NCBI GenBank assembly: GCA_903813345.2
Contig: CAIIXF020000007.1
Span: 2,425,730 to 2,489,729 of the forward strand
Direction of reading: 5' to 3'
DNA from: Owenia fusiformis
Taxonomy: Eukaryota > Annelida > Polychaeta > Sabellida > Oweniidae
DNA: 64,000 nt
Below are positions 1 through 64,000 of this stretch, piece by piece; the first letter of the stretch is position 1; the number at the start of each line of letters is the position of its first letter. Under the pieces are notes generated by a model that searched no databases, was not told where the DNA came from, and saw only the letters and a program-made list of their open reading frames with translations. A program made the position numbers and the translations under genes.

Positions 1-695
1 GTTCAATTGTTTTAAATTTTGTGATTTTCTTATCTATCATTAAGAATTTCTTTTCGATATTGTACTTTTTAGTTTCTTATCAACCTGTATAAGTCAATAC
101 TCTGTCAGGGCCTTGTTAAAGTACAGAGACCACAGGAATATGTTTCATTTTGTAGGTGAATGGTTTTATGAGTAAAACTAGTGAGGTTTCACTTTATGTA
201 AATTTACATGGAATCTGATTGGTGTAACGTAATAAGTTTGAACCAATCAGATTAGAGAAACCTTTAACTTCTGGACTGATGTTACTTTTGATATCACCGA
301 TCAGATATAATAAGTTTACATATTGTGATAAACTCAAGTTTTTCATTAAATTGTGAATTGTTTGTTTCATATAAGTTGTTTTGTAAGAGGTGGAGGAGCT
401 TTTTGCTTGATTTGGCACCATTTAGTTCAGATAGCATTGTAATCATTGAGGCTGATTTTCTGTATTTTGTAATTTATTTGTACTTGAGACTGTTTGCTAC
501 AGTACTTTGACTCTAACTTAACTGTCCTAACTTTACTGGAATGTTCAACCTCATTTTATGGAATTGGTTCCTGTGTTATGGTGAAGGATCTGTTGCCACT
601 TTCCTTTTTTTGTCTGAGTCTTGATTCTTGTTGTGTTTCCACTACAGTATACCACTATTGTCCCGTTTATATGTAATTTAGCTTGTTGGTTGTAG

Positions 696-818
696 TGTTT
701 CCACTGTGATGAAGAGGCCATGTACCACTGTTGCTGGAACACTAGCTACTGTAGTATCAAATGCCAGCAAGACCACTGGCACAAGGAACACAAGCGAGTA
801 TGTCGCCGTAAACGATGA
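696..818 (+). CDS. ZMYND11: ZMYND11 (BS69) homologue, last coding exon: C-terminal MYND zinc finger
   Basis: This is the terminal exon of a gene entering from the left. A TTGTAG acceptor precedes position 696, and the frame runs 40 codons to a TGA at 816-818. The peptide starts [20 protein letters not shown], holds the MYND cysteine/histidine set (CxxC, CC, YC..KC, H..EH..C) and ends CRRKR. In the family, ZMYND11 is a nuclear protein that reads H3.3K36me3 through an upstream bromo-PWWP module, while its C-terminal MYND finger binds PxLxP motifs of corepressors. Only the MYND part is in the window. The [10 protein letters not shown] core and the CRRKR terminus are what I recall as typical of ZMYND11 rather than of the related ZMYND8; an alignment would settle it. 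Upstream exons are outside the window or too short to see. Confidence 0.88.
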
Positions 819-3365
819 GACCCCAACCAGGGTGCAACCTACACTTCAGCACAGGGATAGATACAGTTAATGTCTGTTTGGACCAGCTGATTTTCTCATT
901 TGTAAACAACTAGTATGTAAACAACTGGTCTGTAATCATTTTGTGGAGGTCAAAATTGCATTAGGAACTAGTTGTTTTCCCATAGGTGTTGAAGATTTCA
1001 GCTGGTCCATATAGAAATTCACTGGTTATTGTTTTGACTTGGTTGTTTTTATGTTGCACCCTGACTCCACCACAGAGTAAAAATACATTGAATAAGGTTC
1101 ATAACAGCCAGGATTATTGGTGTTTTAAGTGCTTTGAAATACTTTTCAAATGATTGTGTCTCAATTGTGTATAATGCCTGCCTGTATCTGCCAGTAAGCA
1201 TGTTGATTAATGAGAGCAATGTAACGATCATTGACATGATAGAGATACCCTTTCATATTAACACTTCTAAATTGTGCTATTATTAATCCCTTGTGATATT
1301 GCCATTGTATGTATCTTGATATACTGTGGCATCAATGCCAAATTGGTATGATAGGGTACTTATTTTAATTTTAATCAAATGTAAACAATTGTAAGGATTT
1401 TACACACGATTAGTCTACATTTTGTAACTGTCCAGACAATGGTGACATTCCATTGATTAATGCAGTCGTCAAGATATCTTATTAGTCAAACTGTTCAGAC
1501 ATACCTGCCTACATCCCATCATTCTTGGCATTTTGTCTTGTTATTACTCGATGTTGATGGTTAGAACTTGTCATGTGACATGTACTAGGTGGGTAGGGTG
1601 TGGGCTTAATTGATGATGGGGTATTAAAGTGATTGAAATGTGCCATTTGCCACTCAGATATCAATCAGTGTTATTGAGGATTGTTAATTAGCATGATCCA
1701 TTGTAACTACAGGGTGACCAAGAACAACAAACATGTGCTGTTTTTAGCCTAACTGTCTTTGCTGTGAATTCTTTAATTTTGCATCATTAATCTCGTGTCC
1801 CTATCTTGGCTTGCATGCTTATTCAATGAGTGTTTAGTGAGAATGCAGACACTGCAAAGATCGTAAGTTTTGAGTTTAACATTGTAAAAATCTGTTAAGA
1901 ATTCCCAAATAGGGTTTGATGCATAAGTAAAGAGTACTTAATCAAGCAATTATACCACACCTTGTATGTTCACCTTCATTGTTCAATTCATTAAATTAAA
2001 AATTACATGGGTTTCAAAATCAGTGTATATATATATATTATATGCATAAGTAAAGAGTACTTAATCAAGCAATTATACCACACCTTGTATGTTCACCTTC
2101 ATTGTTCAATTCATTAAATTACATGGGTTTCAAAATCAGTGTTCATCAGACTGACAAGGCAATAGCTGCCATTTTGGAATTGATAATTCAAAATATGAAA
2201 TTTACCTACTGTCCATACCTTCTCTGTATATAATTTGTTCATATAATAGCTGTGTTCTGGAAAAATGGGTCTGATGACATCTCATTAAAATTGAAACAAT
2301 TGACCAGTCAGCTAAAGTGTATTATATAGAGCTTTTTTAGGCCTATAAAACAAAATATAAAAACAAAAACAAATATTTGAAAATACCCCCATTTTTGAGA
2401 CTAAACACAAATGTCCACTGTGCAGCTTATAAATCATATTTTTCAATCGAAATGGTTCTCTTCATACAATAATCTTTCATGTTTGTCCTTTGTACATATA
2501 GTTCATGTAGTAATGTACAGAAAGTGTGGTCGTCAATTGAAAGATGGCAGTACATGTTGGTGTAGAAATGTACAGAAATTTTATTGAGAGATGGCAGCAC
2601 AAGAAATTTTATGTTGTAAGTCATGGTTCGTTGGTTATGTGTCAAATGTATAAAGAAAACAGGTGTAAATACTTCTAGATAATATGATACTTAGGCTAGA
2701 ATAAAATTCTATACAAATGTACAACGTTGAGTTATATTGTACAACTGGTTTAGGTAAGAAACTAGTATGCTTTAGTATTGAATTGAAAGTAAGGGAAAAC
2801 ATATTAGATGTTAATTCCTTCTCTTTGACAAAGACATTTGGTTGATCGGAGTTATTCTTTATAGTATGTGTAGTACTTAGGAGTATATTGATATTATACT
2901 GAATATTTAGTCCAAACACATCAAGTCCCCACCAAAGTTGTGATAAAATGCCATAATAAAAGTTGATATTTAGTTTTTCAATGAACCTTGTAACATGAAA
3001 CATGTAAGAGTATTTCCTATGCTTGTACAGGTAACTTCTAGATCATGTATAAAAGGTTGATAATTTCAGATGTATTTTAGTTTTAAAGAAGAGACCATTC
3101 TTCACTATATTTGATATGATATATATACAAATGTGTTTACCCTACTTTGTATTTTTACTCACTTGGTCTCAGATTTCATATTCCTTCCTAATTCATATTG
3201 AGAGTGTTGTATTTTCATTTATCATGTAAACTCTCAAAAATCTTTGGATTTCGAGAAAAATGTGTCAATCGTGATGTGAGGCTTAATTGTATAAAAATGT
3301 GAACTAATAGGAGATTGTGCAATGATTTTAATTGATGTAAATAATAAATTGAATGTGCTATTGTA
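819..3365 (+). other. Probable long 3'UTR of the ZMYND11 homologue
   Basis: No convincing coding ORF follows the TGA. An AATAAA at 3343-3348, followed by an A-rich stretch, is a good polyadenylation candidate and would give a 3'UTR of about 2.5 kb. It contains a tandem duplication near 1.92-2.14 kb. The extent is inferred; earlier poly(A) sites are possible. Confidence 0.5.
1921..2141. repeat. Tandem duplication of ~100 bp in the 3'UTR
   Basis: The segment starting GCATAAGTAAAGAGTACTTA at 1921 recurs at 2044. Both copies run through the same text to CAAAATCAGTGT (ends near 2024 and 2141). The copies are nearly identical apart from about 7 extra bases (AAAATTA-like) in the first, and a short (AT)n run separates them. 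The identity points to a recent event. Confidence 0.9.
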
Positions 3366-3515
3366 AAAACAAAGCATAAATAATGTTCATCATGCTACAA
3401 CCATTATCATCTGTGCATTGTGTACCACAGCATGTCATCACCATTGGGTATAGTTTTGCACTAAGCCTCTGCTCCCCCTCCCACCCTTTGCTGTTGATTT
3501 CACCAGCATTCAAAG

Positions 3516-3723
3516 CAGTGATCTCCCCAGGATTTTTTTCAGGTGTCTGCAAAATTCTCATTTTCACAATTCAGACCAAAATTGGTCAAAATATGCAAGC
3601 TTTTATGATTTTTCTCATTTTTAAGTGGGTGCAAATGGATTTTCAGGTGGGTACAAGCAAGCCTATTTTCAAAATCTCAGGTGGGTGCTGCGCCCAATTG
3701 CTTAAATGCTTTGGAGATCACTG
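3516..3723. mobile_element. hAT-like MITE, 208 bp
   Basis: The ends are perfect 11-bp inverted repeats, CAGTGATCTCC and GGAGATCACTG. They are flanked by near-identical 8-bp sequences, ATTCAAAG (3508-3515) and ATTTAAAG (3724-3731), which fit an 8-bp target-site duplication. TIRs starting with CA plus an 8-bp TSD are typical of hAT. There is no transposase. A 113-codon ORF crossing it is not a gene. Confidence 0.75.
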
Positions 3724-4019
3724 ATTTAAAGCAAGAGTATAGGGGAACACATGGGCTTGATGGAATACTAAAGCCATATCAACTTATTTACTATTAAAGC
3801 AAATATGACATAAAAAGTCAGATTTCTAAAGATTACATTTTATTTTCATGATAGCATAACAAGAATTCAATGCATAAAAGACTAAGGCAATTTTAAATCA
3901 TTTATCAGTGCTAGTGTATTTATTTTTAGTAAAGCTAACAGTCTGTTGGACATACATTTAAGTTGCCTTATGTATAAGACATGACATATTGATGCAGGCG
4001 TAAGGCACAAGTTCACGTA

Positions 4020-4142
4020 CAGTAAAACCTGTGTCTGCAAACACTTGTCTTAAATTAATTAATTAATTAAATTTAATAATTGATTTATTATCAAACACTA
4101 TGGGTCAGTCCCAGTGGTGCTCAGATTGAACAGGTTTTACTG
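4020..4142. mobile_element. Short pogo/Tc1-mariner-type MITE, 123 bp
   Basis: Ends CAGTAAAACCTGT and ACAGGTTTTACTG are inverted repeats flanked by TA dinucleotides (4018-4019 and 4143-4144), the usual target of Tc1/mariner/pogo elements. The TIR resembles that of the larger element at 43794-44634, so the two may share a mobilising transposase. Confidence 0.75.
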
Positions 4143-4379
4143 TATATTATAATTGCTGGAAAAGATTGTAGCTTTAATTTAATGTTATTATTGTCCAGTC
4201 TATTTTATGTCACAAAGGATATAAGAACATGTTGTCAATGAGAGTGCTTGGTACACTTAGGTAGATATTTCATGTTTCATTATTAGCTATAGATCTACAT
4301 GTAATTATATCATATATGTATGATGCAAATATATATTATAGTCACGACATCAGAAAGTTCTACATTTGTTAATGGTTTT

Positions 4380-4402
4380 ATGTCACCACCAGAAGTGGTG
4401 AC
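4380..4402. repeat. Dispersed hairpin motif
   Basis: TGTCACCACCAGAAGTGGTG followed by ACA forms a perfect 9-bp stem with a 5-nt loop. A sister hairpin (TGTCACCTCC...GTGGTGACA) lies near 62330, at one end of a dispersed repeat that also has a relative near 34.65-35.1 kb. Confidence 0.6.
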
Positions 4403-4904
4403 ATAATGTTATATAGGGTGATCAAATTCCAGCCTACCATATTTTATGACCATAAGACTGATACTCAATGTTAAGCCCTTAAACTTCAGTGGTCATGATT
4501 CCTCTGTAAGTACCATGTCGTCCAAAAAGTCCCTACCTGACTTCTACCCTTGGAGATTCGCCAAAGGTAGAGTGTACGAGAATGACCTCAGGACAATTGT
4601 AGATCTCAAAAAGGAGATCATGTGACATGAGAATACACGACGTGGCAGATATCTAAGTAGTAAGTAGCGCATCATCCATGTTCCATGTCTAGTATGTTAA
4701 ACTGATGAAGTTCCAAAATGTATAAAGTGTCTCTTGGATTATTTAAATCATTGAATGACACTCATTGGACGATTTTTATATTTACGCTGAAAAATGATTT
4801 TGAAATATTGTATTATCAGCGTTGGAGTTTACCATGTCTGATTTAAGTTAAATTCCTTGAAGCTCTGTGGTAATTGTCAATACATTATGTGCTAATGTAT
4901 CAGT

Positions 4905-5600
4905 AAAATTGGCTACGGCGACCGTATTTAGTCTTAAATTTCCACGGCTAAGAGCAATCCTACGACCGCCGTAGATTTTCTACGGAAATACTGTTGCAGT
5001 CACATACGCACCCTATACGAGAAGATCAGACCATTTCCGCATGGTTGGGGTAACTGACGAGAAATGGTAATAGATATAAAAAGTACCACAATTTTTGAGT
5101 CGTATTTGTATACACTAGATGATAATCATATTAGATTCTGTGATGTTCTGTGAATGGTAGACATGAAATGATGCACCCCTATGTCGAGTATTGAATCTTT
5201 CCAACATTTCACATCTAATCATGTTTTGCATCAGCGCATCACGTTACAGGCCAGCACGAGCTCAAGTGTGTAACCTCTAGAAAAAACTTGCTGCTGGTCC
5301 GACTACATCGTCAAGTTTTGCCACCATTTCTCGTCTGTTACCGCAACCATACAGAAATGGTCTGATTTCTTCATATGGTAACATGCTAAGCGGCCGTATA
5401 CGTATAGCATTTTGAATTATCAAATGGAGACAGAAAATCCGCACGGTCTTTGAAATTAATACCCTTATGACTTCTCTACGGCGGCCGTAGGTTGACAAAT
5501 ACCAAGGCAGGGCGTGCGTCGACCGTAGGGAAATCGTGCAACCAGTCTGAAGCTATGCATGGTAGAAAACTACGACCGCCGTATGCACTGGTGGACTAGT
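4905..5600. repeat. Inverted-repeat element with TACGACCGCCGTA motifs
   Basis: A ~48-bp arm at about 5021-5068 (ATCAGACCATTTC...GACGAGAAATGGT) is matched inverted at about 5318-5372. Outside it lie several CTACG(A/G)CCGCCGTAG-like motifs (about 4907, 4972, 5477, 5570). The arrangement looks like a foldback transposon. The outer boundaries are uncertain, no TSD was identified and no protein is encoded. Confidence 0.5.
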
Positions 5601-5726
5601 GAAATTGGTACCAAAGTTGAAGGTCACCGCAAGGTCATTCGTCAATTGTCAAATTCAATGTTGACACTGGGGACACTAGAGTCAACATTACATGTTTTAT
5701 TGAGTTCGTGGCAGTTTAGCTCTTTC

Positions 5727-5766
5727 AAAGGTTGACTGATCCGATAGAACAGATCAGTCAGCCTTT
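5727..5766. repeat. 15-bp stem-loop
   Basis: AAAGGTTGACTGATC (5727-5741) pairs with GATCAGTCAGCCTTT (5752-5766) with one imperfect position and a 10-nt loop. It may be a small foldback remnant; no function can be assigned. Confidence 0.5.
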
Positions 5767-6460
5767 AAAATAGGTATGTGGCGGTAATTTCTAGGTCATG
5801 GTCACTTGAAAATTCAATAGACTGGAATTATTTTATCTTATATGGGGTTGACCCTTTTAACTTAATTCCATTTTTGGAACAGCCTGGGAAATACGAATCA
5901 CAAATAAATACAATTTATGATGAAAATAAATATTTATTTCTCAACTCTTATTTACAATAACCTACATGATATTTATATGATGTGGATAATACGGTAACCA
6001 TGGCAGTGTAATCAAATCCATAATATAACAGATGGCGCCAATGCTTTACTGAAAAAGACTAGAAACACAACTTCGGAGGTAGGCGTGTATCGCACAGTGC
6101 AAATACCTTCTTAATGCAACTGATAAAAATAAATGAATACAGGTATCTGAATAAGCAATGTCTGCAATATTCTTATCTTAAAGTATCCAAAAATGATGAA
6201 ATGTTACTTTCTCCTTCGATCGACTAACATAAGTAATTCTCGAGATTTGATATTTACAGAAAAAGAAGTTACAGTTAATAATGAATTAAAGACATTTCAG
6301 GGTAATTTAGGATCAGTTATATATACTGAGGCGCAACTTTGATTTTTTACCCAAACCCTTCACAGTCGATTTTGATTAATTCACATTTTTCCCCTCACCA
6401 TTTGAATATTACCCGTTTATTGCGTTCTTTTCACATCCTAGTTATTTACTCTCTCCAGTG

Positions 6461-6778
6461 TCACCCTGGGTATAGTCTGTCACGTGACTTCATGGATGAC
6501 GTGTGCGCGAGTGATTCGCATTTTCTTTCGCTTGAGGTTTGTAATCACACTTTTTACATGTTTTAAGATTTTGTATCTCTGTGAAACTTGTCCCGTACCA
6601 TCAATGTCTGAAGACGATCTAATTCACCAAATATCTCATCCAAGCGTGTCCCGGTTAAAGAGAAATTCGCACTTTTGTGTCTCGCAAAATGACGTGTGCG
6701 CGAGTAAATCGAATTTTACGAAGGATGGGTGCGCGAGTCTAACATATTTATATTCATTTTAAACAATTCTGCAAGCTA
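6461..6778 (+). repeat. Left 318-bp arm of an inverted repeat flanking a LINE
   Basis: The arm begins CCTGGGTATAGTCTGTCACG and ends near GCAAGCTA. It is matched in reverse complement at 8824-9141 with very high identity, including two GACGTGTGCGCGAG boxes. A third, more diverged copy is at about 39405-39665. It belongs to a dispersed non-coding repeat family, and its ORFs are not conserved as protein. Confidence 0.88.
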
Positions 6779-6782
6779 GACA

Positions 6783-8655
6783 CAATTCAATTCAATTCAA
6801 TTCAATTTATTCCTTAATAATACAATAATACATGGTACATATAAAAGAATTAACAGGTGACATCATTTCTGATGTTTATACCCGTACATGTAAAAGCATA
6901 ATATTAGAGATATTAAGAGTAAAAGTAAGGTCAAGGAATCAAACATATCAAGGTTGTGTTTTGTCTAAGGGAAAATCGAAGAGGGAGGGGGAGGTGCATC
7001 ATAGATAAAAAGCTATCAAGTTTAGTGTCCAGTACCCAGGCTTGGAGTTATATCTGTATATATTTCTATAAAGGAGATAGAGCATGAATAAGGAGGCTGC
7101 AGTACATAAATATAAAAGAAGAAGATCATGCATACAACGCCAGAATATGTTTCTTATATTTAGACTTAAGACATTTACTTGACCTTGATGTTTTTATTTC
7201 TGATGGGAGGCTATTCCAAATAGATGGTCCAGAAAATGAAAGCATCTTTCTGCCAAAGGTTTCTGTTTTAAATTTAGGCAAGGCATAGTTATATTTACCT
7301 CTTGTATCATACTTATGTAGTTCATTATGTCTTGTAAATAAGTTGGGAAATATATCATGTAGGTTATTTTCATTGTTTTGCCACTTAAAGAAGAATTCTG
7401 CCACATTGACTTTAAATATATCAGAAATGGTGAGAATTCCTAATTCTTTAAATAATGGTGGAGTGTGATCTCTAAATCCACTCTGAGTAGCTAATCTTGC
7501 AAATTTCTTTTGTATTAAGTGAAGCGAATTAATTGAAGTGATATTAGCATTTCCCCAAATGATATTGCTGTAAGTTAAATAAGAATGGATTAGAGAATGA
7601 TATATAGTCATAAAGGTTTTCCTATCTAGTAAATGGTTAATCTTGTACAGAATGCCAACTATCCTTGATATTTTCATTTTGACTTTACTAATATGTTCAT
7701 TCCATGAAGGATGTTGGTCAATAACCAAACCAAGAAAATTAGTGTGTGTTACTTGTTCAATAATTTTACCATCAATAAATATCTCTAAGTTCCTGGTATT
7801 TACCCTTTTCTGCTTTGAAGTAAATAATATGTACTTAGTTTTATTAATATTGAGTGACAGTTTATTGGCTATAAGCCAATCTCTGATACTATTTAATTCA
7901 GTATTCAAAGTATCTTTAATTTCATTAAGGTTTTTCCCACTGATTAAAATATTTGTATCATCAGCAAACAGAACAAAGAGAAGTGCTGGAGAGGTCAAGT
8001 AGATATCATTGATATAGAGTATAAAAAATAAGGGCCCTAAGACAGATCCCTGTGGAACACCACATTTGATAGTTTTGAAAGATGAAATGTTATCATTATA
8101 TTTAGTACACTGGTTGCGATTTGTTAAATAACTAGAGACCCACCTTAGAGCAGGTCCCCTAAAACCGTAAAATTCCAATTTCTGTAACAGTATGCTATGA
8201 TCAATGGTATCAAATGCTTTTGAAAAATCTAGAAAAAGCCCAATGCTGAATTCATTGCTGTCAACAGATTTCTTAATTTTTTCTACAAATTGTAAAATTG
8301 CCATGTAAGTAGATCTTTTCTCTCTAAATCCAAACTGATTCAAATACAAAATTCCAAATCTAATAATAAAATTACTCATCCTTACATACATAAGTTTCTC
8401 AAGGATCTTTGAAAAGACAGGTAGAACTGATATAGGACGATAATTGGTAAATAGATTAAGTTCATCTTTTTTATGAATAGGGGTAACTATAGCAGTTTTT
8501 AGTTTATCTGGGAAAACACCCTGTAAGAGTGAGCTATTGAATATGTGTAGGAGAGGTTTTAGAAAATTATTGCTGCATTGTTTAATAATATTAGGTTTTA
8601 AGTCATCTGCCCCAGCAGCTGAATCTTTTAGATTCAATTTTTGGTTCAAATTTTA
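6783..8655 (-). mobile_element. 5'-truncated CR1/Jockey-group LINE
   Basis: On the minus strand the element carries a reverse transcriptase ORF and a ~300-bp 3' region ending in a pentamer tail (AATTC/GAATT)n at 6783-6807. Such simple-repeat tails are common in the CR1/L2 group of non-LTR retrotransposons. The 5' part with the endonuclease is missing: the frame opens directly inside the N-terminal RT region after a TAA (8653-8655), so this is a 5'-truncated copy, dead on arrival. It sits between the two arms of a 318-bp inverted repeat. Confidence 0.85.
7126..8649 (-). CDS. LINE reverse transcriptase, N-terminally truncated ORF2
   Basis: A 507-codon open frame encodes a non-LTR retrotransposon RT. 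Visible motifs are YRPISVLPVFSKILEK (about residues 70-85), LDFSKAFD (140-147, first catalytic Asp), GVPQGSVLGP (197-206) and FADDT (228-232, catalytic DD). A C-terminal domain follows with SLIHSYLTYSNIIWGNA and SGPSIWNSLPSEIK. The order and motif wording fit the CR1/L2/Daphne/Crack part of the Jockey superfamily. The frame has no ATG (it opens at TTG after an in-frame stop) and lacks the apurinic endonuclease, so it is a truncated copy. It has no internal stop, which suggests a young insertion. Confidence 0.9.
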   Translation of the reverse strand: MNQKLNLKDSAAGADDLKPNIIKQCSNNFLKPLLHIFNSSLLQGVFPDKLKTAIVTPIHKKDELNLFTNYRPISVLPVFSKILEKLMYVRMSNFIIRFGILYLNQFGFREKRSTYMAILQFVEKIKKSVDSNEFSIGLFLDFSKAFDTIDHSILLQKLEFYGFRGPALRWVSSYLTNRNQCTKYNDNISSFKTIKCGVPQGSVLGPLFFILYINDIYLTSPALLFVLFADDTNILISGKNLNEIKDTLNTELNSIRDWLIANKLSLNINKTKYILFTSKQKRVNTRNLEIFIDGKIIEQVTHTNFLGLVIDQHPSWNEHISKVKMKISRIVGILYKINHLLDRKTFMTIYHSLIHSYLTYSNIIWGNANITSINSLHLIQKKFARLATQSGFRDHTPPLFKELGILTISDIFKVNVAEFFFKWQNNENNLHDIFPNLFTRHNELHKYDTRGKYNYALPKFKTETFGRKMLSFSGPSIWNSLPSEIKTSRSSKCLKSKYKKHILALYA

Positions 8656-8823
8656 ATTCACCTGCAATGCCGGACAGCCCTACAAGCTATTTCAAAACAT
8701 TTATTGTCATTAAACGTAGACATGTATGTGCCATACATGAAACATCTACAAAATAGCAAACTATTCTTTAACATACTACTTTAAGATGACAAAAACAAAT
8801 GTCACGTGAGTTGTATTCTGCCT

Positions 8824-9141
8824 TAGCTTGCAGAATTGTCTCAAGTGAATAAAAATATTTTAGACTCGCGCACCCATCCTTCGTAAAATTCGATTTACTC
8901 GCGCACACGTCATTTTGCGAGACACAAAAGTGCGAATTTCTCTTTAACCGGGACACGCTTGGATGAGATATTTGGTGAATTAGATCGTCTTCAGACATTG
9001 ATGGTACGGGACAAGTTTCACAGAGATACAAAATCTTAAAACATGTAAAAAGTGTGATTACAAACCTCAAGCGAAAGAAAATGCGAATCACTCGCGCACA
9101 CGTCATCCATGAAGTCACGTGACAGACTATACCCAGGGTGA
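8824..9141 (-). repeat. Right 318-bp arm of the inverted repeat flanking the LINE
   Basis: This is the reverse complement of 6461-6778. About 165 bp of unique sequence (8656-8823), including an AATAAA on the minus strand, separates it from the LINE's truncated 5' end. Confidence 0.88.
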
Positions 9142-9161
9142 GTGTTGACCTGTGGGTATAT

Positions 9162-9712
9162 ATCTTTCTGCTGCCATTCATACTCGAATTTGCTTGGGAA
9201 GGTCGAGGAGGTGGTGCTTACTGACACTCTTTGGAATTACTTGTCTTAAATAATTTTGAAAACTCATTTTTCTAATCACTTGTTATCTTATATATTTTTG
9301 AAAATTAATTTTTCTAATCATTTGTTGTCTTACGTATTTTTGAAAATTAATTTTTCTCATCCCTTATTCTCTAAAATATTTTTTGAAAATTCATTTTTTC
9401 CAATCGCTCGTTTGATCAAACTGATCAAAAGCTGAGGCTCTGTTAAGGCATAAAATGAAAGAATGGGGAAGTCGTTTTATCATTTTGATTCAGATTTGTT
9501 TTGATGATACAGATTTTCAAATTATCAAAAATTGAACACTATTGTTATAATTGATTACATAAGGTAGTACAATACAGAGGCTAAATTAACCATTTTCTAT
9601 CAAAGAACGCCAGCAATTGTTTTCGATTTTCCAATTGTTTTTCATCTTTCTGCTTTCATTCATAATCGAATTTGCTTGGGAAGGATGAGGAAGTGGTGCT
9701 TACTGACTCTCT
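9162..9712. repeat. Pair of ~68-bp direct repeats
   Basis: Segments at 9162-9230 and 9645-9712 both read CTTTCTGCT..CATTCATA.TCGAATTTGCTTGGGAAGG followed by GAGGTGGTGCTTACTGAC-like text, with roughly 85 percent identity. The spacer contains a separate tandem array (9254-9420). Confidence 0.8.
9254..9420. repeat. Degenerate tandem repeat, ~45-bp unit, four copies
   Basis: TTTTGAAAA(C/T)T(C/A)ATTTTTCTAATC followed by ACTTGTTGTCTTA-like text recurs at about 9254, 9297, 9343 and 9385 with diverging copies. Confidence 0.75.
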
Positions 9713-9960
9713 GTGCAACACGTTGATTATAATAGTTCATAACATTGGAATCATTTTAAAGTCACTAATCATTAAGCACAATATAGACTTTTTTAGAGAG
9801 TTCCAAGAAGGGTCATGCTGTTATTCTACTAGGTTACCCATACTTCTGGAATTCTTCTTGCCGGTTCGACCAATCACAGACGGTAACAAACAACTTGTCC
9901 CTTGGTGAAGCTAGTCGGGACAGTACAACCTGTCTATTTGGCTACTACTTTCTTGAGTGT

Positions 9961-12900
9961 TCATCTGCAAGATTTCAAAAGTTTTCGATGCAGTGTACCA
10001 CCTATTGTCTCGAATAGTTTTGAGTCTTTGTGTGATAGTAACTCTTTGTCTTTCGTAGCATCATACCCTATAAAATAATATTATTTAGTTTACTAATTAG
10101 TAATTAGTTTACTAATTAGTAAATGTGAATTATGTTCTTATACTTGAAAATTCAAGACAGTAATGTAAATTTTTTTTTTCAAAATGTGACCATTTTCTTA
10201 CCTTCATGAAGCATCATTTGAATCAGTTCAGGTTTAGCTCTGGTTGGCCCATGTAGTATGTGATATAGTGCCGTTTTGCCATCAGACGACGTCTTGTTCA
10301 CGTTGCAATGTAACGTCATCAGTAAACGTGCCACGTCATCACTTCCGTTTTGCACTGCGACCATGAAAGGATCTTGTACGTGGTTATCGTTGCTGTCGAT
10401 ATGGGCACCTTTTATAAAACAGATCAGTCAGTGAATAGTACAAGTAAAACGCATATACGCTTTTAACTTTTTTTTGATTTATTTATCTAATACAATTATT
10501 CGATACATTTACTACATTCAATATAACATTTCAATACATTCAATACAACAAATCAATATATTTGCGAAATCCAAAAAACACTTTTTAATACTAGGTACGC
10601 TGGACTATACTAGGTGTCCATGAAGTTGCTTTACACGTTTCACAGATTTTGAATTGTATTTGTAGAGACGTTATGGACACCTTGTATGTGTAATTTAATC
10701 AAATAAGTCGATTAAACTACAAATACTATAATGTATCAGTTTCTCCACCACGTTCCCACTCACCTGCTTCAATGATCATCCGAGTGATTAGCTCATAGTC
10801 ATATTTCGTAGCTATACAGAGTGGCGTCTCACCTCTGATATTGGGCATGTTAACACTAATGTTACCTGCAAAGTAAACGATCATCGGTCATCTTATTGTA
10901 CAGCGCAGTCACTTGGAAATTATCCTCCGTTTATTCCTTAATTTGTTTTCGTCAGGCGACTGCGAATTACATTGTTATTTAATAGTTTTTAGTTTTTAAT
11001 TAAGTGTTTGAGTTTCGTTAACTTGGTACGAACATTAAAACTATCTTACTGAGATTGATTTATTGAAATATATATGGACTAAGATTGTACCTTCTAAAAG
11101 CAATTGCACCATTGTGGTGTCAGCTTTCTCCACTGCTTCGTGAAGGGCGTTATTACCATCAGCATCCCGGGCATTCTGATCACAGTCATGGTCCAAAAGA
11201 ATCCGGGCAATTTCATCCCTAAAAGTAAGACAGCTTTTGTTATCGCGAAATACATTTTCTATTTGAAACGTATGTATTAAATATAATATTCAATGCTTGG
11301 CACGACATTGCAAATTTCAGATTACTAAAACAGAAGTCATAACGTATAAAGCCATTGAGAGGGGACAGTAACTCTAAGGTACAAATAATATCTACTACAT
11401 AGATACAACAATGCTTAGGATATTTGGTCATAAATAAATTGAGTCCATTAACTGTCAGATGTAATCGTCCCCTATGGATAAATGCCCTGGTCAAGTCGGA
11501 TATAACATGATAAACAACTGTAAACAACTTCCTTAATAAAAGTGCTTCTTATCGACTCCTGAAAAAATAACAAGGGTCAATGACCGACCCATTATAGACA
11601 TTTACTCCACAATTAGGTTTTCAAATTTTCCTCTAAATCTTGTCTAAATATGCTTAACCTTCACAATGAAACAATATTAATTAAAGGCCTATATTAGTTG
11701 AAAAGAATGTATTTTTCTCACTTTTCTGTCTGCTATCCATTGGTGCGAATTACTGCATATTAATAGATGCGTGTGACAATAAAACAAAAGCTTTCTCAAG
11801 AAGGTTTCCCGAATCACATTTTTAAACTTTATATTGTTATTTTAAATAAACAATGTTCATCCAGTTAAACCAAGTAAAGATCAAGTAAATTACGTCAAGC
11901 TCAAAAAATCTCGAAACACGTTGAAAATGTTGTAATGAACAGATGAAGGTAAATTAAAAGAACGATCTTGACCAATTGAGAGAATGACTCATAAGAACAT
12001 ACTAGGTCTTTTGGACATGACAGAGTGCATGTAATGGAGCAAGCTTAAAGGGAAATTGGGAAAATGAGAAGCGAATCATGTCCAAAGGGACAATGAGCAT
12101 GAAAAAGACGTAACTACAATACAAATATTGATATTGAACCCATGATCTGGCAAATAAGAGATAACGGTCTAGAAACTTCATGATTGGAGAAAGACTAGAG
12201 AGATTTTTGAGTTACCTCCCATATCTCGCTGCCAGCAGCAACGGCCTTTCTCCGTTCTTAGATGTCCCATTTATATTACATCCTCCCAGAATTTGAAACA
12301 TAACTGTGCGTATATCATCCCTCTTTACAGCAGTGCAACACCGGGCGATTGAGATCTTTTTATCTTCAGGTGACAAAACGATTTCCTCGAAACAGCTATC
12401 TATAGACTCAAGCCTGCTCGGTCTACTAGCTTTAGCTTTGGGCTTTCGTTTCTCTGCTGGTCCATCTACAAAGCAACTATCACTGGACTTTCCTGATGCT
12501 GAAGTGGTACCGGAGCCACTGGTGGAGCTAGTGCTCGCGCTGTTATCCGACCTTGCTTGGTCCGCCACCGTTTGGGCCAAGGCCTCTTGTGTATTTCTCA
12601 GCCATTTACATATGTCATCGAACTTGTCACTACGAAAGTTGATAGATGGGATCTCCCCAGGGTGGGTAATTCCTGTTTTGTTATCTCGTGTTTTTGTTTT
12701 TTCGCGGTGTTTCCTAGAACGTGATTGCTGCCTTTCATCTTTACTGGGCTTATGCTGCCATAAATCTCGAGACTTTTTGGACTTATCTTTTTTCTCTTTC
12801 TTTCCAGTGTTTTTATCTTTTGTTCCTATATCGCGTTCTTTTGATTCTACCCTGTTCTTTTTTCCTCCAGAGCGTTCACGCTTCCTTGACGCCAGCAGTT

Positions 12901-13438
12901 TGTCCTTCAGAAGGAACCGTTTAATATCGTCCTTGGCAGGGGTCGCTTTCAGTATTGGCCGTGGTATGTTAACATGAGGAACAATCAAATTGGGATCGCT
13001 GGTGGAACGTTTAATTCCTTTAGCATGGGGAATATCACCGGGACTACTGCTATCATCCGAAGGTGTGTTCCCGCTGTACACAGCATTTGCCGAACTCTCA
13101 TCGGGTTCATCACTGCTCGTTTCTGACTCGTCATCTTCATATCGCCTTGGTGATCTGCGGTTGTGGTAATCATTTAAGATATCTCTTTCCATATCGTCCG
13201 CATCGAACGGATGAAACTCAGCATCGTAGGAATATTGATTAAAATGGTGATAGCTCCAAGTGGCTGGTGTAGGATGATTGATGTCGTCGTCCCCGTATTC
13301 CCTATACATTTTATTCAGATCGTCATCACTCATACACTGCCTCATATAATACTCATCGGCGTCCGACTGGGAATGCCGACGCTCTCCGTGCCAAAGTTTA
13401 GCAATGATTTTGTGAATCAAACGTCCCATCGCTGCCAT
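9961..13438 (-). CDS. Ankyrin-repeat protein with a charged disordered N-terminus (five exons)
   Basis: The exons, in transcription order, are 13438-12216, 11218-11091, 10865-10764, 10408-10202 and 10067-9961, with TGA at 9961-9963. All borders are GT/AG and the phases match throughout (AG|G, then three G|GT or G|GG glycine junctions at the ankyrin loop). The product is about 588 aa. After the N-terminal domain come ankyrin repeats starting at NGERPLLLAARYGRDEIARI, then DADGNNALHEAVEKADTTMV, IRGETPLCIATKYDYELI, DPFMVAVQNGSDDVARLL and DGKTALYHILHGPT, and a short tail ending LHRKLLKSCR. Ankyrin stacks bind protein partners. I do not recognise a specific orthologue. There is no signal peptide or membrane segment, so it is probably cytosolic or nuclear. 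The first ATG of the frame (13438) was chosen; ATG 13429 is an alternative. Confidence 0.85.
12216..13438 (-). CDS. First coding exon of the ankyrin gene (disordered N-terminal domain)
   Basis: This exon encodes about 407 residues. It opens with MAAMGRLIHKIIAKLWHG, a short amphipathic start. An acidic, Tyr-rich stretch follows (ADEYYMRQCMSDDDLNKMYREY), then a Ser/Asp-rich linker. Next is a strongly basic Lys/Arg tract (about residues 185-255: KKEKKDKSKKSRD, SRSRKHREKTKTRD) that could serve as nuclear localisation or nucleic-acid contact. A Ser-rich stretch and the SRLESIDSCFEEIVLSPEDK segment precede the first ankyrin repeat. The frame is open beyond the ATG to about 13486 without another ATG. 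The antisense 223-codon ORF here is a shadow. Confidence 0.85.
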
Positions 13439-16400
13439 ATGGTGGATCACGTCAAGTTTAGAAGAATTCACTATATCGGATGACAAGTTGAAGTGAATGC
13501 AAAGGTCATTAAGATTAATTACTCTAAAGATTGGCAGTTATTACTGGCCATCGTGCCTTCCAGTTGTTTTTAACAAGTTTGAAGATGATTAATTTGCAGT
13601 GTTTAACTTTACCCTATTTATCTTTGATAATTAGTATTTTCTTAGTAATTGCCTAAATTGCGACATTCAATGTGCTCTGCTCGGGTTGTTGACATAATCA
13701 GTGGTAGAGGATTTCAACAACGGGCAAAACAACAATGTGAACGACATATATAAATGTCTCAATAATTGCCCCCTTGGGCGCTTTATATACTGAAGCAAGA
13801 ACTCTTTTAAAACAATCATGATGTCATAATGGGGTGTTATCGATCGTCTTTCTTAATCCCAGTACATTATATCATACAGAGGAAGATGCACGCGTCTTGC
13901 TGACCCATATATATTATATCATTTTCTTTATTTCCCATTTAACTTTGAGTACAAACATAAATGAACAAAATACATAAGCACGATCATATGTTATAATGTT
14001 CGTGCCTGTCCACAGAATAACCATCCTTTATGATAAACCATGACCATGGCTCATTTCTTCCAAGCCCTGAGAAGTCTCAGGTGAAACAGAAAGATGCTAT
14101 GAGTATCAGAATGATCCTAGTACCTGTATACAAAAGTGCGAGGGCGTTAAATGTCCACTGGGAAATATTTTGAACTGACACTGATTTTTCGTTCGTGTGT
14201 CTCCTCTAAGGATGGGTGCTAATGATTGATGTAAGTCTAACATGATCTCTACCAATTTACATGTAGCTGCGTCTCTCATTGTACATGACATGTGTCTTGT
14301 TACTTCAGTCAGTTCGACTGAACATGATATTACTCTACGTGCCAGTAACGATTCGCCATAGACCGGAGGTTGTTGCATGATATTGATGTGTAATGGCAAC
14401 GACAGGCTGTCGCATTAGCCAAAATAATGCCAAATCTCTATGTGTCTCTCGCTTATTTTACACGAACCAATTTTCTTATGAATTCTATTTTCTTGATACT
14501 TTGCGTTGGACTAAACTTTGAACATGTCAACATCGAGTATTGATATCCGAGTATTGATTCTTATATCACACGATACAAGAAATGTTGAATCTGGGAAAAC
14601 GGGATAAGCACTTTGTTTGATGATGTTCGATCATCTTCGATCCTTCCAAAGTTGCAATATTTCTCCTCCTGTCATGTAATCTACGTACATGTATGCAATA
14701 AACAATAGGAAAACAAGATCCTCATTTCAGAAGATAGGACTAATATTTCTGAAGTTGCATTGGTTCAATAGTTCTTCAGAAAGTCGGATTGATACTTGGG
14801 TACTTTACTTGGAGGAAATATATATTTATATTTTGATGAGAAATATCTAATTTATAGCATGGACCTCTATAGAAAATAAGATACGATAAATAATACACAA
14901 TTCGAAAAACGCTGGCTGTCACAATGGACCTCTGTCCATACTATTACGGTAAACCACTGTATTAGTGGCATTTGAAAGAATGGTAGACCTGAAAGACCAG
15001 CTAAGAAGTAAATCCGAATCTAATAAACCTACAAGTAACGTGAGCTAATTGTTATTTCAATTTGATCAATTTGTTTCAATTGGAATTTGATTAAAGATAA
15101 TCGTATTGGATGCAAATGAACACATTTGAGAAAAATAACATTGTAACTTGGATCTCTTTATCATGAATAAAATCCGATCAACTATGCTTATTGAATAAAA
15201 TTGACTTAAATCTGAGTCATGCATTTTCTACTAAGATTTACCTTCATCACAATGTTTATAACAGCGTGAGTTCTATTTGAGATGGCATTTCGACTTGCAC
15301 GGTTGTATTAAGTTGAAAAAAGAAAGCTTGAAAAATAAGATGATGTCACACAAAAATTAGTAAATTCCCAAAAAGATCGATCTCAATCATAAGATTAATT
15401 AAAGGAAATAACTAATATAACTTTGAGGCGGGCTACAATAAAACAACAGATTATCTACGATTTAAATACTGTATGTCGACATAAAATGAATATATTTAGA
15501 AATAAAGATTACATAACACGTGTTTACTACTACTTAATACTTAAATCCGATCAGTGATTTTATTGTGAATTATCGGCTTACCCGACTTTGACAGAATACC
15601 CATATGAATTGGCAGAACCGAAACTCCAAGACGACGATGGCAGATCTTGTTGAATCCAGCGGTCAGAAAACTTCCTAAGAAGTTCAAATGGGTATGCTTT
15701 GTTAATCCATATCCGTCAACACGAAACAAGAAAGAAAAGAACAATACAGAGGAATTCCATATATATTTACAAGGAGGATATGGGCATATTCAAAGACCGA
15801 GACTTTAAACCATCGCCAGTGCATGTAAGACGTAATTGGGTAAGTTTAGATGTCCCTTCTCATTTTTAAAAGTGAAACCATGTGAATCAAGATGTGTTAT
15901 AGCTCTTATATAAATGAATGCGTCGCTGTTAAAAATTGATTCATGGGAATGACAACATCTATTTGGTGTTGATTTTAAGATATCACAATTGTCTTTATAA
16001 ATGTGTCATTAATTGTCTGTTGGTTGTTTTGATTTTAAACGCAAACAATGTAGATACACATGCTAAACGGCTTACACATATCGAACAAACTCTTGCTTAT
16101 GAAATGCACATACAGATTGCAGAAATAACTTTAAAGCTCTAATAATAGCATGTTCCATGTTCAGAAATTTCAAGATAACCAAACCGTAATTTTAAGTAAT
16201 TCTGTCACGAACATAAATCTGACACTCGTAACTAATGATTATAGATAATGAGCGTACGATTGCATAGGATACCATTGTTATGTTCTATTACCACTAAGAA
16301 CTCTCAGCTATAATTAATGCAGAAAAATAGAAATAATGTTTTCTCCTAATATTCGGATATACGCCAGGGTAAGTGTATACTAGCTAGTATTTATAGCAAA

Positions 16401-18580
16401 AAGTCCATGATGCATAAGTAAGTACATTGTAAACCTTAGCCACCGGATTGCCTCCATCCCCAAAACGGGTATCTTCTTCCCGAGAACATACCTGTATCAG
16501 GGACTAGTACATGGCTGTTGAGGTTTGGATGATGAATGGCTGTTACGGGATTAATGATCGAATTGATAATTGCATTTGTTCTACCAGGCGCATCCGGAGC
16601 AATTAAGCCGATGGAAGGTCAAGGAACACTATAACTGAAAATACACGACCATGTTCAGAATGATGACAGAAACCGTCATAACAAGGTGCTAAGGCATATT
16701 TCAACTTACATTCTATTGATTTTCATTACAAGTGATCAAACTGATCCTTCTTTCAATTTCTTCATGCAAGTTAGTGATTACCTTGTTTATAATGAAGAAA
16801 AATCAGTAAAATGTGCAATCCATCATTTTAGATACTATGGACATCCGACAGCCATATGAGCAGCGCGATAATAAACCTACAATAAACCCCTGAGAATAAC
16901 AAAAGATGCTTTTAAATGTTGACAACAATGAGATCAATCTCTCCGCAATTAGGTTTGTTCCTGTTCATTGATCCCAGCCAACAGTCCTTTTAAAAACATT
17001 CCAAAGTAAGGGTATTAGCCTGCTATTGCCTGCAATGCCTTATATGATAGATACTATCTATATTAATATCTGATATGACAGATATCAAAAATGTATGAAA
17101 AGGTCTAAATATTTAAAAGATATGTTTACACTTCTGAAAAACTGAACCAATAACACGTTGACACTATAAGAGTCGTTACATCTGTGTGTTATTTTAAGTC
17201 GTGTTGTAAACTGTAATATATGGATTTATCATATGCTTACCAACGCTTGAGACAATAATTTAGAAGAGAATGGACTCTCATAATATTACCTGATAAGGCA
17301 CTCGAGGCCAAGAAAGCTGAGAATGCGGAGCTACCATTCATTGACATGACGCAATAAGTGATAAATTCCATTGAGGATGTTTGGGCGAATAGAGTGGATA
17401 GTCTATATTTGCAGGAAATTCAATATCTTTAACAAAATCATTGTCCTTCTGGTATAACCAATAGTTCTTCAAGTCGCATAGACGCCAAGCGGATCGGTCT
17501 GTTAAAATACATTCAACATGTTGGAGTCTAATATTGATCTAACCAACAAAAAGCATGTTAAGATTTCCTGAGAGTACACAGATTTTGTTTAAATATCAAC
17601 TAAGTACAATGAATTGAAGTAACCTTATTGAAATCGCACAATGTATTTTCTTGAAGACAACTTGAATTGGTACTCAGTATTGGACTCAAATCAAAACACA
17701 TTAGGGCTCTATCTAAATATGTTTGCAAGAATCGATGTTGATATTTTAACTTATATTTTCAGAGAGTGTTGACTATAAACGGATGAACTAGGCAACTATG
17801 GCAACGGTGACAACGGTGAAATAACACAACAATGCATAATTCTGATGCCGAAGACACCAATGGCGTGAATGCATTATGTCAAACCGTCCGTGAAGCAGTT
17901 ATAGTACATATCTAGAGGGATACGAGACTCAGCAACTTACACTAGGATGGTCACTAGGCCCATTAGGTTATATGTTTAAGACGGATATAACAATAAGAAA
18001 AGTGAAGCGAACACTGATATCTTATATCATTTAACATTACTACTAGTATCGATAAAAACATTACGTAAGATCATAACAGGAAAAATGTTCTAATGGATTA
18101 TGTGACTCCAAATGATTGACCCAATCTTCTAGCATTCCAAGGAATAAGTAAAATATTATCAAATCAAATCATCAAAGACTCGATAAATTTGATCATAACA
18201 TGCCCGAAATGCACAGGACCTCTATAAGTTGTTACGCAGCACAGTAATCGTAAACAAAAACAAACCAAAATCTCAGTTCGGATTTGAATGAACTATTACT
18301 ACGACAGATTACACATTTATATATTTTAAGTAAGTATCTAAAGTATTTGAGTGGGCATTGTTAGAAACTCTAAGATTGAACTTGAAGACTTGCCACTCTA
18401 AGGATTATGTAAAGGTCTATGAATGTTAACCTCAATGGGCAAGATGAATGTAATGACCCTGAAATAGATGCGGTCATATGAAAACTTTAACCTGAATCAG
18501 AAGAATGTTAAAACTCTACACACCAACCCTTAACTAAAAGATTATGTGCGTGAATAAGACAAATTAATAATACTACAGAA
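13439..18580. other. Intergenic region, no gene identified
   Basis: The region is AT-rich with only short, unconvincing ORFs. The best coding-like stretch is on the minus strand at about 15582-15690: LLRKFSDRWIQQDLPSSSWS-like text (frame ending phase 2) followed by a GTAAG donor at 15581. It could be an upstream exon of a minus-strand transcript, but its phase does not join cleanly to the ankyrin gene's first exon. No RNA genes or obvious TIR elements were seen. Confidence 0.35.
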
Positions 18581-20074
18581 ATGGAAGAAGACGTAGACAA
18601 AGATAATGCTACGAATAAACTTCTTCCGCAGAAGGAACACATTGAGGGCGACGACCGTCAAAACCCAGTAAAGTCCCTCGTGAATAAACTATCGCGGAAA
18701 CCACTGATGGACTACAAACTAGCGTCCAGGCCTCCAATTTGGAAATCAACCAGAACATATTCTCCATTTCTGGGGAAGGTAATTTCAGACAAAAGTCCAA
18801 AGAAGCCAGTTTTTAGCACAGCCTTAAAAAGCTACCCGAAACGTAGACCCTACCCGCAAAAATTACTTTTTGAAAAATATAGCTATTCAAAAACTTCTGG
18901 GAAACAAAAGTTGAACGAGGGAACTGAGGTACCAACGCCGAGTCCTGGGAGCCATGAATATGCCCTCCCATATTTGGACAATAATTTAGAAGGTCAACGG
19001 AATGTACAAGATGTTGTGAAATATGAACCTCATGATATCGAACTTGGAAGTGAAGCATCGCTTTACATTGAAAAGAGGGTAAATAACCCTTATTTGGGCA
19101 ATTTCATACATACGATTCATGGACTATCAAATAACAAGCGTACACAGGATGTAACAATTAACACCAATAATCTTAAATCGGGTGGGACAATGGAGGCCAT
19201 TGAAAAGGTAAACACATTACTTGATGATCAAACAGAGGGTGTTCGATCTGCCGAGACATCTAAAGGTTCAAACAATAGTAGTCAAGGGCACAATTCATTG
19301 CATAATAGTATCAAGTCTTGTCCCCCTGATGTAGAGAATGCAACGAATGCCATAAAATTTCCTACTGTCCCTTCTCGTTGTGTCCCATCGGCATCATCTT
19401 CGCGGAGTCGATCACACCGGAAACATTCCAGACGAAGAGAATGTGAACCACATGTAGCACTATTTTCAAGGATGTCATTGGAAGCCAAATATGCAATAGC
19501 CACGGCAAAGAAAAATCAAGATAACTGTCGTAGAGACTTAAATGATCTGGACAGTGTTGGAAACACAGAAGGGCAACAAATCGTAGAAAATAAAGATGAT
19601 ACGGGTAATAATTTTGCTGACGACAATCATAGTACAAGTAAGCCAATGAGCATAATTATGCGTAGAAATACCCCCGCTTCAACATTAGAACTCAAAGACA
19701 ATGAACCTGTAAGATCTCGTGCAATATCTCAGTCACGTGATGTCCTCCGCGAGAGTTATCCATCGGCTCGGACTTGGACAAGAAAGACTCTCCTACCGAG
19801 TATCGGATCCGGGTCCCGCTACAATTCAATGGAGGAATTAAGAGATGTGGGCGGCATGTCTCAGCGTAACATTCCAGGAGTTGGACAGTTCATGATGGCT
19901 ATTGGTTCTCGCGAGAACAGCTTTCAAATCACGCCTATTGGGTATGATTCCCGCTATGCAGAAACACAGTTACAAGAGTTGAAGCAGAGGGAGAACAGCG
20001 CTACTGAGTTCGATGCAGGGATGACTAAAATTGCACATAAAAAATGCAATGAGTGGTTGAAAAAGTATCATTAA
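18581..20074 (+). CDS. Uncharacterised single-exon gene, paralogue of the 31.7-kb gene
   Basis: A 497-codon ORF opens with ATG at 18581 (MEEDVDKDNATNKLLPQKEH), and an AATAAA at 20104-20109 follows 30 bp after the stop. The protein is hydrophilic and mostly disordered, with Pro/Lys/Tyr-rich N-terminal text (ASRPPIWKSTRTYSPFLG) and a Ser/Arg stretch (SSSRSRSHRKHSRRRE). Two segments are shared with the minus-strand ORF at 31655-32605: SRMSLEAKYAIATAKK (about 296-311) and the C-terminus FQITPIGYDSRY (about 448-459) ... HKKCNEWLKKYH (486-497). I do not recognise the family. There are no membrane segments. Conservation of both motifs at matching relative positions in a second gene argues that it is a real protein. 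Confidence 0.75.
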   Translation: MEEDVDKDNATNKLLPQKEHIEGDDRQNPVKSLVNKLSRKPLMDYKLASRPPIWKSTRTYSPFLGKVISDKSPKKPVFSTALKSYPKRRPYPQKLLFEKYSYSKTSGKQKLNEGTEVPTPSPGSHEYALPYLDNNLEGQRNVQDVVKYEPHDIELGSEASLYIEKRVNNPYLGNFIHTIHGLSNNKRTQDVTINTNNLKSGGTMEAIEKVNTLLDDQTEGVRSAETSKGSNNSSQGHNSLHNSIKSCPPDVENATNAIKFPTVPSRCVPSASSSRSRSHRKHSRRRECEPHVALFSRMSLEAKYAIATAKKNQDNCRRDLNDLDSVGNTEGQQIVENKDDTGNNFADDNHSTSKPMSIIMRRNTPASTLELKDNEPVRSRAISQSRDVLRESYPSARTWTRKTLLPSIGSGSRYNSMEELRDVGGMSQRNIPGVGQFMMAIGSRENSFQITPIGYDSRYAETQLQELKQRENSATEFDAGMTKIAHKKCNEWLKKYH

Positions 20075-20103
20075 AAATATAATTTAACATAATTAAATTT
20101 TCA

Positions 20104-20109
20104 AATAAA
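20104..20109 (+). terminator. Candidate poly(A) signal AATAAA
   Basis: It lies 30 bp after the stop of the 497-aa ORF and 52 bp before the start of the large TIR transposon. Confidence 0.5.
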
Positions 20110-20160
20110 TAATCTAAAATCTAACTTTGTGAGTTACTGAATTCTACCATCCCCTACTAA

Positions 20161-22295
20161 AGTAGCGGTCACACTAGCCGTGTAGGCTCACCGTTCGCCA
20201 CCGTGTGGCTAATTATGGCCAGACGGCGGTGCACGGTATGGCCACACGGTGGGTCGTTTCCCGCCCGTTGAGAAACGTTCAGGGAACGTTGCCGTCCATC
20301 CACACCCGGCGAATTTTTTGAGCATGCTCAAAACTTTTCCCGTTTGAGTAACGTTCGGTTGCGAACGGTGATAGCGGTACGGGAATGGTATAAGGACGGT
20401 GCGGCCGTTAAGAACACGTTCGCAGAGCGGTAATGGGACGATGGTGGACGTTGACTCTATCAGTGACGGGCTGCGAACGAGAGTGTACCGCTTGGGTACC
20501 GTCCGATAAACGAGGTTCAAACGGGGTTTGAAAGGTCACATAAAAAGGGTTTTCACGGTACCAGCCGCTTAACGCTTAGGTAACAGTCCATTAACGTGTT
20601 AACGGCCTTATAACTGCTCCATAACATCCTCTAAACATCCTATTACCGTGAACTCGCAATTGTACCGCCTCGTGACGCAGTGTTGTCACCGTGTTCTGCC
20701 GTTTCAACAGTTTTGCCTTCAGTTTATTTAAATATTCAGGTATTGTCCAAGGTTTTGTCCCGTAACTCGAGACATCAGATCAATTCTTCGACTTTCTCAT
20801 TTGTACTTTGAAGCCACAAATCCACTCAAACCACTTTGACAGAGATTCTTTTGAAGACACTGAGAAAAACAAGTTACAAATATATTTCTTTTATCATACA
20901 CGAAGAAAATAAATAAATTGCAAAAATGATTAAAGCTCAAATAAAAGTGAAAATAAATGTCCAGTTAGCATTATAAGCCAAACTTCGAACTATCAACTGT
21001 TTTATGCATTTTACGTGATCTTTCTGTTCACGTTACCGTCCATCAAAAAGTTGTGAAAGCTTTATTTCTCATTTACACGACCAATTATATAAGAAAAAAT
21101 TAATAGGGTGGAGGAAGAGCCGATTTCTGTCAGAAAATTCAATAAAACTGCAATATTCATGTTCATGACAACTTAACGTTCACCCATTAATCCCTTAATG
21201 ATTAAGCTACGGTATAACAAAGATGTGAAGTCTTCCGTGAATTTTCGAGTGATACCCTTCTGAGTTATTCGATTAATTTAAAAAGGCGCGACGTCACCAG
21301 CGTGCAAAAAGTCAATATTTTTTGGTATATAACTCAAACGACGCAGGTCTAAGACCTGTAATATATACGTTGACGCAATTATCACAAAATATATGTAGTT
21401 GCCGTTTTACAAAACGTTATAAAAATAATATAAAACACCGCCGTCTTTTTTCGAAATCAAATAAGATTTGGCATATTTTTTATTAGTGATTCAATAAACT
21501 GACTTCAATTCCAATTCGAGTACAGTTCACTTCGAATCCCTCCATTTTAACGAGGAAAAATATTTCTAAACGTTGGAGGGGAGTAAAGGTTCAATCTGTA
21601 CCTTCCAATAACGCTTTGCGTAAAATGTAATGTCAAAACAAATAGTTACCCCTCAGAGCAATTAGTTTCAAAACGTATAGTAAAAACGTAAAACGTGATA
21701 TGGTCGGATGAAATATAGATATTGCATGTTTGTCTACCAAAATTGGTCAAGTTCTCGAGACCTATTCATTTTCAACGTATTTTCATGGAATAAACATACT
21801 AACTATTACAGAGAAAGACTTAACTCGGTTGACCCAACTAGCTGCTTACAGGATGGACAAGCTATGTGGCCACACTGTACATTTAAATATAGACAAACTT
21901 GTAATGTTATTGAACATAATTAAGATGTATAAGCAAATTAATTATATAAATCATTTAGCTTTGAACACGTGGATGGTTGAGCATACATTCCAAAAAGTGA
22001 GTTAAATATTGTGAGCGTTTGCATGACGCCATCAAGGCGGTTCGGCCGATATCCAGGCGTTCCGGCCGGTGTCAACCTGGTGAGGGGATGGTATGCACCA
22101 GTTGAGAACACGGCGAGAACGGTAAGCAAGAATTCTGAAACACGGTAAGTCCGGTACAAGGCCGATGAGAAGCCGGTACAGACCCGGAATAGAACGGTAT
22201 AGTCCCGGTCAAAAATGTATAAAAACAATGCGGCCGTCGCCGTCTGGCCAAACGGTGGCGAACGGTGAGCCTACACGGCTAGTGTGACCGCTACT
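20161..22295. mobile_element. Harbinger-like non-autonomous DNA transposon, 2135 bp
   Basis: The ~44-bp termini are perfect inverted repeats starting AGTAGCGGTCACACTAGCCG and ending with its reverse complement CGGCTAGTGTGACCGCTACT. They are flanked by TAA on both sides (20158-20160 and 22296-22298), a 3-bp TSD typical of PIF/Harbinger. About 400 bp inside each end is dense in ACGGT/ACCGT motifs, such as sub-terminal transposase-binding repeats. The 1.3-kb AT-rich core encodes no transposase, and the short ORFs across the GC-rich ends are artefacts. It was inserted 87 bp downstream of the 497-aa gene's stop. Confidence 0.88.
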
Positions 22296-23041
22296 TAAGC
22301 GCCAATAGCGCCTCTTTAATGTGTACACACGTTGAGCATCTTTTTATTTGCATTAACTGTAAAGAAAAAACTACTTGTAGGGAGAAATGTTAAATTGACA
22401 TTATTTCCAATACCTCCATTTTTTCTCAATTTCTGCAACAGTTAAAAAAGGTCAGAAATTATTGACAAATCTAATGAATTCTTTAAAATCGATTTTCTAC
22501 ATAAACGTACTTTTTTGTTGAATCTACTCCTGAACAGATATCCAAAAATCTAATTTGCCATTTCGTGGTGGTTTACATTGGACTGACGATTTTCAAAAAT
22601 TCATTAAGTCATCAACGTTCAACCTGTTGTTATTCATGAAAAAGTTAGGAAAATTTGAAGGTGGGGAATGAAGTCAAGTTATATCTTCACCTTTATTTAA
22701 GTATTTTCATTGTAGGTTATGTAAATAAAAATTCAAACACGTAGTCCGATGGGAGAGCTACGGCTGTCAAACTTTTGAAGGGAAGTGTATTATTTAGCCC
22801 TGTACACACAACTGCCATCTATTTGTGCGTTTAGAAAGTTAATCTGGAAAAGGGTGACATCTTTGCAGCTTTTCTATTTCTTATTCCGTTTTTTTAATAG
22901 TTTTAAAAAGAAAACGTAGTATAAAGAAAACTTCAGAAACCAATATGTCATGAGACCTCTCGCAAAAGTTATAAATGTTTCATTTTCCTTCAAGCATACG
23001 ATATAGCAATTTCACTGAGTATTTACTGAAAGGAAATACTA

Positions 23042-23667
23042 CATGGTGTACTGTATGCCCCCCCCCAAGGTAGACATATACCAATGTCTCCATAGTATGT
23101 GTCATATATCATTTTGAAGCTGATCCAAAGTTACATTTATTTGCTAAGTATCATGGTTCAACTCAAAAACGGAAAAAAAGTTACAGGCATTTCAGTGTTT
23201 GGCCAAAATAAAAGTTCAGTTTTACAACAGAGTAATAGTCGGTGTGTCTCCCAAGGCCATGTTGACAGCAGCAATTCTTTGGATATGCCGTTAAAAGTGC
23301 CTCAAATATATGTGTGTGGCGCGTGTATTTTGTAATCCTCATAAAACATTTTCAAAGCATTTTAGAAGAGTTTCGTTGGAGTAGTTGCTCTCATGATCAT
23401 TTTTTCCAACTAAATATCCATCCTACCTTTGACGATAACACCCATATTTTCAGTCACATTCAGGTCAGAACTGTTTCAAGGAGACTAAACTGAACTTAAA
23501 TTTGGCCTAACACTAAGTTTTGAAATGCTTTTCCAGATTTGTGAGTTCAACCATGATATTTGGCAACTGAATGTAACTTTGGATAAGCTTTGAAATAATG
23601 TATGACATATACTATGGAGACATTGGTATATGTCTGCCTAGGTGGGGGATACTTTCGGGACACCCTG
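23042..23667. mobile_element. Tc1/mariner-like MITE, 626 bp
   Basis: The inverted arms are about 95 bp: a shared core GGTAGACATATACCAATGTC on the left, matched at the right end, which finishes CGGGACACCCTG before TA. TA dinucleotides flank both sides (23040-23041, 23668-23669). The CAGGGTGTCCC-type end is common in mariner-type elements. The left end is degenerate (poly-C expansion). No transposase is present. Confidence 0.8.
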
Positions 23668-26367
23668 TACAATCTGCTATCAATTTGACTGATTGAGAAG
23701 TGGTTAGTGGTTCCTTGAAGTTAATCAAGTCAAAAAAGAGAGAGTGTACTTCTCGATGTCCCATAATGAATAATGAATATATTTCTCTCCAAAATGAGTA
23801 CTTGTAGCGCTATTCTCAAACTGTAATATCATATATCAAAATTTCACTCATTTATCCTTTTTTCTGGAATAGCCTACCTTCCTCCCGATTTGTCCGGCAA
23901 TCATCATGCAGGTTTCTTCTCGTTCATTTTTCGACAATTCTTCTATTTCACATTTCGAGTTCTTCTCTAAAAAACTTACAGAATTTCATAATAATTTTAA
24001 AAAATTTGTTCAACTAACATCTGCTGAGTTTCACCGATTCATTCTCTTCATTCCTGAACACTTTCCCCCCAAAATCAACACGTGAAGTAGTTGTTAAGGA
24101 AAAATGGGGAAGAACTGCATGAAAGAAAAGCGTAACAGTGAATACCAGATGAGAATTGAATAAAGTATCGCAATTCACAATGAATTTTAATCATTTCCGG
24201 AAAGTTATATGATTAAGTATGGTAAACTATAAAACGGTGGCTTAGCCACAATTCAAAAATAGGCGAAACAAATTGGACAAATTAATAGTAGATGGGGCAT
24301 AATTTATGGCAAAGATGATATTATACTTCTGTTCTAAAAATGTTTAAAATGTTTTGGCGAGGAAGATGCGTCGCTCGCCTGGCCTTGTATCGAGCATCCT
24401 TCTTCAAATGACTTCATTTATGCTTAAATTCATTATGGAAAGAAGTGAAATACCCTAGGTCCTTGGACCAATGATGTGTATCTAGCTTCCTCCACGATTT
24501 CCATTTTATTCTATCAAGCAAATGCTTATGAGCATGACTTCTCCCTACAAAGGTGTGATGAAATTCGGATATTTGGCTGGAAAGTCGATTAGAGATTGAA
24601 CGATGTGAAGTTTACGTTCATGAATTGAATCCAGCGTGAAAGTTTGGAATCAATAGATGTATTTGAGTAACATCAAACCAAGGTGCTTGTCGGAAACACG
24701 TGTAAACCATACAGAAGTAATGAACCTGCAATTTTAGCTCTAGTTCAAAAGTTGGCAGCACATGTTCAGGGGTAATTAATATTTATTTACACAGTCTATC
24801 CTCATATCAAGTTTGTTTGTTTTGACAATATAATTCAATTAAAAATGTATCGAGTAAAATTGTGGAAACACTTGGGTATGTTTCGAATTTGAGATTTTAG
24901 ATTCGGTATCAATTTTTGTATTTCCTTTGTCGGGTTTCCTGTACCTTCCTGACTTTTACCCATTAGAAAAAATGAAAAATGGATTAGCATATGAGTTGAA
25001 GATTTAAGTCGAATTATCCTAGACAGTAGGATATTCAAAGGTAGCGTACTCATAAACGTTTTTTGAAATAAGGTTGTTACGATTTTCCCAAGTCTACGAG
25101 TAGTAGCAAAATAACGCATTTTAGAACACCTAAAATACACATCTAAATTCTCCAATGTTTTCACTTGCTAAAACACATATGAGCTCCTTCGTTCACCATA
25201 AATCAAGAGAATCATGAGCACCATAAATTAAATGGCTCATTTCTTCAAGTTGTTAAACTGAGAAGATAAACTTATAGCTTTATTATCAGCGCACCACTGT
25301 TATTTGTTATCTTTATCAGCGTCTGTAGAAACAATCTAGGCCCAATCCTTAGCAAGTTGTCCTTTGAGATTCAAAAACTTGGAATATTTTGTTCACAAGT
25401 GAAGGTGTGAGAAAACCACTGATGAAATATACATCATACGGGAATAATACATCGTTGATGTGAGATCGCATATCGGCGCTAAAACACAAGAAAATGTTGG
25501 GAAGGAACCAATTGAAACGATGGTGCTTTCTTGCTTGTCATCGACCGTCATTACTTAGTGTCAGCACCCTGGTTAAAAGTCATATGTTAAACATTGGGTC
25601 CAGGAAACTCCCCAAAGATCTCATTAATTGAAATACGTACTAGAACAACATGAAACGCTAGCTCTGCTTTATTAAGCAAAAGATAACATTCAAAAGTCGG
25701 TTTCGAAAGGCCACGATAATCAAATTTGAATTTGGTGTCAAATGTTTCATTTGGCTTTGATGCTGTATTGGAAGATGATAATTAGATAGCAATTAATGCA
25801 GCTGTTTGGTTGAAATACATGATATCAATAAACTGGCAGAGAAACAAACAAACAAGCAGATTAAAAATCAATTTATTTAGCGATCTACAAGCAATGTAGT
25901 TCTAAAATACAAAAGTAATAACACTTAAGAGAAACTATTGCTTTTTATACAATTCCAAAAGTTACAGTGGTTAAATGATGTGAACCACAAATTCTAACAT
26001 GCGTTTCCCTGGTTACCTTTGCTAACAACAGCTGGTTGCCATGCAGTGTAATAAATCCTGAAAGTCTAAGAAATCTCCACAGTGAGCTTCTCAGTAGTCA
26101 GTGCAAGTGGATACAGTTGAACCAACAACTACCAAGTTTGTCTATTTTCATTAGGTGAAAATAACCAAATATACAATTAGTGACTACATGATCTGAATTC
26201 TATGAAGTATCGAACACTGATATCAACTTCATAAGCCATATGTACAACACCTAGGAAGGAGAAAAGCAAGCTTTAGGTTGGGAAACACTTAAATAACAGT
26301 ACGTGTCCTAGACCAAGTGACACAAACATTTTGCACTTGAATATACTTTTTTAAATTTGCGGTTGCT
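23668..26367. other. Intergenic, upstream of the bHLH gene
   Basis: I see no gene. A 109-codon minus-strand ORF at 24835-25164 has no recognisable feature. The last kilobase may hold regulatory sequence for the bHLH gene, but no TATA box or conserved site can be claimed. Confidence 0.3.
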
Positions 26368-26844
26368 ATGGCAACGAAGTCGAAATATATTCGAATGGAG
26401 ATGAATTCGTATGATAATAGAGACAGTGATTCAGATGGGAGTAACGATAGAGTGAATAGGGGTGGTAGAAAGCAAAGACAACGACAGAATAATAGTTCTA
26501 ATACTGGTAATGTTACATTAGACTCGAATGGGAAGGTGATACGAGGCAGCGCTAATGCCCGGGAGAGGGACAGAACCCATAGTGTAAACTCTGCCTTTGT
26601 TACTTTACGTACATTAATACCTACAGAACCCGCCGATAGAAAATTATCAAAAATTGAAACACTTCGCTTAGCAACCAGTTACATTTCACATCTGAATACT
26701 GTGTTGATGATGGGGGGCAATGCGTTTGACCAGCCATGTTTAAAACATCAGTTGATGTTAAGGAGGGACGGCACCACTCAACCAAAAACAGTGTGCACAT
26801 TTTGTATGGCTGCTTCGAAAACAAAACAGGTTTGTAAAATATGA
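26368..26844 (+). CDS. TCF15 (paraxis)/scleraxis-type bHLH transcription factor, first exon
   Basis: A 158-codon ORF starts at ATG 26368. The bHLH domain spans about residues 61-116: basic region [13 protein letters not shown], helix 1 [14 protein letters not shown], loop ADRKLSKI, helix 2 [20 protein letters not shown]. The wording [29 protein letters not shown] is diagnostic of the TCF15/scleraxis group. The tail [16 protein letters not shown] matches the CTFC motif after the bHLH of paraxis-type proteins. The N-terminus is acidic/Ser-rich. Family members act as nuclear E-box-binding heterodimers with E proteins in paraxial mesoderm, somite and tendon programmes. A CAG|GTTTGT donor at 26829/26830 lies just before the stop, where paraxis genes usually have an intron. 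The true C-terminus may therefore be in an exon I could not identify, and VCKI is then read-through. Confidence 0.88.
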
Positions 26845-27904
26845 ACTGGTGCGTTGATTCTTCTTAAAATATGATATATTTACGCATTTGCACAACATAC
26901 CTATTTTAATTAAGCATAAATCTACCAGTAAGGAAACGAAAATTAAGAATCTTAGGTGGATTTACCGATATTTTTATAACTCAGTTATCTCCTTCAGGCC
27001 ACCAATGCATATATTTTACCATTTTTATCGTGACAATTTTCGACTCATAACGTCCACCTGTGGGCTATCACTCTCATATTACAGAAAACCAGAATCAATT
27101 TCTTGGTTTTCACTATTTATGGCAAACCAAGAAGGTCAATTAATCTTAATAACAGAGTCGTTGACATATAGGGCGAATGTTTCAGCGCTGTGTAGGTCAA
27201 CGGGCAGCTGAGAAAAAACAATTATTTTAGTATTTGACTTATCGTAGTAACTCACCACACATCATTCCAAGATGCCAAATACACTTAAACTGATTTATTG
27301 TGTGTACATTCATGTAAACCCTAGTAATACTGTTTGTAAAAGTCTGCTAGGATACCTAACATCATATTTTAAATTTTGTCATTTAAAAAGTCGTCATTTC
27401 GCGCCGTCATTCAAGTCTACACTTACGACGGTAATAGTTCAATCCTTGGTCCAAGGGTATTCCAATTCATTGAAATGGCACAGTGAATGCCCGATCTTCA
27501 AGAACGATGACAAAGTTCTGTTATTAAAGAACATTCCAAAAAAATAAAATTCACGTGTTTTAGAACCAACTGTATGAATGATTTAACGTTCTTCGAATAT
27601 TTGCTCACATATTTTTCGATCATCGGGATTTCTTTGTCGAAACAAAATTACAAGTAGTTTTGTAAGTCATCTGAAAATACAATGGTACGTTGTCTATTTT
27701 GATAGGATAAAGTTGCTGAAGGTCTTGGATCAGTGTTCGCCATAGCATCTCAAATTTTACACAAATCATTGCATTTCAGTTCTATAAATCACCAATACAT
27801 GTTTTTAATTTATGGAATTTAATTAATTCGTTGGATTTGCAAACCGTGCATGCAGTAATGTATAAATAAAGGTGGTAGCACCGACATCATAAGATGTTCG
27901 AACG
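26845..27904. other. Region downstream of the bHLH exon, no gene identified
   Basis: Two ORFs of about 90-107 codons (26888-27211, 27272-27547) have no recognisable domain and look like chance ORFs. A second bHLH exon may lie here or further on; none could be picked confidently. Confidence 0.3.
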
Positions 27905-27907
27905 TAA

Positions 27908-28483
27908 CCCTACTATCACACCAAACTAGTTCTTACTACGTTCTCGAAAACGGGCTTAAACTGTGCACGAACGGATTTGACGTACTAAGAACCCACTAAA
28001 AACCGTTTGGGATCTGTTTACAAACTTCATGAAACTACTAGAACGAGTAGGTCCTCCAGCACTTAGAGCATGCTCAAAGTTTTCTGGTGATCGTCAAAAC
28101 GTTGCCGAATCGGTTTTAAACTGTGTGCGAACTGAATGAACGTAGCTACAACGTTCTACGGTCTGTTTACGAACTTCATGGACTTTCCCGGACGGGTTAT
28201 GTGATTTAGAATTTTGAATCGATTCAAAATTCGATGGCGACCATACCGTTCTGTAATCAGGTCATGATGACCTTCTAGACTAAGGGACAGTTTTTACTAC
28301 GTTGCACACCGACGTGGTGCGACCTGAACGAACTGCGAATGAGATGGACGTATTGAAGACTGTTTATGAACGAAGTAGCTAATTATTTTAGACATATATC
28401 CCGACCGCAGCCAGATTGAGCCCGTTTTACGACATTTTCGTAGGGCAAGAACGTTTAGGAACTAGTTTGGTGTGATAGGGAGG
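27908..28483. mobile_element. TIR element, ~576 bp, with CTATCACACCAAACTAGTTC ends
   Basis: The inverted termini share CTATCACACCAAACTAGTTC (about 27912 and, inverted, about 28458-28477) plus weaker matching to ACGTTCT. The interior is rich in AACG/CGTT motifs, as in sub-terminal repeat arrays. It resembles the 20161 and 57111 elements in having TCACAC near the tip. Exact ends and TSD are unclear (TAA on the left, TTA on the right). Confidence 0.7.
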
Positions 28484-28489
28484 TTAGGC

Positions 28490-31400
28490 GAGGAGGTTGT
28501 CTTCTTGGTGATACTTTAATGAATGAATAATGAAATGATTCTGCCTACGTGTCAATGATACTATTTTGTGACATTATTTGAGGGTAGCGTAATTTTGAAT
28601 GAACCACATTGTATCAAAGTATCACCGTAAGCCACACCCCTGCTCTTACCCATATGGTGAGAGACAGATGATAGACAATTTGGTATAATCAAAATGAACG
28701 AACACATGTTCACACACATTGGCTTCCGCATATATAATCTTATCAATAATTAACATATTAAAACGTAACAAGATACATCATGCGTGTACCCATGAGGTAC
28801 AATTATGCATTAAGTTGCAACGTTGGGAAAGCAACGTTCCCTTTATCAATGTTATCGCTACGCTCAGCTGTTACTGGCCATCTCGTAGAAATGTTTTCAT
28901 GACAGGAAAATGCTTCTCTAAATATCAACATATCCTGAACACATGGTGTTAATAATTTAGTGCTGTAGATAATTTAGTGAAAACAAATCACTTCCTTATT
29001 GTTTATAGTAAATTACTAAGTTATATAATTTTGTTTTGTAAACACCGAAATTGGAAATTTTGTTTTTTTATTTAGAAGATTGGGGCCATACATACATACC
29101 TGTTTGAACTTACATGTATTTTGTGTTTTCAACATTATGTAAAGAACTATTTTAATTAGTCTAGTTCCAAGCCCTTAGCAACCTCGGTGTGAGGTGTTTA
29201 GTCGAGTAGGACAGTAGGAGAGGGATCACAGAGGCTTGTAGCTAGGCAATATTTTAATATGAAATTCAAAGAATGTACTGCTTCAAAGCTGAATTTAGAT
29301 GGGCCAAATATGAAATATATTCGGCAACTTATTCAAATTAGGAAGACCAATTATACAGTACAGTACTAAATGCAGAACCAGATCTATATGGAATCACTTT
29401 GTAAGGAAGGAACATAGTTCACATACCAATGTATTCCTTACCATCCTGAATATAATATCTCCCAAAGGATACATGACATGTTGTGAAGTTGTTTAAGTTT
29501 GAAAGTGCAAAATTTAAAAATTTTAATTTTCCTAAATGATAAATACTTGTATGTTTATATATTTTAAAAAATGAATGCATTATTTTAAACCTCTTCTGTA
29601 TTTCTGTATACATAGTATACATTTTGCTTTTTTAGAAAACACGACAAGGAATGAAATAAGTATTCTAAAATTGAGGCAATTTTTGTCTGACAACTTCTTG
29701 CCAGCTTGCTAAACTTGATATTCCTTTAAGTATTGTTGTTTCGTTTCGTTTCGTTTACAGGTCCCTCTAAATTACTTTTAATTACAGTCAAGAATAAAAT
29801 CCTGCGATAAACAACGTTTTTAATGCAAATATTCCGATCGAATTTTTGAGTTTAGTGATAAAATATTTTCATATAATTTTGGTTTCAATTTACATGGAAA
29901 CAATGGCGGATAAATCCATGATGCTGTTCCTTTTATGTTTCAAAAAGCTTCATTCAAAATTCCAGAATTTCGAGAAACAGATGTTGATGCAATATTTATA
30001 AAAAAAATCTCATATTGCTTCCTTCAATCCCAAGCTACACTAATTACAGAAATCTCAAGTTGATCGTTTACGTATCTAATTATATCGCACTTATTTTTAC
30101 TTGAGACCAATAAAGATAAGAGAAAATGGCAGTTCCAGAAAACGGTAACTTGATAAATTGGAGGCTAAATACTGGAATAATGACATTGAATACACGTATA
30201 GTATGGAAGATCGGAGCAAAACGGCACTTAGGTTTTCTATAAGTTACCGTATTCAATGACGCACGCCATTTACAGTTATCAGATGTAATTCAAAGAATTT
30301 TGAAAGAAAATTGAAAAGTCTGTTTCATAATTTTGGAAGAGATTTCCAGGCCCCTTAGTTATATCTGTCATACCTAATGGACATGTAGAGGATACATATT
30401 TATAGATATAAAGAGTGACTTAAAAAAACTAATATTAACAATTTATTTCTGTAACATTCACATTTAAAAATATTATAGTCATCATAACATTATAACCTGG
30501 GCCCAGGAATACTTTATAAAATGTTTAAAAGTGTTCTATTGTATACTCTCATACTAATCTGAGTTATCATATTTTGATACATTTTATTCTTGCATTCCCG
30601 GGCCTCGATTTATAACCGTTTTCCCCAACCCTTTTGGGTTATATCCCGGAGGGTTATATGCTAACTTTGTGCTTCCAGATGCGTCCTGAAAGCTGTATGT
30701 ATAAGGACATTCGACCCGATGATCTATCAATGCAGAACATATTCAGACTTGGCACCTGACCTTGACATTGGGATGAAACAAGAATTTGAACCTAACATTA
30801 AGTGTTGATGGCCTGGAGTACTGGACAATGGAATGCTGGGTAAAAGTCATCATGCATTTAAACCATGTCGCGACCCGGTCTAGAACTCTTAAAATAGTTA
30901 CCTTTCTGCCCCATTTGACTGCTAAAGGGACCTTTTTCAAATACATGGAATCATAGACATGGAACAAGCAGTGATATTTTATTCTTGTGAAGAAAAACGC
31001 ATTGGCCTCAGTTAAAATTGCACCGGTCAGTACACTTGAAGCTTACTGAAACAGTCAGTGGTACATTTGAATTAGATAAAATAGTGCCATTGGAGAAACT
31101 GGGGTCGACGCTATTATTGACAACGTTTAAACGGACTGTATTCATATAATCCTATTGTGCATTTTCACATTGCATTTTCCATTCTTTATGTAAAACGACT
31201 TTTAAAATTGAATTAAATTATAAACTTCAGTAATGAAAAATAAAATATTTAATACAAAGACATGAAAAACATTATACGAGTATAACATTTGGACAGGTCA
31301 CGTATTTTTTATTAGAATATTGCCTGTAATACGTTGGTGTTTACCGGGATCATCGAAGGGCGCAACATGAGCACCGATAGGTGGGATAGGCCTGAAAATT

Positions 31401-31654
31401 GACATGATAATTAGTTTCCATTTGGTCGGAAAGAGTCTACTTAAGTTTTGTATGTTTGGCCAAATGACTCTTTTGAAGGCAACTTGGCGAACCAATAACT
31501 CAATAAATCCAAGTATTTGCCAATTAAAAACATAATAATTCAAAAATGATAAACGGTCGTTGTTTATCAATTTGAATAAAGTACAAATATATTTTGTTTT
31601 AATATGAATTATTTAAGTATCAAAATAATACTTTGAAAAAGCCTTCGAACCTGG
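28490..31654. other. Intergenic region, no gene identified
   Basis: The region has only short ORFs. A (TTTCG)n microsatellite sits at about 29738-29757, followed by TTTACAG. An AATAAA on the minus strand at about 31309 could polyadenylate the gene at 31655-32605. Confidence 0.3.
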
Positions 31655-32605
31655 TCAAAAGTTTTTGTTTAACCAATCTCTACATTTTTTCAGCACTTCC
31701 TGTCGAACGACATATTCGGATTTACGTTCCGTCATTCTGTCGTTCACGACCAGAACTGGCCATTGTGGAGTGAAAAAACGTTCATCATAAACCTGGGGAG
31801 TGATCCTAAAATCTCTTTCAGAATCATCAAAAACCCGTTTTGGGCGTTTAGTATTGCTTTGTATTAGAGCTTTAATCCTAACCCTATCCTGGTCACCCCC
31901 GTGTGGGACACGTTCGATGTTTCGTAAACAATTTCCATTTGAATTTTGGAACTGCTTTGTTGTTGAAGTTATGGATTTCTTCATCCATGCGTTGCCTGTT
32001 TCAGACAACCGTTCCACTCGACCTTTATTGTTTAAGATGGTCAACTCATTTCTGTTCTGATAGGTTACTTTGACAACATTTGATGGAGCTGTGGGTCGGG
32101 AAGCTTTCACAACACATGTAGCTGATTTGCACGGTGTGATTCTTTTATACGAAGCAGTATCATTCCATTTACAGAGGTTGTGATCCATACGTTTTGGAGT
32201 CCGAACAGCACCACATGATTTCGATCGCGATCGATCGTGTTCGGGGTTTCTTTTCGGATTCCTGTGAATTAGTAATTTCTCAGTTCCGCTGATAGTCGCA
32301 CGATGTAGGCCCATATCCTTTGTTTTAATGTCATTGACGTTGTTCAATAAATCATCCCTATCGAGTTTTGGAACATTTTTTACTTCATCAACCGCTTCTG
32401 TTTTTGTGCAATGACTTTCATGTAGCATTTTTTCATTCATGAGTTGCGCCATCGCAGTTTTTGCCTCTGGAGACATAGGTCTAGTAATTTGGAAGCGTTT
32501 CCGTTTTACTGCTTGTAACGTCGTTAATCTTTGCACAATTAATCCATTTGAACATGATTTCAAAGTCTCATTTTCAAAAAGCTGCGAGTTTAGTTTTCTT
32601 GACAT
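31655..32605 (-). CDS. Uncharacterised single-exon gene, paralogue of the 18.6-kb gene
   Basis: A 316-codon ORF starts with ATG at 32605 (MSRKLNSQLFENETLK). Its shared segments with the 497-aa ORF are ITRPMSPEAKTAMAQLMNEK (about 40-59, versus SRMSLEAKYAIATAKKN) and the C-terminus DFRITPQVYDERF (about 265-277) ... LKKCRDWLNKNF (305-316, versus HKKCNEWLKKYH). The middle is basic and poorly conserved (HDRSRSKSCGAVRTPKR). There is no signal peptide or membrane segment. The linker between the first motif and the C-terminal motif is of different length in the two genes. Function unknown. Being intronless, like its paralogue, could reflect retroposition or an ancestral single-exon state. Confidence 0.75.
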   Translation of the reverse strand: MSRKLNSQLFENETLKSCSNGLIVQRLTTLQAVKRKRFQITRPMSPEAKTAMAQLMNEKMLHESHCTKTEAVDEVKNVPKLDRDDLLNNVNDIKTKDMGLHRATISGTEKLLIHRNPKRNPEHDRSRSKSCGAVRTPKRMDHNLCKWNDTASYKRITPCKSATCVVKASRPTAPSNVVKVTYQNRNELTILNNKGRVERLSETGNAWMKKSITSTTKQFQNSNGNCLRNIERVPHGGDQDRVRIKALIQSNTKRPKRVFDDSERDFRITPQVYDERFFTPQWPVLVVNDRMTERKSEYVVRQEVLKKCRDWLNKNF

Positions 32606-32874
32606 GATTACCTACACTGTTGGCTTAGATTATTCCAACTGCTTTGAAAAAGCCAATCATATATGCAAACTACAACAACCCCAAACAAATAATTTCATTG
32701 TATTAAAAACTATGACAACAGACCGTAACGATGACGCCATACAGGCAGTTGTGTGGTAACATATCTCATTGATGCCATACAACATGGCTGGATAAAAGGT
32801 TTAGAGTGTGACGTCATCTATAGCAACTATTACTATTGATATATTGAATAAACAGACAAACAAAACAAGAGAAA

Positions 32875-33660
32875 CACTGGTGATCCACTCGATTACGCTG
32901 GTTACCGAAACGGTTCGTTTTGGTAACAAAATGTCGGAACGTCAAAGGTACGATTTTTCTTTTTTCCTTATTTCACGCGTTGTAGGCTGAATCCCCACGA
33001 CGTTTTTTCTCACAAACGTATATCAGTATCATATGTTTTAGAAAATGTTCATGGTTGCGAAAAAATAGCTCAGAAGACAACAGAATCGTCGATTTAATTC
33101 CTCACTTAGTTACATAAACGGTTTGGGTTAAAAGTGCATCTATGTCTATATAATCTGCAAAAGGCTAATGAGCCCATATAAAGCAGATATATGATTTAAC
33201 AGTGATAGAATTTGAATAGAATGTAATTTAAAACCTTAACATTTAAAAATAGATCTATGGTTTACAACTCATTTTAAAATTGAAAGGAAGCTTCCTGGTT
33301 GGCCCCTGTACCCCCCTAGGGAGTCCCTTTATGTTGAAATACCCTGGGGCGACTGTCAGGCTACCGCGTTGACATCACCCCTCTTTACCAGTAGTGCAGG
33401 CTTGTTGCTTAACTGTTTTCGAAAAACCGTTTATGTAACTAAGTGAAGAATCAAATCGACGATTCTGTTGTCTTCTGAACTATTTGTTCGTACATATGTA
33501 CATTTTCTTAAACATATGATACTGTTAAAAAATGTCGTGGAAATTCTGCCTACAACGTGTGAAATAAGGAAAAGAGAAAAATCGTACCTTCGATGTACCG
33601 ACATTTTGTCACCAAAACGAACCGTTTCGGTAACCAGCGTAATCGAGTGGATCACCAGTG
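32875..33660. mobile_element. Foldback TIR element, 786 bp, ~260-bp arms
   Basis: Termini CACTGGTGATCCACTCGATT and its inverse begin arms that match for about 260 bp (32875-33140 against about 33410-33660). The flanks AGAAA (32870-32874) and AGAAA (33661-33665) suggest a 5-bp TSD. It encodes no protein. A second copy lies at 37544-39118. Confidence 0.85.
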
Positions 33661-34639
33661 AGAAAGTCAAAACGAGTCAACCATCTTAAAATCTGCCCAG
33701 TACAGTCAAAAGACATTACTCAGCAGACAGAGCTGGCAAATTGAAAGGGTGTCGACTTTTGGCTTGCAACCGAAGATACCTCAAGAAGGCCGGAGACTGC
33801 CGAAGATTTTCTTTGCAAACGAAGTTGGCCGAGGGTACAATGAATGTGAAGAGGACGTCTCTAATTGGTCAAAAAGAGAGGCTCGGCATTCTCTGTCAGA
33901 TTGAATCGGCAAATTCGGTTGTATGGCCTTACCTTCGGCTGCATGGCCCTACCTCGATTGAATGGAAAAGATGCTCTCCCCAAATTAAAAGGAACTAAAT
34001 ATCCCTCTTTCTGACCATGAAAACCTAGACATCCAAATAGGACACAGATATGGGCTGATTTGGGCTGATCATATCGGTTATTTTAAGTTTTATTTGAGAA
34101 ATTCTGTGTCTGGCTTGCATGTTATTCAACATACAACGGTTACAGATTGGAGAAGAGATTCTCGTGTACACTGGCGGATCTGAGGGGAGGGGCAGGGGGG
34201 TCGGCCCCAGAAAAAAAGAAAATTGGGAAACTTTGGGCAAAAATAGGCCTTAAGGTCATTAAGGTCATCAGAAAAGATATAATTTACTCTTGGAAATGAT
34301 CTTATAAAGATCAATGTCTGATCATTTCAATTCATCCCATAATTGGTCTTGTGCTGGGCTCCAGGAGATTTAAGTGTTTTATTTGCGCAAAAACCGCATT
34401 ACTAACCGATTGTATCCCTACTCTGGAGTATATCTAAAGCAAACAAGCAAGGAACGAATCTAGAAAATAACAAGGCGCGATGGGAACTGATAGGTAAAAC
34501 GTGTCTTTAGAAATCTTGCCCGCAAATGGGACCCAGAAGGCCTACTTTGTCCATTCTTGAAATTAGGCCACGAAATGATAGAAATTGAGGCCACCTATAG
34601 CTATTTATGGTATCTCCGAATGATGACAAATTAAATCAA

Positions 34640-35130
34640 GGCATTATCCTGTTAACATGACAAAATGCTACCACCTACATGTAGTTGCTCACAATATTTT
34701 GAGTTCAATCTTAGACCTTATGAGAACTTGTAGATGATTTTTTTTAAATTGGTCAATTTTAGGCAAGTTGAAAAGGACCTTTTTTCCTTAAGAAGGTCAT
34801 TGAAGGTTAAGTCTTAAATATAAAGATCAGAATCGAATTTCTGAGAAATAGTATATATGATTTTGAAATACAAAGTTCGTGAATTTGAAGCAAGCTGAAA
34901 AATACCTTTTTGACCTTTTTACCCGTGAGGAGGTCATTGAAGCTCAAAAAAAATCTAAGTCAGATTTGAATTTCTGGGAACTTGTAGATGTCTTTGAAAT
35001 AAAAATGTCATTTTGAAGCTGAAAAAACTTTTTTGACCTTTCTTTGACCTTGAGAAGGTCATTGAAGGTCAAATCTTAAATCTAGTCAGATTTGAACTTC
35101 TGAGAACTTGTATCTGATGATTTTGAAAAA
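34640..35130. repeat. Dispersed repeat (copy 1), AAGGTCATTGAAGGTCAA-rich
   Basis: It starts TTAACATGACAAAATG, then GTTGCTCACAATATT, followed by three to four diverged units containing GAGAACTTGTAGATGATTTT and AAGGTCATTGAAGGTCAA. The reverse complement of the same series occurs at about 62440-62805. Confidence 0.7.
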
Positions 35131-35202
35131 TAACCTAAGTATACCATGCATACTCTGATGAGAATGCCATTAAAACTTACACAAATGCGGAAATACCTTA
35201 AT

Positions 35203-35365
35203 CAGTCACATTTGATTTACGGCAACCGTACGGAGGCCGTAGATTCCAAAAATCGCGAAAAATAAGCAGCGTAAAGTATAGGGAGGTACAGTGCAATGTA
35301 GATTTTCTATATCGATTTTGTGAGGCTACGGCCGCCATATGGTGGCTGTAGAGAAAATGTGACTG
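35203..35365. mobile_element. Small foldback MITE, 163 bp
   Basis: Ends CAGTCACATTT and AAATGTGACTG are inverted. Inside, TACGGAGGCCGTAG faces CTACGGCCGCCATA. The motifs recall the inverted-repeat element at 4905-5600, which also carries CAGTCACAT. No TSD was seen. Confidence 0.65.
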
Positions 35366-35437
35366 AGGCTTGACTCGCAATTTGGTATAATAGCTCACCA
35401 GAGCAGAGACATCTTTAAGTAAAACTAAAACACCCCT

Positions 35438-35770
35438 GAGGGCTAGGCACAAAAGCTTTCGGTCGTTTGGGGTACAGAAAACGTTTGTGCCTAGCCCTGC
35501 GGGGTGTATTCGACAATATTACCCCTGCTGTTCGGTCTATATTTGTTAATTCGAACATGACTGTTTTCACGCCTTCTATAAACTGTAAACAAAGTCAACA
35601 TTTTACCCGGCGTATATTCGCGAAGAATACCTGGGCTAGGCACAAAAGTTTTCGAATTCGACCCCCTCCACTCCCTTTGGTCGTTCGGGGTACAAAAAAC
35701 GTTTGTGCCTAGCCCTGCGGGTTGTATGCGACAATATTACCCCTGCTCTTCGGTCTATATTTCTTAAATA
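35438..35770. repeat. Duplicated hairpin: GGGCTAGGCACAAA ... TTTGTGCCTAGCCC
   Basis: Two units, at about 35438-35496 and 35634-35719, each contain a perfect 14-bp stem. Each is followed by GTGTAT/TTGTAT-CGACAATATTACCCCTGCT and TTCGGTCTATATTT. The stems enclose GGTCGTT(T/C)GGGGTAC. The first loop is short; the second has a ~30-bp insertion. Confidence 0.8.
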
Positions 35771-36530
35771 TAGAAGCTCATCTACTGAAAATTAATCACT
35801 AAATAATGGATAATTTGAGGTACAGTGCTGATATATAATAATTAAGGGTGCGTTTTCAAACTAAACAGAGTGCTCCTATCAAAATGAATTTGCCTACATA
35901 CCCCTGAGACTCTTATCTGATAGATAGAATGCACAAATAAAACAAAAGTTTTGCTATTATAGGTAAAAAGTTCTCTTGAAATTTCGGAGTGATTTTACCT
36001 GTTAATTCTGTCCATGGTCCGCCATTTTTGCGGAAGTTACACTGAAACGCAAACTCGATGAAACGAAACGAAATCACTAGAAAAAACATGACACTCATTG
36101 TGCGCATGTGCAGCAAAGTTTAGACCAATCAGATTATTTGATTATTTTGCGCACATGAATTATTTGCTTCTGAGCACTTACAAGCTTACCACAATAAACA
36201 AACCTGGCAGAGACTACCCTTAGCCTACTCCATTTTGGCGAAATTTCAGCTCAAACTCGTGACAAATGCATTATACATACGCTGGTGTGAAGCCTTGGAG
36301 ACACTCATTTTGGTAAATATGATTTATGGGGTATACTTTTCTGCAGTTTGTGGGAGTTTGGAACATTAAATGTTAAAATTCAAGAAAATATGCCAATTAA
36401 ACGACTGATCAATTAATATATACCAGCACTGTAATTTTTAATCGAAAATGACCAAATTTGACCATTTTTTGTTTCATGGTTCAGTGATTTTGGCAATAAA
36501 CATTATGGACAGTACGAATAAACGTCCCCG

Positions 36531-36626
36531 CTGATTGAGCATTTTGTTCAAAACTGAAATAATTTGAACAAAATACTCAATCGGGCGGGCGCTGGCCGGT
36601 GAATCGGTGCAAATGTGACCCAGGCA
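36531..36626. mobile_element. Partial foldback MITE related to 40171-40310
   Basis: GATTGAGCATTTTGTTCAAA faces TTTGAACAAAATACTCAATC, then GGGCGGGCGC and GGTGCAAATGTGACCCAGGC. It corresponds to the right arm and core of the 140-bp palindrome at 40171; the left outer arm is missing. Confidence 0.7.
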
Positions 36627-36689
36627 CAAGCCATTGCGAGTAGCAGTATTTCTATTGCAAAAGTGATCAGTAAGTATAAAATTACATAG

Positions 36690-37450
36690 CCCTAAAATAA
36701 ATGACTAACGTTTAAGAAAAATATGCTTTCTGGCACAAAATCATCTCGTGTCATCTTATCCCGTTCCCGGACTATAGGCCTGCACTGAACGCATTCATTT
36801 GCCTGTACGATTACAACTTGGGAGAATTATCTACGCCCCTTACACTTAAGATACCTACCTCAATGCATTATAGAACTCAAGATGTAACTTCTAATATATA
36901 GGAACCGCCGATTGTCTGGGTATACCGGCAGAACGGGGACATTTCTCTTTTTCATCGAGAGAGATTCCATCACTTTCCAAAATGGCGGTTGGATTTAAAA
37001 GGGGAATCCCCCGTTTGGCTGTCCCGGATGTAGCCCGGAAGTACCAATATGGAGGAATTTGACGGTTGAAATTAGTTAAATGTTACACGCAAATATTGCG
37101 ATCAAAAACGAAAATGTCTTCGTTCTGCCGATAAACCCAGACAATTGTGGATTCAACTACACAAAAAGATTGCTAAATTACCAAGGAATCTATTGAAGTA
37201 GGTATCTGAAGTGTAAGATGAGTAAAAAATTCTCCCATGTTGTAATCGCATAGGCAAAAGATTGAGATGTTCACAGGACCATAGTCCGGGAACGGGATAA
37301 GTGTCATCTAGTGTTTGATAAATGAATCGAGGTTTATTCTCGATAGGGTAAGTTCTAATCTATCAAGAAACATTTACAAGTTTGGTTGGAAACTGAATGT
37401 AGACTGTAGAGCAGAATAATTTTCTGAAACAGGTAGCTTTACAGTAATAA
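36690..37450 (-). repeat. Dispersed repeat (copy A), split by the 545-bp element
   Basis: ACGTTTAAGAAAAATATGCT and CTGGCACAAAATCAT on the left, and CATCTAGTGTTTGATAAATG to TGAAACAGGTAGCTTTACAG on the right, match the reverse complement of about 51213-51555. A further copy, in the same orientation as this one, is at about 61795-61995. Confidence 0.75.
36756..37300. mobile_element. TIR element, 545 bp, with perfect 8-bp TSD
   Basis: Termini TTATCCCGTTCCCGGACTAT and ATAGTCCGGGAACGGGATAA are perfect inverted repeats. They are flanked by GTGTCATC on both sides (36748-36755 and 37301-37308). The arms continue with lower identity (GATTGTCTGGGTATACCGGCAG against CTGCCGATAAACCCAGACAATTG). It is inserted in another dispersed repeat. 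The 8-bp TSD suggests hAT, P or Merlin, but the TT terminus is not the usual hAT CA. No transposase. Confidence 0.85.
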
Positions 37451-37543
37451 TTAAAATTGGTACATTGAATTTTTTCTTGTCATGGTGTATCTCCTCTACC
37501 ATGAAGAACTCCATCCATAGTTAGTGGCCAAATCACTCAAAAT

Positions 37544-39118
37544 CACTGGTGATCCACTCGATTACGCTGGAACCGTTTCGGTAACAAAATGTCAGAACGT
37601 CGAAGGCACGATTTTTCTTTTTTCCTTATTTTACACATTGCAGGTAGAATTTCCACGACATTTTTATCACAAATGTGTATCAGTATCATATGATTAAGAA
37701 AATGTACACATTCGTCGATTTATAATCCCTCACATAAACCGAAACGATATTTCGTAAAACAGTTAAGATATGCACTTTTAACCCTTACCGTTTATGTAAC
37801 TTAAGTGAGGAATTAAATCGACGATTCTGTTGTCTTCTGAGCTATTTTTCATAAACATGTACCTTTTATAAAACATAGTAGCCCGGACAGAATTGTTCAA
37901 TGGTCACTTTTTCTTTAATAACTTTTTTAATTTTCAGTATTATCAAAATCTGATTACATATTTGAAAACTAGAGTAAAATTCTGATATACAAAAAAATTA
38001 TTCAAGGAACATATCTTAATATATTGATATTATAGGCGTTCATAGTATGAGTGACGCAAATACATAATTCACCATTTTGTCTCATATTTGTTCAAAAATG
38101 GCGGCATATTTTGTGGTTTGAATGTTCAGTTTAAAGTTAACACTAGTATTTAAGAAATGACATAGGCCTACAAAATCATGTAGACTGCTGCTTTGATATC
38201 ATGCAATGACTGCATTTATAACCCCTTTGTTTTAAATTGACTTGTATGAATAGCAGTACTTCAGTAAAAAGGTTTGTACATTGTATGTACAGTATATTCG
38301 TAAGGTCACAGGACTTAAAGTTTTTCCATTGTTACTCGTAGTGGATTAGCAACCCTAGTTCTTTTAACCTGTGCAACTATAGGGTCATACTGCCACAGTT
38401 TGTAATGTCTTTCCCAGTCACACGCCTCTTAACCCATCCTTGGCATGCATGTGAATTGTTCTTGAGCTTTTCAATGGCCTCTGAGATGGCTGTTTGGAGT
38501 TCTTGAAAAGATTGAGGACCTACTCTCGTCACACCCCGCACATTGGGGCGCCACGTTTTCACATCCTCTTGAACACAAACCCGAACATTTCAATAGAGTT
38601 AATTTCATATACCTTTGAAGGGAGTTGACTTCTTGTATTTGATGATTGGTCAGTTGCTGCATTACATCAGGATTGTAATGGTGGCAGCATGGCCCTATAG
38701 TCCTGTGACAATCTTTAAATATTACCTTTCAACTGAACATTCAAATTCACAAAATATGCCACCATTTTGAACAAATATGAAGCAAAATGATGAATTATGT
38801 ATTTGCGTCAGTCATACTATGAACGCCTATAATATCAATAAATTAAGAGATGTACCTTAAATATGTTTTTTGTATGTCAGAATTTTACTTAAGGTTCCAA
38901 ATATGTAATCACGATTTTTATAATACTGAATACTAAAAAAGTTATTAAAGAAAAAGTGACCATTGAACAATTCTGTCCGGGCTACTATGATACTGATACG
39001 TTTGTGTGAAAAAATGACGTGGAGAGTCTGCCTACAACGAGTGAAATAAGCAAAAAGGGAAAAGTGTACCTTCGACGTTCCGACATTTTGTTACCGAAAC
39101 GAACGCGGATCACCAGTG
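37544..39118. mobile_element. Second copy of the CACTGGTGATCC foldback element, carrying a nested insertion
   Basis: The termini CACTGGTGATCCACTCGATT and GGATCACCAGTG match the element at 32875-33660. Without the nested insertion (37878-38985) it is about 465 bp, i.e. internally deleted compared with the first copy. The right arm is eroded near its tip. Confidence 0.85.
37878..38985. mobile_element. Nested mariner-type TIR element, 1108 bp, TA TSD
   Basis: Ends GTAGCCCGGACAGAATTGTT and its inverse begin arms of about 250 bp, flanked by TA (37876-37877 and 38986-38987). The uninterrupted site AACATATGATACTG is present in the sister copy at 33511-33524, proving the insertion and its TA duplication. 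The ~600-bp core contains a minus-strand stretch (about 38377-38560, with GPQSFQELQTAISEAIEKLK) that may be a decayed transposase C-terminus, but this is weak. Confidence 0.88.
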
Positions 39119-39404
39119 AAAGTTAAGCAGTGTATTTAAATGCGCTGTTTTTCTGCAGTGAAAACGAAATGAACTTCAAGCTGCCCATGTCAACTTGTTC
39201 CATCAACTTACTGTACTAAATAACCCACCAGGCCCATCAAAACCCAAAGACATTGTATGCGGAGACATCTATTCATGTGTATGGCATTTATTTTATAGAA
39301 CTATAAAGACTGCCATGAATGTGGACTAATTGGACTATTTGCGGTGGTGTTCATTCAACGGTGTGGTCACCATAACATTATCTTGTAACCACTATGACCA
39401 CCAT

Positions 39405-39665
39405 CCTCCGTGAAATTCGATTCAATCACCCACACATCCTTCCCCGAGACACAAAAGTGCCAATTTCTCTATCGGGAATCGCATGCATCTGATATTTGGA
39501 GAATTAAATCGTCTTTAGACATTGATGGAACGGGACAAGTAGCACAGAGATACAATCTCCAAAATCATGTTAAAAGTATCATTAAAGCTGAAGTGGAAAG
39601 ACTCGCGAACCGTTCGCCCACACATCATCCATAAAGTTACGTGACAGACTATACATTCTAGGGTG
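39405..39665 (-). repeat. Third, diverged copy of the 318-bp repeat
   Basis: GAAATTCGATT..., GAGACACAAAAGTGC, CATTGATGGAACGGGACAAG and GTGACAGACTATAC follow the order of the arm at 8824-9141, with small deletions and loss of most CpG-containing positions, as expected of an older copy. Confidence 0.75.
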
Positions 39666-40170
39666 GTATAAGCTTTCTTGATATATATTTGGATGCAGAT
39701 CGGATACAGATCTGAAAATAGAAAACGTTGAATATCACTCTTGGTGGTAACGGCAAGCTAGACCATCGGGAAGACAAAATTTGAGATTCACAAACAAATT
39801 TCATTACATGAAATCTGCAGTCTTCCGGGTTTTATCTGGGTTTGTATTGTCTTATTGGGGCTTTTCGACTTTAAAACAAACCTTACCTAAATGGATTTGT
39901 GTCTCGGGAACATTTTTGTAAATAGTTACATGTATTATAAACAATTCTGTAAGAATATCACATATTTTTGTCTTCCCGATTTCAGTCATGAATTACGTCA
40001 ATTTTGCGTGCAAACATTGGGTAGACGTTGTCATTACAGGATGCCCAAACGTGTCAGAAACACATAGATACTCGAATGATGTTGATTGGACATCAGGGTG
40101 CCGAGAAATCGTAATTTTACTGAGTGGCTTGAGGCTTCACGAAAAAAAAGCAGCACTTTAGTCCACCTCA

Positions 40171-40310
40171 TGCCTTGGTCACATATGCTCCGATCCATCG
40201 GCCGGCGCCCGGTCGATTGAGTGTTTTGTTCAATATTGTATTCAATTTTGAACAAAATACTCAATCGGCCGGGCGCCGTAGTGGAAATCAGAGCAAATGT
40301 GACCAAGGCA
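40171..40310. mobile_element. Near-perfect palindromic foldback MITE, 140 bp
   Basis: TGCCTTGGTCACAT ... ATGTGACCAAGGCA at the ends, then GGCGCCCGGTCGATTGAGTG against CACTCAATCGGCCGGGCGCC-like text, with a short AT-rich centre. It would form a long hairpin. ORFs across it are artefacts. Confidence 0.8.
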
Positions 40311-40533
40311 TTAAGATTCTGTTTACTTTATCGGGAGATTACGTGCACGCGACCTTACATTTACATGTGTTTAGATTGCATATCGCAACACACCTTAGTA
40401 AATAGTTTGTACGCCACACATTCTAATAAATAAGGTAAATTAATTACATAGTCCGTGGGTAAAAGTCCAAAGCATTTATAACTTGTAAATATAGTAACCT
40501 CACAGCCAGGTCATTAGCTGTTATTTATGTTTT

Positions 40534-42216
40534 TCATGTCTCTGACATAATATAAGAGGTCATAAGTTTCGGGAGTCCAACTTCTCTCATTTTTGCCTCG
40601 AGGTTTCTTTGACCAACTAATTTACGAATGTTGTCCCGAGTAACTTGTTGCAGAGAAGGGAATTCTCCCATTTTCATTTCTATGAAACTCTTAATTCTAG
40701 CCCAGTGTCTAACACTTTCATGAGATTCTTTGCAGTTGTTAAGAATTTTAGCAATAATTGGCTGTGGATGAGACCAGATAGAAAGCAAGAATTCAACACA
40801 TTGGAAATTCTCAGAGAATACAGCCACTTCAAATATTGAGAATAGTTTGTTACATCTTGTATATATATCACAACCATTTTCAACCAGAAGCTTCAGACAT
40901 TTCAGATGGCCATGTGCTGATGCAATATACAGGGGTGTTTTGCCTTGGTGATCAACTTGATCTAGATCAATTGTAGTATCACGAATAAGATAGTTTAAAA
41001 CCTGCTGGCTGTTGTGCTTGACTGTCTCGTGAACTATGCTAGTCTTTGAGTTATTGTTACATTCTATATCCACCCCATGATGGATGAATAGCTTTAATAT
41101 GTTTACATCATCTTGCTCCACGGCACTGAGAATCGCCTCTCCTTTGTACCAACTTCGAGGGATATTAGAACCTCTCAATAAAAGGAGTTCAACAAGATCA
41201 CACCTTCCTTTATGCGTTGCTAAGATTAGGTAAGTTTCGCCCATGAAGTTCATAATTCTATTAATATCGCATCCGAGGTTAATCAACGCTTCTACGATTG
41301 CTACAGAACAGTCTCGGGTAATTGCTACATAAAGAGGGGAGTATAATACGTCTTTTACTTCAACTGCAGCTTTGAACAGCAATTTACAAAGCTTCTCATC
41401 ATTTTTCTCAAGTGCAATTCTCAATGGGGTTGACAGAACCTTATCTCCTTTGTTAACATCGCAATTGTGTCCAATTAGCGTTTTGATAATTTTGAGTGAA
41501 GCATCGTCTTCCTCATTTATTTGCCTGCTATTACAAGCAATGGATAGAGCAGTGCGACCTTCGGATGTAAGGAGGTCCACATCTATGTTGTCAGATTGAA
41601 GGAGAACTTCAACCACCTCCGGCTGTAAGGTCATAGCAGCATCATGTAGTGCAGAAATTTTCAGAAATGGATCAGATGCAGATACAGGGCTATATAAAGT
41701 GTTCGCAATGCAGCCGTGCTCGACCAGATGTTTAATGATAGTAACTGCTTCGGTATAAGTAGCATCCTTTGTGTTTTGGGTGTTCCATATATTCCCTTGG
41801 AAATGTTCTAAATTGATTGTATAATTAATTTCCTCCTGATCCTTCATATATTCGTTAGCATCGGCCGTGTAATGCATTGTTCTGGAAATATCTGGCTGAC
41901 AATTCGCAAGAGTACAAATTGTCCTATCTTTACAAGCTGAGGCCATTGATAAAGCAATCTGTATTGGAATCATTTGATTATTATCGATCATATTCGGACT
42001 AGCTCCATTCTCTAGTAGGACCTTCACGATCTCCGGGTACTGTAGTTTGATCGCATAGTAAAGAGGGCTCTGATCCGAGGCGCACCAGTGGTTTGGGTTT
42101 ATCCCTCCAAACTTGATCGCTTGTCTCAACGATGCTGTGTCGTTCCTCTCAATATATGAGAATAAAACTTTTGGTGTTGACATATCGCTTGTGATTACTT
42201 CGTTTGTCTTCAACAT
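40534..42216 (-). CDS. Ankyrin-repeat and SOCS-box (ASB-like) protein
   Basis: A single-exon 560-codon ORF starts with ATG at 42216 (MLKTNEVITSDMSTPKVLFS). Ankyrin repeats fill most of the protein: DQSPLYYAIKLQYPEIVKVL, ISALHDAAMTLQPEVVEVLL, EGRTALSIACNSRQ, LSTPLRIALEKNDEKLCKLL, YSPLYVAITRDCSVAIVEAL, GETYLILATHKGRCDLVELL, HQGKTPLYIASAHGHLKCLK. The last ~42 residues (FPSLQQVTRDNIRKL...VGLPKLMTSYIMSE) fit a SOCS box: SLxxxTxxxI as the Elongin B/C-binding BC box and GLPKLMTSYI as a degenerate Cul5 box (the LPxP proline is replaced). ASB proteins are substrate receptors of Elongin-Cullin5 ubiquitin ligases in the cytosol. A ~60-residue insert without clear repeats (about 110-165) follows the second repeat. 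The specific ASB orthologue cannot be named. Confidence 0.85.
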   Translation of the reverse strand: MLKTNEVITSDMSTPKVLFSYIERNDTASLRQAIKFGGINPNHWCASDQSPLYYAIKLQYPEIVKVLLENGASPNMIDNNQMIPIQIALSMASACKDRTICTLANCQPDISRTMHYTADANEYMKDQEEINYTINLEHFQGNIWNTQNTKDATYTEAVTIIKHLVEHGCIANTLYSPVSASDPFLKISALHDAAMTLQPEVVEVLLQSDNIDVDLLTSEGRTALSIACNSRQINEEDDASLKIIKTLIGHNCDVNKGDKVLSTPLRIALEKNDEKLCKLLFKAAVEVKDVLYSPLYVAITRDCSVAIVEALINLGCDINRIMNFMGETYLILATHKGRCDLVELLLLRGSNIPRSWYKGEAILSAVEQDDVNILKLFIHHGVDIECNNNSKTSIVHETVKHNSQQVLNYLIRDTTIDLDQVDHQGKTPLYIASAHGHLKCLKLLVENGCDIYTRCNKLFSIFEVAVFSENFQCVEFLLSIWSHPQPIIAKILNNCKESHESVRHWARIKSFIEMKMGEFPSLQQVTRDNIRKLVGQRNLEAKMREVGLPKLMTSYIMSET

Positions 42217-42419
42217 AAATGAACAACTTCAATTTTGTTTATGTTAGTCTCAGGTTATACCAGTCCAAATAAGATTATCATATGCTAAGTATTGTATTTA
42301 TATAATTGACCCAGAGCATGGCCTTGGATCTCTATCCCCTGGTCACAGAGAGGTTATGAACTATGTATCTGTACTTATTGCTATGTATTGTACTTAGTCA
42401 ATGAACTCTATAGCTATCT

Positions 42420-42600
42420 TCAGGGGCGGATCTGGGAACCAACAAGGGTGGGGGGGGGGGGGCAAATATCAGGTCAGAGAAAAAAAACTTCCGCGCCCCA
42501 AAAACCAAAAAGTGTGCCCAATTTGAAATTTTGAGGCCCATTTTCTTCAAAATTTGGCCTGAAATTAAAAAATATGCAATTTGGTACATGATTTTTTGAC
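42420..42600. repeat. Low-complexity repeat GGGGCGGATCTGGG / poly-G
   Basis: CAGGGGCGGATCTGGGAACC, a poly-G tract and then A-rich sequence. Similar text (GGCGGATCTGAGGGGAGGGG with following A-runs) is at about 34172-34240, so this is probably a short dispersed repeat end. Confidence 0.5.
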
Positions 42601-42873
42601 CGCGAGCAAGATTTTAATCCTAAAAATTAGCTAGATTGTGTTAGATTGCGAAATACCGCTGTTTAAAACAAAATATGTATCCAACCATATCAAATTCACT
42701 TGCTCCGCGGTTATAAAAAATACATCCTAAGTCGGATACCCCTTGGGGAGGCCCTCAGTACTCTACGGGCTAGGCGGATCATGTTAACACGTGCTCAGGA
42801 TATGAGCGTATGAAATGCACTATTACTTATTGAAGGTAGAATTACTTAATACTATGTACTTTTAGCACAATGC

Positions 42874-42925
42874 TGCGCTTAAAACTTATATAATTGATCA
42901 TACAATTATATAAGTTTTAAGCGCA
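42874..42925. repeat. Perfect 23-bp stem hairpin
   Basis: TGCGCTTAAAACTTATATAA continues to TTG (42874-42896), loops over ATCATA, and returns perfectly at 42903-42925. It is very AT-rich. It could be a small foldback element or an expressed hairpin; nothing flanking supports a gene. Confidence 0.7.
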
Positions 42926-43793
42926 GGCTGAGCCTGTACAATAAGGTCATCGAAAGTGGCCTGTCCTTTGCATTCGGAGTTCAACGACTTAGTGTGCAGG
43001 GTAGTTCAATCACTGGATGTTTCAAACTATTTTGATGAGTCTTCAGTTGGAGAAAACTTGTTTTCATAATTTTACCACAGCCCGGGTCACCAACAAAGAG
43101 GTTGATTTGTATCTAAATATCAATTACCCATATGCTGAGGTCAATGTTTACTTTTAGCCATTTTGAAGAAATGGCTTCAATACACGTCGCACGAAACTGG
43201 GGACAAGACAATCAAGGACGTCCTTGGGAAAATTTTAAAGCGTAACATCAGTATATGGCGCAAATATAGGCTACGTCAAAAACGACGAGCGTTGTACATT
43301 TTGTCAAGGTTTAGTCAACCTGAAATAAAATGCTTTATCTTTATTCAATCCTGATAAAATTTACGGAGTAAATAGATTCCGAGGACAATATTTCTAAAAT
43401 GTTATGATTTTTGAAAAACGGTCAGGAACTTAGTTACTTGAAGCTACTCGTCAATTAGTAAAAATTGATATGCATGGGATTCAAGGTAAAAAGAGGATAT
43501 GCTTTACATTTTATATTATAAGTCTCGTAAATCAGCTCTTTTTTAATAATATTTGTTATGTTTTTGTACATTTCGCAATTATTATTTTTAAATCACCTCA
43601 ATTAGAAGGTCAAAATGGGGTAAACTTCTCGCTCACCTTTCGCCTTCAAAACCTCAAGTTGCACAATTTTGAAGATTTTAAAAGCGTCCGTATAAGAAAA
43701 TTCGAATTGTGATCGTTACGCAATTATGACGTCGTGAATGCAAATGGTAAATTGAACAAAATGTGAAACTTTAGTGGTGTTCTGATCACAGTA

Positions 43794-44634
43794 CAGTAGA
43801 ACCTGCTAAGTGGAACATCTCTGTAAGTGGAACACCTCGCAAGTGGAACGCTTTTTCAAAGTCCCGTTTTAAAAACCCATTGACTTAATGTTAATTGAAC
43901 CTCTGTAAGTGGAACACCTCCAAACTTGAACAGTGAACACCCCTTATTGAAAAATTAACCTGCTAAGTGGAACAGTCAACTTTTCATAAATTTCAATAGT
44001 GATACTTATGTAAACAAAATTAACCTCCTACAGTGATACCTGGGTATAAAAACAGGTTATAACGTGATAATTGGCAAATTAGGATTTTAATGGATTACCA
44101 TATAGTTAATTGGATTAACCTCCTGTAGAGATCAACATATGATGCTACCACTAATTAATTTGATAATTAGCAAATCAGAATTTCATAAGATTATCATTCA
44201 GCAAATTGGATTAAGAGATGGACATGTGATGCTCTTGCCTCTTACCTCTTGCTGTTTGTTTCATACTTAATAAGTAAGCTTAAGAATTAAGCATTAAGAA
44301 CAAGTCTTTAAAACTTAATTGCCTTATCTTAGTGTCTGAGACTGGCAGAATAAGGGGGATTGAGAATGTCAGAAAACATTTTTGGCAGAATGAGGAGGAT
44401 TAGAATGTCACATACCTTTTTGAGTAAAACAAATGGATAATTAATGCTATATAGCTGCCTAGCAATGATCGGAGAATCTTATTTTCAGTGATACATATCA
44501 ACCCTAGATTTTATCTTGTATGTTCTTTAAATCCCCGCGAACCCAAAACCTCCGTAAGTGGAACACCTCCTAAGTCTGTAAGTGGAACGCTTTTTGGCAG
44601 AACGGAGGGTGTTCCACTTACACAGGTTCTACTG
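43794..44634. mobile_element. pogo/Tigger-like non-autonomous element, 841 bp
   Basis: Ends CAGTAGAACCTG and CAGGTTCTACTG are inverted and flanked by TA (43792-43793 and 44635-44636). Sub-terminal arrays of GTAAGTGGAACACCTC (at least four near the left end, three near the right) are visible. The terminus and TA target fit pogo/Tigger elements. No transposase remains. Confidence 0.85.
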
Positions 44635-44975
44635 TATTTTAAAAGTTATCCCAATTTAAACTAGCAGCGCAGGGGTAAAAATAATATCTCTAAAATGTGA
44701 ATGAAGAATACTTGTTGATATATGAAACGGTTAGGCAGGCAGGTATGTTTGATGGATCTGCATTGGCGAATGCGGGAATTTTTTTCAAGACTCAATTGCG
44801 GCCCACGATGTAGGCCGTACATGGAATGAGTATATGTTTGCTTTTGGAAATAGATCGTCATTTATCAGATTTATTAATATCCTACTCTCGATCAGCCCTC
44901 GGGATCAGCCATGTCCCCGGGTCATGCCGTGCAGCTGACTCCATGCATTTCGAACTCCAATGCAGTGTCTCGTTA

Positions 44976-47085
44976 CATACCTGCCAACCTAAGACCAAAA
45001 TTTTGCGGTAGATTTTATTTAAATTGCTGTATTTTTGCGGTAGATTTTTTCAAAATACGGTAGTTTTTGCGGTATTTTTCAACAAGATTGCGGTAGTTTT
45101 TGCGGTAGATTTTAGAAAAAAACGGTAGTTTTTGCGGTAGATTTAAAAAAAACTGTAGTTTTTGCGATAGATTTAAAAAATACGGTAGTTTTTGCGGTAG
45201 ATTTTAAAAAAATACTGTAGTTTCAGAGGTTTGCGGTAGAATTTTGAAAAAGTGGTAGTTTTGCGGAAGATTTAGAAAAAATGCGGTAGTTTTACGGTAG
45301 ATTTTTTAAAATGCGGTAGTTTTTACGGTAGTTTTTTGAAAAACCGGTAGTTTTGGGAAAGATTCTGAAAAAAATGCGGTAGTTTTACGGTAGATTTTGA
45401 AAAAATGCGGTAGTTTTTACGGAAGCTTTTTGAAAAACTGGTAGTTTTGCGGAAAATTTTGAAAAATGCGGTAGTTTTACGGTAGATTTTGAAAATTGCG
45501 GTAGTTTTTACGGTATTTTTTTGAACCGATACTTTTGCGGAAGATTTCGAAAAAATACGGTAGTTTTACGGTAGATTTTGAAAATTGCAGTAGTTTTTAC
45601 GGTAATTTTTTGAAAAACTGGTACTTTTGCGGAAGATTTGCCAAAATGCGGTATTTTTCGGTAGATTTTGAAAAATGCGGTAGTTAAACCTTTATACAAT
45701 GCGGTTTTCTATATTAATACAATGTTTACGTGGTCATATTGTTGTTGTTATTGTGATTACATATTTTACTGCAAGAGTGCTTTTGATAATAACAGTTTGT
45801 AAAGCAGAACTACCACCTGAGAATTATACGAAACTATTATTTTCAAGAAATAATAGATATACTATTTTCAAGAATAAATAGAGACTAAACACTTTTTATT
45901 CTTCATTTACCATGCCTACAATGGATTGACAGCAACTTTTGATTTTAATGTTTCAGCAAAATGTAGCAGAACTACCACCTGAGAATTATACGAAACTATT
46001 ATTTTCAAGAAATAATAGATATACTATTTTCAAGAATAAATAGAGACTAAACACTTTTTATTCTTCATTTAAGCTACCATGCCTACAATGGACTGACAGC
46101 AACTTTTTTACTCACCATCTTAGATGATCTATCACTTTTACGAATTGAAATGACAGACATAATGTTCATATAACATTGGAATCATATGGTATTAAATATT
46201 GATTTGTTCACTCGCAAGTCTCTAATGATATCAATGTCATGTGTTTGTCTGGCACAAATAGAAAATAAGTACAGGTCAATTGTCTTTCAAAAATAATCTG
46301 TCATGAGCGTTTGCTGAAACCTTTCCCCTGAGACATCGTTCAGATTCGGATATCACAATACTTTTATAATAAACCAGAACTCAATGCTTTATTTTTTAAT
46401 TATGTATTTGTTACTGATAATGTGTTCTGATGAAAAATACAACATTTTATCGTTCTGTAAACAAATTGATACGCTAAATATGCATACGCATTTCCACTCA
46501 TTTATTTAGAAGCGCAACTAAAATCATATTTTTGTTGCATTCGGAATAAAGATCTGTGTACAAAAGGGTTTGGTTAACTACAAAAATCATGGCAGAAAGA
46601 ATTCTTTCTAGCAAGTGGTAGTTGGTGTTTGGACTGATTACACGCAAGCTTACTTAGATAAATGCGCAATAACCTGATAACCACAGACCTGCCGATACCT
46701 ATTTATATTCGGGTTGGTGAAGGAATATTACAGGGACAGTACAGGAAGACTTCAATTTTTCAGCATTTCTCAATAACAATAACGGGAAATTTTACGGTAG
46801 TTTGAACAAAAATACTGTTGATTTTAGCAGAAATACGGTAGATTTTCGAAAATTTACGGTAGATTTTCAAAAATTTACGGTAGATTTTACGGCCGTTCTC
46901 ATGGAATAAACGAGTTTTTTAAAAAGAAAATTTACGGTAGATTACGAAAAAAATACGGTAGATTTTTTTACGGGCGTTTTTACGGGAAAAAAATGGTATT
47001 TTTTACGGTAGTTTGTCATTTTTTTACGGAAAAACGAAAAATTTACGGTAGATTCCCGTAAAAATACGGTAGTTTGGCAGGTATG
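44976..47085. mobile_element. 2.1-kb TIR element filled with GCGGTAGTTTT tandem repeats, 5-bp TSD
   Basis: Ends CATACCTGCCAA and TTGGCAGGTATG are inverted and flanked by CGTTA (44971-44975 and 47086-47090). The left 700 bp (about 45000-45690) is an imperfect array of TGCGGTAGTTTT(T)ACGGTAGATTTTGAAAA-like units of about 30 bp; the right 300 bp has the inverse-like ACGGTAGATTTT series. The core has a ~140-bp tandem duplication (about 45801-45941 and 45966-46105). No transposase. Superfamily unassigned. Confidence 0.82.
45801..46105. repeat. ~140-bp direct duplication inside the 2.1-kb element
   Basis: GCAGAACTACCACCTGAGAA through AATGGA(T/C)TGACAGCAACTTTT is present twice, about 166 bp apart. 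The copies differ by only a few bases and a 4-bp insertion (AGCT) in the second. Confidence 0.85.
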
Positions 47086-47575
47086 CGTTATCACTGCACG
47101 GGAGTTCGCATGCAAAAAGATGGCAAATAAAGATGGCAGCAGCAGCTGATTGAATCATGACAGAAACTATACAAGTAAACTATTATTCCTTTTTTATATT
47201 ATAAATATTTTTGTAGGGATATGAATTCAACATGAATCAACCTTTTTGTATATTTATATCATCGGAACGTAAAGTATCAAATAAAGATATGAATATTCCG
47301 AAGACTAAAAGATTCGAGACTAAAATCGTTTATTGTCATTTTGGCCGTGCTAAAGACAGAGAAATTTGAACTCGATTTTCCCTTTATTGTTGTGATGTTT
47401 CCTTTAAAAAAACTTATGCAGTAACATGGATTAATATACAAGTTATAGGACACTTTCTTTCGTTGAGGCACTTGGTTCCCCAGATCACAGGTAAATGAAC
47501 TCAATAACGTTTTAAATTGTACCGGAAGTTGTGATTTTTGGTTTTAATATTTTTTAGCCAATTCTTTAATTCCTA

Positions 47576-48423
47576 GAGCTCTGATCATTTGTCGGAATCG
47601 TCGATTGGCGATCGAAATGTCACTTCGACATCGACATAAGCGTCCAAGGTCGACATAGAAATAATACGATGATAAACAAAGAACATACCTTAATTTCCCA
47701 ACATACTTTTATCGACCTACTTTTATCACTCTTGTTGAGATAATGGTTGCATTATCTAACAGAATTTACAGCGAATTTAAATATTGTGTTTTTCCCCCAT
47801 TTTATTTTTATGTTCTCGTTTCACATCTCGTTTTCGATCTCGAGAAGTCGTCTGTAGGGGCCTCTGATCTGAACGGTAAGTCATTTTATTCAATTTCGTT
47901 GATATTCTTACAAAGTTTTAACTAGAATTACAATCCGTACAATTTGTAGACGTTTGTATAATGTCCACAATTGAACATTAACTGGATTGTAGTTAAATAA
48001 ATTGATATGTTAGTAAACATATGTATTGTTGTATTGAAAATTGAGATTCGTGTGTGGCTTTGGCTTGCATTGCTACTGGGCTATTCGAAGTGCTGCAACG
48101 GGACGAGTCGGATCCACTGGAAGTGTAAGTAGCAGAACAATAACAATGGAGGTTCGTATTCAAAGTTTGTTTATTTACTTCTCGATCTCTAACATACATA
48201 CGTACAGTATATGCATATTAATCTATAATATCAATATACAGTACATGCGAGGGGTCAGGATAGACAATGTATGCTCATTTTTTACCGGAAGTAAAATCTA
48301 AGTTAACTAATTTTGATTTTTTTCTTTGCCGATTTTTTGTGGAGATTTAATTCCGACAGTCGATACTGTCGTCGACCTTGGGCTTCGACATGTCGACATC
48401 AGATTCTATTTCGACCAGAGCTC
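47576..48423. mobile_element. TIR element, 848 bp, TA TSD
   Basis: Ends GAGCTCTGATC and GACCAGAGCTC are inverted (one mismatch) and flanked by TA (47574-47575 and 48424-48425). Inside, TCGGAAT..., CGACAT and CAAGGTCGAC motifs recur inverted at the other end. Likely Tc1/mariner class; non-autonomous. Confidence 0.75.
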
Positions 48424-48481
48424 TATTAATTCCAGATGAAATCACCTCTAGCCAAGTATTGGCTAGAGACTCGATTAATGT

Positions 48482-48925
48482 ATGGTCAGAATGACCCCAA
48501 ACATGATGTTCAAATACCCTTTTCAGCCCTCTGAAAATGTGACTAAAAAATAGCTCAAAGTAGGCGCTTAGGAAACATCTGACACTGAACAGAATCTTTT
48601 GAATTTTTCAGAATATGTGCCCAATATATTGCTCTAAATGTTACAATCTTTGAAAATTTGATGTCATTCATAGAAAAAGAAAAAATGAAAAAAACTGAAT
48701 TGAAAAGCGATCTATTTTCCTTTTTATGACCGCCATTTTTGTTTCAGACAATTTTCTAAAATATCAAAGATTGTATCATTTAGAGCAATTTGTTGGGCAC
48801 ATTTTCTGAAAAATACAAAAGATTCTGTTCCTACCTTTCCTAATGCCTACTTTTAGCTATTTTTCGGTCACATTTTCAGAGGGCTGAAAAAGTTATTTCA
48901 TCATGTTTGGGGCGATTCTGACCAT
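48482..48925. mobile_element. Foldback element, 444 bp, ~180-bp arms
   Basis: ATGGTCAGAATGACCCCAAA (48482) is the inverse of TTTGGGGCGATTCTGACCAT (ends 48925). The arms continue with CAGCCCTCTGAAAATGTGAC, AATAGCT, ACAGAATCTTTTG and TTGCTCTAAATG, all mirrored. There is no ORF, and no certain TSD. Confidence 0.8.
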
Positions 48926-50196
48926 GTACATTGTGATCCTGGTCATGTAAATGATATGTGTAACTAGTTAAATTGACTGGAGGTCAAAGCAGAACTCTGT
49001 TATCTCGGTTCAAAAAATGTTTGAAATCAAGCATGGTATTGTCACTTCCTGTTTTGTCATTACCACAGCACCTAGCTTTGCCCAAGTCGGTCTCTTTTAC
49101 TTATTTTGATTTCTATTATGACCGCCAAGTACCCAAGAGAAAGCCATGTGCTTTACCAACCAAATATCTATGTTGGTAAAAGTTGACCAATCAACGACGG
49201 CCCTGCAGGGTTAGCTCATTATTATGCACGGTCCAAAACAAGTACACTTTTCACTGGGACTTTTCACGAACAAATCTTGCACAAATTCATCATGAAAATA
49301 CAAATATTTTATCAGATAAATATCAATCAGAGTTTAGTGGATGCCGTAGTCGTAGTTATCAGGTAGACAGGAAGTTTGTTTTGTTTATGCAGGTCAACCT
49401 GATAATGTTTTGATTGGTCAATCAGCCTGAAGTCACACGTCGTGTCCATGCTATCTTGTCAATCAATAAGGTTTCGCGATACCCCTGATAGCGTAGTATT
49501 ATGGTAAACTCGAAACCGCTGAATAACTCAGCATAATATCAGCGGAGATGTATTGGATTGTACAAGGCGGTAATAATTCAAGATCAGATAAGTAAAAAAA
49601 TACCGACTTGGGCAAGACTACACAGCACCTTAAACTGTATATCTGCTTTAAATGGGCTTGTTGCAGATTATTGATGTAGATGTAGTTTGCTGTTACAAGA
49701 TATTGATACGGTTACCACTAGACTGTATCCTTCGTCTGTCAGTGAATAAATTCAGACTGTAAATCACCTATTGTAAAATGTGGTGTTGTATAAATGTTAG
49801 AAATAAGTTTGTACAATCTGATAAAATGATTACCTTATAAAGAACTTACAATATTATTTTTTCGTATATTGTCCTCTGTATACTGAAGATATTCATAAAA
49901 TTTACAGACACTTCTTGTAGCGAAGGCACTGATTAGGTCAAGCCATTTTGGCAATTCCAATTCTCACGATAAACGAGATTTAACCAGTGACATCAGTCTA
50001 TTTGTAAACAAATAACACGTGGAGCGGACGGAGCAACATTACGGAAGCGTATTTATAAATTTGTTCGGGAATTTATTAGTAATTTATTACCTTTATCCCG
50101 ATTGATTTTCGTCATTTATAGTAAATAGAATATTCATGAAGAAGGCCGAGATAATCAAGTGGTCATGCATTTGAAGTTAAAGGCATTGATTTCGCG

Positions 50197-50226
50197 ATCT
50201 ACTTATGAACATATCCTGAAGTTTTG
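50197..50226 (+). other. Possible 5'UTR exon end of the zinc-finger gene
   Basis: TTTTG|GTGAGT at 50226/50227 is a good donor without a preceding long ORF, and the first coding exon of the zinc-finger gene begins behind a TTCCAG acceptor at 52071. The link is inference from splice-site quality only. Confidence 0.25.
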
Positions 50227-50290
50227 GTGAGTCTGAACATTTCATTATTATTCCATCGAATGAAGTTCGGAGGAATATAGTGAATGTCTC

Positions 50291-50339
50291 TGTCCGTCCG
50301 TCCGTCCGTCCGTCCGTCCGTCCGTCCGTCCGTCCGTCC
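50291..50339. repeat. (GTCC)n microsatellite, ~12 units
   Basis: An uninterrupted TGTCCGTCCGTCC... run. It is followed by the imprecise repeats at 50400-50900 and probably belongs to the same transposon-derived block. Confidence 0.95.
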
Positions 50340-50394
50340 AGGCAATAACTCAAATACCGTTGGCCCGATTTTGTTCATATTTTGTACACATAAT

Positions 50395-50905
50395 ATACCC
50401 TGAGAGTAGAAGTTCTGCTCAAAAGCCGATTTTCAAAATGGCAGCTCATTTAAAAATGGCGGCCATTTTAGTGCCGATTTTACAGTAATTTAGGTGCAAT
50501 ATGTAAAACTGTAATAGCAATATGTTTTAAATGTAAAAAAATTATATAGGACATTAATAAAGCTAGAAATGTAGATATTAAAGAAGCACATGGCAGCCAT
50601 CTTGAAAAATGGCGGCCTTTACTCGTTATTTTACGATTTTTGCTGTAACTCGAAAAGTAGTGGAGGTATTTTGGTCATATTTGGTATGTGAATACTATAA
50701 GCATGGTACACTGTCTAATGACATTTTTGGAAGAAGGCGGCCATTTTGAAAAATGGCCACCATTTTAACGTAACTACTATAACTCGAAAAGTAGTCTAGC
50801 GATTTTGTTCATATTTGGTATGTGAATACGTTTAAGCATGGTACACTGTCTAATGACACTTTTGGTAGAAGGTGGCCATTTTGAAAAATGGCTGCCATTT
50901 TTGCT
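50395..50905. repeat. Imprecise tandem repeats with GGCGGCCATTTT motif
   Basis: Units containing TCATATTTGGTATGTGAATA, CATGGTACACTGTCTAATGA and GGCCATTTTGAAAAATGG recur, clearest at about 50640-50765 and 50775-50895 (unit ~130 bp). Several NGGCCATTTTGAAAAATGGC short palindromes are present. Confidence 0.75.
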
Positions 50906-51143
50906 ATATATTTTGTTTGTAAATATGCCAGCCATGGCTGTTCGATCTGATTAATGCTACGCTTTGGCATTGCTGTTGTCTAGTTTTATATCAACTTGTA
51001 CCCGCCTATTTACAAATATTTTTGCTTCTAGTTGAAGATGAACATCTCTTCAACATATTCACCAATTTTCAAGGTGAACATTCTTGTAATAAACGAGAAA
51101 TTTATGTGCACAAAATATCGCCGAGATTTCCATGCAAAGGGTA

Positions 51144-51181
51144 TCAATCATAACAGACCGAATATTATATTCGGTCTGTGG
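51144..51181. repeat. Perfect 12-bp palindromic hairpin
   Basis: ACAGACCGAATA-TTA-TATTCGGTCTGT within the dispersed repeat region. Confidence 0.6.
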
Positions 51182-51212
51182 GATACATACTACTGTGACC
51201 ACACCGTTTTTC

Positions 51213-51560
51213 AGATAACTGAATCTGGAGAGAGCTACCACTGTAAAGCTACCTGTTTCAGAAAATTGTTCTGCTCTACAAAGTCTCGAAAATCACTCCG
51301 CCATCTCTAAAATTTCTGTTTCAAATCAAACTTGTAAATGTTTCGTGCTAGATTAGTTCTTACCCTATCGAGAATAACCTTGATTTATTTATCAAACACT
51401 AGATGGCGCTGCGGCGGGTAAGAAAATGAGAAAAAGCTTTTTTATACATGGAACCAAATAACCGCTGGTATCCCTACTCCAAACTATATTCTAATAATGA
51501 CACGGTTGAATGATTTTGTGCCAGAGAGCTTGTTTTTCTTAAACATTAGAGTGCTTTAAG
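51213..51560 (+). repeat. Dispersed repeat (copy B)
   Basis: CTGTAAAGCTACCTGTTTCA through CATTTATCAAACACTAGATG-like text to TTTGTGCCAGAGAGCTTG. The reverse complement occurs at 36690-37450 and 61795-61995. Short ORFs here are not conserved between copies. Confidence 0.8.
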
Positions 51561-52106
51561 ACATTTTGAGCAAAAACCTTAAGGTACAGCTGGAAAATAA
51601 CATTTTGGTAAAAATTGCTATACCTGCGCATGTTATTTTCTGGTACAAAATAAAGTATGAAGGCATGTGTTAATTTCCTTGCTTTTTTCAGGAAAGTATC
51701 ATTACATTGTCTTCTTTTAGAATATCTGGTAAGAGTTCAATGGGAACTCAAGGAAATTCTGATATTTCTCACTTCCTATTTTTCCAAATTTGTGTGTGAG
51801 TGAGCGAGTAATTAATTATCCCATCTCCGCTGTCCATGTGTATCTGACAATTTGCATAGCATTTAATACATACATATGTACATTTTAGTAAAAATTGTCA
51901 AATGTATCATCACATAGGTGGAACACTTCACATTAATTTGACACATTGGCTTGAAACACAGTCTCCTAAGAAGAGCTCCTTTTGAGAAATCATAAACATT
52001 TATTTCCCTTACAGATTTTACTGTATTATTTAGCAAAGTCCATCTATTGAGTGTTTAATTATACTTCCAGGTTGTGATTACTTCATAGAGAGCATTAAAA
52101 AGTGTG

Positions 52107-55100
52107 ATGGATCCAGCTGAAGCAAGACGGCAATGGCTTCTACAAAATAAAGTAAGAATATGTAGTAATTTTTACATACACAACTATACATAACATGATT
52201 TTCTTTATATTGATTCTTTATTTAACATAGTGTGATACTACAAACTGTTGTTCAATATTTTTATTGTACATAAAAAAGGCACAATATTGTCGTCAGCTTG
52301 ATGGGCGGGCGGCGTCTCACTTTCTTGTCATCACGATTCTGGGAAAACCACTTGATGAATTTACTTCAAATTTTCACACACGTTACATGGTAAGAAGTTC
52401 TAGAGCTGATTAACTTTTTGGCTGCCATCTTGCATTCTGGTGGTCATCTTGGAAGTTTTTAAATAAATCTTGTCATCACGATTCAATGAAAGCCATTCAA
52501 CTGATTTACTTGAAATTTTCACACATGTTACATGGTAAGAAATTCTAAGAGCTGATTAACTTTTCGGCAGCCATCTTGCATTCTGGCCGCCATTTTGGAA
52601 GTTTTTAGTTAAATCTTATCATCAAGATTCCAGGAAAACCACTTAACGGATTTTCTTCAAATTTTTACATATGTTACACGGTAAGAAGTTCTAGAACTGA
52701 TAAACTTTTTGGCAGCCATCTTGTTTTCTGACAGCCATCTTGGAAGTTTTTAGATAAATCTTATCATTGCAAAACCACTGTCCAAACAGATTTAGTTCAA
52801 AATTTCACAAATTAATATTACATGATAAGAAGTTCTAGAGCTGATTAGCTTTTCAGCGGCCATGTAGCCAGGCCATCTTGGAAGTTTTTAGATAAATCTT
52901 GTCATCGTGATTCCAGGAAAACCACAAATGAATTTCTTTCAAATTTTCACACATGATTCATGGTAAGGAGTTCTAGAGCTGATTAACTTTTCGGTGGCCA
53001 TCTTTCATTCTGGTGGCCATCTTGGAAGTTTCTAGATAAATCTTGTCATCACGATTTCAGGAAAATCACTCGACGGATTCACTTCAAATTTTCACACATG
53101 TTACATGGTAAGGAGTTCTAGAGCTGATCAACTTTTCGGTGGCCATCTTTCATTCTGGTGGCCATCTTGGAAGTTTCTAGATAAATCTTGTCATCACGAT
53201 TTTCACAAATTAATATTACATGATAAGAAGTTCTAGAGCTGATTAGCTTTTCAGCGGCCATCTTGCATTCTGGTGGCCAGGCCATCTTGGAAGTTTTTAG
53301 ATAAATCTTGTCATCGTGATTCCAGGAAAACCACAAATGAATTTCTTTCAAATTTTCACACATGATTCATGGTAAGGAGTTCTAGAGCTGATTAACTTTT
53401 CGGTGGCCATCTTGCATTCTGGTGGCCATCTTGGAAGTTTCTAGATAAATCTTGTCATCACGATTTCAGGAAAATCACTCGACGGATTCACTTCAAATTT
53501 TCACACATGTTACATGGTAAGGAGTTCTAGAGCTGATTAACTTTTCGGTGGCCATCTTGCATTCTGGTGGTCATCTAGGAAGTTTTTAGATAAATTTTGT
53601 CATCATGATTCCATGAAAACATTTAACTGATTTACTTGAAATTTTCACACATTTTACATGGTAAGAAATTCTAAGATCTGATTAACTTTTCGGTAGCCAT
53701 CTTGCATTCTGGCTGCCATTTTGGAAGTTTTTAGATAAATCTTATCATCGCGATTCCAGGAAAACCACTTAACAGATTTGCTTCAAATTTTTACATATGT
53801 TACATGGTAATCTTTTTTCAGAAGAAAGTTTGTGATAGTCGTGCAAATGACGATTTACCTTGTTTTCAAAAATGTCTTAAAACTAGAGAAAGATCATTTT
53901 CCCCAAGGCATGATTTTGCATTCCAAAATACAAGTACTTGTGCCCTGTGGTTGTGAAAGGATCATTTTTTTATTTATTTATTGTTTTCTGAATAGCTTCA
54001 ATTTACATGCCATCTTAAGTCTAGTATCTTCCATTCAAATAACAAAGATTCAAGCAAGCAATTTATGGTACAAACAAAAATTTCAGTGATTTCAACTGGC
54101 AGATGCAATACACTAACTTTTGAGATGAAGAAATTTCAGAATGTCTGCCATTAACTGGATTAAGGAATGTTACCAAAAAGATGACTTTTGTAACATTCGT
54201 AAGCCATTTGGAATGTATATCAGAAGTTAGTGGACATTTTGAAACTACATTTTTTCAAAAACTAAAGTGAATGGTTGGATAAGTTAAGATTTCTGAAACT
54301 TTTATCACCTAGGGAGAATGTAACAAATGCATGTTAGAATAGTTTGAGGTAAGAATTAGGCTAGTGCTGAAAAATATTGACTTTTGAAAAATAACATAAT
54401 AGGGCTGAACCTGACATCTGCATGACTACACTTCAGGGTAGGGAAGGCACTCAAGAAAAAATAACATATTTATCCCTTCAAGAAAATATTCTAGGGTGGA
54501 AATACCAGCTGAGGCTTTTTTTTAGCCCTATAAGAATTTATGTTGCAGGCTATGATTCCCAACTAAGCTTAATCAGGGCTAGTTTTGGGATTCCGTTAAT
54601 CGCTAATGACTCAATTTTATTCTTTAATAGGAAGAGTTTACTTCTACCTGCCATAGTAGTTCCTTAGTGCCAGATGGGGAGCATAACTCGCCTAGTGGTC
54701 GTGTGACAGTAACTCGTGTCACTAAAACCACACTTGTCACTAACATGATTCCCTTATGTAATCCCCAACACATCATTCCAGCCTATTGTCCTGTCATTGT
54801 GGTATTCAGTTCTTTTTGATTACTTTCTATGTTTGTATTAGCTAAACCTTTGCTATTATGAATCTACATGTACATGTGCAATTGAAAGCTCTGTTTTATA
54901 AACTGTTAGATTCATGAAAGCAGATTAATATATATGAATTTATATTTTGTTCTGATGTAAGGGATAGTGTTTCACTGTGAATATCTTTCACTTCTCTGTG
55001 AAAAGTTACCAAGATCTAACGAAAATAGAACAAAATATAATAATTTTGTTTTATTTCTCACTGTCATGTTTCTAATTCAGTAACGTTGTATCTCAATGTA

Positions 55101-58100
55101 ATTTATGAGGCCCTTAAGAAAAAAGCCATGGTAGCCATGATATTCCATGGTGCGTCCATGGTTTTCCATGGAAATTCATGATTTTTCATGGTATTTTCCA
55201 TGTAATTTCATGGACGTCCATGGTAATCTTCCATGGATATTTACCATGATCTTCCATGGTAATGAGTGTTTTGGTAATTGGTTTTTCATGGAATGCCATG
55301 TTTTTACCATGATACTAAGTGACTTGGAGTTGTAAAATCAACAATTTTGGCAGTTTTTGTATTTACCAAAATCTTCCAAATTGAATCAATGTTTAAATGA
55401 ATGAATCCAAGCTGGATTGAGACTAATCATAGAGAGAAGAATATGATGTCCCCGTCAATTTTTTGAGAAAGTCAACCCCCTTGGCAAAAGCTGGCTTCGG
55501 GCCTGGAATACAACCATGCACCTTATTTTCATAATCTAGATCTATGTTTAGTTCTATGATAAAGATATTTTCATAATCTAGACATGTTTACTTGGAGTTT
55601 TTAATCCTATTTGGTTTTATTTGATCAACAATGAGTTTTAGACTTGCACTGTCTACACTCACAGACAATTATAATTACTGAAGAGGAAGCACTCATCATA
55701 AATAATAACAATTAAGATCATAATACATGTATTTTAGAATTATGCAAATGAACTATATAATCTGTTGCAAAGAGAAATTTTAACACTAATTTGAGAGTTA
55801 AGAAACCTAATTAACATGGAACAATGACAACCAAATATTTAACAATTATGCAAATGATTATGACTTCTTTTTAAATAGATTACATAATTATAATAACCTT
55901 AGTACATAGACAAATAGATTTTTGATCACTTAGGCATTACATTTCAGTTTGCAGTCATAGGCTTGTGTTTAATCCCCCACCTTAATTTCAAGTCAAAATT
56001 CTAAAAAGTATATGGATTTTTCAGACGATGTGCTCATAAAGGTTAAATGAGACTTTATTTGGAAAAGTTCAATGTTCATTATACATTATTCTTTTATCTG
56101 CATCCAAAAAGACCAAACAAATAGTCATGGAAAACCATGGATTTTCCAAAAGATCAAAAGAATAACCATGGAAAACCATGGCTTTTGATTGCACTTTCCA
56201 AAACATCAAAGAAATATCCATGGAAAAGCATGGCTTTCGATTGCAATCAACCGACTTCCATGGCTTTTGATTGTAGTTTCCTCAACTTCAAAGAAAGAAA
56301 CCATGGTTTTTCTTGCATTCTAAAATGTAAGACATGTAATTTAAGGAAAAGAGTTATTTATTTTTGAAATTATTTAATTTTAATTTTCATAACTGAATAT
56401 TAAAGAAACAATAAGAAAACAAAACAGAGGTAGGGCTAGTTTGACTTAATCTTTCCAAAAGACTACAAGTGTTTGGCCTAAAAAATAAGGAATCTCTGTC
56501 TCTGTATCTAGTCTTGATCTACACAAAAGCCCTATACATATTTCCCTTTGAAATCTTGTGGCCTACTCCGTGCTGCATTGACTGCATTATCATATTTCTT
56601 TTTAGAAAAGTTACATAATTTTTACATATTTGTAAGGAAGCTGAGTTTAATATGTTCCTGCTAAACCTAAAATAACATGAAATGTCCACCCTTTTTTCTC
56701 ACTGATAAGTCTCAGTCCAACTTGGATCTCTGTGTGTCCTGATAAAAACCATGACACGTCCATGAAAAAACAATTACCAAACCACTAATTACCATGGAAA
56801 ATCATGATAAATATCCATGTAAGATTACCATAGGTGTCCATGAATTTCCATGGAAAATACCATGAAAAACCATGAATTTCCATGGAAAACCATGGATTAC
56901 CATGGACGTACCATGGAATACCATGGTTACCATCTTTTTTCTTAAGGGGGGATATCAAAATGCAAGACTTTATTTCCCAATTAAAAGTTTAAACATAAGG
57001 TATCATTAGGGAAATATCTTTAATGTCACGTGACACCTGACAGTGAGAAATTATTGTTTCATGTTTTCGTGTTTCAAATGTTACCTTTGTTCGTGTTTCA
57101 AATGTTACCTAGTTCACATCAACGGTGAATGGCAGGCTTTTAATTGGCGAGCAAAGCGCCATCATTTTTGTTTACTTTTCCAAAGATATCACAATCTCCT
57201 ATGTAATATTAAGCTCTGATAAGCTCCAACAAATTGGTTGCCGCTTTGGGGGATCAATTATTTCCCGACTTGTTACGGTTCCTCATGCTTTGATCCTGCT
57301 TTGATCAGGCTTTGTTATGCTTGAAATCACGCTTTGATAAGCTTTATTATGCTTTATTTTGCTTTGATGCGATTATAGCGCTTTAAATCAGGCTCTCATC
57401 TGATACGATTACGTTGGTATCGTAGGAGAGCGTGAAAGAGCATGTGAGAACGTGAGGAAGCTTGCCAAGCGTAACAAAGCCTAACAAAGCGTGTCAATCC
57501 TTGATCAAAGCGTCTTGATTCGTGGGAAAGATAGAGTCCTTCATGAAAACGTAACAAAGTGTGGCAGATCTAAAGGGTCTGACCTCTTGTCAGATCTTCA
57601 TGCCAGATCGTAGCAAATCTTGAGACATCTTAACGAAGTGTGTCAAGTGGTGACAGACTGTGAAGAATGGGATCCCGCTTTGAACCAAGCTCTTTTAAGC
57701 TTTTCTACGCTTTGAGTCAAGCTTTGCTGAGCTTTGTTACGCACTCAGCGCTTTAATCAATTCGTGACAGAGCACCCAAAATGTTCAAACACCGTTGGTG
57801 TGAACTTAGCTTTACCATGTTTGTTATAAGTTCTGTTATGTTGTGTTAATATGGAATTGCATAATTTTTAAATCCAGAATACTAAATCATATTTTATAAG
57901 TATCCATTTTGAATCAGCATGCTTTGTTATTTAGACATTTATTTTTTAAAGAGTTAGTTTTGTTGAAGAACATGAACTGGTGTTTAATAGTATCTAAAGA
58001 AAAATAAACATGACTAGACTTTCAGTAAAATCAAGGTTTCAGGAGAACAACGAGCAAAATTATTGAAAGTTGAAATTTTTAACATAGACACACTTTTATT

Positions 58101-61100
58101 TTAATTTGAAAGGAATAGCAACAATGAAACGGGGCTTATTTGAATATAATATAATAGGGGGTTGCAATTGACAGGAAAAAGACAGGGAAGTCGAAAGTTT
58201 TTTCTAACCTGGAAAGACCAGATTTGGCTCAAAATGACTAAACTAGCCAGGGAATTTTAGAATTCTATAACACTTATTAAATATGAACAATATTTAAATT
58301 ATCATTGTTTTCAGCAAAAAATAATCAGCTGAAATAATATTATACATGTAAAATATTTCTAAGTTAGTATTGTACATGGGTAACAATGTGTTTCAGCCTG
58401 TATATAACCAGCAGCAGCCAGGATCCGTGTACCATCAAAGAGATAGTTATAATCCCAGGCTACCTCAACAACAGTGGAACCATAGTAATAGAGGACCAAA
58501 TATTCCAAGACAGAGTAGGCCTACTTTAAGGCCATCTGGTCCACTTCGACCATCAGGCCCATTACCAACACAAAATTCATCACCTTTGAGGCCATCTGGG
58601 CCATTGCCAACACAAAATGCATCACCTTTAAGGCCATCTGGTCCATTGCCAACACAAGATGCACCAAGGTTAAGGCCTTCTGGTCCACTTCGACCATCAG
58701 GCCCATTACCAACACAAAATTCATCACCTTTGAGGCCATCTGGTCCATTGCCAACACAAGATGCACCAAGGTTAAGGCCTTCTGGCCCACTCCGACCATC
58801 AGGGCCTCTACCAACTATACGACAGACTACCCCCCAGTTAAGACCATCTGGTCCTTTAAGGCCATCCGGTCCTTTAAGGCCATCCGGTCCTTTAAGGCCA
58901 TCCGGTCCAAATGTTCCCAGAGGAACTACCCCAAATATTGAAAAATCGCAAAATACCCAAACAGAGCCGAAAACTACTGAATTACTTAAAAACTCTAATG
59001 AATCAAGCATAGAAGATCAATCTGTTAAGAAAGAGGATACAGAGGTGAAAGGAGGGGAAAATAAATGTGGATTATGCAATGTCGATTTTAAGGATGAGGC
59101 AGTAAGTGTATTAGTGTAATCACTGTTTCAAATCAAGTAACAGACACTTTATCCATAAGGTTAGATATCAGTTGAGAAAGATAAATGAGCAACACCACAA
59201 ACGAGTGTTCGATTTGCTAAATGATATACCTTACCCTTTAAGCACTTATACCTTTGCGCTCAATCCAATCTTTTATCTCAAATGTTGAAACTAGAGAGTG
59301 TAAAATGTTGAAAGCAATCTCGAAAGAGCATTCCAATATTTACATTTCACTTTTAATCTCAGAAAAGATTGAAATATTGCAATTTTTGTATTTTTTCGAA
59401 ACTTATTCTCAACTCATCTTTAGACTTTGGTGCTCTTTGAATAACTATTTTCTAATCATAGGACTAATAACTGATGTGTATACAATCATTGATAGTAAAG
59501 CTAGAACTATATATCATAATGTGATTGTTTTCAGGGCTATAACCTACACATTAAGGGTGTTCTTCATACACAAAGAGCTGCTGATGAGGAAAAAAGCAGG
59601 AACAGCCCTGAAGAGGAAAAGGACAAAAACAGCCATGGATCTAGTCTCCAATCAAATGTAAGTTTGGCTTCTATACATCTGTGTTTTCAATTACGCCGTG
59701 CAAGCATTGAAAAAACGCAAAGAAAAAATGTTGGACCCGGAAATAAAATGAACTGCGTTTTTTGGACGCAGTGCAAGTCATATGCACAAAATCAACTTTG
59801 GATGAATGATTTGATAAAGATCTGATAAAGATCTTATCTTCAGTCTCTTTATTTCATCAGAATCCACTAGATAATTGAAGGAAATAAAAGAAATAAAATT
59901 TTATTTCGAAGTTTCCTTCCCGGAAATTGATTTCTGATGGAAATAGTATGAGGCATGTGACAAATAGTTATCCTAGATTCGATTTCCAAGCAGTAAGCAG
60001 TACGAGTCCTACGATTGGCCACTAGCTGAAGACATGATATAAACAAAACATTTTTTATTATTGGTCAAGTGTGATTATGTGATCATTATTTAAGAATGTG
60101 CATACGCAAGAGACCGAATCAATAAATGGAACCTTGCACAGATTGCCCCTAAAGCAAGATATTTCCAAGCAATCAAAATCAATAGCAAATTGCTTCGAAA
60201 TACGCGAAGAAAATGTGGTTTTAATGGTCGAATATAAGTTATACCTCACGAGTGATGGTTTTTGTATCATTCAATGACATACTAGATTGCTAGAACGCTG
60301 ATTTAGACCGATAGATAGCAAAAGCAATACAAAACATCAATTTTATTTCGTCCGGTGTAAAAACGTGACTTTGAATTCCTGGGAACATTTTTTCAAGGAC
60401 AAACCTACTGAAAACACTGATACATGTATGTTAATATTTATATGTTGTTGAAAGCTGGGTTGCTTTAAGTTTTTCTTACATGAGACTAAATTAGATAAAG
60501 ATGTAAACAAAATCAGTAGGACAGGTATGTAGGGTAAATCAACTGCAACAATTACTGCACTGCCATCTATACAAGTCCTTAGATTAACACCACTGCTAAA
60601 TATGTTTGGGCCAACATATCAATAATATCTAGGATCTATGATATTTTTTATCAACACAACTACAGCGCTTGCATTAGGTTAGAAAATTTGTGAGTCCCAA
60701 GGACGCAATTTTTTTTTAAAAGTGTGTCCTTTGGAAAAAAAGAGTGTCCCCTATTTTTCAGTTTTTGATTTCTTGCCGCGAATTTAAAACGGAAGTAAAC
60801 ATTAAGTACGGACTGAATAAATGCATGTTCGTTCATTCGACAATGAATACATTTTATTTCATGAATAACCTAATATTTGTTTCTGAATAGGAAAAACTTT
60901 GGCGTGTCATGGTTTCAAATCTAAAAATAAACAAAGTCGAAAAAATTCGAGAGAATCATGATTATTTGTAAATATTCAACATGTTGAGCCTTATTTACGA
61001 TTCAAATGAAGGTGAGAGATCATAATTATTTGTTTTTGTTAGGTATCGTTGTAAACACATTGTAGTATTGACCTAAAAAAATTTTGCGTCCAAAAAACGG

Positions 61101-63340
61101 AAATATTTTCAATTTTTGCGTCCTCCAAATTATTTTTGAGTCCTTAACATGTACGGGACGCCGTTAATGTAAGCCCTGCAACTATGAAATAACGTTTTAT
61201 ATGAGAAATAGATTAAAATTACTAATTAAAGAAATAAAAGTATTTATAAATAAAAATTTAAGAAAAATGAAATAATTTTTTTAGATTGATCCTAGCAGTG
61301 ATTCTTGTGACAAGGAACCTACAAAGACTGTTTCTGAGTCTACTGATAGTAAAGAGAAGGGGAAAGAAGCAGAAAAGAATGGAGCAGGTGATGAGAAACA
61401 AGAGGAAGATGATGACTGGAAGTGCTGTACTGTCTGTAATGTGGACTTCACCACTAAAGGAGTAAGTTAAGCTAGCCCAGTTTAAAAATGAATTTTTATG
61501 AGCTCCTCCTTTTATTATTGGTCATTATCTGAAAGAAATTTTTTTTTAAAATTTTTTAAAATCAACACCTATACAGTTTTTTATCATACCATCGGTGGGA
61601 TATAGTCGTCATAGTCATCGTGATCGTTATTGTTGTAGTGATCGTCCCACTTTTTTGTCATCGCAATTTTCAGGAAAACCACTCATCAGATTTTCTCGAA
61701 ATTTGCACATAGTTTTGAGTAAGGATACTAGCAGTTACCATTGGTTATTTGGTTTCCTGTTTAAAAAACTTTTTCTCATTTTCTGGCGCGTCACAGCGCC
61801 ATCTAGTGTTTGATAAATGAATCAAGGTTTATTCTCAATAGGGTAAGTACTAATCTATCAGGAAACATTTACAATTTAGGTTAGAAACAGAATTTTTAGA
61901 GATGGCGGAATGATTTTGGAGACTATGTAGAGCAAAACAATTTTCTGAAACAGGTAGCTTTACAGTGTTAGCTCTCTCCAGTTTCAGTTATCTCACAAAT
62001 TCGCACACATGATAGAGGGTGATCTCGTTCACATCATGTGCCTTGTTTGGTGAAAATACAAGTATATGAAAAAAGTAAGGAGGCTGGATGGGTTTTGAAG
62101 CCAGAAACAGAGGTTTTTATTTCAGGATAAAAATTGTATATTACTCGGATAAGATTTATATCTTCTTTGCTTTAATAAGAAAGAAAGAAGGCTAAAATCA
62201 TATATTACTTGAATAAACATTGTATATTCTTTGTTGTAATAATCTGTCTACTAATTTTAAGTAAGACACATAGTGTCCCCTTAGTGTCAAAAAGATAAAA
62301 TCGAGTTAGTGCTTTTTATGTCACCTCCAAAAAGTGGTGACACATGTTGTTATGGTCTCTATTTTTGTGATTGCAATCTGTGGGGGATGTTTGGTGGTTG
62401 GCGTCTGTAACAAATTCTTACAACTTCCAATGACTTAACAAATACTGTTTAGACTGACTTCAATTTTTTTCAAAATCATCTACAAGTTCTCAAAAGCTCA
62501 AATCTGACTATAGATCTGTGATTTGACCTTCTCATGAAAGAATTGACCTGAAATGAGCTTCTCAAGATTTGACCTCCAATAACCATCTAAAGGTAAAATG
62601 AGGTTGAAAAGGTAAAAAAGGTTTTTTCTCATCTTGCTTCAAATTGACCAATTTCTTTTCAAAATCATCTACAAGTTCTCAAAAGTTCAAATCTAACTAT
62701 AGATTTGAGATTTGACCTTTTGAGATTTGACCTTCTCAAGGTCAAAAAGATTCATAATATTGTGAGCAACTAGGTGGTGACATTTTGTCATGTTAATGCC
62801 TTGTTTATTTCATGTTATGGTGTTGTCTTGTTTTTCAGAATTATCACATCCATATGCGAGGAATCCTGCACATGCAGAGGGTACTAGAAAACGACAAGAA
62901 GGAAAATCCAAAGAATTATGAAGAAGTTCCAGAAGAACCTCAAACAATGGTACAGCTCCTGTTTTTAAAATACAATAGCATGAATCTACCCTGTACAAGA
63001 CCTTGACTTCATCTACACTCTGATTTAGAGAACACGTTTTAATAAGTAATATATTATCTGCCACTTAAAGCTTCTATCGAGATCATTTAGATCATGTTTA
63101 AATCTTAGGTAGAATGGATTGGCCCTTTATACAATGTGAACGTCTCGGAGTTGAGTCTCAGTTGAGTGTCAGTTGAGTTCATGATTCAGTGTTATCCTGG
63201 AGAACAATTCATTGTTGATTTAATAATATTATATATAATTATAGCCTGTTGCCATAAAGAACAAAAATTGGGAATCGGCTCAGTCCCGTAATCTGACCCC
63301 GAAAGATTTCTCCAGTAGCAGCTGTGAATTTTACTGTGAG
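52107..63340 (+). CDS. U1/matrin-type zinc-finger protein with LRPSGP repeats (six exons, 3' end beyond window)
   Basis: Coding exons are 52107-52151, 58397-59101, 59535-59657, 61285-61461, 62839-62949 and 63245-63340. All are phase 0 with AG/GT borders, giving 419 codons here. The start MDPAEARRQWLLQNK follows a TTCCAG acceptor at 52071, so 5'UTR sequence lies upstream. Exon 2 encodes a Pro/Gln-rich repeat domain. Two U1-like C2H2 fingers have identical spacing, C-x2-C-x12-H-x5-H: C239/C242/H255/H261 (CGLCNVDFKDEA|GYNLHIKGVLH) and C339/C342/H355/H361 (CTVCNVDFTTKG|NYHIHMRGILH), each split by an intron at the same place. The linkers are acidic and Lys/Glu-rich. U1-type fingers generally bind RNA or dsRNA in the nucleus. 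I do not recognise the orthologue. The gene runs off the right edge. Confidence 0.85.
52318..53815. repeat. Satellite-like tandem array, ~143-bp unit, about 11 units, in intron 1
   Basis: Units start near 52325, 52468, 52614, 52757, 52898, 53041, 53187, 53307, 53449, 53597 and 53740. The core text is CTTGTCATCACGATTCCAGG, AAAACCACT, CTTCAAATTTTCACACATG, TACATGGTAAGAAGTTCTAG and CATCTTGG. Units at about 52797-53186 are duplicated as a block at about 53197-53590, a higher-order duplication. A single related unit is at about 61645-61735. Confidence 0.9.
53816..55110. other. Intron 1 of the zinc-finger gene, unremarkable stretch
   Basis: No exon with matching phase, RNA gene or TIR element was seen. 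ORFs at 53832-54089 and 54422-54667 have no recognisable feature. Confidence 0.3.
55111..56948. mobile_element. TIR element, 1838 bp, saturated with CCATGG motifs
   Basis: Ends CCCTTAAGAAAAAAG and CTTTTTTCTTAAGGG-like are inverted, and the arms (about 55111-55320 and 56740-56948) match for about 200 bp. Both arms, and a cluster in the core at about 56127-56305, consist largely of CCATGG/ACCATGGAA words every 8-20 bp. No transposase and no clear TSD. It lies inside intron 1 of the zinc-finger gene. Confidence 0.82.
57111..57806. mobile_element. TIR element, ~696 bp, AGTTCACA(C/T)CAACGGTG ends
   Basis: AGTTCACATCAACGGTG on the left is the inverse of CACCGTTGGTGTGAACT on the right (one mismatch). 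The interior is a dense series of GCTTTGATCAGGCTTTGTTA words, switching to the inverse orientation (AGCGTAACAAAGC) past the middle, i.e. sub-terminal repeats. Just upstream, TCGTGTTTCAAATGTTACCT occurs twice in tandem (about 57068 and 57092). TSD unclear. Confidence 0.78.
58397..59101 (+). CDS. Exon 2 of the zinc-finger gene: LRPSGP repeat domain
   Basis: This exon encodes 235 residues from PVYNQQQPGSVYHQRDSYNP to the first half of finger 1. The central part has thirteen LRPSGP units, some directly adjacent and some spaced by PTQNSSP, PTQNASP or PTQDAPR. At DNA level it is a minisatellite (CCATCTGGTCC.. units, about 58530-58910). The domain is Pro/Arg/Gln-rich and disordered. The tail (NTQTEPKTTELLKNSNESSI) is acidic. 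The minus-strand ORF across this exon is the repeat's shadow. Confidence 0.88.
60680..61175. repeat. Possible degenerate repeat with GAGTCC/GCGTCC motifs
   Basis: GAGTCCCAAGGACGCAATTTT and GTGTCCTTTGG at the left, TTGCGTCC...TTTTTGAGTCC at the right, facing each other loosely. It lies in an intron. Boundaries are uncertain. Confidence 0.35.
61645..61995 (-). repeat. Dispersed repeat (copy C) plus one satellite-like unit, in intron 4
   Basis: About 61645-61735 matches one unit of the 52.3-53.8 kb array. About 61795-61995 is the reverse complement of 51213-51410 (CATCTAGTGTTTGATAAATG ... TGAAACAGGTAGCTTTACAG). The co-occurrence of both families in each place suggests they are parts of one larger element. 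Confidence 0.7.
62326..62805. repeat. Dispersed repeat (copy 2), inverse of 34640-35130, in intron 4
   Basis: It is bounded on the left by the TGTCACCTCC...GTGGTGACA hairpin and on the right by GTTGCTCACAATATT in inverse orientation, then ACATTTTGTCATGTTAA. Internally it carries repeated ATCATCTACAAGTTCTCAAA and TTTGACCTTCTCA units. Confidence 0.75.
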
Positions 63341-63671
63341 GTGAGTACAAAACATATTTTATTACAGCAATACTTAGAAAGTGAACTCCTTGAAAAAAGT
63401 GAAAAATGGTGAAATGAAAATCGAGATTTCAGGTGTTCAATTTTGTGGGATTGCACTTTCTATAATTCTTGTTGAAAAATATATATGTCATGTGATGTAC
63501 GTATATATGCTGGTAAATATATGTATACTGTTGTTAGTGTTTAGAAGGTCTAAAGGTATGTAAATTAAGGAAGAAATCTCATCTTCGAAATCCAATATAG
63601 TAAAATCTGTTACAGGTGTTTTAGTTGAATTAATTCCTCATTTCACTGAATGCATTTACTACCAATCACAG

Positions 63672-63737
63672 AAACTTTGTGAGTGCACAGGCTGTGAAAT
63701 CAATTTAATGGGTTTGGAGTGTGTTCTGAACCATTGG
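63672..63737 (+). CDS. Candidate exon 7 of the zinc-finger gene (third finger)
   Basis: An AATCACAG acceptor is followed by 22 codons in phase 0 (KLCECTGCEINLMGLECVLN then HW) and a GG|GTACTT donor. C424-x2-C427-x12-H440 matches the spacing of fingers 1 and 2, and the last His would lie in the next exon. The donor is mediocre, so the call is tentative. Confidence 0.5.
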
Positions 63738-64000
63738 GTACTTCGAATTTAAAATTATATATTTTTTTAAAACGTTGTGTTCGAAGACACACTCGATTCT
63801 GTCAGCCTAGATCATGTGAAATTTTGTTAGAGTAAGCATATTGTTTAATATGCTGATGACTGTTGTCACGCGAAGAAAACAATGTACTATGTTATAACTA
63901 CATATACAACAATCTGATTATACAATTATAATAGGTCAAAGAGAGTCAGCTGTTTTGGCAATTGACCATTGGTTGTATCGCTGGTTAATAGTATTTGGAG

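Follow-up and report, generated by a model that had tools for sequence, protein, structure and literature searches.

Two Convergent Genes Flanking a bHLH Gene in Owenia fusiformis Encode Dissimilar Proteins with a Similar C-Terminal Tail

Layout of the Gene Pair

The window, which is the whole stretch of DNA analyzed here, comprises 64,000 nucleotides of one Owenia fusiformis contig (C7:2425730–2489729); genome searches covered 498 Mb in 525 contigs. Two genes, here called A and B, face each other within about 14 kb of the window, on either side of a bHLH gene (Table 1). The initial annotation had described this convergent arrangement, with a 497-residue frame on the plus strand and a 316-residue frame on the minus strand, and had placed the bHLH gene between them, and all of this was borne out by the coordinates, the strands and the profile match of the bHLH frame. 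Both ORFs are real, intact open frames. Measured from stop to stop, they span 506 (A) and 318 (B) residues. In 200 order-1 resamples, the longest ORF of the window averaged 143 residues and never exceeded 254. Given an acceptor-like CAG two bases before its start codon, gene A may have additional upstream exons. No tRNA was found within the window, and Rfam gave no match there.

Table 1. Positions of the genes, protein segments and candidate signals, counted from the first nucleotide of the window.
Feature	Position	Strand	Description
Gene A	18581–20074	+	ATG to stop, 497 codons, single open frame; pI 9.3; largely predicted to be disordered
M-S-L-E-A-K-Y-A segment, gene A	19472–19495	+	Not above chance alone; non-helical in the model
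C-terminal module, gene A	19913–20071	+	Residues 445–497: ENSFQITPIGYDSR ... helix ... KKCNEWLKK
AATAAA, candidate polyadenylation signal of gene A	20104–20109	+	30 nt after the stop codon; identified by consensus alone, surrounding DNA AT-rich
bHLH frame	26368–26844	+	158 residues, between genes A and B; PF00010, E = 4e-20
ATTAAA, candidate polyadenylation signal of gene B	31598–31603	-	≈52 nt after the stop codon; identified by consensus alone, surrounding DNA AT-rich
C-terminal module, gene B	31658–31819	-	Residues 263–316: ERDFRITPQVYDER ... helix ... KKCRDWLNK
Gene B	31655–32605	-	ATG to stop, 316 codons, single open frame; pI 10.0; largely predicted to be disordered
M-S-P-E-A-K-T-A segment, gene B	32453–32476	-	Residues 44–51; largely in a low-confidence predicted helix (46–59)

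Each gene also has a repetitive element close by. At positions 20157–22299, starting 83 bases past the stop codon of gene A, lies a 2.1 kb element whose inverted ends are 53 nt long and 96% complementary. The first 174 bases of this element have at least 42 matches in the genome, at least 40 of them near full length, with 91–100% identity (scores were computed for 40 of 165 candidates), and some of the copies on contigs C1 and C3 lie ≈2.1–2.2 kb apart in a tandem-like arrangement. About 270 bases upstream of the gene B start is an inverted-repeat, foldback-like element (32875–33660), with arms 147 and 104 nt long that match at 89%.

The C-Terminal Tails of A and B Are Similar

The two proteins had been proposed to share two motifs, M-S-x-EAK-x-A and a C-terminal FxITPxxYDxR...KKCxxWLxK. 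BLASTP of A against B gave an alignment of 52 residues with 31% identity (E = 0.002). When the last 60 residues of each protein were compared, the local score was 61 and the global score 45, neither of which was reached in 20,000 shuffles each, where the maxima were 49 and 18, respectively; the C-terminal motif thus aligned better than shuffled sequences. The aligned tails follow the pattern E-x-x-F-x-I-T-P-x-x-Y-D-x-R, then a variable stretch, then K-K-C-x-x-W-L-x-K near the stop. The 16 identities over 62 positions are spread along the segment, with one internal gap of a single residue and with equal distance to the stop codon.

As a control on real sequences, the last 60 residues of 96 ORFs of at least 100 residues from the surrounding 204 kb were compared in all pairs. 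The A–B pair ranked fifth out of 4,560 in both local and global score, and the next pair scored 21 (global) or 47 (local). Three of the four pairs that outranked it were found among ORFs at C7:2392604–2396087, where one ORF has the look of a tandem protein repeat; the fourth was formed by ORFs in opposite directions that flank a reverse-transcriptase frame; all four look like repeats.

The same was not true of the whole proteins. Shuffling equaled their local score of 61 in 42 of 3,000 cases, and a score of 68 was obtained with two reversed-sequence controls; the case for similarity can therefore be made only from the anchored C-terminal comparison. Judging from these alignments, the similarity between A and B is limited to the last ≈53 residues, and common descent of the two genes through this C-terminal module is well supported by the sequence comparison.

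The second proposed motif did not survive comparison with shuffled sequences. Over both protein bodies, M-S-x-EAK-x-A was equaled in 119 of 200 shuffles at a length of 10 residues, the best of four frame lengths, and in 187 to 200 of 200 at the other three. The 30-mers around the motif, which were picked by hand and post hoc, are each other's best match, and 288 of 20,000 shuffles were as good. With the last 60 residues removed, the bodies aligned with a score of 32, equaled by 978 of 1,000 shuffles; the bodies are without similarity and of unequal length. The initial annotation had called the proteins diverged outside the motifs and different in length. Given the common descent suggested by the tail, M-S-x-EAK-x-A may perhaps be a remnant, with no value as proof.

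Among the 62 aligned tail codons, differences fell at 24 first, 36 second and 42 third positions. Of the 16 identical residues, 7 have the same codon in both genes and 9 have different ones. Therefore, the identity looks as if it has been kept at the protein level and not by recent copying of DNA. It seems that the protein sequence of the tail was retained while silent sites were free to change, and the codon pattern, compared within the A–B pair only, hints at purifying selection on the tail.

Origin of the Pair

From the closeness of the two genes, it is likely that the pair arose through local duplication around the bHLH gene. When repeat pairs joining the surroundings of A and B were sought by ungapped search between positions 16000 and 36000, the longest among those listed was 29 nt at 72%, so that, at the sensitivity of such a search, no trace of a duplication is left in the flanks. 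This would also fit a different origin, in which A and B are unrelated and their tails became alike by convergence on one binding partner, without duplication. Convergence would likewise account for bodies and lengths that have nothing in common and for a conserved unit that is short. However, it would have to produce 16 spread-out identities in 62 positions, interrupted by one gap of one residue and ending at the same distance from the stop, in two uninterrupted genes that lie ≈14 kb apart. We consider such an origin unlikely, and convergence at neighboring loci seems less likely than an old duplication.

Predicted Structure and Composition

AlphaFold models of A and B were built from two-row alignments (two sequences) and are of low confidence, with mean pLDDT values of 36 and 34, respectively. 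The best-scored stretch of each model is a C-terminal helix, comprising residues 457–496 in A and 288–315 in B, where the last two blocks reached pLDDT values of 80 and 84 (A) and 67 and 74 (B). Other helices, all of low confidence, were predicted at residues 170–181 and 203–219 of A and at 23–33 and 46–59 of B. FoldIndex gave negative values for 37 of the 46 windows in A and 24 of the 28 in B. A and B are basic proteins with little predicted fold.

A has 16 RS/SR steps, a number reached in 9 of 2,000 shuffles, and B has 5 (786 of 2,000). K-[KR]-x-[KR] stretches are found three times in B, once in the tail, without excess (219 of 2,000 shuffles have as many), and are absent from A. The C-terminal 18 residues are not notably amphipathic, with values of 0.36 in A (8.8% of shuffles as high) and 0.25 in B (54%). 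Three IT(x)P words occur in B, one of them in the tail, and only 12 of 200,000 shuffles hold three. However, some three-letter word reached three copies in 2,974 of 3,000 shuffles of B, which takes most of the weight from this count; the three words are at most suggestive.

The FxITP step of the tail resembles the peptides, such as those of Apollo and TIN2, that dock onto TRFH domains and have the consensus FxLxP or YxLxP: in both cases, there is a hydrophobic-x-I/L-x-P step in a disordered tail. If FxITP were a docking site of this type, as in shelterin partners, A and B might be telomere or DNA-repair adaptors. The F/Y-x-I/L-x-P spacing does fit the consensus, but neither protein is enriched in the five-residue pattern, which occurs as many times in 505 of 2,000 (A) and 191 of 2,000 (B) shuffles, and alone it is at chance level. 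Furthermore, unlike the TRFH-docking peptides, the tail of A and B goes on to YDxR and the KKCxxWLxK helix. A search of the genome for a TRF domain gave no match, although this search had no working control. A TRFH-type site is the most improbable of the readings considered here.

Searches for Relatives

Neither protein could be assigned to a known family. As whole proteins, A and B matched no Pfam family at E ≤ 1. When six pieces were searched at E ≤ 10, a single weak match came up for each of three pieces; these matches fell under the family cut-off and had mutually unlike names (DENR_N, 0.071; NT_N, 0.054; Cas6_N, 0.12). NCBIfam had no match to either protein, PHROGs had one family for each at 0.065 and 0.064, which we regard as noise, and the PDB contained no credible match, the lowest value (0.07) being for topoisomerase III against a mixed tail with no stretch passing alone. 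Searches of viral contigs and of prokaryote genomes, the latter run without whole gene A, matched patterned stretches and returned no relative, and tblastn of the A tail against phages gave only matches at E ≥ 0.9. The initial annotation could not tie the motifs to a known domain, and Pfam at E ≤ 1, NCBIfam and the PDB still offer none. Its proposal of a real, undescribed protein family is supported in part, in that the frames are intact, the tail is shared and no family in Pfam, NCBIfam, the PDB or PHROGs was credibly matched; M-S-x-EAK-x-A falls away as a mark of such a family. A text search of the literature for the tail motif strings found no match, which carries little weight since papers seldom print such strings, and a search by topic found nothing on the A/B gene pair.

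Within the 498 Mb genome itself, each protein and each tail used as a query recovered its own locus and missed the partner gene, showing that searches with a single protein or tail are blind at the divergence between A and B. The B query gave one extra match on C1 (E = 0.03), to residues 141–225, in the body and not the tail, within an open frame of 8,849 residues. Mixed-tail queries recovered both loci, with E-values of 9.6e-20 and 3.8e-12 for the first query and 1.2e-19 and 3.4e-11 for the second. These queries detected no third credible copy in the genome, where an equally distant paralog might escape them. A two-row profile of the tail run over the 204 kb around the pair found only A and B, the next match having an E-value of 0.66. 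Two further matches of the first mixed-tail query, at E-values of 4.5 and 5.0, were rejected as lying inside reverse-transcriptase-like ORFs. The weak matches sit in two similar retroelements on C5 and C1, each with an upstream ORF.

Uninterrupted frames in a region that holds reverse-transcriptase frames, with a high-copy element beside gene A, might be taken for retrocopies or domesticated transposon genes. Against this, no transposon or viral family was credibly matched in Pfam, NCBIfam, PHROGs or the viral-contig scans, and the genome searches, blind as they are to distant copies, returned each gene itself plus the single match to the B body at E = 0.03. We therefore think it very improbable that A and B have such an origin.

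It is also possible, if somewhat doubtful, that A and B are a fast-evolving local version of a family known in other animals, in which case the function of that family would carry over. Short conserved tails on disordered bodies evade profile searches, the queries available consisted of one or two sequences, and three of the six pieces did have weak matches to Pfam, if below the cut-off. On the other hand, the whole proteins matched nothing in Pfam at E ≤ 1 and nothing in NCBIfam, and no PDB match was credible. FAM110 was considered as a candidate because human TCF15 and FAM110A are neighbors and FAM110 genes are intronless. The FAM110 proteins are disordered, with short conserved motifs at the N- and C-termini, and the likeness to A and B lies in the uninterrupted genes, the disordered proteins with a short conserved end motif and in the linkage to a TCF15-like gene. 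However, neither A nor B matched FAM110 (PF14161/PF14160), either as whole proteins (Pfam, E ≤ 1) or as six pieces (E ≤ 10). The genome has its own FAM110_N match elsewhere, on C1, with 25.5 bits (E = 0.005), over the family cut-off of 22.2 (the FAM110_N profile alone was searched).

The bHLH Neighbor

Among the three frames, only the bHLH frame matches the HLH family (PF00010). In its own genome, this frame has 24 matches at E ≤ 1e-5, a count that includes the frame itself; identity to the next three is 42, 59 and 62% over parts of the sequence. Its three best matches among solved structures are Twist1, TAL1 and NeuroD1. From the bHLH region and a C-terminal QPKxxCTFC stretch, we take it to be a TCF15/scleraxis-like gene. 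It is a linked neighbor between A and B and not a relative of either. This linkage is the most interesting part of the pair.

A Possible Docking Tail

The reading we prefer, with a probability of roughly 0.4, is that A and B are paralogs that separated long ago and have diverged strongly, and that their basic, largely disordered products dock onto a common partner through the C-terminal tail. Both genes have uninterrupted coding frames and would probably go back to a local duplication around the bHLH gene. Because a conserved linear segment and a helix are found on two otherwise unlike, disordered bodies, a shared docking tail is the simplest reading: with its linear motif and helix, the tail would serve as a docking module and would bind one and the same folded partner whether in A or in B. 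Reach, location or regulation would then be set separately for each protein by the unconserved bodies. At the T-P step of FxITP, proline-directed phosphorylation could act as a switch for docking, and the basic charge would make a nuclear or microtubule-bound adaptor plausible.

A more far-reaching version of the docking-tail reading, that the ≈53-residue tail defines an undescribed family and that the uninterrupted pair brackets, and is perhaps co-regulated with, a mesoderm gene of the TCF15/scleraxis type, strikes us as rather unlikely. As it stands, this is a plausible, ordinary-looking pair of uncharacterized genes. If orthologs keep the tail, it would be a new peptide-plus-helix docking module that could be followed through the animals, and its position next to a TCF15/scleraxis gene would allow the idea of a conserved gene block to be tested. 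If they do not, A and B would be an ordinary, lineage-specific and uncharacterized gene pair.

Other Elements in the Window and at Contig Ends

A telomere repeat was absent from the examined parts of two contig ends; the examined part of a third end was all N. Searches for COX1 and 7tm_6 gave no match at E ≤ 0.001, the latter lacking a working control. Within the window, on the minus strand at 7126–8652, a frame of 508 codons looks reverse-transcriptase-like by eye and lies between inverted copies of a shorter ORF. Two ankyrin-type genes were also recognized by eye on the minus strand, one a single frame of 564 codons (40534–42228) and the other made up of several exon-like pieces (10179–13537). 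Long tandem arrays occur at 52323–53810, with a 145-nt unit, and at 58550–58908, with units of 42, 102 and 18 nt; the latter units lie within an open frame and give rise to a protein repeat of the LRPSGPLPTQ type.
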